Below are positions 1 to 64,000 of a DNA stretch of 64,000 nucleotides, one piece after another (position 1 is the stretch's first letter; the number at the start of each line of letters is the position of its first letter). The position numbers and the translations under genes are program-made. The notes beneath the pieces are model-generated. The model did no database searches. It was not told the origin of the DNA and was given only the letters and a program-made list of their open reading frames with translations. Source of the DNA: Tenacibaculum ovolyticum DSM 18103 (GTDB lineage: Bacteria > Bacteroidota > Bacteroidia > Flavobacteriales > Flavobacteriaceae); contig NZ_AUMF01000009.1 of NCBI RefSeq assembly GCF_000430545.1, positions 1 through 64,000 of the forward strand, given 5' to 3'.

Positions 1-68
1 AAAATATAATAACAACCTTTTTAATGAACTTTTGCTAATCTTAAACCTATGTTTTTCCCTTAGCGGGT

Positions 69-77
69 GCAAATATA
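69..77 (-). promoter_or_regulatory. Bacteroidota promoter, -7 element
   Basis: On the minus strand this reads TATATTTGC, a match to the Bacteroidota sigma-A -7 consensus TAnnTTTG. It points left, out of the window, so it probably drives a minus-strand gene that begins beyond position 1. No start codon is visible downstream within the window. Confidence 0.45.
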
Positions 78-204
78 GATTCCTTTTCTAACATAGCAAT
101 GCTTTATTTTATCTTTTTTTTGAAGTATTTCTCTTTATACTGTTTATGAACACATTAAGCAACCATATTATTTTTTAAAACTTAAGCCTTATCTATTTTT
201 CTAA

Positions 205-306
205 TGCTGCGTGAGGGATTGAACGGCTTGTTTGAGCTCTTTTTGGCATAATTCGCCAAAAAAGCGAGTAGTGAAAGCCCGACATTTTGGAAAAATGGCA
301 TGCCAT
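205..306. repeat. Probable structured intergenic element (repeat or small RNA)
   Basis: This stretch is richer in G and C than its surroundings and is full of short inverted repeats. TTTTTGGC at 240-247 pairs with GCCAAAAA at 255-262, and TGGCATGCCA at 296-305 is a palindrome. It has the look of the elements starting near GAGGGATTGAA and ending near GAAAGCCCGAC that are scattered between genes in Flavobacteriaceae, some of which resemble published structured RNA motifs such as Flavo-1; that link is from memory and uncertain. The rest of 1-590 is AT-rich and I see no gene in it. Confidence 0.4.
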
Positions 307-590
307 AACATATATTATTCTTTAAAAAACGACTTCCTTCTCTTTTTATTTCTTCTAGATTTCTTCTTTCTTAATCTTTTAAACATCTTTTTGCACTCCT
401 CTACATTAACTTTATCTCCAAATAAGCTTACTAAAATTTAATTATTCTAATATATAATTCATACACTACTCAAAAAGTACATTTATAAAAATGCATTAGA
501 TCACAAAGGATTAAGTTATAAAAAACTCTTAGTTATTTAGTAATTGAAATACATTTACTTCTAAAATTATAAATAAAACGACATTTATAA

Positions 591-626
591 ACATAAAAAA
601 ACTCCCTATAAGGAGTTTTTTATGTT
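591..626 (-). terminator. Rho-independent terminator of ftsY
   Basis: AAACTCC / GGAGTTT stem with a short loop (ctata) and T-runs on both sides, just after the ftsY stop codon. The outer AT-rich bases (acataaa / tttatgt) extend the stem. Confidence 0.8.
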
Positions 627-644
627 TATAATATTGAGAAGGAT

Positions 645-1598
645 CTATTTAAAGAAACTATCTACAAATTCGAATTTATTAAATACTTGCAAATCGTCTA
701 TCCCTTCTCCTACACCAATATATTTTACAGGAATTTTAAATTGATCTGATATACCAATTACAACTCCACCTTTTGCTGTTCCGTCTAATTTAGTTACTGC
801 TAATGACGTTACTTCTGTCGCTTTTGTAAACTGCTTTGCTTGTTCAAAAGCATTTTGTCCTGTAGAACCATCTAAAACCAATAACACATCATGTGGCGCA
901 TCTGGTATTACTTTTTGCATTACTCGTTTAATTTTAGTTAATTCATTCATTAAATTAACTTTGTTATGTAAACGACCTGCTGTATCAATAATAATAACAT
1001 CTGCATTTTGTGTTACTCCTGATTTAATCGTATCAAAAGCAACAGACGCAGGATCTGACCCCATTTCTTGACGAACTATAGGCACCTCTGTTCTATCTGC
1101 CCAAACTTGCAATTGATCAATTGCTGCTGCTCTAAATGTATCTGCTGCTCCTAGAACAACTTTTAACCCTTTTTTCTTAAACTGAGAAGCCAATTTACCT
1201 ATAGTTGTGGTTTTACCAACTCCATTTACTCCTACAACCATTATTACATGTGGCTTATTCTTTTCAGGAATTGTAAACTCGGTATCATTTTCTGTATTTG
1301 TTTCAGAAAGTAAGCCTGCTATTTCTTCTCTTAGAATTTGATTTAATTCATCAGTACCAACATATTTATCTTTGGCAACTCTTGCTTCAATTCTTTCAAT
1401 AATTTTTAATGTTGTATCTACACCAACATCGGAAGAAACCAATATTTCTTCTAGGTTATCTAAAACATCATCATCTACCTTTGTTTTTCCTGCAACGGCT
1501 TTAGATAGTTTAGAAAAAAAACTTGATTTTGTTTTTTCTAATCCTTTGTCTAATGTTTCTTTTTTCTCTTTTGAGAAGATTTTCTTAAAAAAACTCAT
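645..1598 (-). CDS. ftsY: Signal recognition particle receptor FtsY
   Basis: FtsY is the membrane-associated GTPase that receives SRP-ribosome complexes and passes them to the Sec translocon. The 317-residue protein has a short charged N-terminus, a four-helix N domain (about 25-100) and a G domain with the P-loop GVNGVGKTT at 123-131, the SRP-GTPase insertion box starting DTFRAAA near 153, DTAGR at 205-209 and TKLDG at 269-273. The long acidic A domain of the E. coli protein is absent, as is usual in Bacteroidota. The start ATG at 1598 begins MSFFKKIFSK, a common FtsY start. The gene ends at a strong terminator. It lies downstream of the rpmB-rpmG-bL38 genes but is separated from them by 222 bp and another terminator, so it is probably transcribed on its own. 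Confidence 0.96.
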   Translation of the reverse strand: MSFFKKIFSKEKKETLDKGLEKTKSSFFSKLSKAVAGKTKVDDDVLDNLEEILVSSDVGVDTTLKIIERIEARVAKDKYVGTDELNQILREEIAGLLSETNTENDTEFTIPEKNKPHVIMVVGVNGVGKTTTIGKLASQFKKKGLKVVLGAADTFRAAAIDQLQVWADRTEVPIVRQEMGSDPASVAFDTIKSGVTQNADVIIIDTAGRLHNKVNLMNELTKIKRVMQKVIPDAPHDVLLVLDGSTGQNAFEQAKQFTKATEVTSLAVTKLDGTAKGGVVIGISDQFKIPVKYIGVGEGIDDLQVFNKFEFVDSFFK

Positions 1599-1764
1599 AG
1601 TTAAATTTTACAATCATTTATATAGCTTAAAAACTATACCAAACTTATTATATGGTCAAATTGTCATTAATGCGGTTACTATTAATTTAAAACAGGAAAC
1701 TTTGTCCAAAGTTATTGCAGTAATTAACTTAAGGGTAACGCTCAAAAATACAGATTTTTTAGCA

Positions 1765-1800
1765 CAAAAAAAAAGCTACTCTCTAATGAAAATAGCTTTT
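1765..1800 (-). terminator. Terminator after the rpmB-rpmG-bL38 genes
   Basis: On the minus strand AAAAGCTA and TAGCTTTT form a stem around a 14-nt loop, followed by a run of T. It sits 21 bp after the stop codon of the 50-residue ribosomal gene. Confidence 0.65.
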
Positions 1801-1820
1801 ATTTATATTGTAAACAAGTA

Positions 1821-1973
1821 TTAATTTTTCGCGATAAAATCTTTTACTTGTGCAGGATCCATAATTGCCTCAACAAATGTATAAGCTCCACTTTTTGGAG
1901 ATTTAACCATTTTGATAGCTTTAGTTAATCTTTTTGCGCCTGTTTGTAACGATGCTACTGATTTCTTTGCCAT
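1821..1973 (-). CDS. DUF4295 small ribosomal protein (bL38-like)
   Basis: A 50-residue basic protein starting MAKKSVASLQTG and ending VKDFIAKN. It follows rpmG after 8 bp on the same strand, the usual place for the DUF4295 family in Bacteroidota. From memory, this family was found as an extra large-subunit protein, named bL38, in the Flavobacterium johnsoniae ribosome structure. The ATG at 1973 is the only sensible start. The position in a ribosomal operon and the high lysine content support a ribosomal role; the name bL38 rests on recall rather than on a search. Confidence 0.85.
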   Translation of the reverse strand: MAKKSVASLQTGAKRLTKAIKMVKSPKSGAYTFVEAIMDPAQVKDFIAKN

Positions 1974-1981
1974 GTTCTAAA

Positions 1982-2164
1982 TTATTTAATTTCTTTATGA
2001 ACTGTCATCTTCTTTAAGATAGAATTAAATTTCTTTAATTCCATTCTATCAGGAGTGTTCTTTTTATTTTTTGTAGTAATATAACGTGAAGTTCCTGGTT
2101 TACCAGTTGCTTTATGTTCAGTACATTCTAAAATCACCTGAACTCTATTTCCTTTTTTTGCCAT
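1982..2164 (-). CDS. rpmG: 50S ribosomal protein L33
   Basis: A 60-residue large-subunit protein, [18 protein letters not shown] at its start and a lysine-rich tail. It contains a single cysteine, so the paired CxxC motifs of the zinc-binding L33 form are missing and this is the zinc-free type. It lies 27 bp after rpmB and 8 bp before the DUF4295 gene, forming one short ribosomal operon. Confidence 0.96.
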
Positions 2165-2191
2165 CTCTGTAAAATTTTATCTGGTAAGGAA

Positions 2192-2431
2192 TTACTTAGT
2201 TAAAAAACCATTTTCTCTAGCGTTTTTAATCACAGCAGAGATTCCTTTTTTATTAATATTTTTTAACGCAGAAGCAGATACTTTTAAGGTAACCCACTTA
2301 TCTTCTTCTGGAATATAAAAACGCTTAGTCATTAAATTAGCGTTAAACTTTCTTTTAGTTCTATTTAAAGCGTGAGAAACATTGTTCCCAACCATTGCTT
2401 TCTTTCCTGTTAATTCACAAACTCTAGACAT
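2192..2431 (-). CDS. rpmB: 50S ribosomal protein L28
   Basis: A 79-residue L28 with the family N-terminus [20 protein letters not shown]. Only one cysteine is present, so the four-cysteine zinc site of the zinc-binding form is lost. First gene of rpmB-rpmG-DUF4295, with a clear Bacteroidota promoter about 40 bp upstream. Confidence 0.97.
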
Positions 2432-2468
2432 CTTCTTGACAGTTATTAGTGTTATTTCTAAACGAGGT

Positions 2469-2477
2469 GCAAATATA
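2469..2477 (-). promoter_or_regulatory. Promoter of the rpmB operon, -7 element
   Basis: TATATTTGC on the minus strand, matching TAnnTTTG, 37 bp before the rpmB start. A TTTTG about 21 bp further upstream could be the -33 element. Confidence 0.6.
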
Positions 2478-2505
2478 CAAACTTTTCATAGAATAAAGCA
2501 AAATA

Positions 2506-3759
2506 TTAATAGTTAATTTTTAAAATATTTTCACTTAATAACTCTAATGCTTTTGTAACGGTTCTATTTATTACTTTTTCTCTTGGCTGCCCAAAGTTAA
2601 ACTCCTCTACTTCAACGTTATCTTTTGTAGCTATTGCAATATAAACCAATCCTACACTTTTATCATTATGATCGGTAGTCGGACCTGCATTTCCAGTAAC
2701 AGCAATTGCATAATCAGTTTTTAACTTTTTTAAACAACCAATTGCCATTTCTTTCGCTACCTCTTCACTTACAACAGTAAAGGTTTTTATAGTTTCTTCT
2801 GAGACTCCTAAAAGTTGCTGTTTTAATTCAGCTGCATATGTAATAAAACCTCCCTTGAAATAAGCTGAAGATCCCGCTACAGAAACAAGTTCAGCCGCTA
2901 TCTTCCCTCCTGTTAAGCTTTCTGCAACACTTAATGTTTTATTATATTTTTTTAATAAAACACCTGTGCTTTTTTCTATTAATGCATCGTCATCATAGCC
3001 TACAATAACATCTGATATTAATTTATTTAATTCTACTATCTTTTCTTCAACTTCCTTTCTTAAAACCTGTTCATCATTTCCTTTTGCTGATATTCTTAAT
3101 CGAACTTTACCAAATGAAGGTAAATAGGCTAGTTTTATATATTCTGGCAACTTATTTTCCCAATCTTCTATTCGCTCTGCAATAACCGTTTCACCAACAC
3201 CAACTGTCATTATTGTTTTATGCAGAATAAATGGCAGCTTGAATTCTTCTTGAATTCTTGGCAATACTTCATTTGTCATTAATCCTTTCATCTCATAAGG
3301 CACCCCTGGCAGTGAAACGAAAACGGTATTATTTTCATAAAACCACATTCCTGGAGCTGTACCAAATTGATTTACCAACAATGTGGCTTTAGATGGTAAT
3401 TGAGCTTGGTATTTTTGAACATCATTATAGGGGTGTCCTATTTTTTTAAATAAATTCTTAATTCGTTCAACAACTTCAGGATACTCAACAACTTCATTGT
3501 CATTAAAATATTCTGCAATTGTTTTTTTTGTTATATCATCTTTTGTTGGACCAAGCCCTCCTGTTAATATTACAATATCAGCTCTGTTTTCAGCTTCTTT
3601 TAAAGCATTTAAAATATGCTGCTTCTCATCTTGAATAGATGATATTTGATATACAGATACCCCTATTTTATTTAGTTCTTGCCCTATCCATTGTGAGTTT
3701 GTATCTACAATCTGTCCAATAAGAATTTCATCTCCAATTGTAATTATTTCTGCGTTCAT
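2506..3759 (-). CDS. cinA: CinA family protein (nicotinamide-nucleotide amidase / competence-damage)
   Basis: A 417-residue two-domain protein of normal length. The N-terminal MoCF/COG1058 domain (about 1-165) starts MNAEIITIGDEILIGQ and contains TGGLGPTKDD, typical of the ADP-ribose pyrophosphatase half. The C-terminal CinA domain (about 260-410) has the VAESLTGGKIAAELVSVAGSS signature of nicotinamide mononucleotide deamidase, which recycles NMN made by NAD-dependent DNA ligase. It is the last gene of a minus-strand run from menB; the 37-bp gap from the gene before it allows cotranscription. No competence genes are nearby. Confidence 0.93.
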   Translation of the reverse strand: MNAEIITIGDEILIGQIVDTNSQWIGQELNKIGVSVYQISSIQDEKQHILNALKEAENRADIVILTGGLGPTKDDITKKTIAEYFNDNEVVEYPEVVERIKNLFKKIGHPYNDVQKYQAQLPSKATLLVNQFGTAPGMWFYENNTVFVSLPGVPYEMKGLMTNEVLPRIQEEFKLPFILHKTIMTVGVGETVIAERIEDWENKLPEYIKLAYLPSFGKVRLRISAKGNDEQVLRKEVEEKIVELNKLISDVIVGYDDDALIEKSTGVLLKKYNKTLSVAESLTGGKIAAELVSVAGSSAYFKGGFITYAAELKQQLLGVSEETIKTFTVVSEEVAKEMAIGCLKKLKTDYAIAVTGNAGPTTDHNDKSVGLVYIAIATKDNVEVEEFNFGQPREKVINRTVTKALELLSENILKINY

Positions 3760-3796
3760 TAATTAAGCGTTTTTATTCTTTTTCTATTTTATTTAC

Positions 3797-4102
3797 TTAA
3801 ATCATTTTTTTGGCTTCTTTCTTTTTCCTCCATTTAATTATTAAACCGAGAAGAACCAAAATAGACAATGCAAACACAACTATTTCAATTATTAATAAAT
3901 ATAAATTAACATCTCCATAACTATAATAATCAGAAAAACTTCTAATCAAATAATCTATAATCAAAATTGAAAGAAAAAGAAGCCCCCAATAAGATAAAAA
4001 ACCAATAAAAAAATACAAAATAATGTTTTTCAAATATTTACCAGCAACAACTGAATAAACCACTCCTAGTAAAACACTTAATATTATAATTAATGGTTGC
4101 AC
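3797..4102 (-). CDS. Small membrane protein of unknown function
   Basis: A 101-residue protein with three predicted membrane segments (about 3-22, 28-50 and 68-90) and a lysine-rich C-terminal tail (KWRKKKEAKK). I do not recognise a family. It lies 9 bp after the FAH-family gene and 37 bp before cinA, so it is probably cotranscribed with them. Confidence 0.7.
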   Translation of the reverse strand: MQPLIIILSVLLGVVYSVVAGKYLKNIILYFFIGFLSYWGLLFLSILIIDYLIRSFSDYYSYGDVNLYLLIIEIVVFALSILVLLGLIIKWRKKKEAKKMI

Positions 4103-4111
4103 TTTTAATAT

Positions 4112-4720
4112 TTATTTAATTTTTATATGAAAAGCTTTCTTATCTTCAATAACACCTGTTAAAGTGTCATTCTCTTCAACTTTGCCAACTCCAGCAGGTG
4201 TACCCGTAAAAATAACATCTCCTTTTTTTAATGTAAAATATTGTGACACATAACTTATTAACTCATCTATTTTCCATAACATAGAATCAGTGTTTCCATC
4301 TTGAACTACTTTATCATTTTTATGCAACTGAAAAGAGATACTATCTAAGTTAAATTCTTCCTTTGGATAAAACTCTCCAATAACAGCACTACCATCAAAA
4401 GCTTTTGCTTTTTCCCAAGGCAGCCCTTTTTCTTTACACTTTGCTTGTACATCACGCGCAGTAAAATCTATACCTAAGCCTATTTCATCATAATATTTAT
4501 GTGCAAACTTTGGTGAAATATGTTTTCCTACTTTATTTATCTTAACTAAAACTTCTACTTCATAGTGAATATCATCAGAAAAAGCAGGTATAAAAAAAGG
4601 CATCTTCTTAGGAAGTATTGCTGAATCTGGCTTTAAAAAAACGACAGGACTACCTGGTTTTTCATTTGCTAATTCTTCGATATGTTTTGCGTAATTACGC
4701 CCAATACAGATTATTTTCAT
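4112..4720 (-). CDS. Fumarylacetoacetate hydrolase (FAH) family protein
   Basis: A 202-residue single-domain member of the FAH superfamily, whose members hydrolyse or isomerise or decarboxylate acidic 2-oxo compounds with a divalent metal. Visible signatures are MKIICIGRNYAKH at the start, the metal-binding glutamates in YEVEVLVKI, DFTARDVQ, and near the end KGDVIFTGTPAGVG. Comparable short proteins act as acylpyruvases or oxaloacetate decarboxylases, but the substrate cannot be told from sequence alone. It starts 9 bp after the menB stop, so the two are cotranscribed; there is no obvious metabolic link to menaquinone. Confidence 0.9.
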   Translation of the reverse strand: MKIICIGRNYAKHIEELANEKPGSPVVFLKPDSAILPKKMPFFIPAFSDDIHYEVEVLVKINKVGKHISPKFAHKYYDEIGLGIDFTARDVQAKCKEKGLPWEKAKAFDGSAVIGEFYPKEEFNLDSISFQLHKNDKVVQDGNTDSMLWKIDELISYVSQYFTLKKGDVIFTGTPAGVGKVEENDTLTGVIEDKKAFHIKIK

Positions 4721-4729
4721 ATTACTCTA

Positions 4730-5569
4730 TTATGGTATCCATGTTTTAGGAAAGTTTGGTTTTCTTTTTTCTAGAAAAGCATCTCTACCTTCTTTTGCTT
4801 CTTCAGTCATATATGCCAAACGCGTAACTTCTCCTGCAAATACTTGTTGACCAACCATACCGTCATCAGTTAAATTCATTGCAAACTTTAACATTTTAAT
4901 CGATGTTGGTGATTTTTCTAAAATTTCTTGTGCCCAATCAAAAGCAGTTTGCTCTAATTCGTCATGAGGTACGACAGCATTTACCATTCCCATGTCATAA
5001 GCTTCTTGTGCTGAATAATTTCTCCCTAAAAAGAAAATTTCACGTGCTCTTTTTTGCCCAACCATTTTGGCTAAATATGCTGATCCATATCCAGCATCAA
5101 ATGAAGTCACATCTGCATCTGTTTGCTTAAAAATAGCATGCTCTTTACTTGCTAAAGTTAAATCACAAGTAACATGTAAACTATGTCCACCTCCTACTGC
5201 CCATCCTGGCACTACGCAAATTACTGCTTTTGGCATAAAACGAATTAATCGCTGTACTTCTAATATATTTAATCGGTGATAACCATCCTTACCTACATAC
5301 CCTTTCTCTCCACGTGCATTTTGATCTCCTCCTGAACAAAAGCTCCAAATCCCATCTTTTGTCGATGGTCCTTCAGCTGATAATAAAACAACACCAATAT
5401 TAGTATCTTCATGTGCATCTTGAAAAGCATCTAACAATTCAGATGTTGTATGCGGACGAAATGCATTACGTACATTTGGGCGGTTAAACGCTATTCTTGC
5501 TACGTTATGTGATTTTTTATAAGTAATATCTTCATACTCTTTGGCAACTTTCCATTGAGGTTGTATCAT
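4730..5569 (-). CDS. menB: 1,4-dihydroxy-2-naphthoyl-CoA synthase MenB
   Basis: MenB closes the second ring of menaquinone by converting O-succinylbenzoyl-CoA to 1,4-dihydroxy-2-naphthoyl-CoA. The 279-residue crotonase-fold protein shows the MenB-specific FNRPNVRNAFRPHT segment, FCSGGDQ (oxyanion hole), the VPGWAVGGGHSLH loop, and TDADVTSFDAGYGS, which contains the family's catalytic aspartate/serine region. Start ATG at 5569 gives the usual length. menD is 2 kb away on the same strand, split from it by an oppositely oriented gene. Its promoter is at 5601-5609. Confidence 0.97.
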   Translation of the reverse strand: MIQPQWKVAKEYEDITYKKSHNVARIAFNRPNVRNAFRPHTTSELLDAFQDAHEDTNIGVVLLSAEGPSTKDGIWSFCSGGDQNARGEKGYVGKDGYHRLNILEVQRLIRFMPKAVICVVPGWAVGGGHSLHVTCDLTLASKEHAIFKQTDADVTSFDAGYGSAYLAKMVGQKRAREIFFLGRNYSAQEAYDMGMVNAVVPHDELEQTAFDWAQEILEKSPTSIKMLKFAMNLTDDGMVGQQVFAGEVTRLAYMTEEAKEGRDAFLEKRKPNFPKTWIP

Positions 5570-5600
5570 AATTTTAAAATATTATCGTTAATAAAGTAGC

Positions 5601-5609
5601 GCAAAAATA
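5601..5609 (-). promoter_or_regulatory. Promoter of the menB operon, -7 element
   Basis: TATTTTTGC on the minus strand (TAnnTTTG), about 32 bp before the menB start. Confidence 0.55.
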
Positions 5610-5615
5610 ACATAA

Positions 5616-5623
5616 TAACTTTG
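5616..5623 (+). promoter_or_regulatory. Promoter of the esterase-like gene, -7 element
   Basis: TAACTTTG matches TAnnTTTG, 40 bp before the ATG at 5664. A second match, TATATTTG at 5635-5642, is closer to the start and is a possible alternative. Confidence 0.45.
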
Positions 5624-5663
5624 TTTTTCTTTTCTATATTTGAACGATATAATATAATACCTT

Positions 5664-6908
5664 ATGAAACATCTATATTTTTTAATCTCTTTACTAGCAA
5701 GTACTAGTCTTTTTTCTCAAAAAATAATTAATGAAACTATTAATTCTACTGAATTTAATAAAGGTAGGGCTATAAAAATTTACATTCCAGAAAACTATGA
5801 GCAGGATGAAACTATTAGTTATCCACTAGCTATTGTTTTAGGCGACCAGTATCTTTTTGACATGTATGTTGGTAATGCAAAATTATATGCTAATACTGAC
5901 AAAGCTCCGAGACAGATAGTGGTTGGAATTAATATGAGAGATACATATTCTAAAGATGTTTCAATTATTCCATCTAATAATGCTTTAACTGTTCATGCCA
6001 AAAAATTTCAAGATTTCATAAAGAAAGAATTGATTCCACACATGGAATTAAATTACAGAACTTCACCTTTTATGACTATAACTAGTGAAGGTAAAGGAGC
6101 TGATTTTATTACTTACTTCTTAAAAGATGCTGACCCTATTTTTAACTCTTTTATCTGCATAGCTCCTAAATTGACTAAATTCAGTGGTAGCAGAATAGAA
6201 TCATACTCTTTAAAAAGATTAAGTTCGATTGATAATACTTACTTTATATATGCTAGTAATAACCAAAAGTATATAACAGCTAAACAAAATGATCGTTTTA
6301 GTGAAATAGGTACGTATTTATCTTCTTTTGATTCTAAGAACATGCATATAACTTTTGATAAATTCACAAACGCACCTAATCACCTATCTGTTATAGGAGA
6401 AACAATACCAAGAGCTTTTGAAAAAATGTTTTACTTGTATGCTAAAATAACCAAAAGTGAATTTGATACAAATATTAAAGATCTAGATCCTTTAAAAGCT
6501 ATTAAATATGTTGAACAAAAATATTTAGACATTCAGTTTTTATATGGTTCTAATTTAAATGTTCGATTAGATGATATATTTGCTATTGAAGGAATTGTAA
6601 TTGACAAATTAGATGGTGACTACCTACGTGTTCTTGGTGATTTTGTTTCAATTAAATATCCTGACTCTCATATTGGTGATTTTTATGTTGGTAAGTATCA
6701 TGAGCTAGGGAAAGATTATGAGAAAGCTGAATTTTATTACAAAGCTGCTTTTGGTAAAATGAATCCTTCTGATCCTAACGCAAACGCCTTTTATGAAAAT
6801 ATTAAACGTGTAAGTGATTTAAAAGGTAGTGAACCTAAAGAAGAAATTATTGAAGATATACCAGAGGAAGAAAATAAAGAAGAGAACGAAGAAGAAGAAG
6901 AACAATAA
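5664..6908 (+). CDS. Secreted esterase-like alpha/beta hydrolase with TPR-like tail
   Basis: A 414-residue protein with a Sec signal peptide (MKHLYFLISLLASTSLFSQ). Residues about 25-270 resemble the putative esterase (esterase D/IroE-like) fold: RAIKIYIPENYE, YPLAIVLGDQ and a nucleophile-elbow position at ITSEGKG. The first glycine of GxSxG is replaced there by isoleucine, so activity is uncertain. Residues about 325-385 look like a short TPR region (KYHELGKDYEKAEFYYKAAF). The C-terminus is a glutamate-rich tail. It is flanked by two minus-strand gene groups and has its own promoter and terminator. The substrate is unknown. Confidence 0.75.
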   Translation: MKHLYFLISLLASTSLFSQKIINETINSTEFNKGRAIKIYIPENYEQDETISYPLAIVLGDQYLFDMYVGNAKLYANTDKAPRQIVVGINMRDTYSKDVSIIPSNNALTVHAKKFQDFIKKELIPHMELNYRTSPFMTITSEGKGADFITYFLKDADPIFNSFICIAPKLTKFSGSRIESYSLKRLSSIDNTYFIYASNNQKYITAKQNDRFSEIGTYLSSFDSKNMHITFDKFTNAPNHLSVIGETIPRAFEKMFYLYAKITKSEFDTNIKDLDPLKAIKYVEQKYLDIQFLYGSNLNVRLDDIFAIEGIVIDKLDGDYLRVLGDFVSIKYPDSHIGDFYVGKYHELGKDYEKAEFYYKAAFGKMNPSDPNANAFYENIKRVSDLKGSEPKEEIIEDIPEEENKEENEEEEEQ

Positions 6909-6918
6909 AAATTTCACA

Positions 6919-6958
6919 AAAAAAATCCGCTACATTAATCAATATAGCGGATTTTTTA
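6919..6958. terminator. Bidirectional terminator after the esterase-like gene
   Basis: AATCCGCTA pairs with TAGCGGATT around an AT-rich loop, with A-runs before and T-runs after, so it can act on both strands. The next 180 bp to 7139 show no gene. Confidence 0.8.
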
Positions 6959-7139
6959 TTTCAACTTATACAATATCTTTTCTAATTTAAAATAACCATA
7001 ATAAAACACCCTTTTTTCATTTCTATTTCAACATAAAAAGAAACCATAACTAAGGCTATTCTTTAGTTTTATTATTCATATAAAGAAAAAAATCATCATT
7101 TTATTTTACAGTGATTTCAAACAAGGACTGGTATACGTT

Positions 7140-7553
7140 TTACTTTATTAATTCGATTCTATCTTCTTTTAAAAGTATTTTTTTATCCTTATATAATCCT
7201 CCAATAGCCCTCTTAAAAGCTTTCTTACTCATCTGTAATCTAAATTTAATTGACTCAGGAGAGCTTTTATCAGTAAGCATTAAAAACCCTTTTTCATCTA
7301 ATTTACGTAAAATTACATCTGCATCAGTATCAATTACATTTCTAAAACCTTGTGGTCGTATAGAAACATCTATTTTACCATCTTCCCTAATGTTTTTAAC
7401 ATAACCATAGGTTTCCATACCTTCTTCTATATCTTGGTATACTTCGCTATTAAATAATAAACCATCAAACTCATCATCTATTAAAACATTGTATCCTAAT
7501 GGAGTTTGCTCAATTATTTTCAAATTTACCTGATCCCCTTCTTGTAATTCCAT
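7140..7553 (-). CDS. S1-like RNA-binding protein, short CvfB-related
   Basis: A 137-residue protein. Residues 1-70 form an S1/OB-type RNA-binding fold (LGYNVLIDDEFDGLLFNSEVY then GYVKNIREDGKIDVSIRP), and residues about 75-137 resemble the winged-helix end of CvfB/YitL (FLMLTDKSSPESIKFRLQMSKKAFKRAIGGLYKDKKI). Family members in Firmicutes are about twice as long with more S1 copies, so this is a reduced form. It begins 1 bp after the menD stop codon and is cotranscribed with menD, an arrangement I recall from other Bacteroidota. A regulatory or RNA role is inferred only from the fold. Confidence 0.82.
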   Translation of the reverse strand: MELQEGDQVNLKIIEQTPLGYNVLIDDEFDGLLFNSEVYQDIEEGMETYGYVKNIREDGKIDVSIRPQGFRNVIDTDADVILRKLDEKGFLMLTDKSSPESIKFRLQMSKKAFKRAIGGLYKDKKILLKEDRIELIK

Positions 7554-7554
7554 T

Positions 7555-9213
7555 TTATAAGTTTTTAAAATAGTTCTTTAAAACTACGTCATTTATTTCT
7601 TTTGGAGTAAATATCTCCAATATTTTTGGCTGATTTGAGACTGAATACAAATCATTCAATCCAATATTTAATTCTTCTAAATTTGAAACTGACGTATAAT
7701 CAAAATTATACATTTTTGCCAAATGCTCAGCCGTTAAGCTATGTGGTGTTTCAAAATAGTTTGTTGCATTTGTTGTTGATGGCCCTGGAATAAATCTAAA
7801 AATACCTCCACCAGCATTATTTAAAATAATAATTCTGAAATTTTTTGGTGTATTTTCATTCCACAAAGCATTACTATCATAAAAAAAACTCAAATCACCT
7901 GTAATAAAGGTTGTTGTTTTTTTACTTGCAAAAGCTGCTCCAATTGCTGTACTTGTACTACCGTCAATCCCACTTGTTCCTCTATTACAAAAAACACGTA
8001 AAGTTGAATTTAAATTAAACAATTGAGAATATCTAATTATAGAACTATTACTTATTTGAACTTGAGAGTTATCGGGTATAAATTTTAAAATTGCTTCAAA
8101 TGCTTTTAAATCTGAATAAGGTGCTATTTTCAAAAAACTCTCATGCTTTACATCTCTTATTTTTTTTTCTTGAAGCCATTTTGATCGATAATCCCCTTTT
8201 AAAGAACAAGAATCTGAACACGACAATAAATTCATTAAAAAATGATAAGGCTCTTCTTGTACATGTTCAGACAAACAAAAAAAAGTATCAAGCTTCGTTA
8301 ATTCATCTACATGCCAATGGTACTCAGGCGAATACTTCCTTAAAAACTGTTTTATTTTTTTTGAAACAACCATACCCCCCATTGTTATTAAGAGATCGGG
8401 TTGTAAATCGTTAAGCTGATCTTCATTTAACGGAGCTATTAATTTATCTATCGAATTAATAATTTTATCTCCATTTATATTTGATGTAGTTTCAGTCATA
8501 ATCAAAACGGTCTCTTCATCAGAAAACTTGGTAATTATTGACTGTAAATCTTCTGAGGGAAAATTAGCTCCTATTAAAATTATTTTTTTAGAAGCTGAGT
8601 TCCAAATAGAGTTTAACTTATCATAACTTATAGATTGTTTCACTTTCTTCGCAATAACGTAATCAAAATTAAAAGTAGTTAACTCTTCAACGGTATCATA
8701 TAATGGCTCATCAAAAGGAACATTAATATGTATTGGTCCTTTTTTAAAAACCGCTACTTGCAAAGCTTCCTCTAATAACTTTTTATTATTTTTTAATTGA
8801 TTTTTTGATTCTACTAAATTTACTGAAAATAAAATATGATTTTCGAATACATTTTCTTGTCGAATGGTTTGCCCATCACCAATATCAATTAGATGCTTAG
8901 GTCTATCCGCAGAAATTACAACTAAAGGGATATTACTATAAAAGGCTTCTGCTATTGCGGGATAGTAATTTAACAGTGCTGAACCCGAAGAACAAACAAC
9001 CGCAACAGGTTTTTGATTTTGCTGCGCAATGCCCATAGCAAAAAAAGCAGCACAGCGCTCATCAACAACACTCAACGTTTTTATATTTGGGTGATTTGAA
9101 AACCCTATAGTTAAAGGAGCGTTTCGTGATCCTGGAGATATTACAACTGTATCAACATTATATTGATTACATGCTGAGATTACTAATTGTGCTAGTTCTT
9201 TTTTTGGGAACAT
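7555..9213 (-). CDS. menD: MenD, SEPHCHC synthase
   Basis: MenD is the thiamine-diphosphate enzyme that adds a succinyl-semialdehyde unit from 2-oxoglutarate to isochorismate in menaquinone synthesis. The 552-residue protein has the N-terminal pyrimidine-binding domain (VISPGSRNAPL near 25, then SSGSALLNYYPAIAEA), a middle domain, and the C-terminal diphosphate-binding domain with NRGTSGIDGSTSTAIGAA, GDLSFFYDSNAL and NNAGGGIFRFIPG. Length is normal. Promoter at 9233-9241. It overlaps nothing and is followed at once by the S1 protein gene. Confidence 0.97.
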   Translation of the reverse strand: MFPKKELAQLVISACNQYNVDTVVISPGSRNAPLTIGFSNHPNIKTLSVVDERCAAFFAMGIAQQNQKPVAVVCSSGSALLNYYPAIAEAFYSNIPLVVISADRPKHLIDIGDGQTIRQENVFENHILFSVNLVESKNQLKNNKKLLEEALQVAVFKKGPIHINVPFDEPLYDTVEELTTFNFDYVIAKKVKQSISYDKLNSIWNSASKKIILIGANFPSEDLQSIITKFSDEETVLIMTETTSNINGDKIINSIDKLIAPLNEDQLNDLQPDLLITMGGMVVSKKIKQFLRKYSPEYHWHVDELTKLDTFFCLSEHVQEEPYHFLMNLLSCSDSCSLKGDYRSKWLQEKKIRDVKHESFLKIAPYSDLKAFEAILKFIPDNSQVQISNSSIIRYSQLFNLNSTLRVFCNRGTSGIDGSTSTAIGAAFASKKTTTFITGDLSFFYDSNALWNENTPKNFRIIILNNAGGGIFRFIPGPSTTNATNYFETPHSLTAEHLAKMYNFDYTSVSNLEELNIGLNDLYSVSNQPKILEIFTPKEINDVVLKNYFKNL

Positions 9214-9232
9214 TTTCTTAAATTACAAGGCT

Positions 9233-9241
9233 GCAAAGTTA
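9233..9241 (-). promoter_or_regulatory. Promoter of menD, -7 element
   Basis: TAACTTTGC on the minus strand (TAnnTTTG), 20 bp before the menD start and just downstream of the fsa terminator. Confidence 0.6.
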
Positions 9242-9265
9242 CAAAGTCAAAAAGTTATAATATAA

Positions 9266-9308
9266 AAAAAAGTCAGAAAGTAAAACATTTTCTACTTTCT
9301 GACTTTTT
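9266..9308 (-). terminator. Terminator of the transaldolase-like gene
   Basis: A 16-bp perfect inverted repeat (AAAAAGTCAGAAAGTA and its complement) with an 11-nt loop. It is symmetric, so it could stop transcription from either side; it lies between fsa and the menD promoter. Confidence 0.8.
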
Positions 9309-9331
9309 CTCTCAAAAACCAACGATGTTGA

Positions 9332-9985
9332 TTAATTTCCTTTTTTATAGTCTGCTAAGAATTTAGCTAAACCAATATCTGTTAATGGATGCTTTAATAA
9401 CCCTTCAATTGCACTTAACGGCCCTGTCATTACATCAGATCCTAATTTAGCACAATCAATAATATGCATTGTATGACGTACAGATGCAGCTAATATTTGT
9501 GTATCAAACATATAGTTATCATAAATCTGACGTATTTCTGATATTAAATTTAATCCGTCTGTAGAAATATCATCTAAACGACCAATAAATGGAGAAACAT
9601 ATGTTGCTCCTGCTTTAGCTGCTAATAATGCTTGTCCTGCAGAAAAAACTAACGTTACATTTGTTCTTATTCCTTTATCAGAAAAATATTTACATGCCTT
9701 AATACCATCTTTAATCATTGGTAATTTAACAACAATTTGCGGGTTTAATGCTGCTAATACATCCCCTTCTCTTTTCATGCCTTCAAAATCAGTAGAAATA
9801 ACTTCGGCAGAAACATCACCATCTACAATCTCACAAATAGCTTTGTAATGATTTATAATATTTTCTTCTCCTGTAATTCCTTCTTTTGCCATTAAAGATG
9901 GGTTTGTTGTTACTCCATCTAAAATACCTAAAGCTTGTGCTTCTTTAATCTGATCTAAATTTGCTGTATCTATAAAAAATTTCAT
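9332..9985 (-). CDS. fsa: Transaldolase / fructose-6-phosphate aldolase family
   Basis: A 217-residue short transaldolase (TalC/MipB/FSA class). Signatures: MKFFIDTANLDQIKEA, GVTTNPSLMAKEG, VVKLPMI containing the Schiff-base lysine, NVTLVFSAGQALLAAKAGA and VSPFIGRLDDI. Proteins of this size act either as transaldolase in the non-oxidative pentose phosphate pathway or as fructose-6-phosphate aldolase; the sequence alone does not settle which. Flavobacterial genomes often rely on this short form as their transaldolase. Single-gene unit with its own terminator. Confidence 0.93.
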   Translation of the reverse strand: MKFFIDTANLDQIKEAQALGILDGVTTNPSLMAKEGITGEENIINHYKAICEIVDGDVSAEVISTDFEGMKREGDVLAALNPQIVVKLPMIKDGIKACKYFSDKGIRTNVTLVFSAGQALLAAKAGATYVSPFIGRLDDISTDGLNLISEIRQIYDNYMFDTQILAASVRHTMHIIDCAKLGSDVMTGPLSAIEGLLKHPLTDIGLAKFLADYKKGN

Positions 9986-10053
9986 CTATGTATATGTATT
10001 ATCTTATTGTATTATTTTTTATTTAAGAACCTGTTTTCTAAAACGTTCCAAAT

Positions 10054-10854
10054 TTACAATTTATAATGATTCATTAATAATTTTTCATAAATTTTATCTG
10101 GTAAGATTCGTTTTAAAACTACTGAAAACTTCTCCATAAACCCACCAATTTTATAATGTATTTTGGGATTCTTTTTTTCAATTATTTTATGAATTTCTTT
10201 TGCCATCACCACAGGGTTCATTCCTGAACTTACATGACTATCCATCAATGCTAAATTTTCTGTATATTTTTCTTTGTATGCTGACTCTTCAAACACAGGT
10301 GTATGATATCTTCCTGAAGCTATATTTGTTTCAAAATCTCCTGGAGCTACATTTATAACTTTAACACCAAAGCTTTTCACCTCCATACTCAATGCTTCTG
10401 TCACCAACTCTAAAGCCCCTTTACTAGCTGAGTAAATTCCTCTAAATGGTAACCCCATATATCCCGCTATTGAAGTTACATTTATTATAATTCCTGATTT
10501 TTGCTTGCGCATTTGGGGTAATACTGCTTTCGCAACATCAATTACTCCAAAAAAATTTGTATTAAAATTATCACGCATCTCATCGGTTGGAGTATCTTCA
10601 ATAGAACCAGTTATACCTTTACCCGCATTATTAATCAAGACATCTATTCTCCCTTCTTGCCCAATAACTTCCTTTACTGCTAATTCTATTGTTTTAGAAT
10701 CTGTAACATCTAAAGCAACCATAGCAAAAGGTAAATTTAATTTATCAGGATTTCTACTTGTTCCATAAACTGTATAATTTTTAGCCTGTAAATAAGTAGC
10801 TATTGCTTTTCCTATTCCAGAAGAAGCTCCTGTTATTAATATAACTTTCGACAT
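10054..10854 (-). CDS. Short-chain dehydrogenase/reductase (SDR)
   Basis: A classical SDR of 266 residues. It has the NAD(P)-binding TGASSGIGKAIA motif near the start, NNAGKG, a catalytic serine in NVTSIAGYMG and YSASK with the catalytic tyrosine and lysine. A longer frame starts at 10893 (MLVTLRYLYKI), but MSKVILITGASSG at 10854 fits the family, so I chose it. The C-terminus (HYKIGGFMEKFSVVLKRILPDKIYEKLLMNHYKL region) is hydrophobic/basic, as in retinol- or 3-ketosphinganine-reductase-like SDRs. Substrate unknown. Divergent from the M1 peptidase gene. Confidence 0.88.
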   Translation of the reverse strand: MSKVILITGASSGIGKAIATYLQAKNYTVYGTSRNPDKLNLPFAMVALDVTDSKTIELAVKEVIGQEGRIDVLINNAGKGITGSIEDTPTDEMRDNFNTNFFGVIDVAKAVLPQMRKQKSGIIINVTSIAGYMGLPFRGIYSASKGALELVTEALSMEVKSFGVKVINVAPGDFETNIASGRYHTPVFEESAYKEKYTENLALMDSHVSSGMNPVVMAKEIHKIIEKKNPKIHYKIGGFMEKFSVVLKRILPDKIYEKLLMNHYKL

Positions 10855-10948
10855 TGTGATTATTTTATACAAATATCTTAAAGTTACCAACAATAAAAAA
10901 AGACTTTAAACACTTATATTAGCAATCCTTTGTAAGAACATAATTATC

Positions 10949-12592
10949 ATGAATAAAACATTAACATTTAGCTCTTTATTTTTTCTTATCAGTTTTAATT
11001 TATTAGGGCAATCATCATTATTTGAACACTCTGAAAATTTCACTCGCCAAGATTCTTTGCGAGGCACGATAACTCCTGAAAGAATTTGGTGGAATTTAAC
11101 TTATTACCATTTAGATATTACTGTAAACCTTGATGAAAAATTTATACATGGAAAAAACACTGTACAATACAAGGTATTAAAACCCCATAACGTACTACAA
11201 ATTGACCTACAGGCACCTTTAAAAATAACAAAGGTAGTCCAAAATGGACAAAAACTAAGGGTTATCTCTGAAGGTAATGCTCATTTTATTCATTTAAAAG
11301 AGACTCAAAAAACTGGAGATTTAAACTCATTAGATGTTTACTATGAAGGTAATCCTAAAATAGCAAAACGCGCTCCTTGGGATGGTGGTTTTTCTTGGAA
11401 AAAAGATAGTAATGGTAATCATTTTGCAGCAACTTCTTGCCAAGGATTAGGAGCAAGTGTTTGGTGGCCAAATAAAGATCATATGTACGATGAAGTAGAT
11501 AGTATGGCAATTAGCGTACGTGTTCCTAAAAACTTAATGAATATTTCTAACGGAAAACTTCGTAAAACAGAACAACACAAAGACAACACAACTACTTATC
11601 ACTGGTTTGTAAACAACCCTATTAATAACTATGGTATAAATGTAAATATTGGAGATTATGTACATTTTTCAGAAAAATACAATGGTGAAGATGGTGTATT
11701 AGATATGGATTATTATGTATTACGAGATAATCTAGAAAAAGCAAAAAAACAATTTAAGGATGCTCCTAAAATGATGAAAGCTTTTGAACATTGGTTTGGT
11801 AAATATCCTTTTTACGAAGATGGTTTTAAACTTGTAGAAGCGCCTTATTTAGGAATGGAACACCAAAGCTCTGTTACTTATGGTAACAAATATCAAAATG
11901 GCTATTTAGGAAGAGATTTATCAGGAACGGGCTGGGGCTTAAAATTCGATTTCATTATAATTCATGAATCTGGACATGAATGGTTTGCTAATAATATTAC
12001 GAATAAAGATATTGCTGACATGTGGATTCATGAAAGCTTTACAGCCTATTCTGAAAACTTGTTCTTAGATTATTATTACGGTAAAAAAGCCTCACAAGAA
12101 TATGTTATAGGAACTCGCAAGAGTATTCAAAATGACATTCCTATCATAGGACAATACGATGTAAACAAAGAAGGTTCTGGAGACATGTACTACAAAGGAG
12201 CCAACATGCTACATATAATTAGAACCTTAATTAACAACGATAAAAAATGGCGAAAAATTTTACGTGGATTAAATAGTGAATTCTATCATAAAACAGTAAC
12301 AACACAACAGGTTGAGGAGTATTTAATAAAAAAATCTGGATTAGATTTAACAAAAATTTTCGATCAATATTTACGTACTATTAAGATACCTAATTTTGAA
12401 TACAAAATAAAAGACGGAAAACTTTCTTACCGTTGGAAAAATGTTGTTAACGACTTTAACATGCCTTTAAACATTATAGTTAACAAGAAATTACAACAAC
12501 TTAAACCAACAAAAAGCTGGCAAAAAGCAACAATTAATGCAGACGACATAAAAGTAGATATCAACTTTTATATAACTGTTAATAAAATCTAA
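10949..12592 (+). CDS. M1 family zinc metallopeptidase (aminopeptidase), secreted
   Basis: A 547-residue gluzincin with a signal peptide (MNKTLTFSSLFFLISFNLLGQ). The N-terminal beta domain (about 45-240) precedes the catalytic domain. The zinc site is HESGH at 339-343 with the third ligand E362, spaced as in M1. The exopeptidase loop GxMEN appears as LGMEH at 301-305, so the last residue differs. Related flavobacterial proteins are exported M1 peptidases that trim peptides. It is shorter than typical aminopeptidase N because the C-terminal helical domain is reduced. Single gene, divergent from the SDR. Confidence 0.92.
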   Translation: MNKTLTFSSLFFLISFNLLGQSSLFEHSENFTRQDSLRGTITPERIWWNLTYYHLDITVNLDEKFIHGKNTVQYKVLKPHNVLQIDLQAPLKITKVVQNGQKLRVISEGNAHFIHLKETQKTGDLNSLDVYYEGNPKIAKRAPWDGGFSWKKDSNGNHFAATSCQGLGASVWWPNKDHMYDEVDSMAISVRVPKNLMNISNGKLRKTEQHKDNTTTYHWFVNNPINNYGINVNIGDYVHFSEKYNGEDGVLDMDYYVLRDNLEKAKKQFKDAPKMMKAFEHWFGKYPFYEDGFKLVEAPYLGMEHQSSVTYGNKYQNGYLGRDLSGTGWGLKFDFIIIHESGHEWFANNITNKDIADMWIHESFTAYSENLFLDYYYGKKASQEYVIGTRKSIQNDIPIIGQYDVNKEGSGDMYYKGANMLHIIRTLINNDKKWRKILRGLNSEFYHKTVTTQQVEEYLIKKSGLDLTKIFDQYLRTIKIPNFEYKIKDGKLSYRWKNVVNDFNMPLNIIVNKKLQQLKPTKSWQKATINADDIKVDINFYITVNKI

Positions 12593-12741
12593 TAACAGTT
12601 TGCTTTAATTATAAATAAACAAAAACTCAAGAAAAGCATAAAAAAACCGTTACTAAATAGATTATAAATCTGTTTAAAAAATAAATATAGATTTTTAATC
12701 TATACACATACATAAAAACAGTTTTATATTAATTAGAAAAT

Positions 12742-12749
12742 TACTTTTG
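12742..12749 (+). promoter_or_regulatory. Promoter of the histidine decarboxylase gene, -7 element
   Basis: TACTTTTG (TAnnTTTG), 19 bp before the ATG. An 8-bp perfect hairpin (TATAGATT / AATCTATA, 12686-12704) lies upstream and could be an operator. Confidence 0.5.
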
Positions 12750-12768
12750 ACCTCTAAATATTACGATT

Positions 12769-13938
12769 ATGTCAGATGTAAAAAATTTACCTGAAGGGAT
12801 TCTACAGAAATTAGAAATACTCAAAGAGCAATTAACCACCGCTCGCGACACTTTCTTAGGATACCCAGTATCTAAAGACTTTGATTACTCAGCTTTAAAT
12901 GAGTTTTTTAAATTTCCTATTAACAATTTAGGAGATCCGTTTGAACAAGGAACGTATCGTGTACAAACACATGAAATGGAACGCGAAGTGGTTGCTTTTT
13001 TCGCTAAACTATTTAGAGCGAACCCGAAAGATTTTTGGGGCTACGTAACCAATGGGGGCTCAGAAAGTAATTTGTATGGTTTATACCTTGCTAGAGAATT
13101 GTTTCCGAAAGCTATTGTATACTATTCAGAATCGACTCATTATAGTATTCGAAAAAACATTCATTTACTAAACATTCCAAGCATCGTTATAAAGTCTCAA
13201 GAAAATGGTGAGATTGATTATGAAGATTTTGAAAATACAGTACGAATGAATCGTCATAAACCTGTAATTGTTTTAGCTACTTTTGGTACTACAATGAAAG
13301 AAGCAAAAGATGATGTATCTAAAATAAAGCGAATTTTAAGTGGTTTAGCTATTCAAGACAATTACATTCACTGTGATGCTGCTTTGGCTGGTTCATACGG
13401 ACCTTTTATGAAACCTAAATTACCTTTCGATTTTATTGACGGAGCTGACAGTATTTCTATTAGTGGTCATAAATTTATAGGTTCACCGATACCAACAGGT
13501 GTATTAATGGCTAAACGCTCTAACAGAGATCGTATTGCTAAAGGAATCTCATACATAGGTTCTTCAGATACTACAATTACAGGTTCTCGAAACGGGCATT
13601 CACCTTTATTTTTATGGTATGCACTAAAGCAACTAGGTATAAAAGGCTTACAAAAACGTTATCAAAATAGTTTAGAAGTTGCTGAGTACTGTGAAAACGA
13701 ACTAAAAAACATTGGTATTAAAGCATGGAGAAATCCCAACGCTATTACTGTTGTACTACCAAAAATGCCAAAAAGTATTAAAGATAAATGGCAATTAGCT
13801 ACTGAAGGTGATATAGCTCACGTGATTTGTATGCCTAACGTAACTAAAAATCAAATAGATAATTTTGTTAACGATGTAAAAAACTGCTCAGAGCCTGTTG
13901 TTGAAGATGAGTTCTCTTTCGATTTTTCATTAAGTTAA
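12769..13938 (+). CDS. hdc: Pyridoxal-phosphate histidine decarboxylase
   Basis: A 389-residue group II PLP decarboxylase that best fits histidine decarboxylase, making histamine from L-histidine. Visible features: NGGSESNLYGLYLAR (phosphate-binding side), SESTHYSIRKN with the ring-stacking histidine near 124, HCDAALAG with the aspartate at 203 that contacts the pyridine nitrogen, and SISGHKFIGSPIPTGV with the cofactor lysine K235. Length and motifs match the Gram-negative PLP form (about 380 residues), not the pyruvoyl form. Serine decarboxylases of plants share the motifs, so substrate is probable rather than certain. No transporter or siderophore gene sits beside it; it is a single gene with its own promoter and terminator. 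Confidence 0.85.
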   Translation: MSDVKNLPEGILQKLEILKEQLTTARDTFLGYPVSKDFDYSALNEFFKFPINNLGDPFEQGTYRVQTHEMEREVVAFFAKLFRANPKDFWGYVTNGGSESNLYGLYLARELFPKAIVYYSESTHYSIRKNIHLLNIPSIVIKSQENGEIDYEDFENTVRMNRHKPVIVLATFGTTMKEAKDDVSKIKRILSGLAIQDNYIHCDAALAGSYGPFMKPKLPFDFIDGADSISISGHKFIGSPIPTGVLMAKRSNRDRIAKGISYIGSSDTTITGSRNGHSPLFLWYALKQLGIKGLQKRYQNSLEVAEYCENELKNIGIKAWRNPNAITVVLPKMPKSIKDKWQLATEGDIAHVICMPNVTKNQIDNFVNDVKNCSEPVVEDEFSFDFSLS

Positions 13939-13968
13939 CTCAAAACAAATACGGATATTTCTTATAAT

Positions 13969-13999
13969 AAAAAAGCACACTTTAAAAGTGTGCTTTTTT
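13969..13999. terminator. Bidirectional terminator between hdc and a small gene
   Basis: AGCACACTTT pairs with AAAGTGTGCT, flanked by A-run and T-run, between two convergent genes. Confidence 0.85.
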
Positions 14000-14003
14000 A
14001 TTC

Positions 14004-14288
14004 TTAAGCTACCGCTACAATATTACTAAACGGAACTTCTCTTGTATCTCTAAAAATAATTGTTTTTTCAGAGAGCGTCCAAACAGAAGCCTCTACTTTT
14101 TTTAAACCAGTATGGTCAGTGTAAAAAATTTGGAATTTTTCCTTATTCAGGTTTCTTAAAAAAAAGACTTTTCGTTGTCTTATAAATTCGTTTACCTTCT
14201 CTATTTCATGCTCTAACACATTAATTTTAGGGAATTTTAATAACTTAACTTTGCCGTCATCGACAAGCATTGCTTTATTTAAAATCAT
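14004..14288 (-). CDS. Conserved hypothetical protein, 94 residues
   Basis: A small soluble protein (MILNKAMLVDDGKVKLLKFPKIN). It has no signal peptide or membrane segment and no motif I recognise. The C-terminal part (KTIIFRDTREVPFSNIVAV) looks like a beta-rich domain. It ends at a shared terminator with hdc. The 206 bp upstream (14289-14494) is AT-rich and shows nothing else. Confidence 0.65.
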   Translation of the reverse strand: MILNKAMLVDDGKVKLLKFPKINVLEHEIEKVNEFIRQRKVFFLRNLNKEKFQIFYTDHTGLKKVEASVWTLSEKTIIFRDTREVPFSNIVAVA

Positions 14289-14494
14289 ACAAACGGGGAG
14301 TTTGGGGTTATACTAATACACATGACATTAATATCAATAGGCAAATATACATTTTTTTATCAACAACTGTTAATAACTTACTTAATTGTTTGTTAATAAC
14401 TTTTAATTACAAAATAACGTAATTAACAAAACAAATAAAAATCAATAAAAAAACACTCCTTTTTCACCCAAAAAAAACAATTGATTTTATGTGT

Positions 14495-15586
14495 TTACCC
14501 AACACATTCATAGATCACGAATTTATTATTTGTTTTCACTATCTCCACCTCTGCAAAAACTTTCTTTAAATGCGTTTTATAATTTAAATGAGAATTAGCT
14601 ACCAATAAAAATCGCCCATCCTTCTTTAAACAGTTTCGTACCCCTTTAAAAAGTAACACAGAAACCTCAATATTATTTTCATGCTCAAAATGAAATGGAG
14701 GATTTGAAACTACTAAATCAAAACTCTCTCTAGCCACCCCTTCTAAATTATCCCCACAAACAAACTGTGCCCTTTCACCATCTATATTCAGCTCAGAAGA
14801 AGCAACTGCTAAATTAAAGTCATCAACCAATGTTACTTTGGCTTCTAAATTTTGACGCAAAACTTCAAACGCTATAATTCCATTACCCGAAGCAACATCT
14901 AATACATTTAACTCATTAGACTGTACTTGTATGTTTTCTAATAAAAATCGTGTTCCAATATCCACTTTCCCTGAAGAAAATACTCCATAATATTGCTGAA
15001 GAAAATCACCATCCCAATCAACTTTATTCACCAAATCCTTATACTTAATACCTTCTACAGGAGCTTTTAACACAAGTAATCGTGCTTTTTTCCAAGCTTT
15101 TGACTGTACAACTTCACCAAAATACTGCTCAGCTACCTTAATAAAAGAAGTAGAGAAATGCTTTGTCATAAACCCGCAAACAATTTCCGTTTCACCATCA
15201 GCAGCTTTATGTATTTGCTGTAAAAAAACCTCAAATAACTCTAATGATTTTGGAACTTTCATTAATGCTAAATCAACTTTTCCTAAATCTTGTAAAGGGG
15301 TTTTATAAACAACATCAGTGGATAAATTATTCAATTCTAAATTATGAACAATTGCCTTTTGCTGACTCGCATACGTCCAAACAGTCACCGGATTCTTATT
15401 ACTCAATACAGAATTCCAAATTCCGAATCTATCATTAAATAAATGTATTTTGTTTTGTTTTTTATCTGTAATATAATCTAACACCAATAACTCAGCATTA
15501 CTCCAAGCACGCAGTGATTTATCTTCTGTTTTTGGATAACGCGCTAATTGATACTCTTTAGAATTGAACAGTAATTTTGTTTCCAA
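14495..15586 (-). CDS. rlmG: rRNA (guanine-N2)-methyltransferase, RlmG-like
   Basis: A 363-residue class I SAM methyltransferase of the RsmC/RlmG group. The N-terminal half begins with LARYPKTEDKSLRAWSNAELLVL, close to the RlmG start pattern, and is a degenerate methyltransferase-like domain. The C-terminal half holds the SAM motif VLDVASGNGIIAF and the catalytic NPPFHFEH, which marks N2-guanine RNA methylation. RlmG modifies G1835 of 23S rRNA and RsmC modifies G1207 of 16S rRNA; the N-terminal pattern favours RlmG. It is separated by 52 bp from the next minus-strand gene upstream. Confidence 0.85.
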   Translation of the reverse strand: METKLLFNSKEYQLARYPKTEDKSLRAWSNAELLVLDYITDKKQNKIHLFNDRFGIWNSVLSNKNPVTVWTYASQQKAIVHNLELNNLSTDVVYKTPLQDLGKVDLALMKVPKSLELFEVFLQQIHKAADGETEIVCGFMTKHFSTSFIKVAEQYFGEVVQSKAWKKARLLVLKAPVEGIKYKDLVNKVDWDGDFLQQYYGVFSSGKVDIGTRFLLENIQVQSNELNVLDVASGNGIIAFEVLRQNLEAKVTLVDDFNLAVASSELNIDGERAQFVCGDNLEGVARESFDLVVSNPPFHFEHENNIEVSVLLFKGVRNCLKKDGRFLLVANSHLNYKTHLKKVFAEVEIVKTNNKFVIYECVG

Positions 15587-15638
15587 TAGTTGTATATTTT
15601 ATAATTATCTATATTAAAAAATTCTCTTAGAAATGCCT

Positions 15639-17153
15639 TTAATTTAAATTATATATTTCTTTTAAAGATGTAATATCCCCAGCCTTATTTCTCCTAAAAA
15701 CATCTTTCGATTTAACATCTGAAATTGACTGCTTCCCCATTGCCGCTACCACTTCTTTTACAGCAGCAATAGTTTTATCATGGTAATTCTTAACCCTAAC
15801 ATTCTTATCTCCAACCACTAAAGCCCCAACTAAATCATCATCTTGCGTTGCCACACCAACAGGACAAGTATCTAAATTACATTCTCGCGCTTGAATACAC
15901 CCCAAACTAAGCATAAAACTACGTGCCATACCAATAACATCAGCACCTAGAGCTTTATACTTAACAATATCAAAAGCATCAATTGCTTTACCACTAGCAA
16001 TAATTTTTATTTGCTCTTTTAATTCATACTTTTTCAGCATTTTATTTACAAAAGCCAAACCATCTAATAATGGAGTACCTACATAGTTAGAAAATTCTAT
16101 AGGAGCAGAACCTGTACCTCCTTCACCACCATCAACTGAAATAAAATCAGGGTAATTATTAGTTTCAGAAAAGATTTTTATCATTTCCTCTATCTCATCG
16201 TTATCACCTACACAAAATTTAATCCCCACTGGTTTTCCTTCTGACAGGTCTCTTACTTTTTGAATAAAAGAAATCATTTCTTTAAAATTAGAGAATGCAG
16301 CATGGCTAGGTGGAGAGTCCACTCTTGTAAATGGTTCTACTGAACGAATTTTCGCAATCTCTTCTGTATTCTTTTTTGCAGGCAAAATACCTCCATGACC
16401 TGGTTTCGCTCCTTGAGAAAATTTAATTTCAACCATCTTTACCTCAGGTCGAATTGCATTTTCTTTAAAAATAGCTTCATCAAAAACACGTTTTCCTTCT
16501 ACACTTTTTCCCGCACCAAAATAACCTGTTCCTACTTGAAAAATTAAATCACCTCCCTGTAAATGATACGGAGAAATACCACCCTCACCAGTGTTATGTG
16601 CAAAATTTGCCATTTTTGCTCCTTGATTTAAAGCTGTTATTGCGTTTTTACTTAGAGAGCCAAACGACATTGCTGAAATATTAATTATTGATGCTTCATA
16701 TTTTTGAGTGCATTTATCAGAACCAACCAACACCCTTTCTCCTAAGATATGATGATGATCTTTAGGAAACAATGAGTGCTTTACAAATTCATATCCTTTT
16801 TCATACACGTTATGCTGTGTACCAAACGGAACTGTTTCTATTTCCTTTTTTGATCGTTGATAAACAAGACTCCTCTTTTCACGGTTAATTGGCGTTCCAT
16901 TTAAATCATCTTCAATAAAATATTGTTGAATTTTCTCACGTTCTTCTTCAAAAACCCATCGCAAACGAGCAACAACAGGGAAAGACCTCATTAAAGAATG
17001 TTTATTTTGTAGAAAAGCATCATATAATGCTAACAAAGTTACAGCTGAAGCAATTGTTAAAAGAATATAATTTCCCATATCAGGAATAAAATAAACCAAC
17101 ACTCCACATAAAACATTAACAACAATAATAACCGTTAAAATAGTATCTCTCAT
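15639..17153 (-). CDS. FMN-binding glutamate synthase family protein, membrane-anchored
   Basis: A 504-residue protein with two N-terminal membrane segments (about 4-22 and 28-46), then a glutamate-synthase central/FMN TIM-barrel domain (about 135-470). Visible parts: SAMSFGSLSKNAI-like segment (ISAMSFGSLS), GEGGISPYH, KFSQGAKPGHGG, SVDGGEGGTGSAP, and a cysteine cluster CNLDTCPVGVATQD that fits the 3Fe-4S ligands. It lacks the glutaminase domain, so it is not a complete GltB; members of this family are widespread in Bacteroidota and their substrate is not established. Single gene with a palindromic terminator region shared with rpmE2 upstream. Confidence 0.9.
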   Translation of the reverse strand: MRDTILTVIIVVNVLCGVLVYFIPDMGNYILLTIASAVTLLALYDAFLQNKHSLMRSFPVVARLRWVFEEEREKIQQYFIEDDLNGTPINREKRSLVYQRSKKEIETVPFGTQHNVYEKGYEFVKHSLFPKDHHHILGERVLVGSDKCTQKYEASIINISAMSFGSLSKNAITALNQGAKMANFAHNTGEGGISPYHLQGGDLIFQVGTGYFGAGKSVEGKRVFDEAIFKENAIRPEVKMVEIKFSQGAKPGHGGILPAKKNTEEIAKIRSVEPFTRVDSPPSHAAFSNFKEMISFIQKVRDLSEGKPVGIKFCVGDNDEIEEMIKIFSETNNYPDFISVDGGEGGTGSAPIEFSNYVGTPLLDGLAFVNKMLKKYELKEQIKIIASGKAIDAFDIVKYKALGADVIGMARSFMLSLGCIQARECNLDTCPVGVATQDDDLVGALVVGDKNVRVKNYHDKTIAAVKEVVAAMGKQSISDVKSKDVFRRNKAGDITSLKEIYNLN

Positions 17154-17192
17154 TTTTAAGAATTTAGGTAGCTAAAATACAAGATTTCTTAC

Positions 17193-17222
17193 ATAAAAAA
17201 AGCTCTAACAATTGTTAGAGCT
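17193..17222 (-). terminator. Terminator of rpmE2
   Basis: A 22-bp perfect palindrome centred on AACAATTGTT (17201-17222), followed on the minus strand by a T-run. It ends the rpmE2 transcript. Confidence 0.8.
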
Positions 17223-17246
17223 CTTAGATATCTTAGATACTTGAAA

Positions 17247-17498
17247 TTATTTTTTAAACTTCGAGTATTTATTTTTAAACTTATCAATACGTCCTGCAGT
17301 ATCTACTAATTTAGATTTACCTGTATAGAAAGGGTGAGAAGTTCTTGAAATTTCTAATTTTATTAATGGGTACTCAGTTCCCTCTACGTCTAAAGTTTCT
17401 TTAGTGTTAGCAGTTGAACGTGTTAAAAATACATCTCCGTTAGACATATCTTTAAAAGCTACCATTCTATAATTTTCTGGATGTATTCCTTTACGCAT
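17247..17498 (-). CDS. rpmE2: 50S ribosomal protein L31, type B
   Basis: An 83-residue L31 beginning [20 protein letters not shown] and containing the type B segment [20 protein letters not shown]. No cysteine is present, so it is the zinc-free form. Single gene with its own promoter and terminator. Confidence 0.97.
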
Positions 17499-17594
17499 CT
17501 TAAATGACTTTTAAATGTTGTTTTATTTTTTTATCAAACACTGTAAAAATGGTAAAGTTTTACACCGAAGAATATTCTTTGGTTGTTTGAGGCT

Positions 17595-17603
17595 GCAAAT
17601 TTA
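17595..17603 (-). promoter_or_regulatory. Promoter of rpmE2, -7 element
   Basis: TAAATTTGC on the minus strand, with TTTG 18 bp upstream as a good -33 match. The leader to the rpmE2 start is about 95 bp. Confidence 0.6.
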
Positions 17604-17684
17604 ACCATATTTTTTAATTTTCAAACAAATAAATTGTTTTAATTTGTAGTGTAAATGAATAAATTAGAATTCAAACTATAAAAT

Positions 17685-18725
17685 ATGCGTATTTATACAT
17701 ACTTTGCCTTAGCTTTAACTACAATTATAATTACTTCTTGTGGTCAATCAGAATACAAATTTAAGTTAAACACCTCTAAAAAAACAACTTTAGGACAAAA
17801 GGCTGCTATTAAATTTGAACAACTTAAAGGAAAAGAGATTGATTCGGTACATTTATTCGTTAATAATAAACGAGTAAATAAAAATGAAACTAGCTTAGCC
17901 ATCAATACTTCTAACTTTGGTGTTGGTAAGCACACTGTTACAGCATTGGCTTTTTACCCTGGTAAATCTAAAAAAGTAAGTAATTCAATTGAAGTATTTG
18001 CTAAAGACGCTCCTACTCTTTATGGTTTTAAAATTATAAATACCTACCCGCATGATAGTAAAGCATACACACAAGGACTAGAATATAATAATGGGTTTTT
18101 ATATGAAACAACTGGTCGTAGAGGAGAATCTTCTTTAAGAAAGGTTGATTTAAAAACTGGAGAGGTTTTGCAAAAAATTGATTTAAATAAAAAATATTTT
18201 GGTGAAGGAATGTCGATCGTTAACAATAAAATTTATTGGTTAACATGGCAAGCACGTAAAGGTTTTGTATATGACTTAGATACTTTTAAACAAATTAATG
18301 AGTTTAACTATAACCGTAGTAATGAAGGTTGGGGCTTAACACATGGCAATGATGAATTAATAAAGTCTGATGGATCAAACAAAATTTGGTTTTTAGATAC
18401 TAAAGATCAAAAAGAAAAAAGAGCTATACAGGCTTACACAAATAAAGTTTCTTTAAAAAGCTTAAATGAACTAGAGTGGATTAATGGAAAAATTTATGCA
18501 AATTATTGGCAAAAACCTTTAATTGCAATTATTAATCCTGATAATGGAATTGTTGAGGGGATTATTAATTTAACTGAATTAGTTAAAGAAATGGAAAAAA
18601 CGCAAAAGCTAGTTGATCAAGATGATGTTTTAAACGGTATTGCTTTTGATAAAGAAAATAATCGTTTGTTTGTTACGGGAAAACATTGGTCTAAATTATT
18701 TGAAATTGAATTAGTTAAGAAATAA
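17685..18725 (+). CDS. Glutaminyl-peptide cyclotransferase, lipoprotein
   Basis: A 346-residue predicted lipoprotein: MRIYTYFALALTTIIITSCGQ ends in a lipobox. Residues about 30-110 look like an Ig-like domain (KFEQLKGKEIDSVHLFVNNK), and about 115-346 match the plant/bacterial glutamine cyclotransferase family, a five-bladed beta-propeller: NTYPHDSKAYTQGLEY, FLYETTGRRGESSLRKVDLK, FGEGMSIVNNKIYWLTWQ, ELEWINGKIYANYW and VLNGIAFDKENNRLFVTGKHW. These enzymes convert N-terminal glutamine to pyroglutamate on exported proteins. Followed 49 bp later by another lipoprotein gene on the same strand. Confidence 0.92.
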   Translation: MRIYTYFALALTTIIITSCGQSEYKFKLNTSKKTTLGQKAAIKFEQLKGKEIDSVHLFVNNKRVNKNETSLAINTSNFGVGKHTVTALAFYPGKSKKVSNSIEVFAKDAPTLYGFKIINTYPHDSKAYTQGLEYNNGFLYETTGRRGESSLRKVDLKTGEVLQKIDLNKKYFGEGMSIVNNKIYWLTWQARKGFVYDLDTFKQINEFNYNRSNEGWGLTHGNDELIKSDGSNKIWFLDTKDQKEKRAIQAYTNKVSLKSLNELEWINGKIYANYWQKPLIAIINPDNGIVEGIINLTELVKEMEKTQKLVDQDDVLNGIAFDKENNRLFVTGKHWSKLFEIELVKK

Positions 18726-18774
18726 TATCTTAGCCTTTTAAATATTAATTAAACGAACTAACATTACTTTTTAT

Positions 18775-20277
18775 ATGAGATATTCCCTTCAAATTTTATC
18801 AATTATTATATTAATTATTGTTAGTTCGTGTAGAAAAGATTTTAATACGGTTCCTAACTTCGGAAAACTTGAATTCTCTAAAGACACAATTTTTTTAGAT
18901 ACTATTTTCAGTAATATTGGTTCCGCTACTTATAATTTAAAGGTATACAATAGAAGCAGTAAAGCTATTACAATTCCTGAAATAAAATTAGAAAACGGAA
19001 TTAACTCTAATTATCGTTTAAATGTTGATGGTATTTCTGGAAAAACCTTTAAAGACATTGATATTTTAGCAAATGATAGCATTTATGTTTTTGTAGAAAC
19101 TACCATTAATTTTAGTACTGTTACAGATCCATTACATACAGATAGAGTATTATTTGATAACGGAAATAACCAACAAAATGTAGATTTAGTTACGTTAGTA
19201 CAAGATGCTAATTTCATTTTTCCTAAAAAAAATAGTTTAGGAATTGAAACCTTAACTATAGACGGTAAAGATTCTAAAATACAAGGTCGTTTTTTAACAG
19301 ATACAGAGCTTACCTTTACAAATGAAAAGCCTTATGTTATTTATGGATATGCAGCTGTTCCTTCAGATAAAACATTAACGATTAATGCTGGTGCTAAGAT
19401 TTATTTTCATAAAAACTCTGGCTTAATCGTTAACAAAAAAGCTAGCTTAAAAATTAACGGAACCCTTAACAATAAAGTTACTTTTGAAGGAGACAGGCTA
19501 GAACATCGTTTTAGTAAAGTACCTGGACAATGGGGAACTATTTGGATGATTGCAGGTAGTAAAGAAAATGAGATTAACCATACATTAATAAAAAATGGAG
19601 TTGTTGGTATTTTAGTCGATAGTATAGGGGCACTCACCTCTCCTACTCTTACGATAAAAAATTCTGAAATTTACAATAGCGCTAACTATGGTATCTTAGG
19701 GAGAAATACCAATATTAAAGGTGAAAATGTTGTTATCGGTGACACTGGGCAATCATCTTTAGCTTGTACTTTTGGTGGTACTTACAATTTTACACATTCA
19801 ACTTTTGCCAATTATTGGAACAATAGTTTACGTCAATTACCAGCTGTTTTAGTTAACAATCATTTTAGTTATACAAATGACAACAATAAAGAAATAACAC
19901 TAACAAGAGACTTAATTGCTGCAAATTTCACAAATTGTATTATTAATGGAAATAATAATATTGAATTTATTTTAGACAAAGTTGGTAATGAATTATTTAA
20001 CTACAATATTGAAAATTCAATGATTCAATTTAATGATTTCAATAATTCATTTACTGATAATATTGAAATGAAATTTGATGACACAACGCATTATCAAAAT
20101 ATTATTTTAAACGGTAATCCTCATTTTAAGGATGTTTCTAAAAATGAATTTATTATCGGAGAGGAAAGCGATGCTATTAATAAAGCTAGGGCTTCATCTA
20201 TATCAGAAGACATATTAGGAGTAAACCGATCTTTAAATCCAGATATAGGTGCATATCAACATGTTATTTTTGATTAA
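18775..20277 (+). CDS. Right-handed beta-helix lipoprotein of unknown function
   Basis: A 500-residue predicted lipoprotein (signal ends IVSSCRKDF). Residues about 30-140 look like an Ig-like/choice-of-anchor domain (FLDTIFSNIGSATYNLKVYNRSS), and about 190-480 carry the short repeated beta strands of a parallel beta-helix (LTINAGAKIYFHKNSG, LKINGTLNNKVTFEG, NHTLIKNGVVGILVD, TLTIKNSEIYNSANYGILG). The C-terminus reads DILGVNRSLNPDIGAYQ, the closing motif of this group. Such proteins are common on flavobacterial surfaces; the ligand is unknown. Its last 14 bases overlap the end of the convergent membrane-protein gene. Confidence 0.8.
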   Translation: MRYSLQILSIIILIIVSSCRKDFNTVPNFGKLEFSKDTIFLDTIFSNIGSATYNLKVYNRSSKAITIPEIKLENGINSNYRLNVDGISGKTFKDIDILANDSIYVFVETTINFSTVTDPLHTDRVLFDNGNNQQNVDLVTLVQDANFIFPKKNSLGIETLTIDGKDSKIQGRFLTDTELTFTNEKPYVIYGYAAVPSDKTLTINAGAKIYFHKNSGLIVNKKASLKINGTLNNKVTFEGDRLEHRFSKVPGQWGTIWMIAGSKENEINHTLIKNGVVGILVDSIGALTSPTLTIKNSEIYNSANYGILGRNTNIKGENVVIGDTGQSSLACTFGGTYNFTHSTFANYWNNSLRQLPAVLVNNHFSYTNDNNKEITLTRDLIAANFTNCIINGNNNIEFILDKVGNELFNYNIENSMIQFNDFNNSFTDNIEMKFDDTTHYQNIILNGNPHFKDVSKNEFIIGEESDAINKARASSISEDILGVNRSLNPDIGAYQHVIFD

Positions 20278-21292
20278 AACTTACACCCTTTATAACTTTC
20301 TTAAATTGATGTTTTTCATCTACAAAAAAGGCAATAGAAATGTATGTTTTTTTCATTCCATAAAAACTCTTAAAAACAGCTTTTTTATTTAAATGAAGAA
20401 TAATATTATGCGTATCTAAATTACCAAAAGGAGAAAAAGGAATAATACTTTTATCAGTTGGTAAATCTTTTTCTGTTAAATCAATACTTTTTATATTTTC
20501 GAAAGGAATTACAGCTTCACCAAAAAAGCCATATTTTAAAGTTAATATTTTACTTGTTAAATCAACTTCAATAGGGATTTTCGATAGAGAGCGCATTAAA
20601 GAAAACAACTGTAAACATGTGTAAATACTTAAAACAGTTAACAACCAAGCAACAATAACATTCCATCTTAGCACCAATGCGTGAACAGCAATTGTTTCTA
20701 TTAAAACAACTAACATTAACCCCATAATAATTGATACAGAAGTTCCATTTTTATGATAAGAGAATTCATTTTCTTTTAACGTTCTCTTTTTCCAAGCTAA
20801 AAACCCATAATAAACAACAGCTATTTCAGTAGCTAAAAATTCTCCTATTTTATTTGGAAAAACAGTACCAACAGCCTGTTGCACCGAATTATAAAACACT
20901 AAATGATTATGCTGTTGTTTTTTTAATTCTTGAATAATTTTTCTTGCTTTAAAAATTAAAAAACTAAATACCCCTAATTCAACAACAGGTAAAACAAACG
21001 TTTTTATTTGTGATAAAAATGACTGGTGCTGTTCTGGAATCATTATACTAGCAATAACAATTCCTATTACGAATAAGGTAATAACAGTAATTTTAGGAAT
21101 TTCCTTTTTTCTGATAATTAAAAAATAAACAAACGGAATTGTTATCAGTAAATCTAACGTAATACCTATTGATAATTCTTTTGGATACTCTATAAAGAAG
21201 GATGAGTTTATTACTAAAACCAATGTTGATATTAATAACAATGGAATTCCTAAAACAAAAAAATAATCACGGGAGATAAACAATTTTTTCAT
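20264..21292 (-). CDS. Multi-pass membrane protein of unknown function
   Basis: A 342-residue protein with about six membrane segments: roughly 10-30, 40-60, 70-88, 92-112, 188-208 and 212-232. The C-terminal third (about 240-342) is soluble and resembles a small PH-like domain (IEVDLTSKILTLKYGFFGEAVIPFENIKSI). I cannot assign a family. It is convergent with, and overlaps by 14 bp, the beta-helix lipoprotein gene. Confidence 0.7.
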   Translation of the reverse strand: MKKLFISRDYFFVLGIPLLLISTLVLVINSSFFIEYPKELSIGITLDLLITIPFVYFLIIRKKEIPKITVITLFVIGIVIASIMIPEQHQSFLSQIKTFVLPVVELGVFSFLIFKARKIIQELKKQQHNHLVFYNSVQQAVGTVFPNKIGEFLATEIAVVYYGFLAWKKRTLKENEFSYHKNGTSVSIIMGLMLVVLIETIAVHALVLRWNVIVAWLLTVLSIYTCLQLFSLMRSLSKIPIEVDLTSKILTLKYGFFGEAVIPFENIKSIDLTEKDLPTDKSIIPFSPFGNLDTHNIILHLNKKAVFKSFYGMKKTYISIAFFVDEKHQFKKVIKGVSFNQK

Positions 21293-21362
21293 ACTATTTA
21301 ACTTTACAATTAATGCCTATCTATTAGATGCTTAACTTATTATTTTGTTACATTTTTCACAT

Positions 21363-22646
21363 CTATTTTTTCTTATAAACAATTCCATTTTTCATAACAA
21401 AAACAACATTTTTCATTGTATGTATATTTTTGGTTGGGTCTTCATTAACTGCTATAATATCAGCAAAAAAATCTTTTTTAACCTGGCCTACTTCATTTTC
21501 CATTTTTAAAATTTCAGCATTTGTAATAGTTGCCGCCTGTATAGTTTCCATAGCTGGCATGCCCACTTCTACCATATAACCAAATTCTTTTCCGTTATTT
21601 CCATGCTTAAAAACTCCTGCATCTGTACCAAAAGCAATACCCACTCCTTTTTTATATGCCCTTGCAAATGTTCCTTGAATTTGTGGACCAACCGCTAATG
21701 CTTTTGGTACAACAATATCTGGATAAAATCCTTTTACTTTAGCTTTCTCTTCAACTTCTTTTCCTGCTGTAATGGTAGGGACTAAAAAAGCATTATGCTT
21801 TTTCATCAATTCCATTGTCTCATCACTCATATAAGTACCATGTTCAATCGTTTTTACTCCACCAATAATTGCACGTCTCATTCCTTCATCACCATGTGCA
21901 TGAGCAGCAACATGCATACCATAATCTTTAGCAGTGTTACAAATAGCTTTTATCTCTTCTATAGTAAATTGTGGATTATCACCAGATTTAGCAACACTTA
22001 ACACTCCTCCTGTAGCAGTAATCTTAATACAATCTGCGCCATTTTTATAACGTTGACGTACTGCTTTTTTAGCATCCTCTACACTATTAACTACCCCTTC
22101 TTTTGGTCCAGGATTTCCTACTAACTTTCTACTACTACCATTTGTTGGATCTGCATGACCTCCCGTAGTTGCTAATGATTTTCCTGCTGTAAAAACTCTT
22201 GGCCCAGGTATTTTTCCTGAAGCAATTGCCTTTGCTATTGAAATATTTACACCACTCCCACCTAAATCTCTTACTGTTGTAAACCCATTTAACAACGTTG
22301 TTTTAGCAAAACCAACAGAATTAAAAGCAATATCTGCTTCATTTAAAGTATATCTATTCAATCTTGTTTTTCTATCAAACTCTTGTTCTATGTGCACATG
22401 CATATCAATCAATCCAGGCATCACAACTTTATCTCGTAAATCAATTGTTTTTGACGTTTTATCTCTAGGCATTATATAACCATCAAAAACCTTTTTAATT
22501 TTATTTTCTTTAACTACAATGGTTTTTTCAGATTGAATTTTCCCTGACTTTGTATCTATTAACTTTCCACATAAAATATATGTATTCTGACCAAAAGAAT
22601 AGGTTACAACTAATAAAAAAACAAGTAAAAAATTGATTTTCTTCAT
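21363..22646 (-). CDS. Secreted amidohydrolase (imidazolonepropionase/prolidase-like)
   Basis: A 427-residue metal-dependent amidohydrolase with a signal peptide (MKKINFLLVFLLVVTYSFGQ). Metal ligands expected for the family are all present: HVHIE near 84, the carbamylated lysine in CIKITATGG near 210, AAHAHG near 246, EHGTYMS near 267, and GTDAG near 344. The closest described relatives are Xaa-Pro dipeptidases of subtype Sgx9260 and similar secreted enzymes. Exact substrate is unknown, but a dipeptide or amide is likely. It is divergent from the SDR gene at 22720. Confidence 0.88.
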   Translation of the reverse strand: MKKINFLLVFLLVVTYSFGQNTYILCGKLIDTKSGKIQSEKTIVVKENKIKKVFDGYIMPRDKTSKTIDLRDKVVMPGLIDMHVHIEQEFDRKTRLNRYTLNEADIAFNSVGFAKTTLLNGFTTVRDLGGSGVNISIAKAIASGKIPGPRVFTAGKSLATTGGHADPTNGSSRKLVGNPGPKEGVVNSVEDAKKAVRQRYKNGADCIKITATGGVLSVAKSGDNPQFTIEEIKAICNTAKDYGMHVAAHAHGDEGMRRAIIGGVKTIEHGTYMSDETMELMKKHNAFLVPTITAGKEVEEKAKVKGFYPDIVVPKALAVGPQIQGTFARAYKKGVGIAFGTDAGVFKHGNNGKEFGYMVEVGMPAMETIQAATITNAEILKMENEVGQVKKDFFADIIAVNEDPTKNIHTMKNVVFVMKNGIVYKKK

Positions 22647-22719
22647 TATAAAAAATTTAATTAGAACTATAAATGTATGAAAAAATTGAGTAGATTGCTT
22701 CTTTAATTTATCCTATTAA

Positions 22720-23400
22720 ATGAAGAATATTGTAATTACAGGAACCAGTAGAGGTATTGGTTTTGAATTAGCACAACAGTTTGCTAACGAAGGGCATAAC
22801 GTTTTAGCATTATCGAGAAATACTGAGCCTTTAAAAAAAATAAATCATAAGAATATTACTACAATATCTGTTGACTTATCTAATAATGAAGATTTAAAAA
22901 AAGCAACTACTTTCATTAAAAAAGAATGGAAAACTGTAGATATTTTAATAAACAATGCAGGAAAACTAATTAACAAACCTTTTACTGATTTAACAACAAT
23001 TGATTTTGAAGAAGTATATAAAGTAAATGTTTTTGCTGTTGCTGAATTAACAAGACAATTAATTCCGTTTTTTACAAAAGGAAGTCATGTAGTTACCGTT
23101 AGTTCTATGGGAGGAATTCAAGGAAGTATGAAATTTCCTGGTTTAGCTGCTTACAGTTCTGCTAAAGGAGCTGTTATAACATTATCTGAATTATTAGCTG
23201 AAGAATACAAAGAGCAACAAATAGCATTCAACGTTTTAGCTTTAGGTGCTGTGCAAACCGAAATGCTAGAAGAAGCTTTCCCTGGTTATGTAGCTCCTTT
23301 ATCTGCTAAAGAAATGGCTAATTACATTTTTGAATTTTCATTAACAGGAAACAAATTTTATAACGGAAAAGTATTACAAGTATCTAGTTCTACTCCATAA
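22720..23400 (+). CDS. Short-chain dehydrogenase/reductase
   Basis: A 226-residue SDR with TGTSRGIGFELAQQ (cofactor loop), NNAGKL, VVTVSSMGGIQG (catalytic serine region) and YSSAKGAVI (catalytic Tyr-x3-Lys). Nothing fixes the substrate. It is followed 18 bp later by the SprT-like gene and then manC on the same strand, so the three are probably cotranscribed. Confidence 0.88.
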   Translation: MKNIVITGTSRGIGFELAQQFANEGHNVLALSRNTEPLKKINHKNITTISVDLSNNEDLKKATTFIKKEWKTVDILINNAGKLINKPFTDLTTIDFEEVYKVNVFAVAELTRQLIPFFTKGSHVVTVSSMGGIQGSMKFPGLAAYSSAKGAVITLSELLAEEYKEQQIAFNVLALGAVQTEMLEEAFPGYVAPLSAKEMANYIFEFSLTGNKFYNGKVLQVSSSTP

Positions 23401-23418
23401 AACAATCTATATTTTTCT

Positions 23419-24018
23419 TTGTACAAAACACTTATAAAATATATTCCAGAAAAAGCAATTCCATTAGTTGAGTATTTAATTAATGAGCATAAGATTAATC
23501 TTAAAATTGTAAATCAACGGCAAACCAAACATGGTGATTTTCGGACTTTTCCGAACGGACAAACACAAATTACGGTTAACAATAATCTAAATGAATATCA
23601 GTTCTTATTAACTCTAGTTCATGAAATCGCGCACCATGTTACGCATAAAAAATTTGGAAGAGTACAACCCCATGGTAAACATTGGAAAACAGTTTTTCAA
23701 CACTTAATGCTACCTTTTTTACGACCAGACATTTACCCTAATGAAATTCTTCCTTACCTAGCTAATTATTTTAAAAATCCTAAAGCAAGTACTGATACCG
23801 ATGTTAATTTATCTTTAGCTTTACGAGGTGGAAAAGCTGAAAGTGGAAAAAGCTTTATATTTGAGATACCAAACGGAACTGTATTTCAATTTAAAGATAC
23901 ATTATATAAAAGAGGTAATAAACGTAGAACTCGTTATGAATGTTTAAATTTAATGAACAATCAAGTGTATCTTTTTAATCAAAATGCAGAAGTGAAGCTA
24001 GCAGCTTCAAACATATAA
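23419..24018 (+). CDS. SprT-like zinc protease domain protein
   Basis: A 199-residue protein of the SprT/Spartan-like group. The zincin motif HEIAHH lies at 68-73, with H85 or H88 (VQPHGKHWK) as the likely third ligand. The C-terminal region (about 135-199) forms a small beta-rich domain (FEIPNGTVFQFKDTLYKRGNKRRTRYECLNL), taking the place of the usual zinc ribbon, of which only one cysteine remains. Start codon is TTG at 23419. In eukaryotes, Spartan digests DNA-protein crosslinks; the bacterial role is not established. Between the SDR and manC in one likely transcript. Confidence 0.85.
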   Translation: MYKTLIKYIPEKAIPLVEYLINEHKINLKIVNQRQTKHGDFRTFPNGQTQITVNNNLNEYQFLLTLVHEIAHHVTHKKFGRVQPHGKHWKTVFQHLMLPFLRPDIYPNEILPYLANYFKNPKASTDTDVNLSLALRGGKAESGKSFIFEIPNGTVFQFKDTLYKRGNKRRTRYECLNLMNNQVYLFNQNAEVKLAASNI

Positions 24019-24056
24019 ATAAAACTCCTAACTTTTAGGAATTATAATTAACTATT

Positions 24057-25118
24057 ATGAATAAGAACTATTACGCAGTAATTATGGCAGGTGGTGTTGG
24101 TTCAAGATTTTGGCCAGTAAGTACCGAAGAATACCCTAAACAATTTCATGATATGTTAGGTACAGGTGAATCACTAATTCAACGTACTTTTAACAGAATT
24201 AATCAATTAATACCATCAGAAAACATATTAATTGCCACTAATGAACGTTATGAAAAGTTAGTCTTAGAGCAACTTCCAAAAACCACAAGAAAGCAATTAT
24301 TATTAGAACCTACAATGCGTAACACCGCCCCTTGTATTTTATATGCTGCTTTAAAAATTCATAATCAGAATTCAGATGCTGTAATGCTAGTTGCTCCATC
24401 TGATCATTGGATTGAAAACGAAACTGAATTTTTAAAAAATATTAAAACGTCTTTTGAGGCATCTGCTAATAATGATAATTTAATGACTTTAGGTATTCAA
24501 CCCAATTCACCTAATACAGGTTATGGATACATTAAATTTGAAGAAAACTCTTCAGATATAAAAAAGGTTAAGAATTTTACTGAAAAACCTAATCTTGAAA
24601 CTGCTAAACAATTTTTAACTAGTGGTGATTACTTATGGAATGCGGGTATTTTTATTTGGTCAACTAAAAGTATATTAAATGCTTTTGAAAAACATTTACC
24701 TAAAATGTTAAACGTTTTAGATGACGGAAACAATGTTTACAATACTGACTTTGAAGACGATTTTATAAAAAATAATTATGCCAAATGTGAAAACATTTCT
24801 ATTGATTACGGAATTATGGAACGTTCTAACAACGTACATATTTTACCTGTAGATTTTGGGTGGAATGATTTAGGAACCTGGGGATCTTTGTATAATAAAT
24901 TAAATAAAGACTCACAAGAAAATGCCGTTGTTGGTGCTGAAACTATTTTTAGGGATGCTAACGGAAATATGATTCGTACTGAAAGCGGTAAAAAAGTAAT
25001 CGTTCAAGGTTTGAATGATTATATTATTGTAGAAAAAGGTGATACACTTTTAATTTGTCCTCGAAAAGATGAGCAAGATATTAAACAAATTAGTGCAGCA
25101 GCTAAAAAAACATTTTAG
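24057..25118 (+). CDS. manC: Mannose-1-phosphate guanylyltransferase
   Basis: A 353-residue nucleotidyltransferase making GDP-mannose from mannose-1-phosphate and GTP for glycans. It has the sugar-nucleotide loop MAGGVGSRFWPVS near 11-23, EYPKQFHDMLG, LLEPTMRNTAPCI, APSDHWI, FTEKPN, LWNAGIFIW and VDFGWNDLGTWGSL, all family landmarks. It has only the transferase domain; the isomerase half of the bifunctional form is missing, which is normal here. Followed by a repeat element and a terminator. Confidence 0.95.
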   Translation: MNKNYYAVIMAGGVGSRFWPVSTEEYPKQFHDMLGTGESLIQRTFNRINQLIPSENILIATNERYEKLVLEQLPKTTRKQLLLEPTMRNTAPCILYAALKIHNQNSDAVMLVAPSDHWIENETEFLKNIKTSFEASANNDNLMTLGIQPNSPNTGYGYIKFEENSSDIKKVKNFTEKPNLETAKQFLTSGDYLWNAGIFIWSTKSILNAFEKHLPKMLNVLDDGNNVYNTDFEDDFIKNNYAKCENISIDYGIMERSNNVHILPVDFGWNDLGTWGSLYNKLNKDSQENAVVGAETIFRDANGNMIRTESGKKVIVQGLNDYIIVEKGDTLLICPRKDEQDIKQISAAAKKTF

Positions 25119-25128
25119 AGATCAGTAT

Positions 25129-25230
25129 AATTACTTATATTTTAATTGAAACATTTTAAGGAATGTCTGGCTGAGCGCAGTCGAAATCTATTTTTAACAG
25201 GTTAATAGTTCTCGAAACTACGTTTGCGAC
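25129..25230 (+). repeat. Dispersed repeat, copy 1
   Basis: An intergenic sequence of about 100 bp whose second copy is at 44695-44800. Shared landmarks in order: TATATTTTAATT, GAGCGCAGTCGAAA, TTTTTAACAG and TAATAGTTCTC. TGAGCGCAGTCGAA is a core I recall from scattered repeats in Flavobacteriaceae. Both copies lie downstream of plus-strand genes. The rest of 25231-25340 holds no gene. Confidence 0.65.
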
Positions 25231-25340
25231 TTTCAATCAAATTGTTATTTGATTTCAGTAATACTCGAACTGACAACAAGAATTACGATACTCTGGTTAA
25301 ATAAGCTTTATTTACAACCATTTTATATCTGAATTGGTAT

Positions 25341-25380
25341 TAAAAAGAAAACGAAGCTAAAAGGCTTCGTTTTCTTTTTA
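25341..25380. terminator. Bidirectional terminator between manC and the thioredoxin gene
   Basis: AAAAAGAAAACGAAGC pairs with GCTTCGTTTTCTTTTT around a 6-nt loop. Its right arm overlaps the stop codon of the minus-strand thioredoxin gene. Confidence 0.85.
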
Positions 25381-25845
25381 ATACTTCTTTATAATAGCTT
25401 CAAAGAAAGTATAATAATCCTTTGGCATATAAGCCCCCTTTTTCTTCCCTAAAACATCTCCGGCAGTGTTTATCATAACCACTGTAGGAAAAGCATATAC
25501 TCTATACTTATGTTGCAATTTACTATTTACCTTTTTTGCTTCTGAAGAAACAAGATATCTACTTCTAGGAAAATCGGCTTTATAAAGTACTAAATTTGCC
25601 GCTGAAAAATCTTTAAATTTATCAGCATGAAATAATGTTCTATCTACTTGCTTACATGGTGGGCACCAATCTGAGCCTGTAAAGAAAATTAAAATAGGTT
25701 TATTCTCATTTTTAGCCTTTTCAATAGCTACATCAAAAGATGTTTCCCATTTTACACTTTCTTTCTCTTTAGCCATATTCGTTTCTTGTGAAAAAGAAAC
25801 ACTACATACTAGACACAAGATTAAATTTAAAACAAAATTTCTCAT
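25378..25845 (-). CDS. Secreted thioredoxin-like protein
   Basis: A 155-residue thioredoxin-fold protein with a signal peptide (MRNFVLNLILCLVCSVSFSQ) and the active-site motif GSDWCPPCKQ with C61 and C64. The cis-proline loop reads YAFPTVVMI. It belongs to the thioredoxin_7/DsbD-gamma-like exported group; it may reduce periplasmic disulfides. Minus strand, upstream of a shared terminator; lpxK is 55 bp upstream on the same strand. Confidence 0.88.
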   Translation of the reverse strand: MRNFVLNLILCLVCSVSFSQETNMAKEKESVKWETSFDVAIEKAKNENKPILIFFTGSDWCPPCKQVDRTLFHADKFKDFSAANLVLYKADFPRSRYLVSSEAKKVNSKLQHKYRVYAFPTVVMINTAGDVLGKKKGAYMPKDYYTFFEAIIKKY

Positions 25846-25900
25846 TATATTTATTTTTTTTCAATTTATGTTATTCAAAAATAATACCAATATAATAGCA

Positions 25901-26929
25901 CTACCTATTTATACTATTGACTATTAATTCATCAAATAATTCTCCTTTATGCAAAAACTCACTTTTAATTGAGATATATGATACATCTTCAACCTTACCT
26001 TCTAAACGCATATAATCTTTTTCAGTAGTCACTATTATTTTATTCGATTGTGGTAGTTCTTGAAATTCTTTTTCAATTTTCTTTATATCACTTTCAGTAA
26101 AATCATAATGATCTGGATACTTTAAGTGCTTATAATTAATTTCGTTTTTATCCAAATACTGTAATAATGAATTTGGGTTTGCAATTCCTGTAACCAACAA
26201 CACTTCTTTTTCTTTTAAATCAGAAACTGTAAGTTCTGAATCTATTCCTTTTAAATTCTCATCATAAGAAATTGTAGTAAAAAATAATTGTTGATTTGTT
26301 TTAAGCTGCATCTTATCTCTTACTTCTTCTTTTCCTATTTCTGATAAATCTTCAGGACATTTAGTAACTACTATTATATTTGCACGGTCAGCCCCTCTTT
26401 TACTCTCTCTTAAATTACCTACAGGCAAAATAAAATCATTTGTATACAAATCATCGTACTTTGTTAATAAAATATAATGACTCGCCTTAACTTTTCTATG
26501 CTGATAAGCATCATCTAATAAAACTATTTGTGGTGCTACTTTTCTTTTTAATAACTCTTCAATTCCGTTGGTTCTATTTGCATCAACAGCAACCGTAACT
26601 ACCTTTTTAAATTTTTTATAAAATTGCAAAGGCTCATCACCAACATCTGTGGCAGAATGATTATCGTTTACAACTTGAAACCCTTTTGTTTTTCGTTTAT
26701 AACCACGACTTAAAACTGCAACTTTGTAATCGTCTTTTAATAATCTAATTAAATATTCTATTTGTGGTGATTTTCCTGTTCCTCCTACACTTAAATTTCC
26801 AACTGCAATAACAGGAATATTAAAAGAGGTTGATTTTAAAATACCTGTATCAAAAAACTTATTACGAACTGTAGTTATAATATCGTATACAATAGCAAAC
26901 GGAAACAATAAAAATCGAAGTAATTTCAT
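25901..26929 (-). CDS. lpxK: Tetraacyldisaccharide 4'-kinase LpxK
   Basis: LpxK phosphorylates the lipid A disaccharide precursor at the 4' position at the inner membrane. The protein (342 residues from MKLLRFLLFPF) has an N-terminal membrane helix, the P-loop VGNLSVGGTGKSPQIEYL, VLSRGYKRKTKGF, VGDEPLQFYKK, LLDDAYQHRKV and ESKRGADRANIIVVTK. A longer frame starts at 26977, but MKLLR at 26929 matches the family N-terminus, so I chose it. Divergent from the Nif3-like gene. Confidence 0.94.
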   Translation of the reverse strand: MKLLRFLLFPFAIVYDIITTVRNKFFDTGILKSTSFNIPVIAVGNLSVGGTGKSPQIEYLIRLLKDDYKVAVLSRGYKRKTKGFQVVNDNHSATDVGDEPLQFYKKFKKVVTVAVDANRTNGIEELLKRKVAPQIVLLDDAYQHRKVKASHYILLTKYDDLYTNDFILPVGNLRESKRGADRANIIVVTKCPEDLSEIGKEEVRDKMQLKTNQQLFFTTISYDENLKGIDSELTVSDLKEKEVLLVTGIANPNSLLQYLDKNEINYKHLKYPDHYDFTESDIKKIEKEFQELPQSNKIIVTTEKDYMRLEGKVEDVSYISIKSEFLHKGELFDELIVNSINR

Positions 26930-27032
26930 TGTATCAAAAGTAAAAATTATTTCGATAACGCAACCTAAATCAAGCAATCTTTAAAACTTAATAGATTTTA
27001 TTGTCATTTTTCGTCGTAATAACAAGTTTTAG

Positions 27033-27040
27033 TAACTTTG
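27033..27040 (+). promoter_or_regulatory. Promoter of the Nif3-like gene, -7 element
   Basis: TAACTTTG (TAnnTTTG), 23 bp before the ATG at 27064. Confidence 0.5.
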
Positions 27041-27063
27041 AAGTATCTTTATAAACTATAAAA

Positions 27064-28158
27064 ATGCAAATAAAAGACGTTACAAATTATATTGAAAAAC
27101 TAGCTCCGCTATCTTATGCTGAAGATTTTGATAATGTAGGATTACTTATAGGAAGTTATACTACAGAAATAACTGGAGTTTTAGTTACTCTTGATACTTT
27201 AGAAGAAACAATTGATGAAGCTATTGCCAAAAAGTGTAATTTAATTGTAAGTTTTCACCCGATTGTTTTTAGTGGTTTAAAAAAAATAAATGGAAACAAC
27301 TATGTTGAAAGAGTTGTATTAAAAGCTATCCAAAATAATATTGCAATTTACGCTACTCATACAGCTTTAGATAATGTGAATAATGGGGTTTCTGCTAAAA
27401 TGTGTGAAGTTTTAGGTTTACAAAATTGTAAAACATTAATTCCTAAAAAAGGAATTATAAAAAAACTCACCACCTATGTTCCATTAGCCAACGCTGATAA
27501 TTTACGAACAAACCTTTTTGAAGCTGGTGCTGGTAATATTGGTAATTATAGTAATTGCTCGTTTAATGTTTCTGGAAAAGGGAGTTATTTAGGCAATGAA
27601 AAATCGAATCCGACAATAGGAGAAAAAGGAAAGTTCATGTTTGAAGAAGAAACATGTATATCAGTAACTTTTAATAGTTATTTGGAAGGAAAGATACTTA
27701 AAACATTATTTGAATCTCACCCATATGAAGAAGTCGCTTATGAAATAGTTACTCTTGATAATAGCAATCAAAATATAGGTATGGGAATGATTGGTGAGTT
27801 TACAACACCAATGAAAGAAAAAGATTTTTTAACTTTCGTAAAGAAAACATTTAAAACTGACTGTGTTAGATATTCTGAATTATTAGATAAACCTATTAAA
27901 AATGTTGCTGTTTTAGGTGGCTCTGGTAGCTTTGCTATAAAAAACGCTATAAATATGAATGCAGATGCTTATATTAGTGCTGATTTTAAATATCATGAGT
28001 TTTTTAAAGCTGAAAAAAGAATATTACTTACAGATGTTGGACATTATGAAAGTGAACAGTTTACAAAAAATCTTTTGATTGATTATCTTCGTAAAAAATT
28101 TAGTACTTTTGCAATTATTTTAAGTGAAAAAAGTACAAATCCAATACACTATATATAA
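27064..28158 (+). CDS. Nif3-like dinuclear metal centre protein (GTP cyclohydrolase I type 2-like)
   Basis: A 364-residue member of the Nif3/YbgI/DUF34 family. The metal-binding pieces are visible: SFHPIVFSG (first histidine pair region), ATHTALDN, and near the C-terminus LTDVGHYESEQF with the second histidine and glutamate. The insert between them (about 130-245) is the CutA-like domain found in the longer members. Function is unsettled; it is sometimes labelled GTP cyclohydrolase FolE2-like. The next gene starts 3 bp after its stop, so they form an operon. Confidence 0.92.
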   Translation: MQIKDVTNYIEKLAPLSYAEDFDNVGLLIGSYTTEITGVLVTLDTLEETIDEAIAKKCNLIVSFHPIVFSGLKKINGNNYVERVVLKAIQNNIAIYATHTALDNVNNGVSAKMCEVLGLQNCKTLIPKKGIIKKLTTYVPLANADNLRTNLFEAGAGNIGNYSNCSFNVSGKGSYLGNEKSNPTIGEKGKFMFEEETCISVTFNSYLEGKILKTLFESHPYEEVAYEIVTLDNSNQNIGMGMIGEFTTPMKEKDFLTFVKKTFKTDCVRYSELLDKPIKNVAVLGGSGSFAIKNAINMNADAYISADFKYHEFFKAEKRILLTDVGHYESEQFTKNLLIDYLRKKFSTFAIILSEKSTNPIHYI

Positions 28159-28161
28159 CAG

Positions 28162-28932
28162 ATGGCAAAAAAAGAAGTAACGGTAGAAGAAAAATTAAGA
28201 GCGTTATACGATTTACAGTTAATCGATTCTAGAATTGACGAAATCAGAAACGTTCGTGGTGAATTACCTTTAGAAGTTGAAGATTTAGAAGATGAAGTTG
28301 CCGGATTAAACACAAGACTTTCTAAGTTAAAAGAAGAATCTAGTAGTTTAGATACTGATATTAGTAATAAAAAATTAGCAATTACAGAATCTAAAACATT
28401 AATTGCTAAATACGAAGAACAACAAAAAAATGTTCGTAACAATCGTGAATTTGACTCTTTAACAAAAGAAATTGAATTTCAAGAATTAGAAATTGAATTA
28501 TCTGAAAAGAGAATTAAAGAATTTAAAGTTAAAATAGCTCAGAAGAACGAAGTTATTGACGGTAGTAAAAATAAATTGAAAAAGCAAGAAAGTCATTTAA
28601 CTCACAAGAAGAATGAGCTTGATGCTATTTTAAAAGAAACTGAAAAAGAAGAAAAGTTACTAAAAGAAAAATCAGTAGAGTATGCAGAATCTATTGACGA
28701 TCATTTATTAGCTGCTTATAATAGAATTCGTTCTAAAGTAAGAAATGGTTTAGCTGTTGTTGCTATTGAACGTGGTGCTGCTGGTGGTTCTTTCTTTACA
28801 ATTCCACCTCAAGTACAGTTAGAAATTGCTAACCGTAAGAAAATTACAATAGATGAGCATAGTGGTCGTATATTAATTGACGCTGCTTTAGCACAAGAAG
28901 AAAAAGAAAAGATAGACAACTTATTTGTATAG
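28162..28932 (+). CDS. Coiled-coil protein of the C4-type zinc-ribbon family, cysteines lost
   Basis: A 256-residue protein, nearly all long coiled coil (about 10-190), then the family's C-terminal segment. In most members that segment is a zinc ribbon with four cysteines (for example EHCGRIL); here it reads FFTIPPQVQLEIANRKKI and DEHSGRILI, and the whole protein has no cysteine. The fold may persist without zinc. Its pairing with the Nif3-like gene, 3 bp away, is common across bacteria. The molecular function is unknown. Ends at a terminator. Confidence 0.88.
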   Translation: MAKKEVTVEEKLRALYDLQLIDSRIDEIRNVRGELPLEVEDLEDEVAGLNTRLSKLKEESSSLDTDISNKKLAITESKTLIAKYEEQQKNVRNNREFDSLTKEIEFQELEIELSEKRIKEFKVKIAQKNEVIDGSKNKLKKQESHLTHKKNELDAILKETEKEEKLLKEKSVEYAESIDDHLLAAYNRIRSKVRNGLAVVAIERGAAGGSFFTIPPQVQLEIANRKKITIDEHSGRILIDAALAQEEKEKIDNLFV

Positions 28933-28954
28933 TACTCTTTTCATTTCAAGATAT

Positions 28955-28985
28955 AAAAAAAGCTCTCGTTTTCGAGAGCTTTTTT
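28955..28985. terminator. Terminator after the coiled-coil protein gene
   Basis: AGCTCTCG pairs with CGAGAGCT around a short T loop, with A-run before and T-run after; it also lies at the end of the convergent 2OG oxygenase gene. Confidence 0.85.
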
Positions 28986-29007
28986 ATTGCCATATTTTTT
29001 TTATCAA

Positions 29008-29685
29008 CTATTCTTTTTTAGAACTAAGAAATCCTACTGCAATAAATCTATTATCTTCAAATTTAGTTGAACTAGACTGCACTTTGGTTACTCCATGAAC
29101 TGTTTCTGAGGCAAAAGCTAACAACAAATTATCTTCGAAATCAATTGTAAAAACAGGTTCAGTATCAGGGTTACTTGATGAATTCTTTCCGTCAAACACT
29201 TCAAGATCTCCACCCAAAAACACCTTAGGAACGCTATTAAAATAATATAGAATTGAAATATCGTATAACCCATTCGTTGAATCTGAATGTGGGTTTCCAT
29301 AATGACCATCTGGACAGTTAACAAATGTTAATTGAATATCTGAAGTAGTAAACGATTTAATATTTAATGCTTCCAATAAAGATGGAAGTTGTTTAATAAT
29401 GCTTTTACTCAATTTTTTATATGCTTTTTGAGTAAGACTAGTTTTTACCTTATTAACTTTATCTGAACTTAAATCTAAAAATCTTGTAGCTTTAATATCT
29501 GGTAAAAGTGGGTTATAATTTTTAAACTCATCTTGCTCTACACATACAGCTTTATACAAAGCATCTCTTTCATTTACAGGTAAGAAATTTGGAACAGAGA
29601 CTACTTTTATAGACTTTGATACAAACACTCTTAAATCCCCTTGTTTCTCTTCTTTAAATTGATTATCATTATTTAATGATTCCAT
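29008..29685 (-). CDS. 2-oxoglutarate/Fe(II) dioxygenase, prolyl-4-hydroxylase-like
   Basis: A 225-residue protein with the iron facial triad: H133-x-D135 in NPHSDS and H197 in ETVHGV, followed by R213 (DNRFIAVGF), the likely 2-oxoglutarate binder. YYFNS and FLGGDLEVFD are typical of the prolyl-4-hydroxylase subfamily. Target unknown; related enzymes hydroxylate proteins or small molecules. Single gene with no signal peptide. Upstream gene DUF349 is on the same strand but separated by a terminator. Confidence 0.88.
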   Translation of the reverse strand: MESLNNDNQFKEEKQGDLRVFVSKSIKVVSVPNFLPVNERDALYKAVCVEQDEFKNYNPLLPDIKATRFLDLSSDKVNKVKTSLTQKAYKKLSKSIIKQLPSLLEALNIKSFTTSDIQLTFVNCPDGHYGNPHSDSTNGLYDISILYYFNSVPKVFLGGDLEVFDGKNSSSNPDTEPVFTIDFEDNLLLAFASETVHGVTKVQSSSTKFEDNRFIAVGFLSSKKE

Positions 29686-29753
29686 AGTAAGTTCTTTTAT
29701 TGCAAAATATATTTTATGCTCTTTTCAGTAAGTCATAAAGTAAATCTCAAAGA

Positions 29754-29789
29754 CAAAAAAACTCGAACCATATGATTCGAGTTTTTTTA
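29754..29789 (-). terminator. Terminator of the DUF349 gene
   Basis: ACTCGAA pairs with TTCGAGT, flanked by A and T runs, 16 bp after the DUF349 stop. Confidence 0.8.
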
Positions 29790-29804
29790 TTTTTAATAAT
29801 TAAA

Positions 29805-31649
29805 TTAATAATTTAACTTTTTAATATAGCTCAACTTTGTTTTCCAAACGTCTAACTGATCTTTAAATTCTTGAATTCCTTTACGAACGTTTATAACTAA
29901 AGGGTTATCATCTTTAGCGTTTGAGAAAAAACCTAGGTTGTTTTCTAATTGCTGCATATCTTTAACCGTTTCATCTATTTTTTTACGAATAAAATACTGT
30001 TCGTTATCTAGTTTTTTATGGTCTTCTTGTGCTAAGTATGATTCTACAACATTTTTAAACTTCATCATTTCAATGTCGCTTTTACTCATGTTTAAGTTTC
30101 CTAAATGGGCATCAACAGCTTTATTAAATTTCTCTTCTAAATGACGTCCGTTTCTTGGCAATACTCCTATTGCTCTCCACTTAGTAATACGTTCTTTAAT
30201 ATCCTCTAAAGTTAAGTTTTCAGAAACCTTCATTTCTTCTACAAACTCTTTTTTTGCCTCTACAATTGCTAATTGTTCTTTATTCTGCTCATTTTTCTGA
30301 GCATGTAATCTATCAAAGTAGTAATTACAAGCACTTTTAAAACGCTTCCAAATATCATCAGAAAATTTTCTTGGCACATGTCCTATCTTTTTCCAATCAG
30401 ATTGTATACGTTTCATTGTATTCGTTGCCTCTTGCCAATCTTCGCTATCCTTTATACTTTCGGCAAGCTCAATCAATGCAATTTTACTTTTTAAATTGTC
30501 ATTCTGCGTACTTTTTTCTCCTTTATAAAAAACATTTTTTGAGCTGTTAAACTTTTTAGTTGCACTTTTAAATTGCTGCCAAACTGCTTCGCTTTTATTA
30601 TATGGTAACTTACCTATGTCAAAATATTTTTTACGTAATTTTTCTAACTCTACAATACTATTTTGCCAGTCGTTATGTGATTTATTATTTGATGTATCAA
30701 ATGCATTAATTTCAGCGACTACAGCCAACTTAGCTTCAATCATTTCTTGATACTTAGATTTTAACTCTTTAAAGTACTGATGACGTTTATCATGTATTTT
30801 TTTTGTAGCTTCACTAAACTTATCCCATACATCTTCTCTGTGCTCTTTACCTACAGGTCCAATTTCTTCTTTCCATAAACGGTGTAAGTCTTGTAAATCT
30901 TTAAATGCTATATTTACATCAGTAACTTCATTTAAAGCTTCTGCACGGCTAATAAGTTTTAACTTTTCTTCTAAATTATGTTTAAAGTCTAGTTCTCTAA
31001 AATCTTTATTTAAATGTAATAAATCATAAAAACGCTCTACATGATGATGGTATATTTTCCATGTATCATTATATTTCGTTTTTGGTACCGCCCCAATTGT
31101 TCTCCACTTTTTTTGAATTTCTTGAAACTCATTATACATGGTTTTAGGATCAGCATTTATAATTAATGCTTTTAACTCATCAATTAATCCATTTCTTTTA
31201 TCTAAATTTTCTTTTAACTGCTTTTCTAACTGACCATAATAAGCATCTCTTTTTGCTTTATACTCACCTAATAACTTATTGTATTCTGATTTTATAGGGC
31301 TAGAAAATTGAAAATCGATAGAATTTCCTCCTTCTGCTAAAAATGCTTCTTTTTTTTCGGCTAATAATGCTCCGAATTTGGTATTAAATGCATTCTTAAG
31401 AGAATCTACATTCGCTTTTAATTGTTGTATTTGGTGATTTCCTAATAACTTTCTTAATTCATCTACCAATGTTTCCAACTCCATAGCAGCATAATCAAGC
31501 ATTTTAATTTCATGCTTTTCATCTACCTTTTCAGCTTCATTAGCTACTTCATTCTCTACTTCACTCACTGCTTTATAAGTTTCTTTACTTACTACAGCAG
31601 TTTCTTCAGTAATTGGTTGTTGTAATTTTTCTTCGTTATTTTCTAACAT
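29805..31649 (-). CDS. DUF349 repeat protein
   Basis: A 614-residue, mostly helical and highly charged protein with several DUF349 repeats (about 75 residues each), recognisable by W/F-rich segments such as FQEIQKKWRTIGAVPK, LHRLWKEEIGPVGK, LRKKYFDIGKLPY, IQSDWKKIGHVPRK and KWRAIGVLPRN. The N-terminus (about 1-60) is acidic and low-complexity. The family is common in Bacteroidota and of unknown function; a link to nucleic acids has been suggested. It lies 94 bp after aroE on the same strand. Confidence 0.9.
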   Translation of the reverse strand: MLENNEEKLQQPITEETAVVSKETYKAVSEVENEVANEAEKVDEKHEIKMLDYAAMELETLVDELRKLLGNHQIQQLKANVDSLKNAFNTKFGALLAEKKEAFLAEGGNSIDFQFSSPIKSEYNKLLGEYKAKRDAYYGQLEKQLKENLDKRNGLIDELKALIINADPKTMYNEFQEIQKKWRTIGAVPKTKYNDTWKIYHHHVERFYDLLHLNKDFRELDFKHNLEEKLKLISRAEALNEVTDVNIAFKDLQDLHRLWKEEIGPVGKEHREDVWDKFSEATKKIHDKRHQYFKELKSKYQEMIEAKLAVVAEINAFDTSNNKSHNDWQNSIVELEKLRKKYFDIGKLPYNKSEAVWQQFKSATKKFNSSKNVFYKGEKSTQNDNLKSKIALIELAESIKDSEDWQEATNTMKRIQSDWKKIGHVPRKFSDDIWKRFKSACNYYFDRLHAQKNEQNKEQLAIVEAKKEFVEEMKVSENLTLEDIKERITKWRAIGVLPRNGRHLEEKFNKAVDAHLGNLNMSKSDIEMMKFKNVVESYLAQEDHKKLDNEQYFIRKKIDETVKDMQQLENNLGFFSNAKDDNPLVINVRKGIQEFKDQLDVWKTKLSYIKKLNY

Positions 31650-31743
31650 ATCTACAATGTTTAAGTTCCTATTTAGTTTAGTTATAGTTTATAAAGATAC
31701 GGATTCTTATAGAATACCAAATTTTATTTTTAAATTACATTTA

Positions 31744-32505
31744 CTATTTATCATTCCATATTTTCCAAGCTTTTTCTGCTTGTTGTTCTAACATCTCTAG
31801 CCCATTTTTTACTGTCGCTCCATTTTCTTTTCCTTTTCTTAAAAAAGAGGTTTCAGCTGGGTTATATATTAAATCGAATAATAAATGTTTTTTTGATATA
31901 AATTGATAAGGTATATCAGGACAGTCATTAATATTAGGGTGTGTACCTAAAGGAGTACAATTAATTATTACATGATGAGATGCTATAAGCTCATTATTTA
32001 AATCTTTGTATGAGATTTGTTTCTTATCTACTGGGGTTCTCGAAACAAATTTATATTTAATCTTCATTTTTTTTAACACAAAGGCTACTGCTTTTGAAGC
32101 ACCACCTGTACCTAAAATTAAGGCTCTTTTATGATGTTCTTTTAATAATGGTTTTAAGGATTTTTTAAAGCCATAAACATCAGTATTAAATCCTTTTAAC
32201 TTTCCTTTTTTAGATATTTTTATAGTGTTTACAGCTCCTACTTTTTGTGCTGTTTTATCTATCTTATCTAAATAATTAAAGACGTCTAATTTATAAGGGA
32301 TAGTTACATTTATTCCTTTTAAATCTTTTTTGTAATCTTCGATCTTTAAAGAAAGTTCTTTTATTGATTGAATATCGAAGTTAATATACTCGCTATTTTC
32401 AAGTTCTAATTCTTTAAATTTTTCAGTAAAATATCCCTTTGAAAATGAATAGGAAATATTTTTTCCTACTAAAGCATAAACATGTTTATTTTCTTTTTTT
32501 CCCAT
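31744..32505 (-). CDS. aroE: Shikimate 5-dehydrogenase
   Basis: AroE reduces 3-dehydroshikimate to shikimate in aromatic amino acid synthesis. The 253-residue protein has the substrate-binding SYSFSKGYF (usual SxS), NVTIPYK with the catalytic lysine, GAVNTIK, NTDVYGF with the catalytic aspartate, LGTGGASKAVAF (NADP loop) and NCTPLGTHPN. The first 20 bases overlap the end of the preceding DUF368 gene, so they are translated from the same message. Confidence 0.94.
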   Translation of the reverse strand: MGKKENKHVYALVGKNISYSFSKGYFTEKFKELELENSEYINFDIQSIKELSLKIEDYKKDLKGINVTIPYKLDVFNYLDKIDKTAQKVGAVNTIKISKKGKLKGFNTDVYGFKKSLKPLLKEHHKRALILGTGGASKAVAFVLKKMKIKYKFVSRTPVDKKQISYKDLNNELIASHHVIINCTPLGTHPNINDCPDIPYQFISKKHLLFDLIYNPAETSFLRKGKENGATVKNGLEMLEQQAEKAWKIWNDK

Positions 32506-33493
32506 AAAAATCTATTATTAAAATTAAAACAATACCAAAAACAATAAAACCAATAGAAATCCAAGTTTCTCTCAATGAAAAATCAGGAATAAATCGTTCA
32601 TAATTTTCAACAATTTTATTTCCTTTTTGATCAAATAAAAACGACTCGTTGTTTACTTTATAAATTGTTTTTTTCCAAGGCCAAACAATCCCCAAAGAAC
32701 CTGTAATAAAACCAATTATAAGGGCTGTAACTATTTGATTCCATCTTTTTAAAACATAACCTAGAACATGTGACATAGATACTAATCCAAAGGCCGATCC
32801 TAAAGTAAAAATTGTTATAATTTTTAAATACCTAATTTTCACTTGATCTTTTAACACCTCAAAATCACCAGATAAAAGACTGGTTACAACACTACCCAAT
32901 ACATTAACACTATCAACGAGTAATAGCACATAATTCCCTAATAATATTAAAATAAAGGAACCTGAAAAACCAGGTAAGGTCATTCCTGAAACTCCAATAA
33001 TACCACAAATAAAAACAAACCATAGGTTATCGTTTTCTTTTGCAGGCGTCATAAAACTAATCATTACTCCTAAAGAAACTCCAATTATTAAAGCCATCAT
33101 ATTCTTAGGCCTCCAATCATTAAAATCTTTTGATATGTAATAAATTGAACCGATAATCATTCCAAAAAACCACGCCCAAACATATAATTCATAATTTTTT
33201 AAAAAATAGTCTAAAATTAAAGAAATACTAAAGTAACTAAACATACTCCCTAACATGACTAGGACTAAGAAAGGTAGATTAATATATTCAGCAAAACTTT
33301 TAAACCGTCCTTTAAAAAGTAACTTAAAGGCTTTTCTATTTATTCTTTGAAAAGAAAAAATAAGTTCTTTGTAAAACCCCATTACAAATGCAACCATACC
33401 ACCAGAAACTCCTGGTACTTTATTCGCTGCCCCCATAACTAACCCCTTAAAGAAAAGAGTTGTTTTTTGTAATGGTGTACGCTTGTTATACAT
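32486..33493 (-). CDS. popT: DUF368 (PopT family) polyprenyl-phosphate flippase, paralogue 2
   Basis: A 335-residue protein with about eight membrane segments and the two inverted DUF368 signatures GAANKVPGVSGGMVAFVMGFY near the start and GVSGMTLPGFSGSFILILLGNY in the middle. Members of this family recycle undecaprenyl phosphate from the outer to the inner leaflet of the cytoplasmic membrane (PopT, described together with DedA-type UptA). The C-terminal half has an additional soluble loop (INNESFLFDQKGNKIVENY region). It overlaps aroE by 20 bp and lies 36 bp after its paralogue. Confidence 0.88.
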   Translation of the reverse strand: MYNKRTPLQKTTLFFKGLVMGAANKVPGVSGGMVAFVMGFYKELIFSFQRINRKAFKLLFKGRFKSFAEYINLPFLVLVMLGSMFSYFSISLILDYFLKNYELYVWAWFFGMIIGSIYYISKDFNDWRPKNMMALIIGVSLGVMISFMTPAKENDNLWFVFICGIIGVSGMTLPGFSGSFILILLGNYVLLLVDSVNVLGSVVTSLLSGDFEVLKDQVKIRYLKIITIFTLGSAFGLVSMSHVLGYVLKRWNQIVTALIIGFITGSLGIVWPWKKTIYKVNNESFLFDQKGNKIVENYERFIPDFSLRETWISIGFIVFGIVLILIIDFYGKKRK

Positions 33494-33529
33494 TTTATTA
33501 AATAATTATGAGTCTTAAAATATGCTGTT

Positions 33530-34450
33530 TTATTTTTTTACAGCCAATTTTTCGAGCACTAAAATTAATGCAAATCCAGCAACTATTAATAAAGAAGCAT
33601 AAATAAATTTTGGATCACCTTCATACGCAAAAGGCGACACTGATAACTCATTAAAAGGTACCTGCTCTCCATGAGAATTTGTTCTAAATGTTAATACTTT
33701 TTTCCATGGCCATATTTTGTTTAATGAACCAATAATAAAGCCTGTTAAAACAGCTAGGGTATAATTTTTATAATTTGCAAACAAGTATTTTAAAATTCGA
33801 GAAAAAGATAACAAACCTAAAATCGCACCTAAACCTACTGCAGCTATCGTAGTAAAATCTCTATTATTTATTGCAGCTAATACAGGTTTGTAAGCTCCTA
33901 AAAGCACTAAAATAAAAGAGCCTGAAATGCCTGGTAAAATCATTGCACATATAGCTATTGCACCAGCAAAAAACATAAAGAGTGTTGATGAATTTTCTGA
34001 TACCATAGGATTTAAGGTAGTTATATAATACGCTAAAACGGCTCCAAAAAAGAGTAATACCAAAGCTATATAGTTCCATCGTGTAATTTGTTTCGCTATA
34101 TAAATAACACTCGCTAAAACTAAACCAAAGAAAAAAGACCACAATAATATCGGGTGACTTACTAATAGCCATGAAATTACTTTTGCTAAAGAAACAATAC
34201 TTATAAAAATCCCGATAAAAAGTGATGCTAAAAAATTACCGTTTAATTGTTTCCAAGCAGCTTTTAATCCATCCTTTTTTAAAGTTTTAAACAAACTTAA
34301 ATTAACATTACTAATTGAACTTAGCAATTCTTCATAAATACCCGAAATAAAAGCGATCGTTCCTCCAGAAACACCAGGAACTACATCGGCAGCTCCCATT
34401 GCCATTCCTTTTAGCATGATTACTGCATATTCTTTATTTGTTCTGTTCAT
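33530..34450 (-). CDS. popT: DUF368 (PopT family) polyprenyl-phosphate flippase, paralogue 1
   Basis: A 306-residue integral membrane protein with the family signatures GMAMGAADVVPGVSGGTIAF near residue 12 and AMILPGISGSFILVLLGAY in the middle. The fold and motif spacing match paralogue 2, so the pair arose by tandem duplication. It begins inside the last codons of tamB (17-bp overlap), indicating translational coupling. PopT proteins supply undecaprenyl phosphate for cell wall and glycan synthesis. Confidence 0.88.
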   Translation of the reverse strand: MNRTNKEYAVIMLKGMAMGAADVVPGVSGGTIAFISGIYEELLSSISNVNLSLFKTLKKDGLKAAWKQLNGNFLASLFIGIFISIVSLAKVISWLLVSHPILLWSFFFGLVLASVIYIAKQITRWNYIALVLLFFGAVLAYYITTLNPMVSENSSTLFMFFAGAIAICAMILPGISGSFILVLLGAYKPVLAAINNRDFTTIAAVGLGAILGLLSFSRILKYLFANYKNYTLAVLTGFIIGSLNKIWPWKKVLTFRTNSHGEQVPFNELSVSPFAYEGDPKFIYASLLIVAGFALILVLEKLAVKK

Positions 34451-37400
34451 CTAATTCTTTTTTTGCTTTTGTTTTAAACTTTATTAACTTATTTTTTTTA
34501 AGTTTTAAAGTGTCTTTTTTTATTTTTTTACTTTTTTTCTTCAGACCTATTTTTTTACCAAGCTCAGATAAATTATTAAAATTAACTTGATATGAAAGAC
34601 CAATACCTTGTGTATATCCTTCTTCTTCTGTTGAATATTGCACCTCATTTTGTCGGTTAAAGACATTAGCTCTTAGGTTACCTTCTTCATTTAATAACAC
34701 CTCTACCTTTAGCTCACCAACAACACTTGTTTGTGTATTTGCACCTACAGGCACCCCTAATTTACCATTTACTAGCACTCTATCACCAAATTGTGTTGAA
34801 ACAGAAAAATCTACTTGGTCATCAGACCTTAAATCATTCACATCTCCATTATCCCCTTGCGTATATCCTAATCCAAGTTGAAATTTATTCCCTTTACTAT
34901 TTAACATGTTAGTTAAAATACTTGATGCTATTTCTGATGCTGTACCTGTTAAACCTGATGCTGCACTATTACCAATAGCATCTTCATTATAAAAAGTACC
35001 AAAAGCTAGTAAAAACGAGAAGTGTTGCATTTTCGTATTCAAATCATTTCCGTTTAAAATAAATTCTAATTCTGAAGCAACTGTTGAGTTTGCATTCGGA
35101 ATTTTTATATCAAACTCTTGTTTTGAATTAAATAAACCTCCTGTAATCTTTGTATATAAATCAATTGGAATTTTTCGATTCGAATTAATATTATCTAGTA
35201 ATTGTGCTGGATTTGCTTTTGTTCTATATATTGCTGTTAAAGCTAATTCTGCATTATATGGATCTCCGTTCCAAGAAATTGAACCTCCTTTTTGAACAAT
35301 AAATGGTTTAGATATTCCTGCATATTTAAAATTGTATAATCCTTTGTCAATTTCAAAATCACCGTACATTTTAAACTTTCCAAGTGTGTTTATATCTATT
35401 CGTAAATTTCCTTCTCCACTTCCTTTTAACTCACTTCCTGAAACTTTATCAATTACCACTTGGGCTACTGCATCTTTTGTTACTTCTAAATTTATTTTTA
35501 AATCTAAACCTTTAATATCTTTTACGTATTTATTTAACTCTTCATCTTCTGGTTTACCTGTTTTAAAACGTATTAACTTGTAATTATCTATTGTTTTTAC
35601 ATCATTTAAAGGTATTACAAACACAGTTCCTTTATTTGTTTTACCTTCAATGACAATATCTAAATTATTGGTAAGCCCCCTAATTTCTGCATTTCCATCT
35701 AAAAAGCCAGTTCCATAATACGATGACTCCTCTGATTCTTTAGTATCTAAAACCAATAAATTTTCGGTATCAATATCTAATTTAAGATACCATTCTTTAA
35801 AGTTTTGATGTGCTATATAACCTGATAAAACTCCTTGCGTATTATGTTTTGTATCTTCTAAAAGAATATTACCTAACTTAAACTGTTGTTTATCTAAAAC
35901 GATACTTGTATTACCTTTTAAATCAAAATCAATATTTAAATACGGAAAAGTTAAACCTGCTTCTTCAAAATTTAATACTCCTTGAAAATCAGGATTATTT
36001 AAAAATCCTTTTGCAGTAAAACTTCCTGTAACCTTACCTCTAAGTTTATTTAAAACATTTTCTCCTAATGGGCTAAATGCTGCGATTTCATATTCCTTCA
36101 AAAACACGTTCAAATCAACCGTTGGTCTCTTTCCTGAAAAATCTACTCCACCTGTCGCAGAAATATTTTTCGCTTTTTCACTAATTAAAGAAAGGTTAAC
36201 ATCATATTTTTTATAAGAGTTATCCCCTGTAATATTTAATGCTAAATCTCCTTGAGAAAAATCGTTTATTTGAAATTCTTCAATTAATAAATTTCCTTTT
36301 GGCTCTAATTTTACACCTTCTTGTTTAAAATCTACAACCCCACTTAAATCTCCTTTTAAATTTAAATTATCTATAAGAGGTAAAAAACTTTCTAATTTTA
36401 CTTTATTAAAATTAGCTTGTAAATCTTTATAAGTACTGTCTCTAACAATTCCTTTGAATTTAATTTTTTGCTTTCCTGATTCAAATACAAATGGACTTAT
36501 TGCAAAATTATTTTTCTTTAAATCAAGTACTACTTTATGATTCTTGTCTTGTTTTTTATTTATAACCCAATCAAATCCTTTATAATTAAGTGTTGACTTT
36601 TGAATACCTACAACCGATTTTTGTAATTCGTTAATTGTATAATAAAAATCTAAATTAAAGCTTTCTGAATAGTCTTTACCTCCTTTAAAAACCGATTTAA
36701 AATACAGTGTATCATTTTGGGTTCTGTTTAATAGGTTTAACTTTTCTATATTATAATACTTCGTATTAATTTTACTTGCTGTTAAATGCGTATTATATAA
36801 TGGATTCTTAGTATCCATCCTTAACACTACATTTTCTATAACATTTTTATACGCTTCTACTTCTGGAGATGTAAAAGTTAATTTTAATGCTTTTTTATCT
36901 GAATTAATTCTTCCTTTTAATCTTGTGCTATTACCAATAGATATTTCTGGTAAGAAAACATCTATAATTTTATTATAGATAGAAAAATCAAATTCTAAGA
37001 ACTGATTTGGAGCTACCTCATGTGGTCGATAATTTGTATAAACGCTTCCTAATGCGTTTTGCGTAATTGGTATTAATTCATTAAAACTAAACTTACCTTT
37101 TAATTCTCCTTTAACAATGTCTTCTGAATTAACTTCTATTGTCTTTATACTGTCTTTTACTGATGATTTTATCTCAAATTTTTTAAATAAATAATCTTGT
37201 TTTTGATTTGTATATACTAAGTTTTTAAATGTTGCTTTACCTACAATATCATCAAACGTATTTCCTGAAATGTTTAAATTAATATTCCCTTTTAATTCAG
37301 CAATACTGTCACGAGTAAAAAGATTCGTCTTTTTTAAATCAACCTTAGCAATATTTGCTATAAAATCAAATTTATTTACTGCTGATGAGAAATCGGCTAA

Positions 37401-38855
37401 ACCTTCAAACTTCAATTTAAAGTTATCATCTTCCGAAATTAATAAGCCATCAAATTTTTTGTTCTGAAACTGACCATTAACGTTTAAATCCTTGTAATCA
37501 TATTTATTAAAACCTAAGCTACTAACTTTTCCTATAATAACTGTATTTACATTATTCACATTAAATCCACTACCATTTACATCAGCTTTTAATGAAATTT
37601 TTCCTAAAAGCGGATCGTTTGCAAATATTCCTAAATCAAAGTTTTTAAACTCAACTTCTCCTGTATAAGTCGCTTCATCAATAGTATCAATATTTGTTAA
37701 CTGAAGATCAGAAATTGTAGTACCAATTTCTGAATTTACTGAAACAGTAGCATCCATCTGCTCAGGCGTTACTCTTACAATTCCTTGAAGCGTAAAATTA
37801 CCCAATCGCTGAAATTCTGACGGTAATGTTCTACCCAATAAATTTGGAAATACATTTTTTAATTGAAAATAATTTGCCGTAACATTATCTAAATCTGCAT
37901 CAAAAACAAAACCTCTACTTGTTTTAATAGCATTAACAAACCCCATGTTTCCAATAATCTTCATTCCTTTTTTAGAATGAATTTTAATATTATCAGCACT
38001 AAAATTATTTAAAACACCATTAATATTTCCTGTAAAGTATAAAATATCGTTTCCACTTAATTCCTTGTAAAGCTTTGTTAAATCTTTTATTGAGAGTGCG
38101 CTTTTTAAAAACGAAGCCTTAATATTTACTTTATCATTAAAATGAATTAGGTCTTTTCGTTTATATGTTAACTTTATATCACCTTCTACTTTCGAATCAT
38201 TATCTGTTTCTAATGTTGTTTTATAAAATTGCATATATTTTTTGGTATACACAAAGTTTGTAGATAAATTAGTTACATGAATACCTCTATTCTCTGTAAA
38301 AGACATTTCTCTTAATTTAAGAGCAACATCGGGTCCTTTTATTGAAAAATCGAGTAAAGTTCCACTTGCACTATATGCTGCAAATTGCAATGGTTCTTTT
38401 TTATTTTCATCAAGTAATTTATATGTTAAATTAGTAAGTGTAATCTTATCACTGTTTAAAAGAAAAGGTACTGACAAACTATCTTTTGGTTTATCGCTAT
38501 TAAAACTCTCAATAAAAATAGATAAATTATCATTCTTCTCTCCTTTATAAGTTTTCATATTAAAATAAGTTCCGGCTAAGGAAGCCTCTCCCAAATTAAC
38601 ATTATTATCTAATACACGTTTTGCATTTAATAGAGAAGTACTTAAGTTTTGAACAAAAATAAGCGTATCGTTATGATGGTCTCTAATTTCAATTTCTTTT
38701 AATTGAACACTTAATAACCAAGATAAATCGACTCTCTTTACAACAATGTTAGTGTTGTATTCTTTATTTAGCCAATTAGTTGCTTGTTCTGCTAGTTTAC
38801 TTTGAACAACAGGTAGTGATAATAAAATAATAAGCAAGAGTAAAAAAAGCAGCAA
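34434..38855 (-). CDS. tamB: TamB / DUF490 translocation and assembly module protein
   Basis: A very large (1473-residue) AsmA-like protein with an N-terminal membrane anchor (LLFLLLLIILLSLPVV), a long beta-rich groove made of repeated strands, and the conserved C-terminal DUF490 domain (about 1140-1440) rich in ...GLYNFKYAG, GGSISWNGDPYNAELALTA and FNKRGDN-like elements. TamB-type proteins bridge the two membranes and help move lipids or outer-membrane proteins. The first standard start is TTG at 38855, in the membrane helix itself. Upstream in the same frame to 38919 the reading continues with a cationic stretch (KEIIRKIVKIIWKWLKY) without ATG, GTG or TTG; AAGGAG precedes it. The true start may be a rare codon there, or a T may be missing or extra in the T-run near 38841-38848 (see findings). 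Confidence 0.85.
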   Translation of the reverse strand: MLLFLLLLIILLSLPVVQSKLAEQATNWLNKEYNTNIVVKRVDLSWLLSVQLKEIEIRDHHNDTLIFVQNLSTSLLNAKRVLDNNVNLGEASLAGTYFNMKTYKGEKNDNLSIFIESFNSDKPKDSLSVPFLLNSDKITLTNLTYKLLDENKKEPLQFAAYSASGTLLDFSIKGPDVALKLREMSFTENRGIHVTNLSTNFVYTKKYMQFYKTTLETDNDSKVEGDIKLTYKRKDLIHFNDKVNIKASFLKSALSIKDLTKLYKELSGNDILYFTGNINGVLNNFSADNIKIHSKKGMKIIGNMGFVNAIKTSRGFVFDADLDNVTANYFQLKNVFPNLLGRTLPSEFQRLGNFTLQGIVRVTPEQMDATVSVNSEIGTTISDLQLTNIDTIDEATYTGEVEFKNFDLGIFANDPLLGKISLKADVNGSGFNVNNVNTVIIGKVSSLGFNKYDYKDLNVNGQFQNKKFDGLLISEDDNFKLKFEGLADFSSAVNKFDFIANIAKVDLKKTNLFTRDSIAELKGNINLNISGNTFDDIVGKATFKNLVYTNQKQDYLFKKFEIKSSVKDSIKTIEVNSEDIVKGELKGKFSFNELIPITQNALGSVYTNYRPHEVAPNQFLEFDFSIYNKIIDVFLPEISIGNSTRLKGRINSDKKALKLTFTSPEVEAYKNVIENVVLRMDTKNPLYNTHLTASKINTKYYNIEKLNLLNRTQNDTLYFKSVFKGGKDYSESFNLDFYYTINELQKSVVGIQKSTLNYKGFDWVINKKQDKNHKVVLDLKKNNFAISPFVFESGKQKIKFKGIVRDSTYKDLQANFNKVKLESFLPLIDNLNLKGDLSGVVDFKQEGVKLEPKGNLLIEEFQINDFSQGDLALNITGDNSYKKYDVNLSLISEKAKNISATGGVDFSGKRPTVDLNVFLKEYEIAAFSPLGENVLNKLRGKVTGSFTAKGFLNNPDFQGVLNFEEAGLTFPYLNIDFDLKGNTSIVLDKQQFKLGNILLEDTKHNTQGVLSGYIAHQNFKEWYLKLDIDTENLLVLDTKESEESSYYGTGFLDGNAEIRGLTNNLDIVIEGKTNKGTVFVIPLNDVKTIDNYKLIRFKTGKPEDEELNKYVKDIKGLDLKINLEVTKDAVAQVVIDKVSGSELKGSGEGNLRIDINTLGKFKMYGDFEIDKGLYNFKYAGISKPFIVQKGGSISWNGDPYNAELALTAIYRTKANPAQLLDNINSNRKIPIDLYTKITGGLFNSKQEFDIKIPNANSTVASELEFILNGNDLNTKMQHFSFLLAFGTFYNEDAIGNSAASGLTGTASEIASSILTNMLNSKGNKFQLGLGYTQGDNGDVNDLRSDDQVDFSVSTQFGDRVLVNGKLGVPVGANTQTSVVGELKVEVLLNEEGNLRANVFNRQNEVQYSTEEEGYTQGIGLSYQVNFNNLSELGKKIGLKKKSKKIKKDTLKLKKNKLIKFKTKAKKELDEQNK

Positions 38856-38922
38856 GTACTTTAACCATTTCCATATTATTTTAACTATTTTTCTGATGAT
38901 CTCCTTTATCTTTACTGACTAA

Positions 38923-38930
38923 CAAATGTA
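38923..38930 (-). promoter_or_regulatory. Promoter of the tamB operon, -7 element
   Basis: TACATTTG on the minus strand (TAnnTTTG). Transcription would begin near 38916, leaving a very short leader before the cationic stretch upstream of the annotated tamB start, which supports a start upstream of 38855. Confidence 0.5.
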
Positions 38931-39003
38931 ATCAGCTAACTGCAAAAATGTTGCCTTATTTTAAAGAAATATCAATTTTAACGAAATTCTAACGCAATAT
39001 CAA

Positions 39004-39011
39004 TATTTTTG
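39004..39011 (+). promoter_or_regulatory. Promoter of tsaD, -7 element
   Basis: TATTTTTG (TAnnTTTG), 19 bp before the TTG start of tsaD. Confidence 0.55.
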
Positions 39012-39030
39012 CAACTTAAGACCATATATT

Positions 39031-40059
39031 TTGAGTAAAAAAAACAGTTATATATTAGGAATAGAAAGCTCTTGTGATGATACAAGTGCTTCGGTAATTT
39101 ATAATGGTAAAGTATTAAGTAATGTTGTTGCGAACCAAGAGATACATGCTAAATACGGTGGTGTTGTACCAGAATTAGCTTCACGAGCACATCAACAAAA
39201 CATTGTTCCTGTAGTACAGCAGGCTATTGAACAAGCAAACATTACTAAACACGATTTAAATGCTATTGCATTTACACGTGGCCCTGGTTTAATGGGCTCG
39301 TTATTAGTAGGTACTTCTTTTGCTAAATCTTTAGCTTTAGGGTTAAACATTCCGCTAATAGATATAAATCATATGCAAGCGCATATTTTAGCTCATTTTA
39401 TTGATGAAGAAGACTCTAAAAAACCTCCTTTTCCATTTGTATGTTTAACCATTAGCGGAGGACACACTCAAATTGTTAAGGTTACCAATCATTTTGAAAT
39501 GGAAATCTTAGGAGAGACCATTGATGATGCCGTTGGTGAAGCTTTTGATAAATCTGCCAAAATATTAGGTTTACCTTATCCTGGTGGTCCTTTAATTGAT
39601 AAGTATGCACAATTAGGAAATCCTAAAGCATTTCAATTTACAAAACCAAAAGTAGGTGATTTACAATTTAGTTTTAGTGGCTTAAAAACAGGTATTTTAC
39701 GTTTTATACAGCGTAATGTAAAAGAAAACCCTGATTTCATTAAAGAAAATCTACATGATATTTGTGCTTCTATTCAGCATACTATTGTTGAAATATTAAT
39801 GGAAAAATTAAAAAATACCGTTAAACAAACCAATATAAAACATATAGCTATTGCTGGTGGAGTTTCTGCAAATTCTGAGATTAGAAAACGTTTAGCTCTA
39901 GCTGAAAAGCACTGGGGATGGACAACCTATGTTCCAAAATTTGAATACACCACCGATAACGCTGCAATGATTGCCATTTCTGGTTATTTAAAATATTTAA
40001 TTAATGATTATTCTAACATTTCAGTTACTGCTAAAGCACGATTAAAAGTTACTGAATAA
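39031..40059 (+). CDS. tsaD: tRNA N6-adenosine threonylcarbamoyltransferase TsaD
   Basis: TsaD transfers the threonylcarbamoyl group to A37 of tRNAs that read ANN codons. The 342-residue protein starts at a TTG codon (MSKKNSYILGIESSCDDTSA), which fits the family N-terminus, and shows the metal-binding NHMQAHILAH near 112-121, the ATPase loop LTISGGHTQIV, GEAFDKSAKILGLPYPGG, IAGGVSANSEIR, and the family closing region YTTDNAAMIA. Length is normal. The sulfatase-like gene follows 20 bp later. Confidence 0.96.
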   Translation: MSKKNSYILGIESSCDDTSASVIYNGKVLSNVVANQEIHAKYGGVVPELASRAHQQNIVPVVQQAIEQANITKHDLNAIAFTRGPGLMGSLLVGTSFAKSLALGLNIPLIDINHMQAHILAHFIDEEDSKKPPFPFVCLTISGGHTQIVKVTNHFEMEILGETIDDAVGEAFDKSAKILGLPYPGGPLIDKYAQLGNPKAFQFTKPKVGDLQFSFSGLKTGILRFIQRNVKENPDFIKENLHDICASIQHTIVEILMEKLKNTVKQTNIKHIAIAGGVSANSEIRKRLALAEKHWGWTTYVPKFEYTTDNAAMIAISGYLKYLINDYSNISVTAKARLKVTE

Positions 40060-40079
40060 CGCTTTATAAAACCACCCTA

Positions 40080-41930
40080 ATGAACAGTTTTAAAAACAGA
40101 TTACTATTTAATATCACGTACTACTTTTTGTGGGTTGCTTATTTTTTATTCGCACGTTTTTTATTTTTATCTTATTATTTTGATAAGACCTCCGAGTTAG
40201 GTTTTATTACAACACTTAAAACTTTTTTATATGGAATTCAGTTAGATTTTTCTTTTGCAGCTTACTTAGCCGCAATTCCATTTCTAATTATTCTTTTTTC
40301 AATATGGATTCCAAAAAAAATTATTATTAACTTAATAAAAGGATATACTTTCCTCGTTATTTTTGGTGTTAATCTATTTATGTTAATTGATATCGTTCTA
40401 TACAAATCATGGGGGGTTCGTATAGATTCTACATTAGTAAGCTACATTAACAATCCTAAAATAATGTTAGCTTCAGTTTCTACAACGCAACTTATTGGAG
40501 GGGTTTTAATTTGGATTATTATTTCTCTCTTTGTGATATATTTTTTTAATAAAATTTTAAATAAAATTAACGCTCATCTAACTAAAGGTAAATTTTTAGA
40601 AGCTCCCATTTTTCTTATAATAATTGGAGCTTTAATTATTCCGATTAGAGGTGGTTTTGGGAATATCCCTATTAACCAAAGTAATGTATATTTTTCTACT
40701 AAAATGTTTGCTAATCATGCTGCTGTAAACTTTATCTGGAATTTCGCCAACACTTTAGCCCACAAAATAGACGACAAAAACCCATATGTACATTACAAAA
40801 CTGATACTGCGCAAAGTATTATCAATAAAACTAGAAATCAACTTTTAATCGGTTCAGATTCAATTTTAAAAACGAAAAAACCTAATGTTATTTTAATTGT
40901 TTGGGAAAGTCTTTCCGCTAAGTCTGTTGGTGTTTTGGGAGGCAAACCAAATGTTACTGAAAATCTAAATAGGCTCGCTAAAGAGGGAATTTTATTTACT
41001 AATTTTTATGGTAATGGCGATAGAACCGACAAAGGAGTACCTGCTATTTTAAGTGGTTATTATCCGCAACCAACTAAGAGTATCATGAAAATGCCTAATA
41101 AATCTAAATCACTACCTATGCTTACCCGAGAAATGAAAAAATTGGGCTATTACACTGGTTTTTATTATGGTGGTGATAGTAATTTTGGGAATATGATTAC
41201 TTATTTACGAAATGGTGATATTGATAGAATTGTTGACGGAACTGAGTTTGATAAAGAAAATTGGAATTCTAAATGGGGAGCTCACGATCATATTTTTTTA
41301 GATCGCTTTATGAAAGATTTATCTGAACCAACTTTAAAACAGCCTTTTTTCGAAATCGGATTAACACTTACAAGTCATGAACCTTACGAGTTTCCTGATG
41401 AGTATAAATTTGGAAAAGACTCTCAAGAAAACTTATACATGAGTGCCCAAGCATATACCGACAAAGCTATTGGTAAATTTATTGAAGATGCTAAAAAACA
41501 ACCTTGGTGGAATAATACCTTAATCGTAATTATGTCTGACCATGGTCATCCGCTACCAAAACACAAAGGATATTTTAATTCTCCTAAAAAATTTCAGATT
41601 CCAATGGTTTGGCTGGGTGGTGCATTAGCTAAAACAGGTATTACAGTAAATAATTTTAGTGCGCAAAGTGATTTTGCTTATACTTTAACCAATATGTTAG
41701 GTGGTAACTCAAAGCAGTTCGAAAATGGTAAACATATTTTTAATGCTTCTAACAGTCAATATGTACATTTTGTTTTTAATAAAGGTTTTGGTACCATTTC
41801 TAAAAACGGAACATTTGTATATGATTATGTAAGTAATAAACCAGTGATAAAAGAAGGTAACTATCAAGAATTAGATACACTAGGAAAAGCAATAAGTCAA
41901 GAGGCTTATCAAGATTTTTTAGGTAGATAA
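40080..41930 (+). CDS. LtaS/MdoB-like sulfatase-fold membrane protein
   Basis: A 616-residue inner-membrane protein with five N-terminal membrane segments (within about 1-195) and an exported sulfatase-fold domain (about 265-580). Landmarks: NVILIVWESLSAKSVGVLG (metal-binding glutamate), TNFYGNGDRTDKGVPAILSG with a threonine in the nucleophile position of lipoteichoic acid synthases, FFEIGLTLTSHEPY, and IVIMSDHGHPLPKH. This group transfers phosphoglycerol or phosphoethanolamine-type groups to envelope glycans or lipids. The substrate in this organism is unknown. It follows tsaD closely and precedes a lipoprotein gene. Confidence 0.86.
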   Translation: MNSFKNRLLFNITYYFLWVAYFLFARFLFLSYYFDKTSELGFITTLKTFLYGIQLDFSFAAYLAAIPFLIILFSIWIPKKIIINLIKGYTFLVIFGVNLFMLIDIVLYKSWGVRIDSTLVSYINNPKIMLASVSTTQLIGGVLIWIIISLFVIYFFNKILNKINAHLTKGKFLEAPIFLIIIGALIIPIRGGFGNIPINQSNVYFSTKMFANHAAVNFIWNFANTLAHKIDDKNPYVHYKTDTAQSIINKTRNQLLIGSDSILKTKKPNVILIVWESLSAKSVGVLGGKPNVTENLNRLAKEGILFTNFYGNGDRTDKGVPAILSGYYPQPTKSIMKMPNKSKSLPMLTREMKKLGYYTGFYYGGDSNFGNMITYLRNGDIDRIVDGTEFDKENWNSKWGAHDHIFLDRFMKDLSEPTLKQPFFEIGLTLTSHEPYEFPDEYKFGKDSQENLYMSAQAYTDKAIGKFIEDAKKQPWWNNTLIVIMSDHGHPLPKHKGYFNSPKKFQIPMVWLGGALAKTGITVNNFSAQSDFAYTLTNMLGGNSKQFENGKHIFNASNSQYVHFVFNKGFGTISKNGTFVYDYVSNKPVIKEGNYQELDTLGKAISQEAYQDFLGR

Positions 41931-42001
41931 TCTGGTATAACTCTATTAATAACTCAACATAACTAGTAGAAAAAATATTAAACGCAATTGAATCAAACCA
42001 C

Positions 42002-42583
42002 ATGAAATATACCTATATTCTAATTTTAATCATTATAGTTTTCAGCTGTAAAACAAAAAACAAACAGGAATCTGAAAATCAAAATATTAAAATTGATAAC
42101 CCTGAATTAATTGAAATTTGTAAAAATGATCAAAACGATAGAAAAAATTATAATATAACTTGGTTAGAAATCGTTAAGAAAGACAGTCTTAGAAGAAAAA
42201 GAGTTGATATTATTTTAAACTCTAATAAAATTAAAACTGCGAAGGACTATATGAATGCAGCAATGGTTTTTAAACGTGGGAACGACTCTATTAATTTTCT
42301 AAAAACAATAACTTTAATGAAAGAGGCTATTAAATTAGATAGTACAATTAATAAATTGCCTTTAGCTGAAATAACAGACAGATATTTATTGAGCATAGGA
42401 GATCCTCAAATTTATGGAACCCAATTTTATAAAGAAGCATATAATAAACCTTGGGTTCTTGCTAAAATTGACACAACCAAAATCACAGATAAGGAAAGAG
42501 TTCAATTTGGTGTAGAAACATTAGAAAAATTAAGAGACAAGCTTAAACATATGAATGGTGTAGATCACAAGCATGATCACTAA
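42002..42583 (+). CDS. Hypothetical lipoprotein, possibly DUF6624-like
   Basis: A 193-residue predicted lipoprotein (MKYTYILILIIIVFSCK). The mature part is helical, with ICKNDQNDRKNYNITW and GDPQIYGTQFYKE, which resemble DUF6624-like proteins, and ends in a histidine-rich tail (GVDHKHDH) that could bind metal. Function unknown. It lies 71 bp after the LtaS-like gene on the same strand. Confidence 0.7.
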   Translation: MKYTYILILIIIVFSCKTKNKQESENQNIKIDNPELIEICKNDQNDRKNYNITWLEIVKKDSLRRKRVDIILNSNKIKTAKDYMNAAMVFKRGNDSINFLKTITLMKEAIKLDSTINKLPLAEITDRYLLSIGDPQIYGTQFYKEAYNKPWVLAKIDTTKITDKERVQFGVETLEKLRDKLKHMNGVDHKHDH

Positions 42584-42722
42584 AAAATACAATAATATAT
42601 ATTTCTGATTTAGAAACTATACAACCAATAGAAATAGAGATTTATTAAGTGTAACTAAAACCTTAAAAATAGATACAAAAGCAAAACTATTCCCTTTTTT
42701 TATTCTTAAGTGTCAATAAGTT

Positions 42723-42778
42723 ATTTTTTATACAAAATAACATTGTTATTCATTACCATGTTATTTTGTATAAAAAAT
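42723..42778. repeat. 21-bp perfect inverted repeat at a start codon
   Basis: Arms at 42723-42743 and 42758-42778 are perfect complements of 21 bp with a 14-nt loop (TGTTATTCATTACC). The right arm ends inside the ATG of the small membrane-protein gene at 42777. There is no T-run after either arm, so it is not a standard terminator. In mRNA it would place the start codon at the edge of a long stem. The rest of 42584-42722 is AT-rich and empty. Confidence 0.8.
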
Positions 42779-43076
42779 GAAAAAGATTGAAATAACAAAA
42801 GAAACCCAATCAACAAGAAAACAAATATCATTTATATACTTTTGTTATATATCTGTACTATTGCTAATCATTACAAGTATTTTAAATTTGTGGACAGCTT
42901 TAACTTCATTAGGAGCATTTTTCTTATTTTTAATTTGTCCGTTTTTAACAGGGATAATAGCTTATAAAAATTATAAAAAAACACAAAGTTCGAAAACTCA
43001 TAAAAAGCTATTCTACTTAGCTTTTTTCTATTCAATGGGGATTTTCATCACAATAATAATTGCTAAAATATTTTAA
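42777..43076 (+). CDS. Small membrane protein of unknown function
   Basis: A 99-residue protein with three hydrophobic segments (about 22-40, 45-62 and 82-99) and basic loops between them. No family recognised. Its start codon sits against the long inverted repeat at 42723-42778, so translation could depend on that hairpin. It is in a gene-poor stretch and its coding status is less certain than that of its neighbours. Confidence 0.55.
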   Translation: MKKIEITKETQSTRKQISFIYFCYISVLLLIITSILNLWTALTSLGAFFLFLICPFLTGIIAYKNYKKTQSSKTHKKLFYLAFFYSMGIFITIIIAKIF

Positions 43077-43485
43077 CTACATAGTTATCTAGTTGAAACT
43101 CTTTACAATTCTCAGGTATTTTGAAGATAAAAAATTCTCAATTCTAAATAGCATCATCATCATCAATAATACACTCTCTAATTAAAAATGCAACTTCATT
43201 ATACACTTCACTGAAGGCATTATTAATAATTTATCCTGGAAGCTATAGTATTCCTGACAAAAAATACACAATGAAGTTCAACAACTTTAATCACCTAATT
43301 GTTAACCAAGTAAGCATATGTATTGAATTACATCAAGATGCTATTAAATAAAAAAAGCATAAGGCTATGCCAGATAAAAGGATATAACACGGATTAAAAT
43401 CTTATTCAGTTCAGAGTGTTAATATTATCTTAAAGTAAAAAAAAACACAATATCCTTCTTAATAATACGTTTTTCTTAATTCTTA
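43077..43485. other. Intergenic region with no clear gene
   Basis: About 410 bp, AT-rich, with frequent stop codons in all frames. It includes a small CATCATCATCATCA run near 43154 and a hairpin GCATAaggcTATGC near 43358-43371 that would resemble a weak minus-strand terminator. It may be a decayed gene; I cannot identify one. Confidence 0.4.
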
Positions 43486-43518
43486 TTGATATTTAATCTA
43501 AATAAAAATAATATTAAA

Positions 43519-44589
43519 ATGAAAAAACCCTTCGAATTTAAAAAAATGACTTTAATTAAGTCACTAGTAATTATGTTATCACTAATAACTTTTGGTTCTT
43601 GCCAAGTAGAAGAAGATAACGATATTGTTGAACCTTTAAACACAAGTGCAAGACAACAAAATAAAACAGTTAATTTAAAAGTAATGAGCTACAATGTTTT
43701 TCAATTACCAGCTTCTGCTATTTTCTTCGGAAGAAGCGGAACTGGTTATGCAGAAGAGGATAGAGCGCGAGCTTTAAATCGCGCACTTATTGACCTAGAA
43801 CAAAAAGGAGACGCTCCAGATGTTCTTGCTATTCAAGAAGGATTTAATCAGAGCATAGAAACCTATCTCTTTAATACTGTAGAATTCCAGAAATTATACC
43901 CGCATAGAACTAGACTCTTAGGACTAGTTTGTGACGATAAGATCTCAGGAGATTGTGGAACTCTCGCTACCAGTCCTCTCTATACTAATGGTGGACTTGT
44001 AATTTTTAGTAAATACCCTATTGAAAAAAAAGCTGAACATGCTTGGAATTCGAAAATAATAGATACATATGAAGGATACGCTAATAAAGGAGTTACCTAT
44101 GCAGCAATAAGAAAAGATGGAGAATTATTTCATTTTTTTAACACACATACAAATTCAGAACAAGTAGGCTATCCTGCATCAGCTGTTAGAACAAACCAGT
44201 TTCTTGAAATGAGAGAATTTAAATCGGGTTTAAAAATACCAATATCTGAGCCTGTTATATATCTTGGAGACATGAATGTTGAAACCCAGCTTGAAAAAAG
44301 GACCATGGAGAGGTTTTTAGATGCACAATCAAATTTCGAATTGCAACCAGGGGCAGATGGTACTTATTCATTTAACAACACAGTAGTTAAAAATACGTAC
44401 CATACACATGCTGACGCTGATCATACTTATAATAAAGTATTAGATTACATATTATATAGTAAAGTTCATAAGCTACCTAACGGAAATCCCGTAATGAGAA
44501 TATCTTCTCTTCAAGCGCGTGGACCAGCATACACAGGAGATATTTCAGATCATAATCCAGTAATTACAGATTTTACATATCATTACTAA
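43519..44589 (+). CDS. Sphingomyelinase C-like lipoprotein (DNase I fold phosphodiesterase)
   Basis: A 356-residue exported phosphodiesterase of the neutral sphingomyelinase type, which splits sphingomyelin to ceramide and phosphocholine. The N-terminus MTLIKSLVIMLSLITFGSC ends in a lipobox, so it is likely anchored on the cell surface. Fold landmarks: VMSYNVFQLPAS, LAIQEGFN (metal-binding glutamate), NGGLVIFSKYPI, FNTHTNSE, YLGDMNVE (Asp-x-Asn) and DISDHNPVI with the catalytic histidine. I took the ATG at 43519 (MKKPFEFKK); a TTG 33 bp earlier extends the frame. Related proteins are haemolytic or toxic to host membranes in fish pathogens; here activity is inferred. Confidence 0.88.
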   Translation: MKKPFEFKKMTLIKSLVIMLSLITFGSCQVEEDNDIVEPLNTSARQQNKTVNLKVMSYNVFQLPASAIFFGRSGTGYAEEDRARALNRALIDLEQKGDAPDVLAIQEGFNQSIETYLFNTVEFQKLYPHRTRLLGLVCDDKISGDCGTLATSPLYTNGGLVIFSKYPIEKKAEHAWNSKIIDTYEGYANKGVTYAAIRKDGELFHFFNTHTNSEQVGYPASAVRTNQFLEMREFKSGLKIPISEPVIYLGDMNVETQLEKRTMERFLDAQSNFELQPGADGTYSFNNTVVKNTYHTHADADHTYNKVLDYILYSKVHKLPNGNPVMRISSLQARGPAYTGDISDHNPVITDFTYHY

Positions 44590-44630
44590 TAAACATAATT
44601 TATAAAATAACATTTTAATATTAATAAGTT

Positions 44631-44670
44631 TAAATCCCCCAAAAATGAATTCATTTTTGGGGGATTTTTA
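44631..44670. terminator. Terminator of the sphingomyelinase-like gene
   Basis: A perfect palindrome (AATCCCCCAAAAATGAATTC and its complement) followed by T-runs, 42 bp after the stop codon. Confidence 0.85.
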
Positions 44671-44694
44671 ATATAGAGAGAAAGGTCAATAAAT

Positions 44695-44800
44695 AATTAC
44701 CTATATTTTAATTAAAACTCCTTGAGGAGTATCTGATTGAGCGCAGTCGAAACCTTTTTTTAACAGACTAATAGTTCTCATAAACTTCGTTCGTTAGTTT
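44695..44800 (+). repeat. Dispersed repeat, copy 2
   Basis: Second copy of the element at 25129-25230, sharing TATATTTTAATT, GAGCGCAGTCGAAA, TTTTTAACAG and TAATAGTTCTC in the same order. It lies after a terminator of a plus-strand gene, as does copy 1. Confidence 0.65.
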
Positions 44801-44940
44801 CTGCCATTTTAATATCAGAAATGCTTAAACTTATAATAAAAATTGCGCCACTATACTTAAAAAAAGCTAGCTAATTATGTCTATTTTTACTACTGACTTC
44901 TATAGAATAAATATTTAAAAAAGTTGGTTAAACTTCTATT

Positions 44941-45102
44941 TCAACTTTGCTTACATTTTTCAAATCTAACATCTACTATAATTTGAAATGGTATAAATAT
45001 TAACACCACCTTTTTCATATCTGTATCTTCAAAAATATTATTGGCTAAACCTGCTATAAAACCAGCATATAATTTTTCATTGGCTAACGAAAAAAATAAC
45101 AA
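44941..45102 (-). pseudogene. Short open frame, possible gene remnant
   Basis: A 53-codon minus-strand frame with a TTG at 45102. Its translation (LANEKLYAGFIAGLANNIF and later VVLIFIPFQIIVD) reads like real protein rather than random AT-rich sequence and resembles part of a membrane transporter, but it has no ATG and is too short to be a whole gene. It is probably a remnant. The rest of 44801-45350 is AT-rich with no gene. Confidence 0.25.
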
Positions 45103-45350
45103 TACCTTATTTTTTTTTTAGTTTTTAATACATCAAAAACGTTTTTTAAGATTCTAAACAGTTTTTACTTAACAACAAAGTCAAATTGATTTTTTTAAAA
45201 CTGTTTTTTAATTAAAGTTGTTTTAAAAAATTCAAAAAAGCATTTTAAAAACCAAACAAACATAAAAAACCTATTTTAAAAGTAAATTTCATCTTTTTTA
45301 ATCAAAAAAACAATTAAATTCATTTATTTCGTAGTAAAATTAAATACAGT

Positions 45351-46781
45351 ATGTCTTCAAAAAATATAGCAACTAATTTTAATGAGTCTACAAAAGCATT
45401 TGTATCTCCTGAATATATTCGTAATCGTTTTTCTACGGTTATGTCTAATATGTACAAAAACGAAGTACCTCTTTATGGTGAATTGCTTGATTTGGTTCAT
45501 GATATTAACGACAATGTTCTTACAAATTCTAAAGAAATTAAAGAGCAATTAACAAATACAGGAGAAATTACTCGACTAAATATGGAGCGTCATGGCGCAA
45601 TTCGTTTAGGTAAACCACATGAACTATTTACAATAAGACGTCTATTTAAAGTTATGGGAATGTTTCCTGTTGGTTACTATGATTTAGCACCTGCTGGTGT
45701 TCCTGTACACTCTACTGCATTTAGAGCTATTGAAAACACAGCGCTTAATCAAGCTCCTTTTAGAGTTTTCACCTCTTTATTACGTTTAGACTTAATTGAT
45801 GATGATCAGCTTCGTGATAACGTTGATACTATTTTAGAAAATCGTACTATTTTTACAGAAAAAGCATTACAATTAATTGAAAAATCTGAAAAAGAAGGTG
45901 GATTAAATAAAGAAAATGCTGAGACTTTTGTTCAAGAGGCATTAGAAACTTTTCGATGGCATGATACTGCTACGGTAGATAATCAAGTATACGAAGCTTT
46001 ATTAACTCAACACAGATTAATTGCTGATGTAGTTGCTTTTAAAGGCCCTCACATAAACCACCTAACACCTAGATCTCTAGATATAGATAAAGTACAAACA
46101 AGTATGGAAGCTCGTAGTATTCCTCCAAAAGATAATATAGAAGGCCCACCTACAAGAAAATGTCCAATTTTATTACGCCAGACTAGTTTTAAAGCGTTAA
46201 CTGAAAAAGTAACTTTTAAAAATAGTCTTGAAAATGGAAAAACAGGAGAACACAAAGCCCGTTTTGGTGAAATTGAACAACGTGGAGTAGCAGTAACCCA
46301 AAAAGGACTAGATTTATATAATGAATTATTAAGTAAAACACGTAAAGCAATTGGTGGATCACCAACTGCTGAAAATGCCGCTGAATACAACGAATTATTA
46401 AAAGAAAATTTTAAAGCTTTTCCTGACAATTACAATGAATTACAATTAGAAAAACTTGCCTATTTTCATTATTTCACTAGCAATAAAATAAAAAGTATAG
46501 CTAAAGATAAAACGTATACTACAGCAGATGTAAATCAATTATTAAAAGACGGATATTTAACTATAGAACCTATGGTTTATGAAGATTTTTTACCCGTAAG
46601 TGCTGCAGGAATTTTTGCTTCAAATTTAGGTACAGATGATGCAAAACGTGAATACGATGGTTCTTCAAATCAATCTTTATTTGAAAAAGATTTAGGAGAG
46701 CCTGTTTATAAATTAATGAAATGGTATGATGACATGCAAGATGAAACCATTCAAAAATGTTTAGTACAAATAAATGCTTAA
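45351..46781 (+). CDS. hglS: 2-oxoadipate dioxygenase/decarboxylase (DUF1338, HglS-like)
   Basis: A 476-residue member of the DUF1338 family, whose characterised member HglS converts 2-oxoadipate to D-2-hydroxyglutarate with iron and oxygen in lysine breakdown. Likely metal ligands by analogy are H81 (MERHGAIRLG), H237 (HINHLTPR) and a glutamate of FGEIEQRG at 307-309; the first two keep the 156-residue spacing known for HglS. PVHSTAFRAI and the C-terminal DFLPVSAAGIFASNL are other family marks. The downstream D-2-hydroxyacid dehydrogenase would take the product. A terminator ends this transcript. Confidence 0.85.
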   Translation: MSSKNIATNFNESTKAFVSPEYIRNRFSTVMSNMYKNEVPLYGELLDLVHDINDNVLTNSKEIKEQLTNTGEITRLNMERHGAIRLGKPHELFTIRRLFKVMGMFPVGYYDLAPAGVPVHSTAFRAIENTALNQAPFRVFTSLLRLDLIDDDQLRDNVDTILENRTIFTEKALQLIEKSEKEGGLNKENAETFVQEALETFRWHDTATVDNQVYEALLTQHRLIADVVAFKGPHINHLTPRSLDIDKVQTSMEARSIPPKDNIEGPPTRKCPILLRQTSFKALTEKVTFKNSLENGKTGEHKARFGEIEQRGVAVTQKGLDLYNELLSKTRKAIGGSPTAENAAEYNELLKENFKAFPDNYNELQLEKLAYFHYFTSNKIKSIAKDKTYTTADVNQLLKDGYLTIEPMVYEDFLPVSAAGIFASNLGTDDAKREYDGSSNQSLFEKDLGEPVYKLMKWYDDMQDETIQKCLVQINA

Positions 46782-46792
46782 TATTAAATTAT

Positions 46793-46828
46793 ATAGCCGA
46801 ATATCTACATGTTCGGCTATTTTTTTTG
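46793..46828 (+). terminator. Terminator of the hglS-like gene
   Basis: ATAGCCGA pairs with TCGGCTAT around a 12-nt loop, followed by eight T. It isolates hglS from the lrp-like gene downstream. Confidence 0.85.
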
Positions 46829-46893
46829 CAAAAGAGATTATCTTTACGTTAAATTAGGCTCATTTCTGACAAAAACATAACAAAACTATTCTT

Positions 46894-47352
46894 TTGAAAA
46901 ATCAATTTGATTATATAGACCAGCAAATTTTATCAAAACTACGTTCTGATGCACGAAAGGCTTATTCGCAAATTGCTGAAGAACTAAAAGTATCTAATTC
47001 GCTTGTACATCAACGAATAAAGAAACTTACCGAAGCAGGGGTTATTCAAAATGCTGAGTTTATTTTAGATGAAAATAAACTAGGCTATAAAACAAAATCA
47101 TACACTGGTATTCGTTTACGTGAAGCACGATTTGCAAAAGATGTTATGAAAAAACTAGAAGAAATACCTGAAATTACTGAATGTAATTTTGTGTCTGGTA
47201 ACTATGCTATTTTCATATTAATTTATGCCAGAGATAATGAGCATTTACAAAAAATATTATACGATAACGTCCATTTAATAAACGGTGTAGCAGGTACCGA
47301 TACTTTTATTTGTTTTGACACCTGCTTTAAAAGGAATATCCCTATTGAATAA
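46894..47352 (+). CDS. Lrp/AsnC family transcriptional regulator
   Basis: A 152-residue regulator with an N-terminal winged helix-turn-helix (about 8-55: IDQQILSKLRSDARKAYSQIAEELKVSNSLVHQRIKKL) and a C-terminal RAM/AsnC ligand-binding domain (about 70-148). It starts at a TTG codon. The next gene begins 7 bp after its stop, so they share a message; the ligand is likely an amino acid. Its position between the 2-oxoadipate enzyme and the dehydrogenase suggests that it senses lysine or a breakdown product and controls these genes; this is inference. Confidence 0.92.
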   Translation: MKNQFDYIDQQILSKLRSDARKAYSQIAEELKVSNSLVHQRIKKLTEAGVIQNAEFILDENKLGYKTKSYTGIRLREARFAKDVMKKLEEIPEITECNFVSGNYAIFILIYARDNEHLQKILYDNVHLINGVAGTDTFICFDTCFKRNIPIE

Positions 47353-47359
47353 TAGAAAA

Positions 47360-50275
47360 ATGATACAACACACACAATTATCAGCATTAGAAAAAAAACT
47401 AAAAGGTGAATTGTTTTTTGATGATTTACATAAAACTTTATACGCTACTGATGCTTCGGTTTATCGTAAGATTCCATTAGCAGTTGCCTACCCTAAAAAT
47501 GCGAAAGACATTAAGCTATTAATTACTTTTGCAGCTAAAAACAACATTACTTTAATTCCAAGAACAGCTGGGACTTCATTAGCAGGACAATGTGTTGGTG
47601 ATGGAATTGTAGTAGACGTTTCTAAATACTTTACTGATATATTAGCTTTTGATGAGCAAAATAAAACCATTACTGTTGCCCCAGGTATTATTCGTGATGA
47701 CTTAAATAGGTTTTTAAAACCTTTCGGATTATTTTTTGGCCCTAATACCTCAACCTCTAACCGTTGTATGATTGGTGGAATGGTTGGTAATAATTCATCT
47801 GGAAGTACCTCAATTCGTTATGGTGTTACACGTGATAAAGTAATAACGATTGAAGGGCTATTATCTGACGGAAGTGATGTTACCTTTTCTGAAATCACTT
47901 CGCAAGAATTCAAACAAAAAAAGATAGAAAACTCTTTAGAAGGAAACATTTATAAAGCAATTTATAAAGAACTTTCTCAAGAAACTATACGACAAGAAAT
48001 AATAAACGAATTTCCAAAACCTGAAATTCATAGAAGAAATACAGGGTATGCTGTAGATGAGTTTTTAACATCTGATTTATTTGGTGGAAACGAAACTACA
48101 ATTAACCCTGCCAAATTCTTATCAGGTAGTGAAGGTACTTTAGTTTTTTCAACAGCAATTACAATACAGTTAGACGATCTACCTCCTACGCACAGTATTA
48201 TGGTTTGTCCGCATTTTACAAGTGTTAACGAAAGTTTAAAAGCAACGGTTACTGCTATGAATCACAAACTATATGCTTGTGAATTAATGGATAAAGTAAT
48301 ATTAGATTGTACCAAAAATAATCGTGAACAAGCTAAAAACAGATTCTTTTTACAAGGTGATCCAGAAGCTGTATTAATGTTAGAAGTTTCTGCTAATACT
48401 ATTGAAGAGGCAGAAATACAAGCTGATAAATTAATAGAAGACTTAAAAATTAATAATTTCGGATATCACTACCCAAAAGTTTACGGAGAAGATATTGCTA
48501 AAGTACATTATTTACGAAAAGCTGGTTTAGGTTTATTAGGTAATATTGTAGGCGATATGAAAGCCGTTGCATGTATTGAAGATACCGCTGTTGCGCTAGA
48601 AGATTTACCAGAATATATTGAGGAGTTTACTCAAATTATGGATAAATACCAACAAGATGCTGTGTATTATGCGCATGCTGGTGCTGGTGAATTACACTTA
48701 CGTCCTATTTTAAATTTAAAGAAACAAGAAGATGTTGTGTTGTTTAGGAAAATAACAACAGAAACAGCTGAATTAGTTAAAAAATATAAAGGTTCGTTTA
48801 GTGGTGAGCACGGAGACGGAATTGTACGTGCAGAATTTATTCCATTAATGATAGGTGATAAAAACTATCAATTATTACGTAGGATAAAAAAAGCTTTCGA
48901 TCCTAACAATATATTCAATAAAGGAAAAATTACAGATGCTTTTCCGATGGATAAAAGTTTACGTTATGAAGTAGACAGAAACGAACCTATTATAAAAACC
49001 ATTCAAGATTTCTCTAATAGTGAAGGTATTTTAAAACTTGCTGAAAAATGTAACGGTTCTGGTGATTGTAGAAAATCTCCTGAGGCAGGCGGAACTTTAT
49101 GTCCGAGTTATAGAGCAACACGAAACGAGAAAGAAACAACGCGTGCAAGAGCAAACATGCTACGTGAAGTATTAACAAATAATACTGCTGAAAATAAATT
49201 TGATTCTAAAGAATTAAAACAAGTTTTAGACTTATGTTTAAGTTGTAAAGCTTGCGCTACTGAATGCCCAAGTAATGTAGATATTGCTGCGATGAAAGCA
49301 GAATTTTTATATCAGTATCAAGAAACTAATGGTTATTCTTTTAGAAGTAAGTTATTTGCTAACAACGCAAAATATAACAAACTAGGAAGCAAAGTTCCTA
49401 CAATTACAAACTTCTTCACGAACACACTTATAGCTAAAAAAGTAATGGGTGTTGCTACAGAACGTACGGTTCCTAAATTAGCTAAACAAACTTTAGCTGC
49501 TTGGTTAAAAAACAAAAACATTACTTCGAATACTAACGATAGTTCTTCTAAAAAAATAGTTTATTTATTTAATGATGAATTTACCAATTTTTATGATGCT
49601 GAAATAGGAAAAGACGCTGTAATTGTTTTAGAAAAACTAGGTTACGAAGTAAAATATATCGATCATGAAGAAAGTGGACGTAGTTATATTTCAAAAGGTT
49701 TTTTAAAAGAAGCAAAAGAAATTGCAAACAAGAACGTTACTATTTTTAAAGATTTAATTACTGATAGTTCTCCCCTTATAGGTATAGAACCTTCAGCAAT
49801 TTTAACTTTTAGAGATGAATATATTCGTTTGGCCGATGATAAAGTTACAGCAAAAAAGATAGCTAAAAATGCAGTTACTTTTGAAGAATTTTTAGCTACT
49901 GAACATAAAAAAGAAAATATAAACACCGCATTATTTACAACTAATTCTAAAACACTTAAAATTCACGGACATTGTCATCAAAAAGCATTATCAAGCACAC
50001 ATGCTTCATTTGCTATTTTAAATATTCCAACTAATTACAAGGTTACTATTCTAAATACAGGGTGCTGTGGAATGGCAGGCTCTTTTGGTTATGAAAAAGA
50101 GCATTATAAAGTAAGTATGCAAGTTGGAGAAGACACCTTATTTCCTAAAATTAGAAATTGTACTAATGATACCGAAATTGTAGCAGCAGGTACAAGTTGT
50201 CGTCATCAAATTTACGATGGTACAAAACGTATTGCTAAACACCCTATTAGTATTTTAAAAGAAGCTATAACATAA
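47360..50275 (+). CDS. FAD and Fe-S D-2-hydroxyglutarate dehydrogenase (YdiJ/D-lactate dehydrogenase-like)
   Basis: A 971-residue fusion of a FAD-linked oxidase and a glycolate-oxidase iron-sulfur half. Residues about 30-225 are the FAD-binding PCMH domain (RTAGTSLAGQCVGDGIVVD, MIGGMVGNNSSGSTSIRYG), followed by the FAD-oxidase C-terminal domain (AGAGELHLRPIL, GEHGDGIVRAEF). Near the middle are two 4Fe-4S sites (CNGSGDCRK, LCLSCKACATECPSNVDI), and the end has the CCG-type domain (HGHCHQKAL, LNTGCCGMAGSFGY). E. coli YdiJ of the same build oxidises D-2-hydroxyglutarate. Start: an in-frame start 45 bp earlier overlaps lrp, but MIQHTQL at 47360 is more natural. The context with hglS supports D-2-hydroxyglutarate rather than lactate. 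Confidence 0.88.
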   Translation: MIQHTQLSALEKKLKGELFFDDLHKTLYATDASVYRKIPLAVAYPKNAKDIKLLITFAAKNNITLIPRTAGTSLAGQCVGDGIVVDVSKYFTDILAFDEQNKTITVAPGIIRDDLNRFLKPFGLFFGPNTSTSNRCMIGGMVGNNSSGSTSIRYGVTRDKVITIEGLLSDGSDVTFSEITSQEFKQKKIENSLEGNIYKAIYKELSQETIRQEIINEFPKPEIHRRNTGYAVDEFLTSDLFGGNETTINPAKFLSGSEGTLVFSTAITIQLDDLPPTHSIMVCPHFTSVNESLKATVTAMNHKLYACELMDKVILDCTKNNREQAKNRFFLQGDPEAVLMLEVSANTIEEAEIQADKLIEDLKINNFGYHYPKVYGEDIAKVHYLRKAGLGLLGNIVGDMKAVACIEDTAVALEDLPEYIEEFTQIMDKYQQDAVYYAHAGAGELHLRPILNLKKQEDVVLFRKITTETAELVKKYKGSFSGEHGDGIVRAEFIPLMIGDKNYQLLRRIKKAFDPNNIFNKGKITDAFPMDKSLRYEVDRNEPIIKTIQDFSNSEGILKLAEKCNGSGDCRKSPEAGGTLCPSYRATRNEKETTRARANMLREVLTNNTAENKFDSKELKQVLDLCLSCKACATECPSNVDIAAMKAEFLYQYQETNGYSFRSKLFANNAKYNKLGSKVPTITNFFTNTLIAKKVMGVATERTVPKLAKQTLAAWLKNKNITSNTNDSSSKKIVYLFNDEFTNFYDAEIGKDAVIVLEKLGYEVKYIDHEESGRSYISKGFLKEAKEIANKNVTIFKDLITDSSPLIGIEPSAILTFRDEYIRLADDKVTAKKIAKNAVTFEEFLATEHKKENINTALFTTNSKTLKIHGHCHQKALSSTHASFAILNIPTNYKVTILNTGCCGMAGSFGYEKEHYKVSMQVGEDTLFPKIRNCTNDTEIVAAGTSCRHQIYDGTKRIAKHPISILKEAIT

Positions 50276-50336
50276 AGTATTGATTATTAGCTTATTATTT
50301 CATATATTTAAGAAGTAACTTAAAATAATAATAATT

Positions 50337-50786
50337 ATGAATAGTAATAAAATAATAATTAGCAATGCTTTATTAATTTTTGGAGGAATCGTAAGTTTTT
50401 TTTTATTAATGAAAATTTTTGGCCTCGATAATATTTCTGAGCTAAGATTTTTAAATTTTGCCTTTATTCTTTGGGGAATAAATAACGCCATACGAACAAA
50501 TATGAATAAAAATGAAGCATCCTTGTACATTCATAACTTTTCTGTAGGAATAGGAACTTCTGTAATTGCAGTCGGATTATCGGTTATTGGCCTGATTATC
50601 TATGTGAATTTTATAGACCCTAACTTTATGTCTATATTAGAAAACTCTGCCTTTTGGGGGCAAAATTTGAGTTTAAGTTTAGTTGTTTTTGCATTAGCTA
50701 TTGAAGGAATAGCTTCTTCAGTAATTTGTTCATTTATATTAATGCAGTATTATAAAAACTATAAAAAGGCAATTACAATCGCATAA
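50337..50786 (+). CDS. Membrane protein of unknown function
   Basis: A 149-residue protein with four membrane segments (about 7-27, 38-52, 67-90 and 112-140). No recognised motif. It follows the dehydrogenase gene by 61 bp on the same strand and ends at a terminator. Confidence 0.65.
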   Translation: MNSNKIIISNALLIFGGIVSFFLLMKIFGLDNISELRFLNFAFILWGINNAIRTNMNKNEASLYIHNFSVGIGTSVIAVGLSVIGLIIYVNFIDPNFMSILENSAFWGQNLSLSLVVFALAIEGIASSVICSFILMQYYKNYKKAITIA

Positions 50787-50819
50787 TTTAAACTAAAAAA
50801 GGTATTATAATTACTCCAT

Positions 50820-50857
50820 AAAAAAGCCTCAGATTAATAATCTGAGGCTTTTTTTTA
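50820..50857. terminator. Bidirectional terminator before the OmpA-like gene
   Basis: AGCCTCAGATT pairs with AATCTGAGGCT around AATA-type loop, A-runs before and T-runs after, between convergent genes. Confidence 0.85.
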
Positions 50858-50876
50858 TTATTCTTTGTTTTATATA

Positions 50877-51740
50877 CTATGGCTGAATCACTTGCTCTTC
50901 AGCTAATAATCCAAAAAACTTATCTAAATTAGGTAGAATAACGATTTTTGTTCTTCTATTTCTAGCTCTATTAGCCCAAGTTTTATTGTCAACTAATGGT
51001 AAAGAAGATCCTCTACCTGATGCTATTAATCTACTTGCATCAATACCATATCTTTTTTCTAAAATTCTAACTATAGATGTAGCTCTTTTTACACTTAAAT
51101 CCCAGTTATCTTGTATTACTTCATTGTGAATTTTTCTAGAATCAGTATGTCCTTCAATCATTACATCCATACTTGGTTCAGATTTAATGATATCTGCTAA
51201 CTTTTTAAGTGTTTTGTATGCCTTACTGTTTACATTATAACTAGCTGTTTTAAATAGCATTTTATCTGAAATAGATATCATTACAACAGTCTTGTCAATA
51301 TTTACATTAATATCATCTGAGTTTTCTAAATCAGCAACGTTTATTGACTTTTTTAACTTATAAGAAACTGCAATATTCATAGAGTCTTTTAAAGTCTTAG
51401 CTTTTGCTAATTCAGCTGGATCTACGTTTGCTAAAGTTTTACGCATTTTTACTTTCATAGAGTTAGATATCACTGCCCCTTCGACCATATCTAATTTTAC
51501 ATCATTCTCTTTTTGTAAACCTGAATTGATTCCTTTTAAAGAATTTATTTTTTGATTATAATTATCAACTCTTTTTTCGATTTTCGAAAACTTAGCTTCC
51601 AATTGTTCTTTTTCTAAAGCTGTTCTTTGAAGCGCTCCTTTTGTAGATTTATACTGTTGTTCTAATTGAACATACTTTTTTTTAGAGACACAAGAAGTTG
51701 CTAATACTACAACTAATAATAGAAGGAAATTTTTTTTCAT
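50877..51740 (-). CDS. OmpA-family lipoprotein
   Basis: A 287-residue predicted lipoprotein (LLVVVLATSCVSKK) with a coiled coil (about 25-85) and a C-terminal OmpA-like peptidoglycan-binding domain (about 150-275) recognised by VMIEGHTDSRKIH, NWDLSVKRATSIVRIL, IASGRGSSLPLVDN and NRARNRRTKIVI, including the conserved Asp and Arg that bind meso-diaminopimelate. It tethers the outer membrane to the wall. Minus strand; upstream of ctlX with a 66-bp gap. Confidence 0.92.
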   Translation of the reverse strand: MKKNFLLLLVVVLATSCVSKKKYVQLEQQYKSTKGALQRTALEKEQLEAKFSKIEKRVDNYNQKINSLKGINSGLQKENDVKLDMVEGAVISNSMKVKMRKTLANVDPAELAKAKTLKDSMNIAVSYKLKKSINVADLENSDDINVNIDKTVVMISISDKMLFKTASYNVNSKAYKTLKKLADIIKSEPSMDVMIEGHTDSRKIHNEVIQDNWDLSVKRATSIVRILEKRYGIDASRLIASGRGSSLPLVDNKTWANRARNRRTKIVILPNLDKFFGLLAEEQVIQP

Positions 51741-51806
51741 TACTGTTAATTTAATTTATTTGTAATTGTTAAACATATTTTTATTTATTTTAGTATAAAA
51801 AGCTTC

Positions 51807-52742
51807 TTATTTTTTATTTAAAAATATCTCAGCCATCATACAACGTGCACTTCCACCACCACAAGTTTCAATGGTATCTAGTGATGAATGAATAATTTGA
51901 TTGTGTTTTTTTATTTTTTGCAATTGATCTTTTGTTAATGAATTATATGCTGATGAGCTCATTATTAAAAAACGCTGCTCCTCTTCTCCCTTTACTTGTA
52001 GCATATTTCCAGCAAACTGTACTACCTGCTTTTCAGTAATAGCAATAACTTCTTTTTTATCACTTTTTAATTGTTTTATTAATTCTTTCTTCTCTTTTTT
52101 ATCATCTATTGCCTCTAAACAAACGATTGCAAAAGTTTCGGCAATACACATCATTACATTTGTATGATAAATTGCTTCTCTTTTTTCATTTACAGTCTGA
52201 TTCGCAATAAAAATTATTGGAGTATACTCAAAGTCTTCACAAAACTCAATAAATAACTCTTCCGCTGCTCTAGGAGATAAAGCGCAATATGCTTTTCTAT
52301 TTGCACGATCTAAAATCATACTTCCAGTGCCTTCTAAGAAAAAACCTTCCTCCTCTGCTTCAGAGTAATCTATTACATTTTTTATTTCAAAGCCGTTTCC
52401 TTCTAAAGTTTCTAATACATCTTCACGTTTTTCTAAACGTCTATTTTCAGCAAACATCGGATAAATAGCTACATCGCCATTTTCATGAAAAGAAATCCAA
52501 TTATTAGGAAACAATGCATCTGGTGTATCTGGTTCTTTGGTATCATTAACAACAACAACACAAACACCTACCTCTCTTAATTTAATTACAAAAGCATCAA
52601 ATTCTTGCTGTGCTTTTGCATTAATTGTAGTAGGTAATGTGTTTAACAATTCTTGCTGATAATAATTATTAACGGCTGTTTGTTCGTTCATTCTAAAACT
52701 AGCTGGACGAACCATTAAAATGGTATTTGTAGTTTGTTGCAT
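51807..52742 (-). CDS. ctlX: Citrulline utilization hydrolase CtlX (arginine deiminase-like fold)
   Basis: A 311-residue pentein-fold amidinohydrolase. Landmarks are MVRPASFRMNEQTAVNNYYQ, DALFPNNWISFH, EGTGSMILDRANRKAYCALSPRA, YHTNVMMCI with the catalytic histidine, and near the end ETCGGGSARCMMAEIF with the nucleophilic cysteine. CtlX-type proteins use citrulline; the identification rests on these motifs and length. 15 bp from the flavin monooxygenase gene upstream, so the two form an operon. Confidence 0.9.
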   Translation of the reverse strand: MQQTTNTILMVRPASFRMNEQTAVNNYYQQELLNTLPTTINAKAQQEFDAFVIKLREVGVCVVVVNDTKEPDTPDALFPNNWISFHENGDVAIYPMFAENRRLEKREDVLETLEGNGFEIKNVIDYSEAEEEGFFLEGTGSMILDRANRKAYCALSPRAAEELFIEFCEDFEYTPIIFIANQTVNEKREAIYHTNVMMCIAETFAIVCLEAIDDKKEKKELIKQLKSDKKEVIAITEKQVVQFAGNMLQVKGEEEQRFLIMSSSAYNSLTKDQLQKIKKHNQIIHSSLDTIETCGGGSARCMMAEIFLNKK

Positions 52743-52757
52743 CTTATTAGAAATATT

Positions 52758-53801
52758 TTATTTTTTCTTACTTATTATATCTGCTAAATAACTAGCATCT
52801 TTAGACACTCCTCCTAAGGTTGCAGATCCTCTGGTAAACATCCATGGTAAACCAATAAAATACAAACCTTCAATATTACTTACTCCTCTGTAATTTTTAG
52901 GATAACTATTTCCATCTAACTCTAAACCTTCAATCCATTTAAAATCTGGACGGTACCCTGTTGACCAAATAATATTTTTTATAGTAGCTATTTTACTTTT
53001 CTCAAAAGTAATATCATTATTTAATGCATCTTTTGTTCTACCTACACAAATCACATTTTCTCTAGAAAGAATTTCTTTAACATCTGTTCCAATAACAGGC
53101 TGTGAAAAAGAACTGATTTTTTTCCCGATCCAACTATACTTACTATAACTTAAAAAACCGATTATTGTAAACCACCACCATAATGTTTTACCTAAAAACT
53201 GCTGTGGTAGTGATTTTACGGTAGTATCTCCAGAAAAATAAACAGTTCTAGAACTGTCTTTAGATATCTCATTTAAAATTTGATAACCAGAATCACCACC
53301 ACCAACAACTAACGTATCTCCTTCTTTTAACTGCGATACTCTTTTATAGTAATTGCTATGCATTTGAAGTATATCTGCTGATATTTTAGTATGACAAGGA
53401 GGCGTATATGGAATATGAAAAGGTCCTGTAGCAATAATTACATTTTTCGCTTCAATTTTACCATCTTTATAGATTACCTGAAAACCTTTTTCTGTTTTAC
53501 GAACAGATGTTACTAAGGTTTCAAATTGTACAGGAATATTAAATTTCTCAACATATGTTTTAAAATAATTACTAACATCAAATTTAGTAGGATAATGTCC
53601 TTTTGGAGCATCAAATTTTAAACCTGGTAAATGATTATACTCTGTTGGAGTGAATAATTTTAAAGAATCCCATCGATTTAACCAAGAAGCTCCAATTTCC
53701 TTTTCTCCATCAAGAATTAAAAATTCCTTATCCATTTTTTTTAAATGATAAGCCATAGATAATCCCGACTGTGCCCCTCCAATTATTATATAATCTAACA
53801 T
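52758..53801 (-). CDS. Flavin-containing monooxygenase / NAD(P)-FAD oxidoreductase
   Basis: A 347-residue protein with two dinucleotide motifs: IIIGGAQSGLSMAYHL at the N-terminus (FAD) and LVVGGGDSGYQI near 170 (NADP). GASWLNRWDSLKLFTPTEYNHLPG resembles the Baeyer-Villiger/flavin monooxygenase segment, and NIIWSTGYRPDF is the conserved ATG-type motif. Substrate unknown; similar proteins act on small hydrophobic compounds. First gene of a two-gene operon with ctlX, with a promoter at 53826-53833. Confidence 0.88.
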   Translation of the reverse strand: MLDYIIIGGAQSGLSMAYHLKKMDKEFLILDGEKEIGASWLNRWDSLKLFTPTEYNHLPGLKFDAPKGHYPTKFDVSNYFKTYVEKFNIPVQFETLVTSVRKTEKGFQVIYKDGKIEAKNVIIATGPFHIPYTPPCHTKISADILQMHSNYYKRVSQLKEGDTLVVGGGDSGYQILNEISKDSSRTVYFSGDTTVKSLPQQFLGKTLWWWFTIIGFLSYSKYSWIGKKISSFSQPVIGTDVKEILSRENVICVGRTKDALNNDITFEKSKIATIKNIIWSTGYRPDFKWIEGLELDGNSYPKNYRGVSNIEGLYFIGLPWMFTRGSATLGGVSKDASYLADIISKKK

Positions 53802-53825
53802 TCAGTCTCTTTATTATTACTTTTT

Positions 53826-53833
53826 CAAAGGTA
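53826..53833 (-). promoter_or_regulatory. Promoter of the monooxygenase-ctlX operon, -7 element
   Basis: TACCTTTG on the minus strand (TAnnTTTG), 25 bp before the monooxygenase start. Confidence 0.5.
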
Positions 53834-54006
53834 AAACTATAAAATCTTACTTATTAAGTATAATTGTAATATTTTATTATAAAAGCCTCATTTCTTACAA
53901 TACTTTATAAATTAGATACCTATTTATTACTAAATAGTATTTTACTTTTAATAATTTTATTGCTTGAAAAAAAAGGTTAATCTTTTTAATATAAAATCAT
54001 ATAGAA

Positions 54007-54723
54007 ATGGAAAAATTATCTGGTAAAAAAGCTATAATTACAGGAGGTAGTAGAGGTTTAGGTAAAGCTACTGCAATTGCTTTTGCTAAACAAGGTATAG
54101 ATGTTGCTATTACTGGGCGAAACGAAGAACGCTTACTTAGTACTGTTACAGAATTAAAAACATACGGTGTACAAGCTACTTATGCTACTTTTGATGTTAG
54201 TAATTATAATGAAGTAAAAAAAGGAATACATGATATCATAACTACACTTGGTACTGTTGATATCTTAGTCAATAACGCTGGTATTGCTGCTTTTGGTACT
54301 TTTAACGACATGAAAGTAGAAGATTGGACACAGATTATACAAACCAACTTAATGGGAATGTATTACGTTACCAAGGAGGTTTTACCTTATTTAATTGAAA
54401 AAAATGAAGGTGATATTATTAATATTTCTTCTACTGCTGGTTTAAGTGGTAATCCTACTACCTCAGCTTATTCTGCTTCAAAATTTGCTGTAATGGGTAT
54501 GTCTGAATCATTAATGAAAGAGGTTCGTAAAAACAATATTAGAGTTTGTACGCTTACGCCAAGTACTATTGCTTCAGATATGTCTTTAGAATTAGGAATT
54601 ACAGATGGTAATCCTGAAAAAGTATTACAGCCTGATGATTTTGCTGAATTAATTGTAGCAGGTTTAAATTTACCTAGAAGAGCTATGCTTAAAGGTGCCT
54701 CTTTATGGTCTACCAATCCATAA
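54007..54723 (+). CDS. Short-chain dehydrogenase (3-oxoacyl-ACP reductase-like)
   Basis: A 238-residue SDR with TGGSRGLGKATAIAF (cofactor loop), NNAGIAAFG, NISSTAGLSG (catalytic serine) and YSASKFAVMGMSE (Tyr-x3-Lys). Resembles FabG-type reductases, but lacks fab neighbours, so the substrate is open. It is the last plus-strand gene before the retron, and a bidirectional terminator separates the two. Confidence 0.9.
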   Translation: MEKLSGKKAIITGGSRGLGKATAIAFAKQGIDVAITGRNEERLLSTVTELKTYGVQATYATFDVSNYNEVKKGIHDIITTLGTVDILVNNAGIAAFGTFNDMKVEDWTQIIQTNLMGMYYVTKEVLPYLIEKNEGDIINISSTAGLSGNPTTSAYSASKFAVMGMSESLMKEVRKNNIRVCTLTPSTIASDMSLELGITDGNPEKVLQPDDFAELIVAGLNLPRRAMLKGASLWSTNP

Positions 54724-54728
54724 ACATT

Positions 54729-54780
54729 AAAACGATGCGTTTCCCTTTTTTTATTACTAAAAAGGAAACGCATCGTTTTT
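54729..54780. terminator. Bidirectional terminator between the SDR and the retron reverse transcriptase
   Basis: A long stem (AAAACGATGCGTTTCC and its complement) with an AT-rich loop, between convergent genes, 5 bp after the reverse transcriptase stop. It ends the retron transcript. Confidence 0.85.
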
Positions 54781-54785
54781 AATTC

Positions 54786-56291
54786 TTATTTTTTAAAAAA
54801 AGAAATTATCTTTTTAAAGAAGCTAGGTACTTTGTGTTCATTTGCAGCTTCTGTACTATTACTTGCGTATTTTGCTACATGATTTTCTTTATAAGAATGT
54901 GCTTTTAAAATAGCGCTCACTTGACTTTTATACTTAACTCCCTTTATTTTATCTACTTGATAAATATAGTTTGCGTAACCATCAATTTCAGCTAATACAT
55001 TAAGCCCACCATTCCATGTTTTTCCTTGTATTCCTTCTTTTTCTATTTGAAACAATAAAGCTCTAAAACGTTTTAATGATTTCTTATTTATATTCAGTTT
55101 TTCATTAACTACAATACCTGTTACCTCTTGTCTTTCATTACGTTTCATAATTCGTAATTTATCAGGATGCAACTTAAAATTTTCTTCTTTAATAATTTTT
55201 TTAGAATATTTTAATATCGCTGTAATATATTTAAACTGTTCTTGATTCCCCGAAAAAGTAGTATCATCAACATAACGAGAATACGTAAAACCATATTTAG
55301 TAGCCAAACCATCTAATCGGTAATCCATTTTACGACATAAAATATTTGTTATCGCCGGACTACATGGAGATCCTTGTGGTAAAAACCGATCGCCTCTTTG
55401 TGTAAAATAGTTTTCTCCTAATAAAGAAAGATCTAAAATTTTAGATTCGGAACATAATAATGAAAAGATTACTGCTAATTGCTCTGAATATCCTAACGAT
55501 TTAAAAACTCCCTTTATTCTTTTATAAGTTACTGATGGGAAAAAGTTTTGTAAATCTTGATTAATAACTACCGCTTTATTTACATGAATTTCAGCATTAC
55601 TAACAATAGATCGTTCTTTTACACAACCATGCGCCTTTTTGTGAACCGTTACTTTATTTAAAATATTTTCTAAAATAAAATGTTGTGCTCTTTTTAATCG
55701 AGGCATTGGAGCAGAAATTAATCGGTATCCTCCTGATTTCTTTGCTACTTTAAATCGTTTATAATGATGAATCTTTGAATTTTTTCTAGAAAAGGCTAAA
55801 AATCGGAGTTCATTCACCGTTATTTTCATAGCTTCAGCTAACTCTTTTGCTGACTCATAAATTGGTAAATCGTTTTCTTTAAGTCTTGCAACATTCGTTT
55901 CTGTATCATTTAATTGATGAGAATATCCATCACCTATATAAACAATCTCTTCTTTTTTGGTTTGCTGCCACTTTGCTGCTTTTTCCTTACGGATTAACGC
56001 TCTCTTTAACGCAGTCTCTTTTTGTTTTTCTTTTGATAGCTTCTTTCTTTCTTTATGCTTATTTGCTATAAAAGCTTCTGTATCTTCTATAGCCCTCTCT
56101 TTTTTAACAAGTGCTGTTAAATTATTTGAAAGTTCTCTTTCTTCTTTTAAAAATGCGTTTGCTTTTTCAAAATCTACTTCATTATCACCCCAAAAACCTA
56201 ATCGTTTCATTTCTGAAAGAATAAATTCATCTTTAGATGATTCTTTAATTTTATCGTAAATTTCTTGTCTTCTCGTAGCTGAATTATCCAT
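54786..56291 (-). CDS. Retron reverse transcriptase
   Basis: A 501-residue reverse transcriptase. Catalytic residues are D246 (INQDLQNFF) and the YVDD box at 340-343; the substrate-positioning segment is LPQGSPCSP (304-311). Retron-specific marks are present: NAEIH (232-236) in the region matching the retron NAxxH motif, and VTG at 390-392 in the C-terminal region matching the RNA-binding VTG motif. The first 150 residues are an unusual, charged, coiled-coil-like extension that core retron enzymes lack. It lies downstream of the ncRNA (10 bp gap from its a2 end) and is the third protein gene in the retron operon. Retrons make a branched RNA-DNA hybrid (msDNA) that helps guard against phage. 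Confidence 0.92.
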   Translation of the reverse strand: MDNSATRRQEIYDKIKESSKDEFILSEMKRLGFWGDNEVDFEKANAFLKEERELSNNLTALVKKERAIEDTEAFIANKHKERKKLSKEKQKETALKRALIRKEKAAKWQQTKKEEIVYIGDGYSHQLNDTETNVARLKENDLPIYESAKELAEAMKITVNELRFLAFSRKNSKIHHYKRFKVAKKSGGYRLISAPMPRLKRAQHFILENILNKVTVHKKAHGCVKERSIVSNAEIHVNKAVVINQDLQNFFPSVTYKRIKGVFKSLGYSEQLAVIFSLLCSESKILDLSLLGENYFTQRGDRFLPQGSPCSPAITNILCRKMDYRLDGLATKYGFTYSRYVDDTTFSGNQEQFKYITAILKYSKKIIKEENFKLHPDKLRIMKRNERQEVTGIVVNEKLNINKKSLKRFRALLFQIEKEGIQGKTWNGGLNVLAEIDGYANYIYQVDKIKGVKYKSQVSAILKAHSYKENHVAKYASNSTEAANEHKVPSFFKKIISFFKK

Positions 56292-56301
56292 AACAAAAAA
56301 A

Positions 56302-56314
56302 GTAGCAATAAGAT
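56302..56314 (-). repeat. Retron a2 repeat
   Basis: ATCTTATTGCTAC on the minus strand, the 3' partner of a1. Confidence 0.8.
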
Positions 56315-56364
56315 GTATATTTTTTCCCTTCGTACAACTCTAAAGACTGAATTGAACAACTCCA

Positions 56365-56438
56365 GTGAAATTAGCACTATAGCATTATTTCACTTCGAAG
56401 AAGTATAACCGGAAATAGTGCTATAGTGCTAATTTCAC
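56365..56438 (-). other. Putative msd hairpin of the retron
   Basis: Arms 56365-56384 and 56419-56438 are a perfect 20-bp inverted repeat. After one mismatch, 56386-56391 and 56412-56417 add 6 bp (TATTTC/GAAATA), and an inner ACTTC-TTC-GAAGT hairpin sits at the tip. A long, nearly perfect hairpin is the form of msd regions copied to DNA in retrons. Confidence 0.8.
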
Positions 56439-56516
56439 AAGTTAAGTTCGAGTCAGTGACGCGTTCGGTGTCTGTAAGCTAGATTGGCGATACACCAATC
56501 AAATTGCAAGGTTTTT

Positions 56517-56529
56517 ATCTTATTACTAC
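56517..56529 (-). repeat. Retron a1 repeat
   Basis: GTAGTAATAAGAT on the minus strand, the 5' partner of a2; complementary except for one G-U pair. Confidence 0.8.
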
Positions 56530-56544
56530 CAAGGTTTAAATATA

Positions 56545-58176
56545 TTAATTATTTTTATCAAAAGTGATTCTTGTTGCTAAAATATGCTCACAAGGTCCTT
56601 TTGTCATTTTATTCTGATGATAGTAACTGCAAGTACACTTAGCGTCAATGATTTGCAAATCATTATTTATATGTACACTCGTTTTATAATTGCCACTTAC
56701 TATCGCTTCTATCTTTATATTATTGGTATCACCATCTATTTTTAACTCTGAAACAGCTCCTGACTCCATTAATTGGTACGCTGTTTTATCTATTTCATTC
56801 GAAAAACGTAACGATTCTAAATCAATTCCATCTTTCTTTAATTCTCTAATTCTATATACGTTGTTCTTTAAATCGTAGACTACCTTTCCTGCTTGTGTAA
56901 AAGTTTGTAACGATTGCTGTACAACCTTTTTATCTAAAGCCAAATTCTTTGCTAAACTTTCTTCCGTATTAAACCAATCTTTACGCAACGCTAAATAAAT
57001 ACTCTGCATGGTGGTTGCAGGTACTTGCCCTCTTGGAGAAAGCAAATCTAAATTTGTAGTTTGCGTCCAATCATTAGCTGTCCAACCAGACAAGCCTAAT
57101 GTAAAATACATATCGTTTGCCAAATGTGCTATATAAAAAGACGGCATACCACTACCCAATAAATGAACTGTAAACTTATTCGTAATTGGCAATAGTCTTT
57201 CTAGAATGGTTATTCGTCTTCTTCCCCAAACTCTAATTTCATGTGCTTCATTACCTTTATATATAGATTTCAAACATGCAATTTCTATATTCCAAGGCTC
57301 AAAAACAGCTACAATAGGTTGCCCAGGTTTTAATATATATTTTATAGCTCTTGGTCCTTTTTTCTCTTTGTGCCTTTTTAATACAGCTATAAAATTAGCA
57401 ATATCAACAGCATCTAAATCAAATGATACTTTATCACTTGTCATAGCGGTACTTACTTGTAAAAAACCGCGCACCCAACTATCTGGTAAATCAATTTTAA
57501 CCTCTCTATATATATCTTCTCCTGTTGTTTTTACATCAAAACCTTTAGGATCTATTTTAAATTCTGTCTCTTTATAACTACGTATCTTTTGAAACTCATT
57601 ATACAATGTCTTTGAATAATCAATATTTGTAGTACCACATTCAAACTCACTTATGTTGTTAAAAACATCATAACCACAAGATAATTTTCCATAAACAGAT
57701 TCATCTTTACTAAAGCATTCAAAAAATACCTGATCAGGATGTACTGTAATCACAGGATCTAGCACTAACCAAGCTGCATAATCTCTTGTATATAAATACT
57801 TAAAATATTTTCGTTGTGCTTCGTAAAAAGGCTTTGTAACTTCTTCTCTCTTAGATCGCAATTTTTTTAATTGCTCCTGAATATTTTTTACGTCTGTTTT
57901 TACACCAGCTAATGCTGCTGTTGCTTCTGCTACCCAAATATCTTCTTGGCTCTTTAACCAAGCTAAATATTCTGTATTGTCTTTAGGTTTAAAATTAAAA
58001 TCTGCTGTAACAACGCTATGCAAAGTTGAAATAGCTTCTCTAAAAGGAATTTTTTTATCTAAAACTCCTACAAAATAAGTAGGTTCTCTTAATACATCTG
58101 GCGCAAAACTAACCCCTGTAGAAGACATACTGTTATTGACACTACTGCTACCACTATATTTAAAATTAAATTTCAT
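56545..58176 (-). CDS. Winged-helix / SWIM zinc-finger protein of the retron
   Basis: A 543-residue protein. The C-terminus holds a SWIM zinc finger, C514-x-C516-x12-C529-x-H531 (KCTCSYYHQN...PCEHIL). The segment before it (about 405-450: TEESLAKNLALDKKVVQQSLQTFTQAGKVVYD) reads as a winged helix. The N-terminal 400 residues include a helical region with heptad character (about 90-120) and a region of beta strands that I cannot assign. It starts 14 bp after the ARM-repeat gene, so the two are cotranscribed. Proteins named WH-SWIM are listed as accessory proteins of retron type XIII; a role as effector or DNA-binding partner is inferred. Confidence 0.85.
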   Translation of the reverse strand: MKFNFKYSGSSSVNNSMSSTGVSFAPDVLREPTYFVGVLDKKIPFREAISTLHSVVTADFNFKPKDNTEYLAWLKSQEDIWVAEATAALAGVKTDVKNIQEQLKKLRSKREEVTKPFYEAQRKYFKYLYTRDYAAWLVLDPVITVHPDQVFFECFSKDESVYGKLSCGYDVFNNISEFECGTTNIDYSKTLYNEFQKIRSYKETEFKIDPKGFDVKTTGEDIYREVKIDLPDSWVRGFLQVSTAMTSDKVSFDLDAVDIANFIAVLKRHKEKKGPRAIKYILKPGQPIVAVFEPWNIEIACLKSIYKGNEAHEIRVWGRRRITILERLLPITNKFTVHLLGSGMPSFYIAHLANDMYFTLGLSGWTANDWTQTTNLDLLSPRGQVPATTMQSIYLALRKDWFNTEESLAKNLALDKKVVQQSLQTFTQAGKVVYDLKNNVYRIRELKKDGIDLESLRFSNEIDKTAYQLMESGAVSELKIDGDTNNIKIEAIVSGNYKTSVHINNDLQIIDAKCTCSYYHQNKMTKGPCEHILATRITFDKNN

Positions 58177-58190
58177 TCTTCTTCTTAACT

Positions 58191-61100
58191 TTATTTAATT
58201 AATAATGGTATTGCTACATCTGAGTGCTTTTCAGAAATAGTTAATAATATATCTATAATTTTATCTTTATCAGTAACCGTTTTGGTATCTAAAATGGTAT
58301 TTAAAATTCGTACTGTCATTAAAGCTACTTCTTTATGTTTTTCAGATTCTTTTTCTAAAAAGGAATACACTCTGGTTTTTGTAGCTCTGTTTGAGTTTAT
58401 ATAAAACAAGGTCGTTTTAAAGTAATCTTCTAATTTTAAAATTACCGCTACATTATCCGAAGCGTAAGTGTTTAAATAATTGGTTGTAAAAAATTGCATG
58501 CTCTTTGCAGGATGTTCTTGTAAGCTAACAAGTAAAGGCAGTCCTTTTTCTTCTGAAAAATGTTTTACCGCCATACTTCGTCCTAAATGTTGCACTTGCT
58601 CTTTTACGTGATCACATACATATAATAACATTTGTACAGTCCAATTTTTGGCATCTATATGTTCACTAAAATAATCACACCCCCAGTCAATAACATCTTG
58701 CCAATTAGTATTAAAAATAGGCAATGCTTCTTCTAATTCGTAATTTACCCTAGCTACGTTATTTTTAAAGTAAGTTTCTAGTCTTGTTCTTATAGAAAAC
58801 ACATCACTATGAGCTAAACGTATTAAATCTGACATACTTAAGGCACTCATGCTTATGTTACTTTCAAAAATCGGAGTTCCTAGTTTTTGTGCAAATTCAT
58901 ATTTTGACAGCACTAATGTTATTATTCCTTCTTTTGATAACTCTTTTAAATCAGCTCCGTATAATTGTATTAGAGTTTCATAACAATTCTCATGCAAGCC
59001 TTCATAACTTTCAGCTTCTGTTATATATGCTAATAATTGTTTTAATAAACTATCTTTAAACTCGCTATCTAATTTTGTTAATTTATCAACCGTAGGTCGA
59101 ATTGCTTTTCTTACTTCTGAATATTCAGAAAAACAGAAACTAACGATGTCTTCTTTGTTTTTTATTAAATATTTGTCAGGAAAGTGTGCTAAAAGTTCGA
59201 TACCCGCACTTCTTAACACTTCTTCTTCTGACGTTATATATTCTTTATAATTTTCTTTAAATAAATCGTAAGCGGGCGTAGCGTTATGTTTTGCTAAATT
59301 AATTGCGAATAATTTATTTGTTACAGAATTTGAAGCTGCTAATTCCACTATTTTTTTAACAGGGGTATCACTTAATAACTTACCAAATAAAGTATTCCCT
59401 ATTAAATTGCTTACAGCTATTAAAAAGCTAAATGAGTAAGTAGACGCTTCTTTAAATAGTTCTTGCAAATAATCTATTGCTATAATCGTATCATAGGCTA
59501 CACTATTTTTATATACTTCTGTTAAATATTTTATTACCAAAATCTCATCGGTAAGTAGTAACTCTGTAACTAATGAAGTATTTATTAAATAAGATGCTTC
59601 GTATTTTTGTAACCATTTTAAACCTAAGGCAACTGCTTTATCATTTTTAGATGCTAAAAGCGTTATTAAAATAATTTTTTCTGGTTGACTTGTTGCATAT
59701 TTTGCTTCTAACAATGCTGTTACTAACTCTAATACCTTTGGATGTTTATGAGCTAGTAATTTTGAAAATATTTCGTCAGATAGGTTTTCTAAAAAATGAG
59801 CGTTATCTTTTATTATACGTAAACAAAAATCTACTGCAATTGTACTTTTAGCATTTGCTAGTATGTATAATACTTCAGTTGGTTTTTGATTCCAAACACT
59901 AGACAACATTTCTTCTCTTACAACTTCGTTAGTTGTACTTTCTATATAATACCACTTATTCTTTTGCTCTTTAAACCTACTAGAACTACCATACAAAATA
60001 TACATTAAAGCAGAAAATTGATGGTATTTAGGATAACACTTTTTTTCTATATCGTAATTTCTTGTTGCAGGATTATAAACATAATCATGCTCTACACGCT
60101 CAGTTACTTGATCTCCATCATCATCTAAAACACATAGTATATCAGTGGCATATTGAATATAGGCTTCTTGATTTTCAACACTTAAGTTGTATATATTTTT
60201 ATAACTGTTTTTAGTAAAATAATCTTTTGTTTTACCAGAAAAAGCTATTCCTGGGTTTTGTTTTTTCTTTTCTTCAAAAGCATAAACCCATTCTCCTTTT
60301 ACACTTGGGTAATCAGAAGTATAACCTGCTTTACCAATTGCTATTTGTTTAGCTAATAACGCAAAAAATCGAGTATCATTTATTACGCAAGCTGCTCTAT
60401 ATATATAACGTATCGATTTAAATGTATTTACTTTTAAAGGAACTTTTTCTAATAATTTAAATAATTCATCTCTTAAACTATCATTATCATACGCATATAA
60501 GTATGCATAAAATAAGAACATTGGGTTTCCTTTATTATTTCCTACAAACTGTAACGCTAAAGATGTTATTTCTTCTTCCGAAATATGTTTCCTAACCTCA
60601 GCATGTATTATTTGTTTATCCTTAACACTTCCGTATCGTAATATATAAGCACAAGCTACTCTACCTACAATTGTTTTTAAGTTATGATCTTTAAAAACAG
60701 TTAAAATTTCTGTTACGTAATTGGCTTGGTTAAATTCTGCTAGTACATTAATTGTATTGTACTGCTCAAATTCATCTGATGAGTGGATAAATTGAGCTAT
60801 TTGTGGTATTGCTTCTCTAATTTTTAAAACGCCTACCCTCGCAATAATTTTAGATACTTTCCAATTTCTTGTATAGGTACCTTTAATTGATTGATTTAAG
60901 TATTTTAAAATTGTTTCTTTTCTTGCAGTATTTTCGTCTTTATGTAAACTTTCAGTTACTTTAATTGCTTCTTGCAAGATTTCTGAATAGCCTTTCTTTT
61001 CCTTACTTTCTACTAAACTATTAAAAGTTTTTTGGGCTTCTTCATAAGATACAGGAAAAACAGTTTTTGTGCCTTCTCTTAAATTTGCACCTCTTCTACC

Positions 61101-61211
61101 ATACCTAAAGTTTACAACAAATAAATCTTGACTCTCGCATAAATCTACTTCATAAACTTTGTCTGATTTTTCGTCTGAAAAATATAATTTTTTCTGTTTA
61201 ATTAATTTCAA
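58191..61211 (-). CDS. WGR plus HEAT/ARM-repeat protein of the retron
   Basis: A 1006-residue protein. Residues 1-80 are a WGR domain, the DNA-end-binding module of eukaryotic PARPs, seen as KVYEVDLCESQDLFVVNF followed by RYGRRG at 36-41 and the EEAQKTFNSLVESKEKKGY end. The remainder (about 110-1006) is a large array of helical HEAT/ARM-like repeats, e.g. IAQFIHSSDEFEQYNTINVL and VLELVTALLEAKYATS. It has no obvious enzyme motif. First gene of the retron operon, promoter not clearly identified. Large ARM proteins are the second accessory partner of type XIII retrons. Confidence 0.85.
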   Translation of the reverse strand: MKLIKQKKLYFSDEKSDKVYEVDLCESQDLFVVNFRYGRRGANLREGTKTVFPVSYEEAQKTFNSLVESKEKKGYSEILQEAIKVTESLHKDENTARKETILKYLNQSIKGTYTRNWKVSKIIARVGVLKIREAIPQIAQFIHSSDEFEQYNTINVLAEFNQANYVTEILTVFKDHNLKTIVGRVACAYILRYGSVKDKQIIHAEVRKHISEEEITSLALQFVGNNKGNPMFLFYAYLYAYDNDSLRDELFKLLEKVPLKVNTFKSIRYIYRAACVINDTRFFALLAKQIAIGKAGYTSDYPSVKGEWVYAFEEKKKQNPGIAFSGKTKDYFTKNSYKNIYNLSVENQEAYIQYATDILCVLDDDGDQVTERVEHDYVYNPATRNYDIEKKCYPKYHQFSALMYILYGSSSRFKEQKNKWYYIESTTNEVVREEMLSSVWNQKPTEVLYILANAKSTIAVDFCLRIIKDNAHFLENLSDEIFSKLLAHKHPKVLELVTALLEAKYATSQPEKIILITLLASKNDKAVALGLKWLQKYEASYLINTSLVTELLLTDEILVIKYLTEVYKNSVAYDTIIAIDYLQELFKEASTYSFSFLIAVSNLIGNTLFGKLLSDTPVKKIVELAASNSVTNKLFAINLAKHNATPAYDLFKENYKEYITSEEEVLRSAGIELLAHFPDKYLIKNKEDIVSFCFSEYSEVRKAIRPTVDKLTKLDSEFKDSLLKQLLAYITEAESYEGLHENCYETLIQLYGADLKELSKEGIITLVLSKYEFAQKLGTPIFESNISMSALSMSDLIRLAHSDVFSIRTRLETYFKNNVARVNYELEEALPIFNTNWQDVIDWGCDYFSEHIDAKNWTVQMLLYVCDHVKEQVQHLGRSMAVKHFSEEKGLPLLVSLQEHPAKSMQFFTTNYLNTYASDNVAVILKLEDYFKTTLFYINSNRATKTRVYSFLEKESEKHKEVALMTVRILNTILDTKTVTDKDKIIDILLTISEKHSDVAIPLLIK

Positions 61212-61294
61212 GCTTTATCTTTTTTTACACTCTAAATATATAACTTATTTAGAACAAGATAAATTTCTTTATATATCTTTTTACAAAAAAATAA

Positions 61295-61630
61295 TTACAT
61301 CAAACCTCCTTTTAAGTTTACGAAACTCATCCCTAAATTTTCATCTTCTAAAAACACTATAGCTCTTTTACTTCGCATACCTGATTTACAATATACTACG
61401 AGTGGTTTATCTGTTTTCAACTCTTTAAAACGTTGTTGTAATTCTCCTAAAGGAATATGTTCTCCGTTAATATGATTTTGTTCACGTTCCCAATTTTCAC
61501 GTACGTCTAATAAATTATACTTAGCTATATTATTTTGTAAATCATCAAGAGTAATTTCATTAGCTACATTTACTCCAAAAACAAACGGAATGGTAGAGAA
61601 AGCCAATGATATTATTAAAAACAAAACCAT
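61295..61630 (-). CDS. Rhodanese-domain protein with hydrophobic N-terminus, duplicated from moeB
   Basis: A 111-residue protein made of a hydrophobic N-terminal segment (MVLFLIISLAFSTIPFVFGV) and a complete rhodanese domain with active-site loop CKSGMRS (C81). Residues from about 25 to the end differ by only three residues from the C-terminal domain of the moeB-like protein at 62703-63752. The DNA identity is confined to 61305-61568, so the N-terminal segment is new and may be a signal or membrane anchor. It could be a real exported sulfurtransferase or a fresh fragment. Located just upstream of the retron on the same strand. Confidence 0.65.
   Translation of the reverse strand: MVLFLIISLAFSTIPFVFGVNVANEITLDDLQNNIAKYNLLDVRENWEREQNHINGEHIPLGELQQRFKELKTDKPLVVYCKSGMRSKRAIVFLEDENLGMSFVNLKGGLM
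61305..61568 (-). repeat. 264-bp direct repeat, copy A
   Basis: Matches 62710-62973 without gaps; I count 7 mismatches in 264 bases. It covers the rhodanese domain. The repeat copies the 3' end of the moeB-like gene and flanks a transposase remnant and the HEPN-like gene. Confidence 0.85.
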
Positions 61631-61675
61631 AAAATAACCACTTACACCTATTTAGAACAAATAAACAAAGATCTT

Positions 61676-61822
61676 ATGAGTTTTTTAGAGCATTTCAATC
61701 TATACAGAAGACATGGTAGTCTAAGAGGGTAACTTAATGTAAAAACACCTTTTAACGCAGTAGAAGAATGGTATAGATTAGGCCCTTAAACATTTAAAAA
61801 AGACACTAAAAATTTAAAATAA
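61676..61822 (+). pseudogene. Transposase C-terminal remnant
   Basis: In one frame the sequence reads FLEHFNLYRRHGSLRG, stop, LNVKTPFNAVEEWYRLGP, stop, TFKKDTKNLK, stop. FN-YRRHGSLRG and KTPFNAVEEWYRL are the closing motifs of DDE transposases of the IS481/IS3 type. Two internal stops and the missing N-terminal part show it is dead. The rest of 61631-61927 holds no other gene. Confidence 0.75.
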
Positions 61823-61927
61823 ATGTATTAAATTTGAATCAATAAACTCGATAAGTTGTAACGAACAACCTTGTGAAAATTAACACATAAGTTTTTAATA
61901 TTTATTATCTAAAAACAAAATTTATTT

Positions 61928-62620
61928 ATGGAACTTAGAACCGAAATCCTAAATTTTTCACTAAAAATGGAAGAATCTATTAATACTCTTCTTCTTGTTT
62001 ACTTAGGGATAGATGACAAATCTAAAACTAAAAATTTTGGCAATAAAGCAGGTATAAGTTTCAAAAGTAAAATAGATTTACTTTATGATATTAATGTTTT
62101 ATCTCCGGAGGAACGCTTAAATATTGAATTACAAATGAATTTTAGAAATAAGTTTCTACACGATATTAATTGCGATACTTTTGTTGTAACGTTACAACAT
62201 TTTGATAATGGAATAAAGAACAGGTTCTTTAAATTTTTAGACAATAAAGAGGCTTCTCAAGATGAAAATTCTTACAGAAAAGCTTATCAAAAATTATTTG
62301 AGAATAACACTAAGGTTACTGAAAAGAAATTTAAAGAAAAAAGAGGTCAGATTATTAAAAATGGTGAGGTCATTAATTCTCTTATAGGAATAAGTAAACG
62401 CTTATTTATATTATCTAATAAACCAATTCAGGAAGTAATTTTGGTGTTAGACAAAAGTGATTTAGAAAAACCTAAACAAGATGACACTTTAATTAAAATA
62501 AGAAAAATCTGTGAAGACTACCCAAATAAGGTTCATTCAGATTCTGAATTAAAAATATTTAAAGATATAGTAGGAGATGCAATCAATAACAAAATTAATC
62601 TAAAAAATTTATTGAGTTAA
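61928..62620 (+). CDS. Hypothetical protein, possible HEPN-like (Rx4H)
   Basis: A 230-residue soluble protein, probably all-helical. Its first 100 residues follow the shape of MltR/AbiV-like HEPN proteins: helices with MEESINTLLLVYLGI, then a loop, then IELQMNFRNKFLHDI, in which R73-x4-H78 fits the HEPN RNase motif Rx4-6H. The second half (about 120-230) is unassigned and lysine-rich. It lies between the two copies of the direct repeat, on the strand opposite to the retron, in a probable defence island. RNase or abortive-infection function is only inferred from the motif and place. Confidence 0.6.
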   Translation: MELRTEILNFSLKMEESINTLLLVYLGIDDKSKTKNFGNKAGISFKSKIDLLYDINVLSPEERLNIELQMNFRNKFLHDINCDTFVVTLQHFDNGIKNRFFKFLDNKEASQDENSYRKAYQKLFENNTKVTEKKFKEKRGQIIKNGEVINSLIGISKRLFILSNKPIQEVILVLDKSDLEKPKQDDTLIKIRKICEDYPNKVHSDSELKIFKDIVGDAINNKINLKNLLS

Positions 62621-62702
62621 TTTGAAATTTATGCATTCTAATAAAAACGAAAAATACTTTTCTGTCTTGTAATAAGGCCTATAAAGAATGAATAAAAGAA
62701 CT

Positions 62703-63752
62703 TCACATCCCTCCTTTTAAGTTTACGAAACTCATCCCTAAATTTTCGTCTTCTAAAAATGCTATAGCTCTCTTACTTCGCACACCTGATTTACAATATA
62801 CTACGAGTGGTTTATCTGTTTTCAACTCTTTAAAACGTTGTTGTAATTCTCCTAAAGGAATATGTTGTCCGTTAATATGATTTTGTTCACGTTCCCAATT
62901 TTCACGTACGTCTAATAAATTATACTTAGCTATATTATTTTGTAAATCATCAAGAGTAATTTCACTAGCTACAGCTTTTATACCACAGAAAAAGTCGTAA
63001 TCTTTTTCTAATTCAGTGATCTCTATATTTGCTGATTTTTCAAATTTCAATAGCATTTGACGCATACTTAAGGTATCATACATCAATAATTTATTTGCTA
63101 ACACCTCACCTATTTCTAAAATAATTTTAATCGCTTCGTTTGCTTGCAAGCTTCCTATAATTCCTGGTAACACACCTAAAACACCAATTTGTGAACAGTT
63201 TGGTGATTCATCTGATTTTGGTGGTGTTGGGTATAAACATCTGTACGTAGCACTTCCTTTATAATTAAAAACACTTACTTGTCCTTCAAATTTAAAGATG
63301 GCACCATACACCAATGGTTTGTTTGTTATTACCGCAGCATCATTTGTTAAGTATCTTGTGGAAAAATTATCACTTCCATCTACAATTACATCATATTTAT
63401 TGAATAATGAAATGGCATTTTTTCTCGTCAATTTTTCTTTATAAATAGAAAAATCTACAAACGGATTTAATTTTGATAAGCGTTTTGCTGCTGTTGCTGC
63501 TTTTGAAACGCCAATATCATCAATTGTGTATAAAATTTGACGTTGTAAGTTACTTTGATCAACTACATCATCATCTATAATTCCGATGTTTCCAATACCT
63601 GCTGCTGTTAAATATTGCAATACAGGGCAACCCAATCCACCAGCTCCTATAACCAAAACCTTCGCTTGTTTTAATTTTAATTGCCCTTTTTCTCCTATTT
63701 TATCTAAAATAAGATGACGGTTGTATTGTTTTTGTTCTTCGTTTGTTAACAT
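62703..63752 (-). CDS. moeB: MoeB/ThiF-type adenylyltransferase with C-terminal rhodanese domain
   Basis: A 349-residue E1-like enzyme that adenylates the C-terminus of a sulfur carrier protein (MoaD or ThiS type) and, with its rhodanese domain, can supply sulfur. The NAD-like ATP loop is VIGAGGLGCPVLQYL (GAGGLG at 36-41), with D-x-D-x-x-x-x-S-N-L-x-R-Q seen in DVVDQSNLQRQ, the conserved YRCLYP (C172), C186 in ESPNCSQIGVLG, and C256. The usual second CxxC zinc pair is not complete. The rhodanese domain (about 265-349) has the active loop CKSGVRS at C320. No moa or thi genes are visible beside it, so molybdopterin versus thiamine is undecided. Confidence 0.9.
   Translation of the reverse strand: MLTNEEQKQYNRHLILDKIGEKGQLKLKQAKVLVIGAGGLGCPVLQYLTAAGIGNIGIIDDDVVDQSNLQRQILYTIDDIGVSKAATAAKRLSKLNPFVDFSIYKEKLTRKNAISLFNKYDVIVDGSDNFSTRYLTNDAAVITNKPLVYGAIFKFEGQVSVFNYKGSATYRCLYPTPPKSDESPNCSQIGVLGVLPGIIGSLQANEAIKIILEIGEVLANKLLMYDTLSMRQMLLKFEKSANIEITELEKDYDFFCGIKAVASEITLDDLQNNIAKYNLLDVRENWEREQNHINGQHIPLGELQQRFKELKTDKPLVVYCKSGVRSKRAIAFLEDENLGMSFVNLKGGM
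62710..62973 (-). repeat. 264-bp direct repeat, copy B (source copy)
   Basis: The 3' end of the moeB-like gene, 97% identical by my count to 61305-61568. Because it forms part of an intact longer gene, this is likely the parent copy. Confidence 0.85.
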
Positions 63753-63764
63753 CTATAGAATAGT

Positions 63765-64000
63765 TTACTCTTTGTCTTTAAACTTAAATGTTTTTAATGT
63801 TTTCTCTAAAATTTCTTTTTGATTATCATCTACAAAAGACATGATTAGATTAATACTAAAACCATTACGAATGGTTGTAAAATATTTTTGCTTGATATTA
63901 ACCCCTGCATATTCTATACTAAGACTCATTACGTAAAAATTTTGTTTATTAATTTCTACTTCTTCAATTTCATTATCATAACCTTGGTATTCGATTTTCG
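63765..64000 (-). CDS. C-terminal part of an unidentified protein (truncated by the window edge)
   Basis: A minus-strand frame open from the right edge to a stop at 63765-63767, giving at least 77 residues. It reads ...NFYVMSLSIEYAGVNIK, TTIRNGFSINLIMSFVDDN and ends LEKTLKTFKFKDKE. The run of a beta strand, an NGF-SINL motif and a closing lysine-rich helix resembles the end of PsbP-like or DUF1795-like exported proteins, but this is uncertain. 12 bp before moeB, so probably cotranscribed with it. Confidence 0.7.
   Translation of the reverse strand, partial: KIEYQGYDNEIEEVEINKQNFYVMSLSIEYAGVNIKQKYFTTIRNGFSINLIMSFVDDNQKEILEKTLKTFKFKDKE

Follow-up and report, generated by a model that had tools for sequence, protein, structure and literature searches.

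A Tenacibaculum ovolyticum locus assigned to the type XIII retrons, with a predicted clamp-like partner and a covarying ncRNA

Retrons of other types are described as anti-phage systems (PMC12548924). In such retrons the reverse transcriptase (RT) and msDNA restrain an effector, and the trigger can be a phage methyltransferase or SSB (PMC12548924, PMC12887533). Retron-Eco8 is activated by the phage replication protein SSB, and the effector of Ec86 (Retron-Eco1) is nucleoside deoxyribosyltransferase-like (both PMC12887533). A PADLOC type XIII retron is listed in Variovorax (PMC11953036). The locus described here lies in a stretch of 64,000 nucleotides of Tenacibaculum ovolyticum DSM 18103 (NZ_AUMF01000009.1), the whole of which is referred to as the window. 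Type XIII is reportedly a retron class of Mestre et al. (2020); as used here, it is defined by the PADLOC model names. No account of the mechanism of type XIII retrons was found in the open-licence literature searched.

All retron features given below are on the minus strand. Three open reading frames were present: the WGR-HEAT gene (58191..61211, 1006 aa, TTG start), the gene for the WH-SWIM partner, here called clamp-SWIM (56545..58176, 543 aa), and the retron RT gene (54786..56291, 501 aa). Their ends, and the spacings of 14 bp between the WGR-HEAT and WH-SWIM genes and 253 bp between the WH-SWIM and RT genes, were as given by an earlier sequence-only reading of this DNA. The WGR, SWIM and RT domains named in that reading were recovered, with Pfam WGR, SWIM and RVT_1 all exceeding their cut-offs, and its HEAT/ARM repeats were matched by PADLOC HEAT-ARM_XIII (8.4e-18) and by a mostly helical predicted structure. 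Its WH-SWIM assignment stood for the SWIM part by Pfam; the winged helix was seen solely in the predicted structure and in weak Pfam HTH matches.

The reading had also proposed type XIII, and in the PADLOC run all three type-specific models matched (WGR_XIII, 4.8e-292; SWIM_XIII, 1.4e-221; RT_XIII, 4.9e-178). The 590.9 bits of RT_XIII, compared with 289.7 bits for the RT family ranked next, answer the possibility, named in advance as a refutation, that the RT falls outside the retron clades. At a loose E<=0.001, RT_XIII also matched 3 of 14 control genomes (0/14 at strict cut-offs), so only strong scores were taken as type-specific. The RT, WGR/ARM and WH-SWIM families, the gene order and the ncRNA position are the same as in PADLOC type XIII retrons, and no distinguishing feature was found in the window locus. 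Every feature by which the type could be recognised here from sequence was found, namely an RT of the XIII clade, a WGR/ARM partner, a WH-SWIM partner, the RT motifs and an ncRNA with a1/a2 and msr/msd, and the locus is almost certainly a type XIII retron.

The RT matched 14 solved-structure sequences, which are retron RTs by name or entry, with Ec86 at the top (4.9e-38). The Ec86 alignment begins only at residue 133 of the window RT, and the N-terminal extension of the latter (55917..56291, approximately residues 1-125) is not shared. This extension carries a conserved LGFW and has invariant columns in 25 relatives. The catalytic motif is YVDD (55263..55274, residues 340-343); among 77 RTs, the window included, 62 have YADD and 15 have YVDD. 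NAxxH and VTG are hallmark motifs of retron RTs. N232, A233, H236, T391 and G392 were invariant in the 25 relatives, and NAxxH was present in 76 of the 77 RTs and a [VT]TG pattern in all 77.

The 253-bp gap had been read as an ncRNA, and this was borne out by its fold and by compensatory changes across relatives. The gap folded at -80.3 kcal/mol (z -7.4), and none of 200 shuffles was equally stable. The predicted msr-msd ncRNA extends from a1 to a2 (56302..56530) and is supported by covariation and by covariance-model matches in other phyla. The a1 repeat (GGTAGTAATAAGAT, 56517..56530) pairs with a2 (ATCTTATTGCTAC, 56302..56314), which lies immediately upstream of the RT gene; all cells of these 14 pairs (100%) were paired in 16 sequences. 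Between the repeats are a conserved CCTTGCA (56505..56511), the msr stem-loop (GATTGGTGTATCGCCAATC, 56482..56500) and the msd hairpin (56365..56438), the last with 27-nt arms at 56412-56438 and 56365-56391 and a conserved tip at 56392-56411. Further assignments follow the layout of Ec86, which the locus resembles in a1/a2, the predicted branch G and the msd layout. By this analogy we infer that the G of CCUUGCA (56507) is the branching guanosine and that reverse transcription starts at the C before a conserved GAAGG, with the DNA beginning GTACAAC. The predicted template (56332..56440) would give an RT-DNA of approximately 109 nt with the predicted 5' end GTACAACTC, its start being set by analogy with Ec86 and its far end by assumption at the msd base.

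When the 16 relatives were aligned without structure, 99.3% of 1,247 cells paired, and pairing fell to 32-44% when partners were slid by 1-3 columns. Changes on both sides were seen in 16 of 78 pairs (shuffles, mean 5.1; 0/500 reached 16). In the long msd helix of these sequences, both bases had changed in 13 of 35 pairs, and no pair had changed in one base alone. The 16 sequences were used to build a covariance model, and a search of 80 sources with it, L002 being outside this set, gave 64 matches at E<=1. Sixty were in 53 of the 78 non-training loci and four in the training sources, namely the window and L003 (sense and antisense in each). In 25 of the 78 loci no match at E<=1 was obtained; these include L073-L081 and several contigs whose sequence runs out immediately before the RT. 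From 46 chosen sources, 59 matches minus six antisense partial matches of the palindromic hairpin gave a 53-row alignment. In these 53 sense matches, 3,656 of 3,948 cells paired and both-side change was seen in 71 of 78 pairs, the alignment being fitted to the model and leaning towards it. Motifs conserved with varying strength were CUUGCA, the GGUG..UCGCC stem-loop, UCACUG, the CGGU tip, GAGUUGA, CAGUCC and UACGAAGG; CUUGCA was conserved across phyla in the expected place after a1. In positions 50,000-64,000, none of 12 Rfam matches reached the family gathering score, and those to mir-515, mir-96 and leader families were set aside as sub-threshold hairpin matches.

RNA helices tolerate G-U pairs, whereas DNA hairpins tolerate G-T less well. 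G-U accounted for 6 of 1,054 standard pairs in the 21-pair msd stem (columns 218-248), compared with 44 of 623 for a1/a2 and 60 of 398 for the msr stem-loop. The a1/a2 helix is the fairer yardstick because the msr stem-loop share includes one mostly fixed U-G pair. Per-sequence means were 0.068 for a1/a2 and 0.006 for the msd stem (Wilcoxon p 2.5e-6; the 52 sequences are related and no correction was made for this, so this p overstates the evidence). Since G-U is scarce in the stem and G-T is less well tolerated in DNA, the stem may be read as selected as a DNA duplex, and hence, indirectly, as reverse transcribed. Against this, the helix at columns 190-195 also had no G-U (0/309), the stem top and tip had 11/474, and the hairpin-foot pairs, which were excluded from the stem count, include U-G in 40 of 52 rows. 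Quasi-palindrome correction, a mutational process in which one arm is rewritten from the other, is a rival reading of the scarcity. As a cheap sequence signature of stems that may be selected as DNA, G-U scarcity may be tried on other retron types.

Two ncRNA copies were found in seven loci of other species (L006, L008, L013, L022, L028, L038 and L040); the spacing is approximately 1.2 kb in L008 and smaller in the other six, and the window has a single copy. Between copies, the msr core had an identity of 460/533, the tip 148/160 and the 3' core 232/258, but the figure was 207/365 for the msd stem and 58/154 for a1/a2. Of 182 msd stem pairs compared between copies, 69 differed in both bases yet still paired, and 6 differed in one base only. 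In these double ncRNAs the frame is retained and the stem is re-coded. The shared frame and differing stems hint at specificity carried by the stem sequence.

The SWIM zinc finger of clamp-SWIM (56575..56676, residues 501-534) has invariant C514, C516, C529 and H531. Pfam SWIM matched 45 of 45 family members, and Pfam HTH_65 matched seven of the 45 at E<=1 (best 0.0038). A single AlphaFold2 model (45 sequences, pLDDT 76.5, pTM 0.67) is the basis of the fold assignment. In this model both domains of a two-domain clamp were found, and residues 34-366 (57079..58077) were aligned with whole PCNA chains. The protein very probably has a PCNA-like two-domain clamp fold with a helical insert, followed by a predicted winged helix and the SWIM zinc finger. 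The complete two-domain fold of the predicted model is common to PCNA and other two-domain sliding clamps, but clamp-SWIM is <15% identical to these and adds the insert, the winged helix and the finger. Counting against a clamp, the insert and a conserved stretch at 366-381 were poorly modelled. The 45-member profile had no match at E<=10 to clamps among solved-structure sequences, no clamp family was among the 25 listed of 56 Pfam families for the 45 members, and no solved relative was found by sequence (best E 0.62). As no clamp sequence is recognisable, the protein is termed clamp-like and is not filed as a clamp. Conserved basic residues lie in or just after the clamp helices (R46, K197, R199, R236, K267, R268, R319-321 and R327). 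Conserved columns were acidic in 28 cases and basic in 24, and E47, E194, D232, D258 and E326 share the helices of the basic residues, so a clear DNA-facing charge is not supported. The modelled sliding-clamp fold, which the sequence-only reading does not mention, suggests DNA replication as a specific target.

The WGR domain of the other partner covers 60978..61211 (approximately residues 1-78; Pfam WGR 11-78, 28.7 bits, cut-off 22). In PARPs, WGR domains bind DNA ends. The AlphaFold2 model of WGR-HEAT (pLDDT 87.9) consists of the WGR domain and then approximately 60 helices in a long helical-repeat solenoid. HEAT/ARM-type repeats (CAND1, Scc2, importins) dominated the 50 listed of 759 Foldseek matches, with low TM-scores, and no solved relative was found by sequence (best E 0.0084). 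Mean column identity was 29% for WGR-HEAT (44 members) and 55% for clamp-SWIM (45 members).

The helical insert in clamp domain 1 (57763..57999, residues 60-138; pLDDT 41-81 by blocks of ten) was confined to retron members among the proteins examined. Most retron members have 79-83 residues here, L077, L080 and L081 have 47, and five non-retron paralogues have 8-11. The RT extension is 58-59 residues in the same three loci and 90-120 elsewhere (77 loci, with truncated ORFs in L050, L058 and L076; L177 and L181 were omitted as near-duplicates). Because insert and extension shrink together, we infer a contact between them from L077, L080 and L081, whose shrinkage is possibly one event. Against co-shrinkage, the extension is longer (110-120) in L073, L074, L075, L078 and L079, with no change in the insert (79-82).

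Relatives of the partner pair also occur apart from any RT found. SWIM and WGR/DUF6493 protein pairs were present in Flavobacterium, with no RT match in the scanned 20-kb regions. Four of five plasmid SWIM matches were inspected (H1, H2, H3 and H5): on Asticcacaulis and Diaphorobacter plasmids the SWIM gene adjoins DUF6493 protein genes, and on a Streptomyces plasmid its neighbour matches DUF7824. No RT was annotated within approximately 15 kb of the plasmid SWIM genes, in a gene table that is incomplete. The Flavobacterium, Asticcacaulis and Diaphorobacter modules resemble the retron in that a clamp-SWIM homologue adjoins a long protein of helical repeats, which in Flavobacterium includes WGR, but differ in having no RT in the regions read and 8-11 residues in place of the helical insert.

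A clamp-like partner, a WGR scaffold and an msd read as a DNA duplex led us to propose a replication-jamming effector. Copying of the msd by the RT would yield a DNA hairpin of approximately 109 nt linked to RNA, and the helical N-terminus of the RT would dock onto the helical insert of clamp-SWIM. The idle complex would comprise RT, msDNA, clamp-SWIM and the WGR-HEAT scaffold. Least certain are the last steps, in which phage replication factors or DNA modification would disturb the msDNA duplex and free the clamp-SWIM/WGR-HEAT pair, and the freed pair would engage DNA ends or forks and jam replication, so that the phage is blocked or the cell killed. The pair may have been captured from an RT-free module of the kind described above. 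We give a probability of at most roughly 45% to the reading that this type XIII retron defends against phages via a clamp-like, replication-jamming partner that disturbance of the msDNA would release or re-shape. It is supported by the type XIII identity, the recurrent gene set, the conserved ncRNA, the scarcity of G-U in the msd stem, the patchy spread, the clamp fold, the basic residues, the co-shrinking helical parts, the RT-free partner pairs and the precedent of Retron-Eco8, with which the RT-msDNA-effector logic is common. Counting against it, no toxic enzyme domain was recognised in WGR-HEAT or clamp-SWIM; the effector of Retron-Eco8 is an OLD nuclease, whereas no nuclease domain was recognised in the window partners.

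A more specific version, which we regard as tentative and rather doubtful, is that clamp-SWIM is an msDNA-controlled sliding-clamp mimic. Once a phage replisome disturbs the msDNA, the mimic would, together with WGR-HEAT, seize polymerases or join the phage clamp and shut replication down. The msd stem would then be a re-codable DNA duplex, of which some loci keep two differing copies. The clamp fold is also matched by uncharacterised proteins of the Tenacibaculum phages PTm1 and pT24, and phages of this genus would be fitting targets.

The best placed of the rivals, still an unlikely one, makes the clamp-like protein a processivity or assembly factor for RT and msDNA and WGR-HEAT the effector. 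Sliding clamps are established polymerase processivity factors, the higher conservation of clamp-SWIM suits a core part, and the co-shrinking extension and insert suggest RT binding. However, other retron RTs produce msDNA without a clamp partner, as is well established, and the SWIM and helical-protein pairs occur where no RT was found.

The RT C-terminus bears on another alternative, in which an RT tail tethers the complex and the partners kill via the membrane or via membrane-attached replication. The window RT ends in SFFKKIISFFKK. By simple rules, 7 of 77 RT C-termini were transmembrane-like, 30 had an aromatic or amphipathic end, 21 had other tails, among them additional FFKK-like or W-rich ends, and 19 were tailless. 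A similar motif is N-terminal in L073, L074, L075 and L078, which also suits a tether. The tailless RTs speak against it, although L180, scored among them, terminates in FNKINSLFKR, and Pfam found no membrane domain in the partners; we consider this account improbable. The RT C-terminus was also considered as a clamp-docking peptide, a reading ranked below the membrane tether because seven tails look transmembrane.

Distribution bears on a further alternative, that of a DNA-repair or stress module with no phage role, whose msDNA is a regulatory ligand. The best 80 of at least 540 confirmed RT relatives, all from other species, come from Bacteroidota, Cyanobacteria, Pseudomonadota, Planctomycetota, Myxococcota, Verrucomicrobiota and others, and in 60 of the 80 the retrieved DNA includes both partner genes. 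For 63 loci, the DNA upstream of the RT was 6.5 kb or longer; 52 of these had both partners and 11 were without one or both (both absent in L007, L016, L026, L035, L051, L063, L066 and L071; WGR absent by the PADLOC model in L076, L077 and L081). The usual gene order is WGR-SWIM-ncRNA-RT; it is RT-WGR-SWIM in L023, L030, L043, L057, L068 and L069, and mixed in L008. The RT was found at E<=1e-100 in 8 of 146 sampled genomes of the genus and 8 of 397 of the family (own genome included).

The retron is flanked in the window by a flavin monooxygenase gene on the left (52758-53801) and a ThiF-rhodanese gene on the right (62703-63752), and between these are an SDR gene, the retron and two more ORFs. 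Six retron-free ThiF regions of congeners were read. In one congener (L206) the flavin monooxygenase homologue is directly followed by the ThiF-rhodanese homologue, in L202 the other left-hand neighbours are shared and a small ORF replaces the monooxygenase, and in L203, L204, L205 and L207 no such flank synteny was found. The same ThiF gene is also next to the retron in L178, L179, L180, L182 and L183; in L181 it is not. The retron block is an accessory island, and its site is empty in at least one congener. The repair module would accord with the binding of DNA ends by PARP WGR domains and with RT-free SWIM and helical-protein pairs adjoining ordinary genes, but the patchy distribution and the island with an empty site argue against it, as does the anti-phage role of other retron types (PMC12548924), and it is decidedly improbable. 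It is very unlikely that the WH-SWIM protein is a DNA-binding regulator whose clamp fold is an artefact of modelling, even with one model only and no clamp match by sequence.

The clamp fold makes the working of type XIII retrons directly testable, through possible binding of clamp-SWIM to DNA, polymerases, the host or phage clamp or the RT extension. Judging by titles and abstract starts, no open-licence literature linking retrons with a sliding-clamp partner was found. Three properties of the type seem to be new within the open-licence literature searched, namely the clamp fold, the scarcity of G-U in the msd stem and the double ncRNAs with re-coded stems.

A viral origin was rejected, the closest viral-contig RTs being 27-38% identical (80 loci kept of 115 relatives), and the SWIM protein was unmatched at E<=1e-5 in 50,697 phage records searched for a phage-borne member. 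Among named relatives, those closest to the RT and to the SWIM protein come from Tenacibaculum. In a phylum sample of 345 genomes, full-length SWIM_XIII (E<1e-150) and RT_XIII (E<1e-100) were found in the same six, and a shorter SWIM paralogue (E ~1e-60) was present in five further genomes and in one of those six.

The site of the retron island was found empty in a congener, where positions 11439-13645 of the retron-free region L206 stand against positions 52758-63752 of the window, from the flavin monooxygenase gene to the ThiF-rhodanese gene. A direct repeat of 264 bp (97% identity) was located in the window at 61305-61568 and 62710-62973, and comprises the duplicated rhodanese end of the ThiF gene. 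Between the two copies lies a plus-strand ORF of 230 aa (window 61928-62620) with no Pfam match. L179, a relative in which the retron also lies beside the same ThiF gene, carries its WGR gene as two separate ORFs.

Two ncRNAs per locus were identified in L006, L008, L013, L022, L028, L038 and L040; the copies share their frame, and their msd stems, the long hairpin helices predicted to serve as RT template, are re-coded. When 182 stem pairs were compared between copies, 69 had changed on both sides and 6 on one side alone. The upper msd stems of these copies frequently contained CTA[G/T]-like cores, for example ACTAGT and ACTATAG, which might serve for protein binding.

A transmembrane-like C-terminal segment was present in 7/77 RTs of the type XIII set. 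Other RTs terminated in aromatic or amphipathic motifs such as PWWKFW and SFFKKIISFFKK; examples of one or other kind of ending were L009, L010, L011, L021, L031, L065 and L070. In L073, L074, L075 and L078 a motif of this kind was placed at the N-terminus of the RT. L073-L081 comprise a divergent branch in which the LGFW motif is missing from the RT N-terminus, the WGR-model match is shortened or absent, and the ncRNA covariance model R1 gave no match. The RT ORF of a further relative (L060 983-2389) starts with a SWIM-protein-like N-terminus, and looks like an in-frame fusion of this start to the RT, left by a deletion.

In cyanobacterial loci, the immediate upstream neighbour of the type XIII RT was an ORF for an RNase III with RNase III and dsrm domains (L012 8250-8963; L041 8250-8963; L035 8139-8825; L051 7939-8640). 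A WGR-beta-propeller protein was encoded ahead of the type XIII-like RT in L007 (7098-8654), where searches for the SWIM partner, the WGR-HEAT partner and the ncRNA returned nothing; this locus may represent an alternative partner set.

SWIM proteins paired with WGR/DUF6493 helical proteins were also recovered from regions in which no RT was found (L191, L192, L193, L194 and L196; L198 and L199), and such pairs are a possible origin of the type XIII partners. In the fold search, the clamp-SWIM model was matched by BFVD A0A5S9ERV6 and A0A1B4XWV7, which are encoded by the Tenacibaculum phages PTm1 and pT24 and are both uncharacterised.
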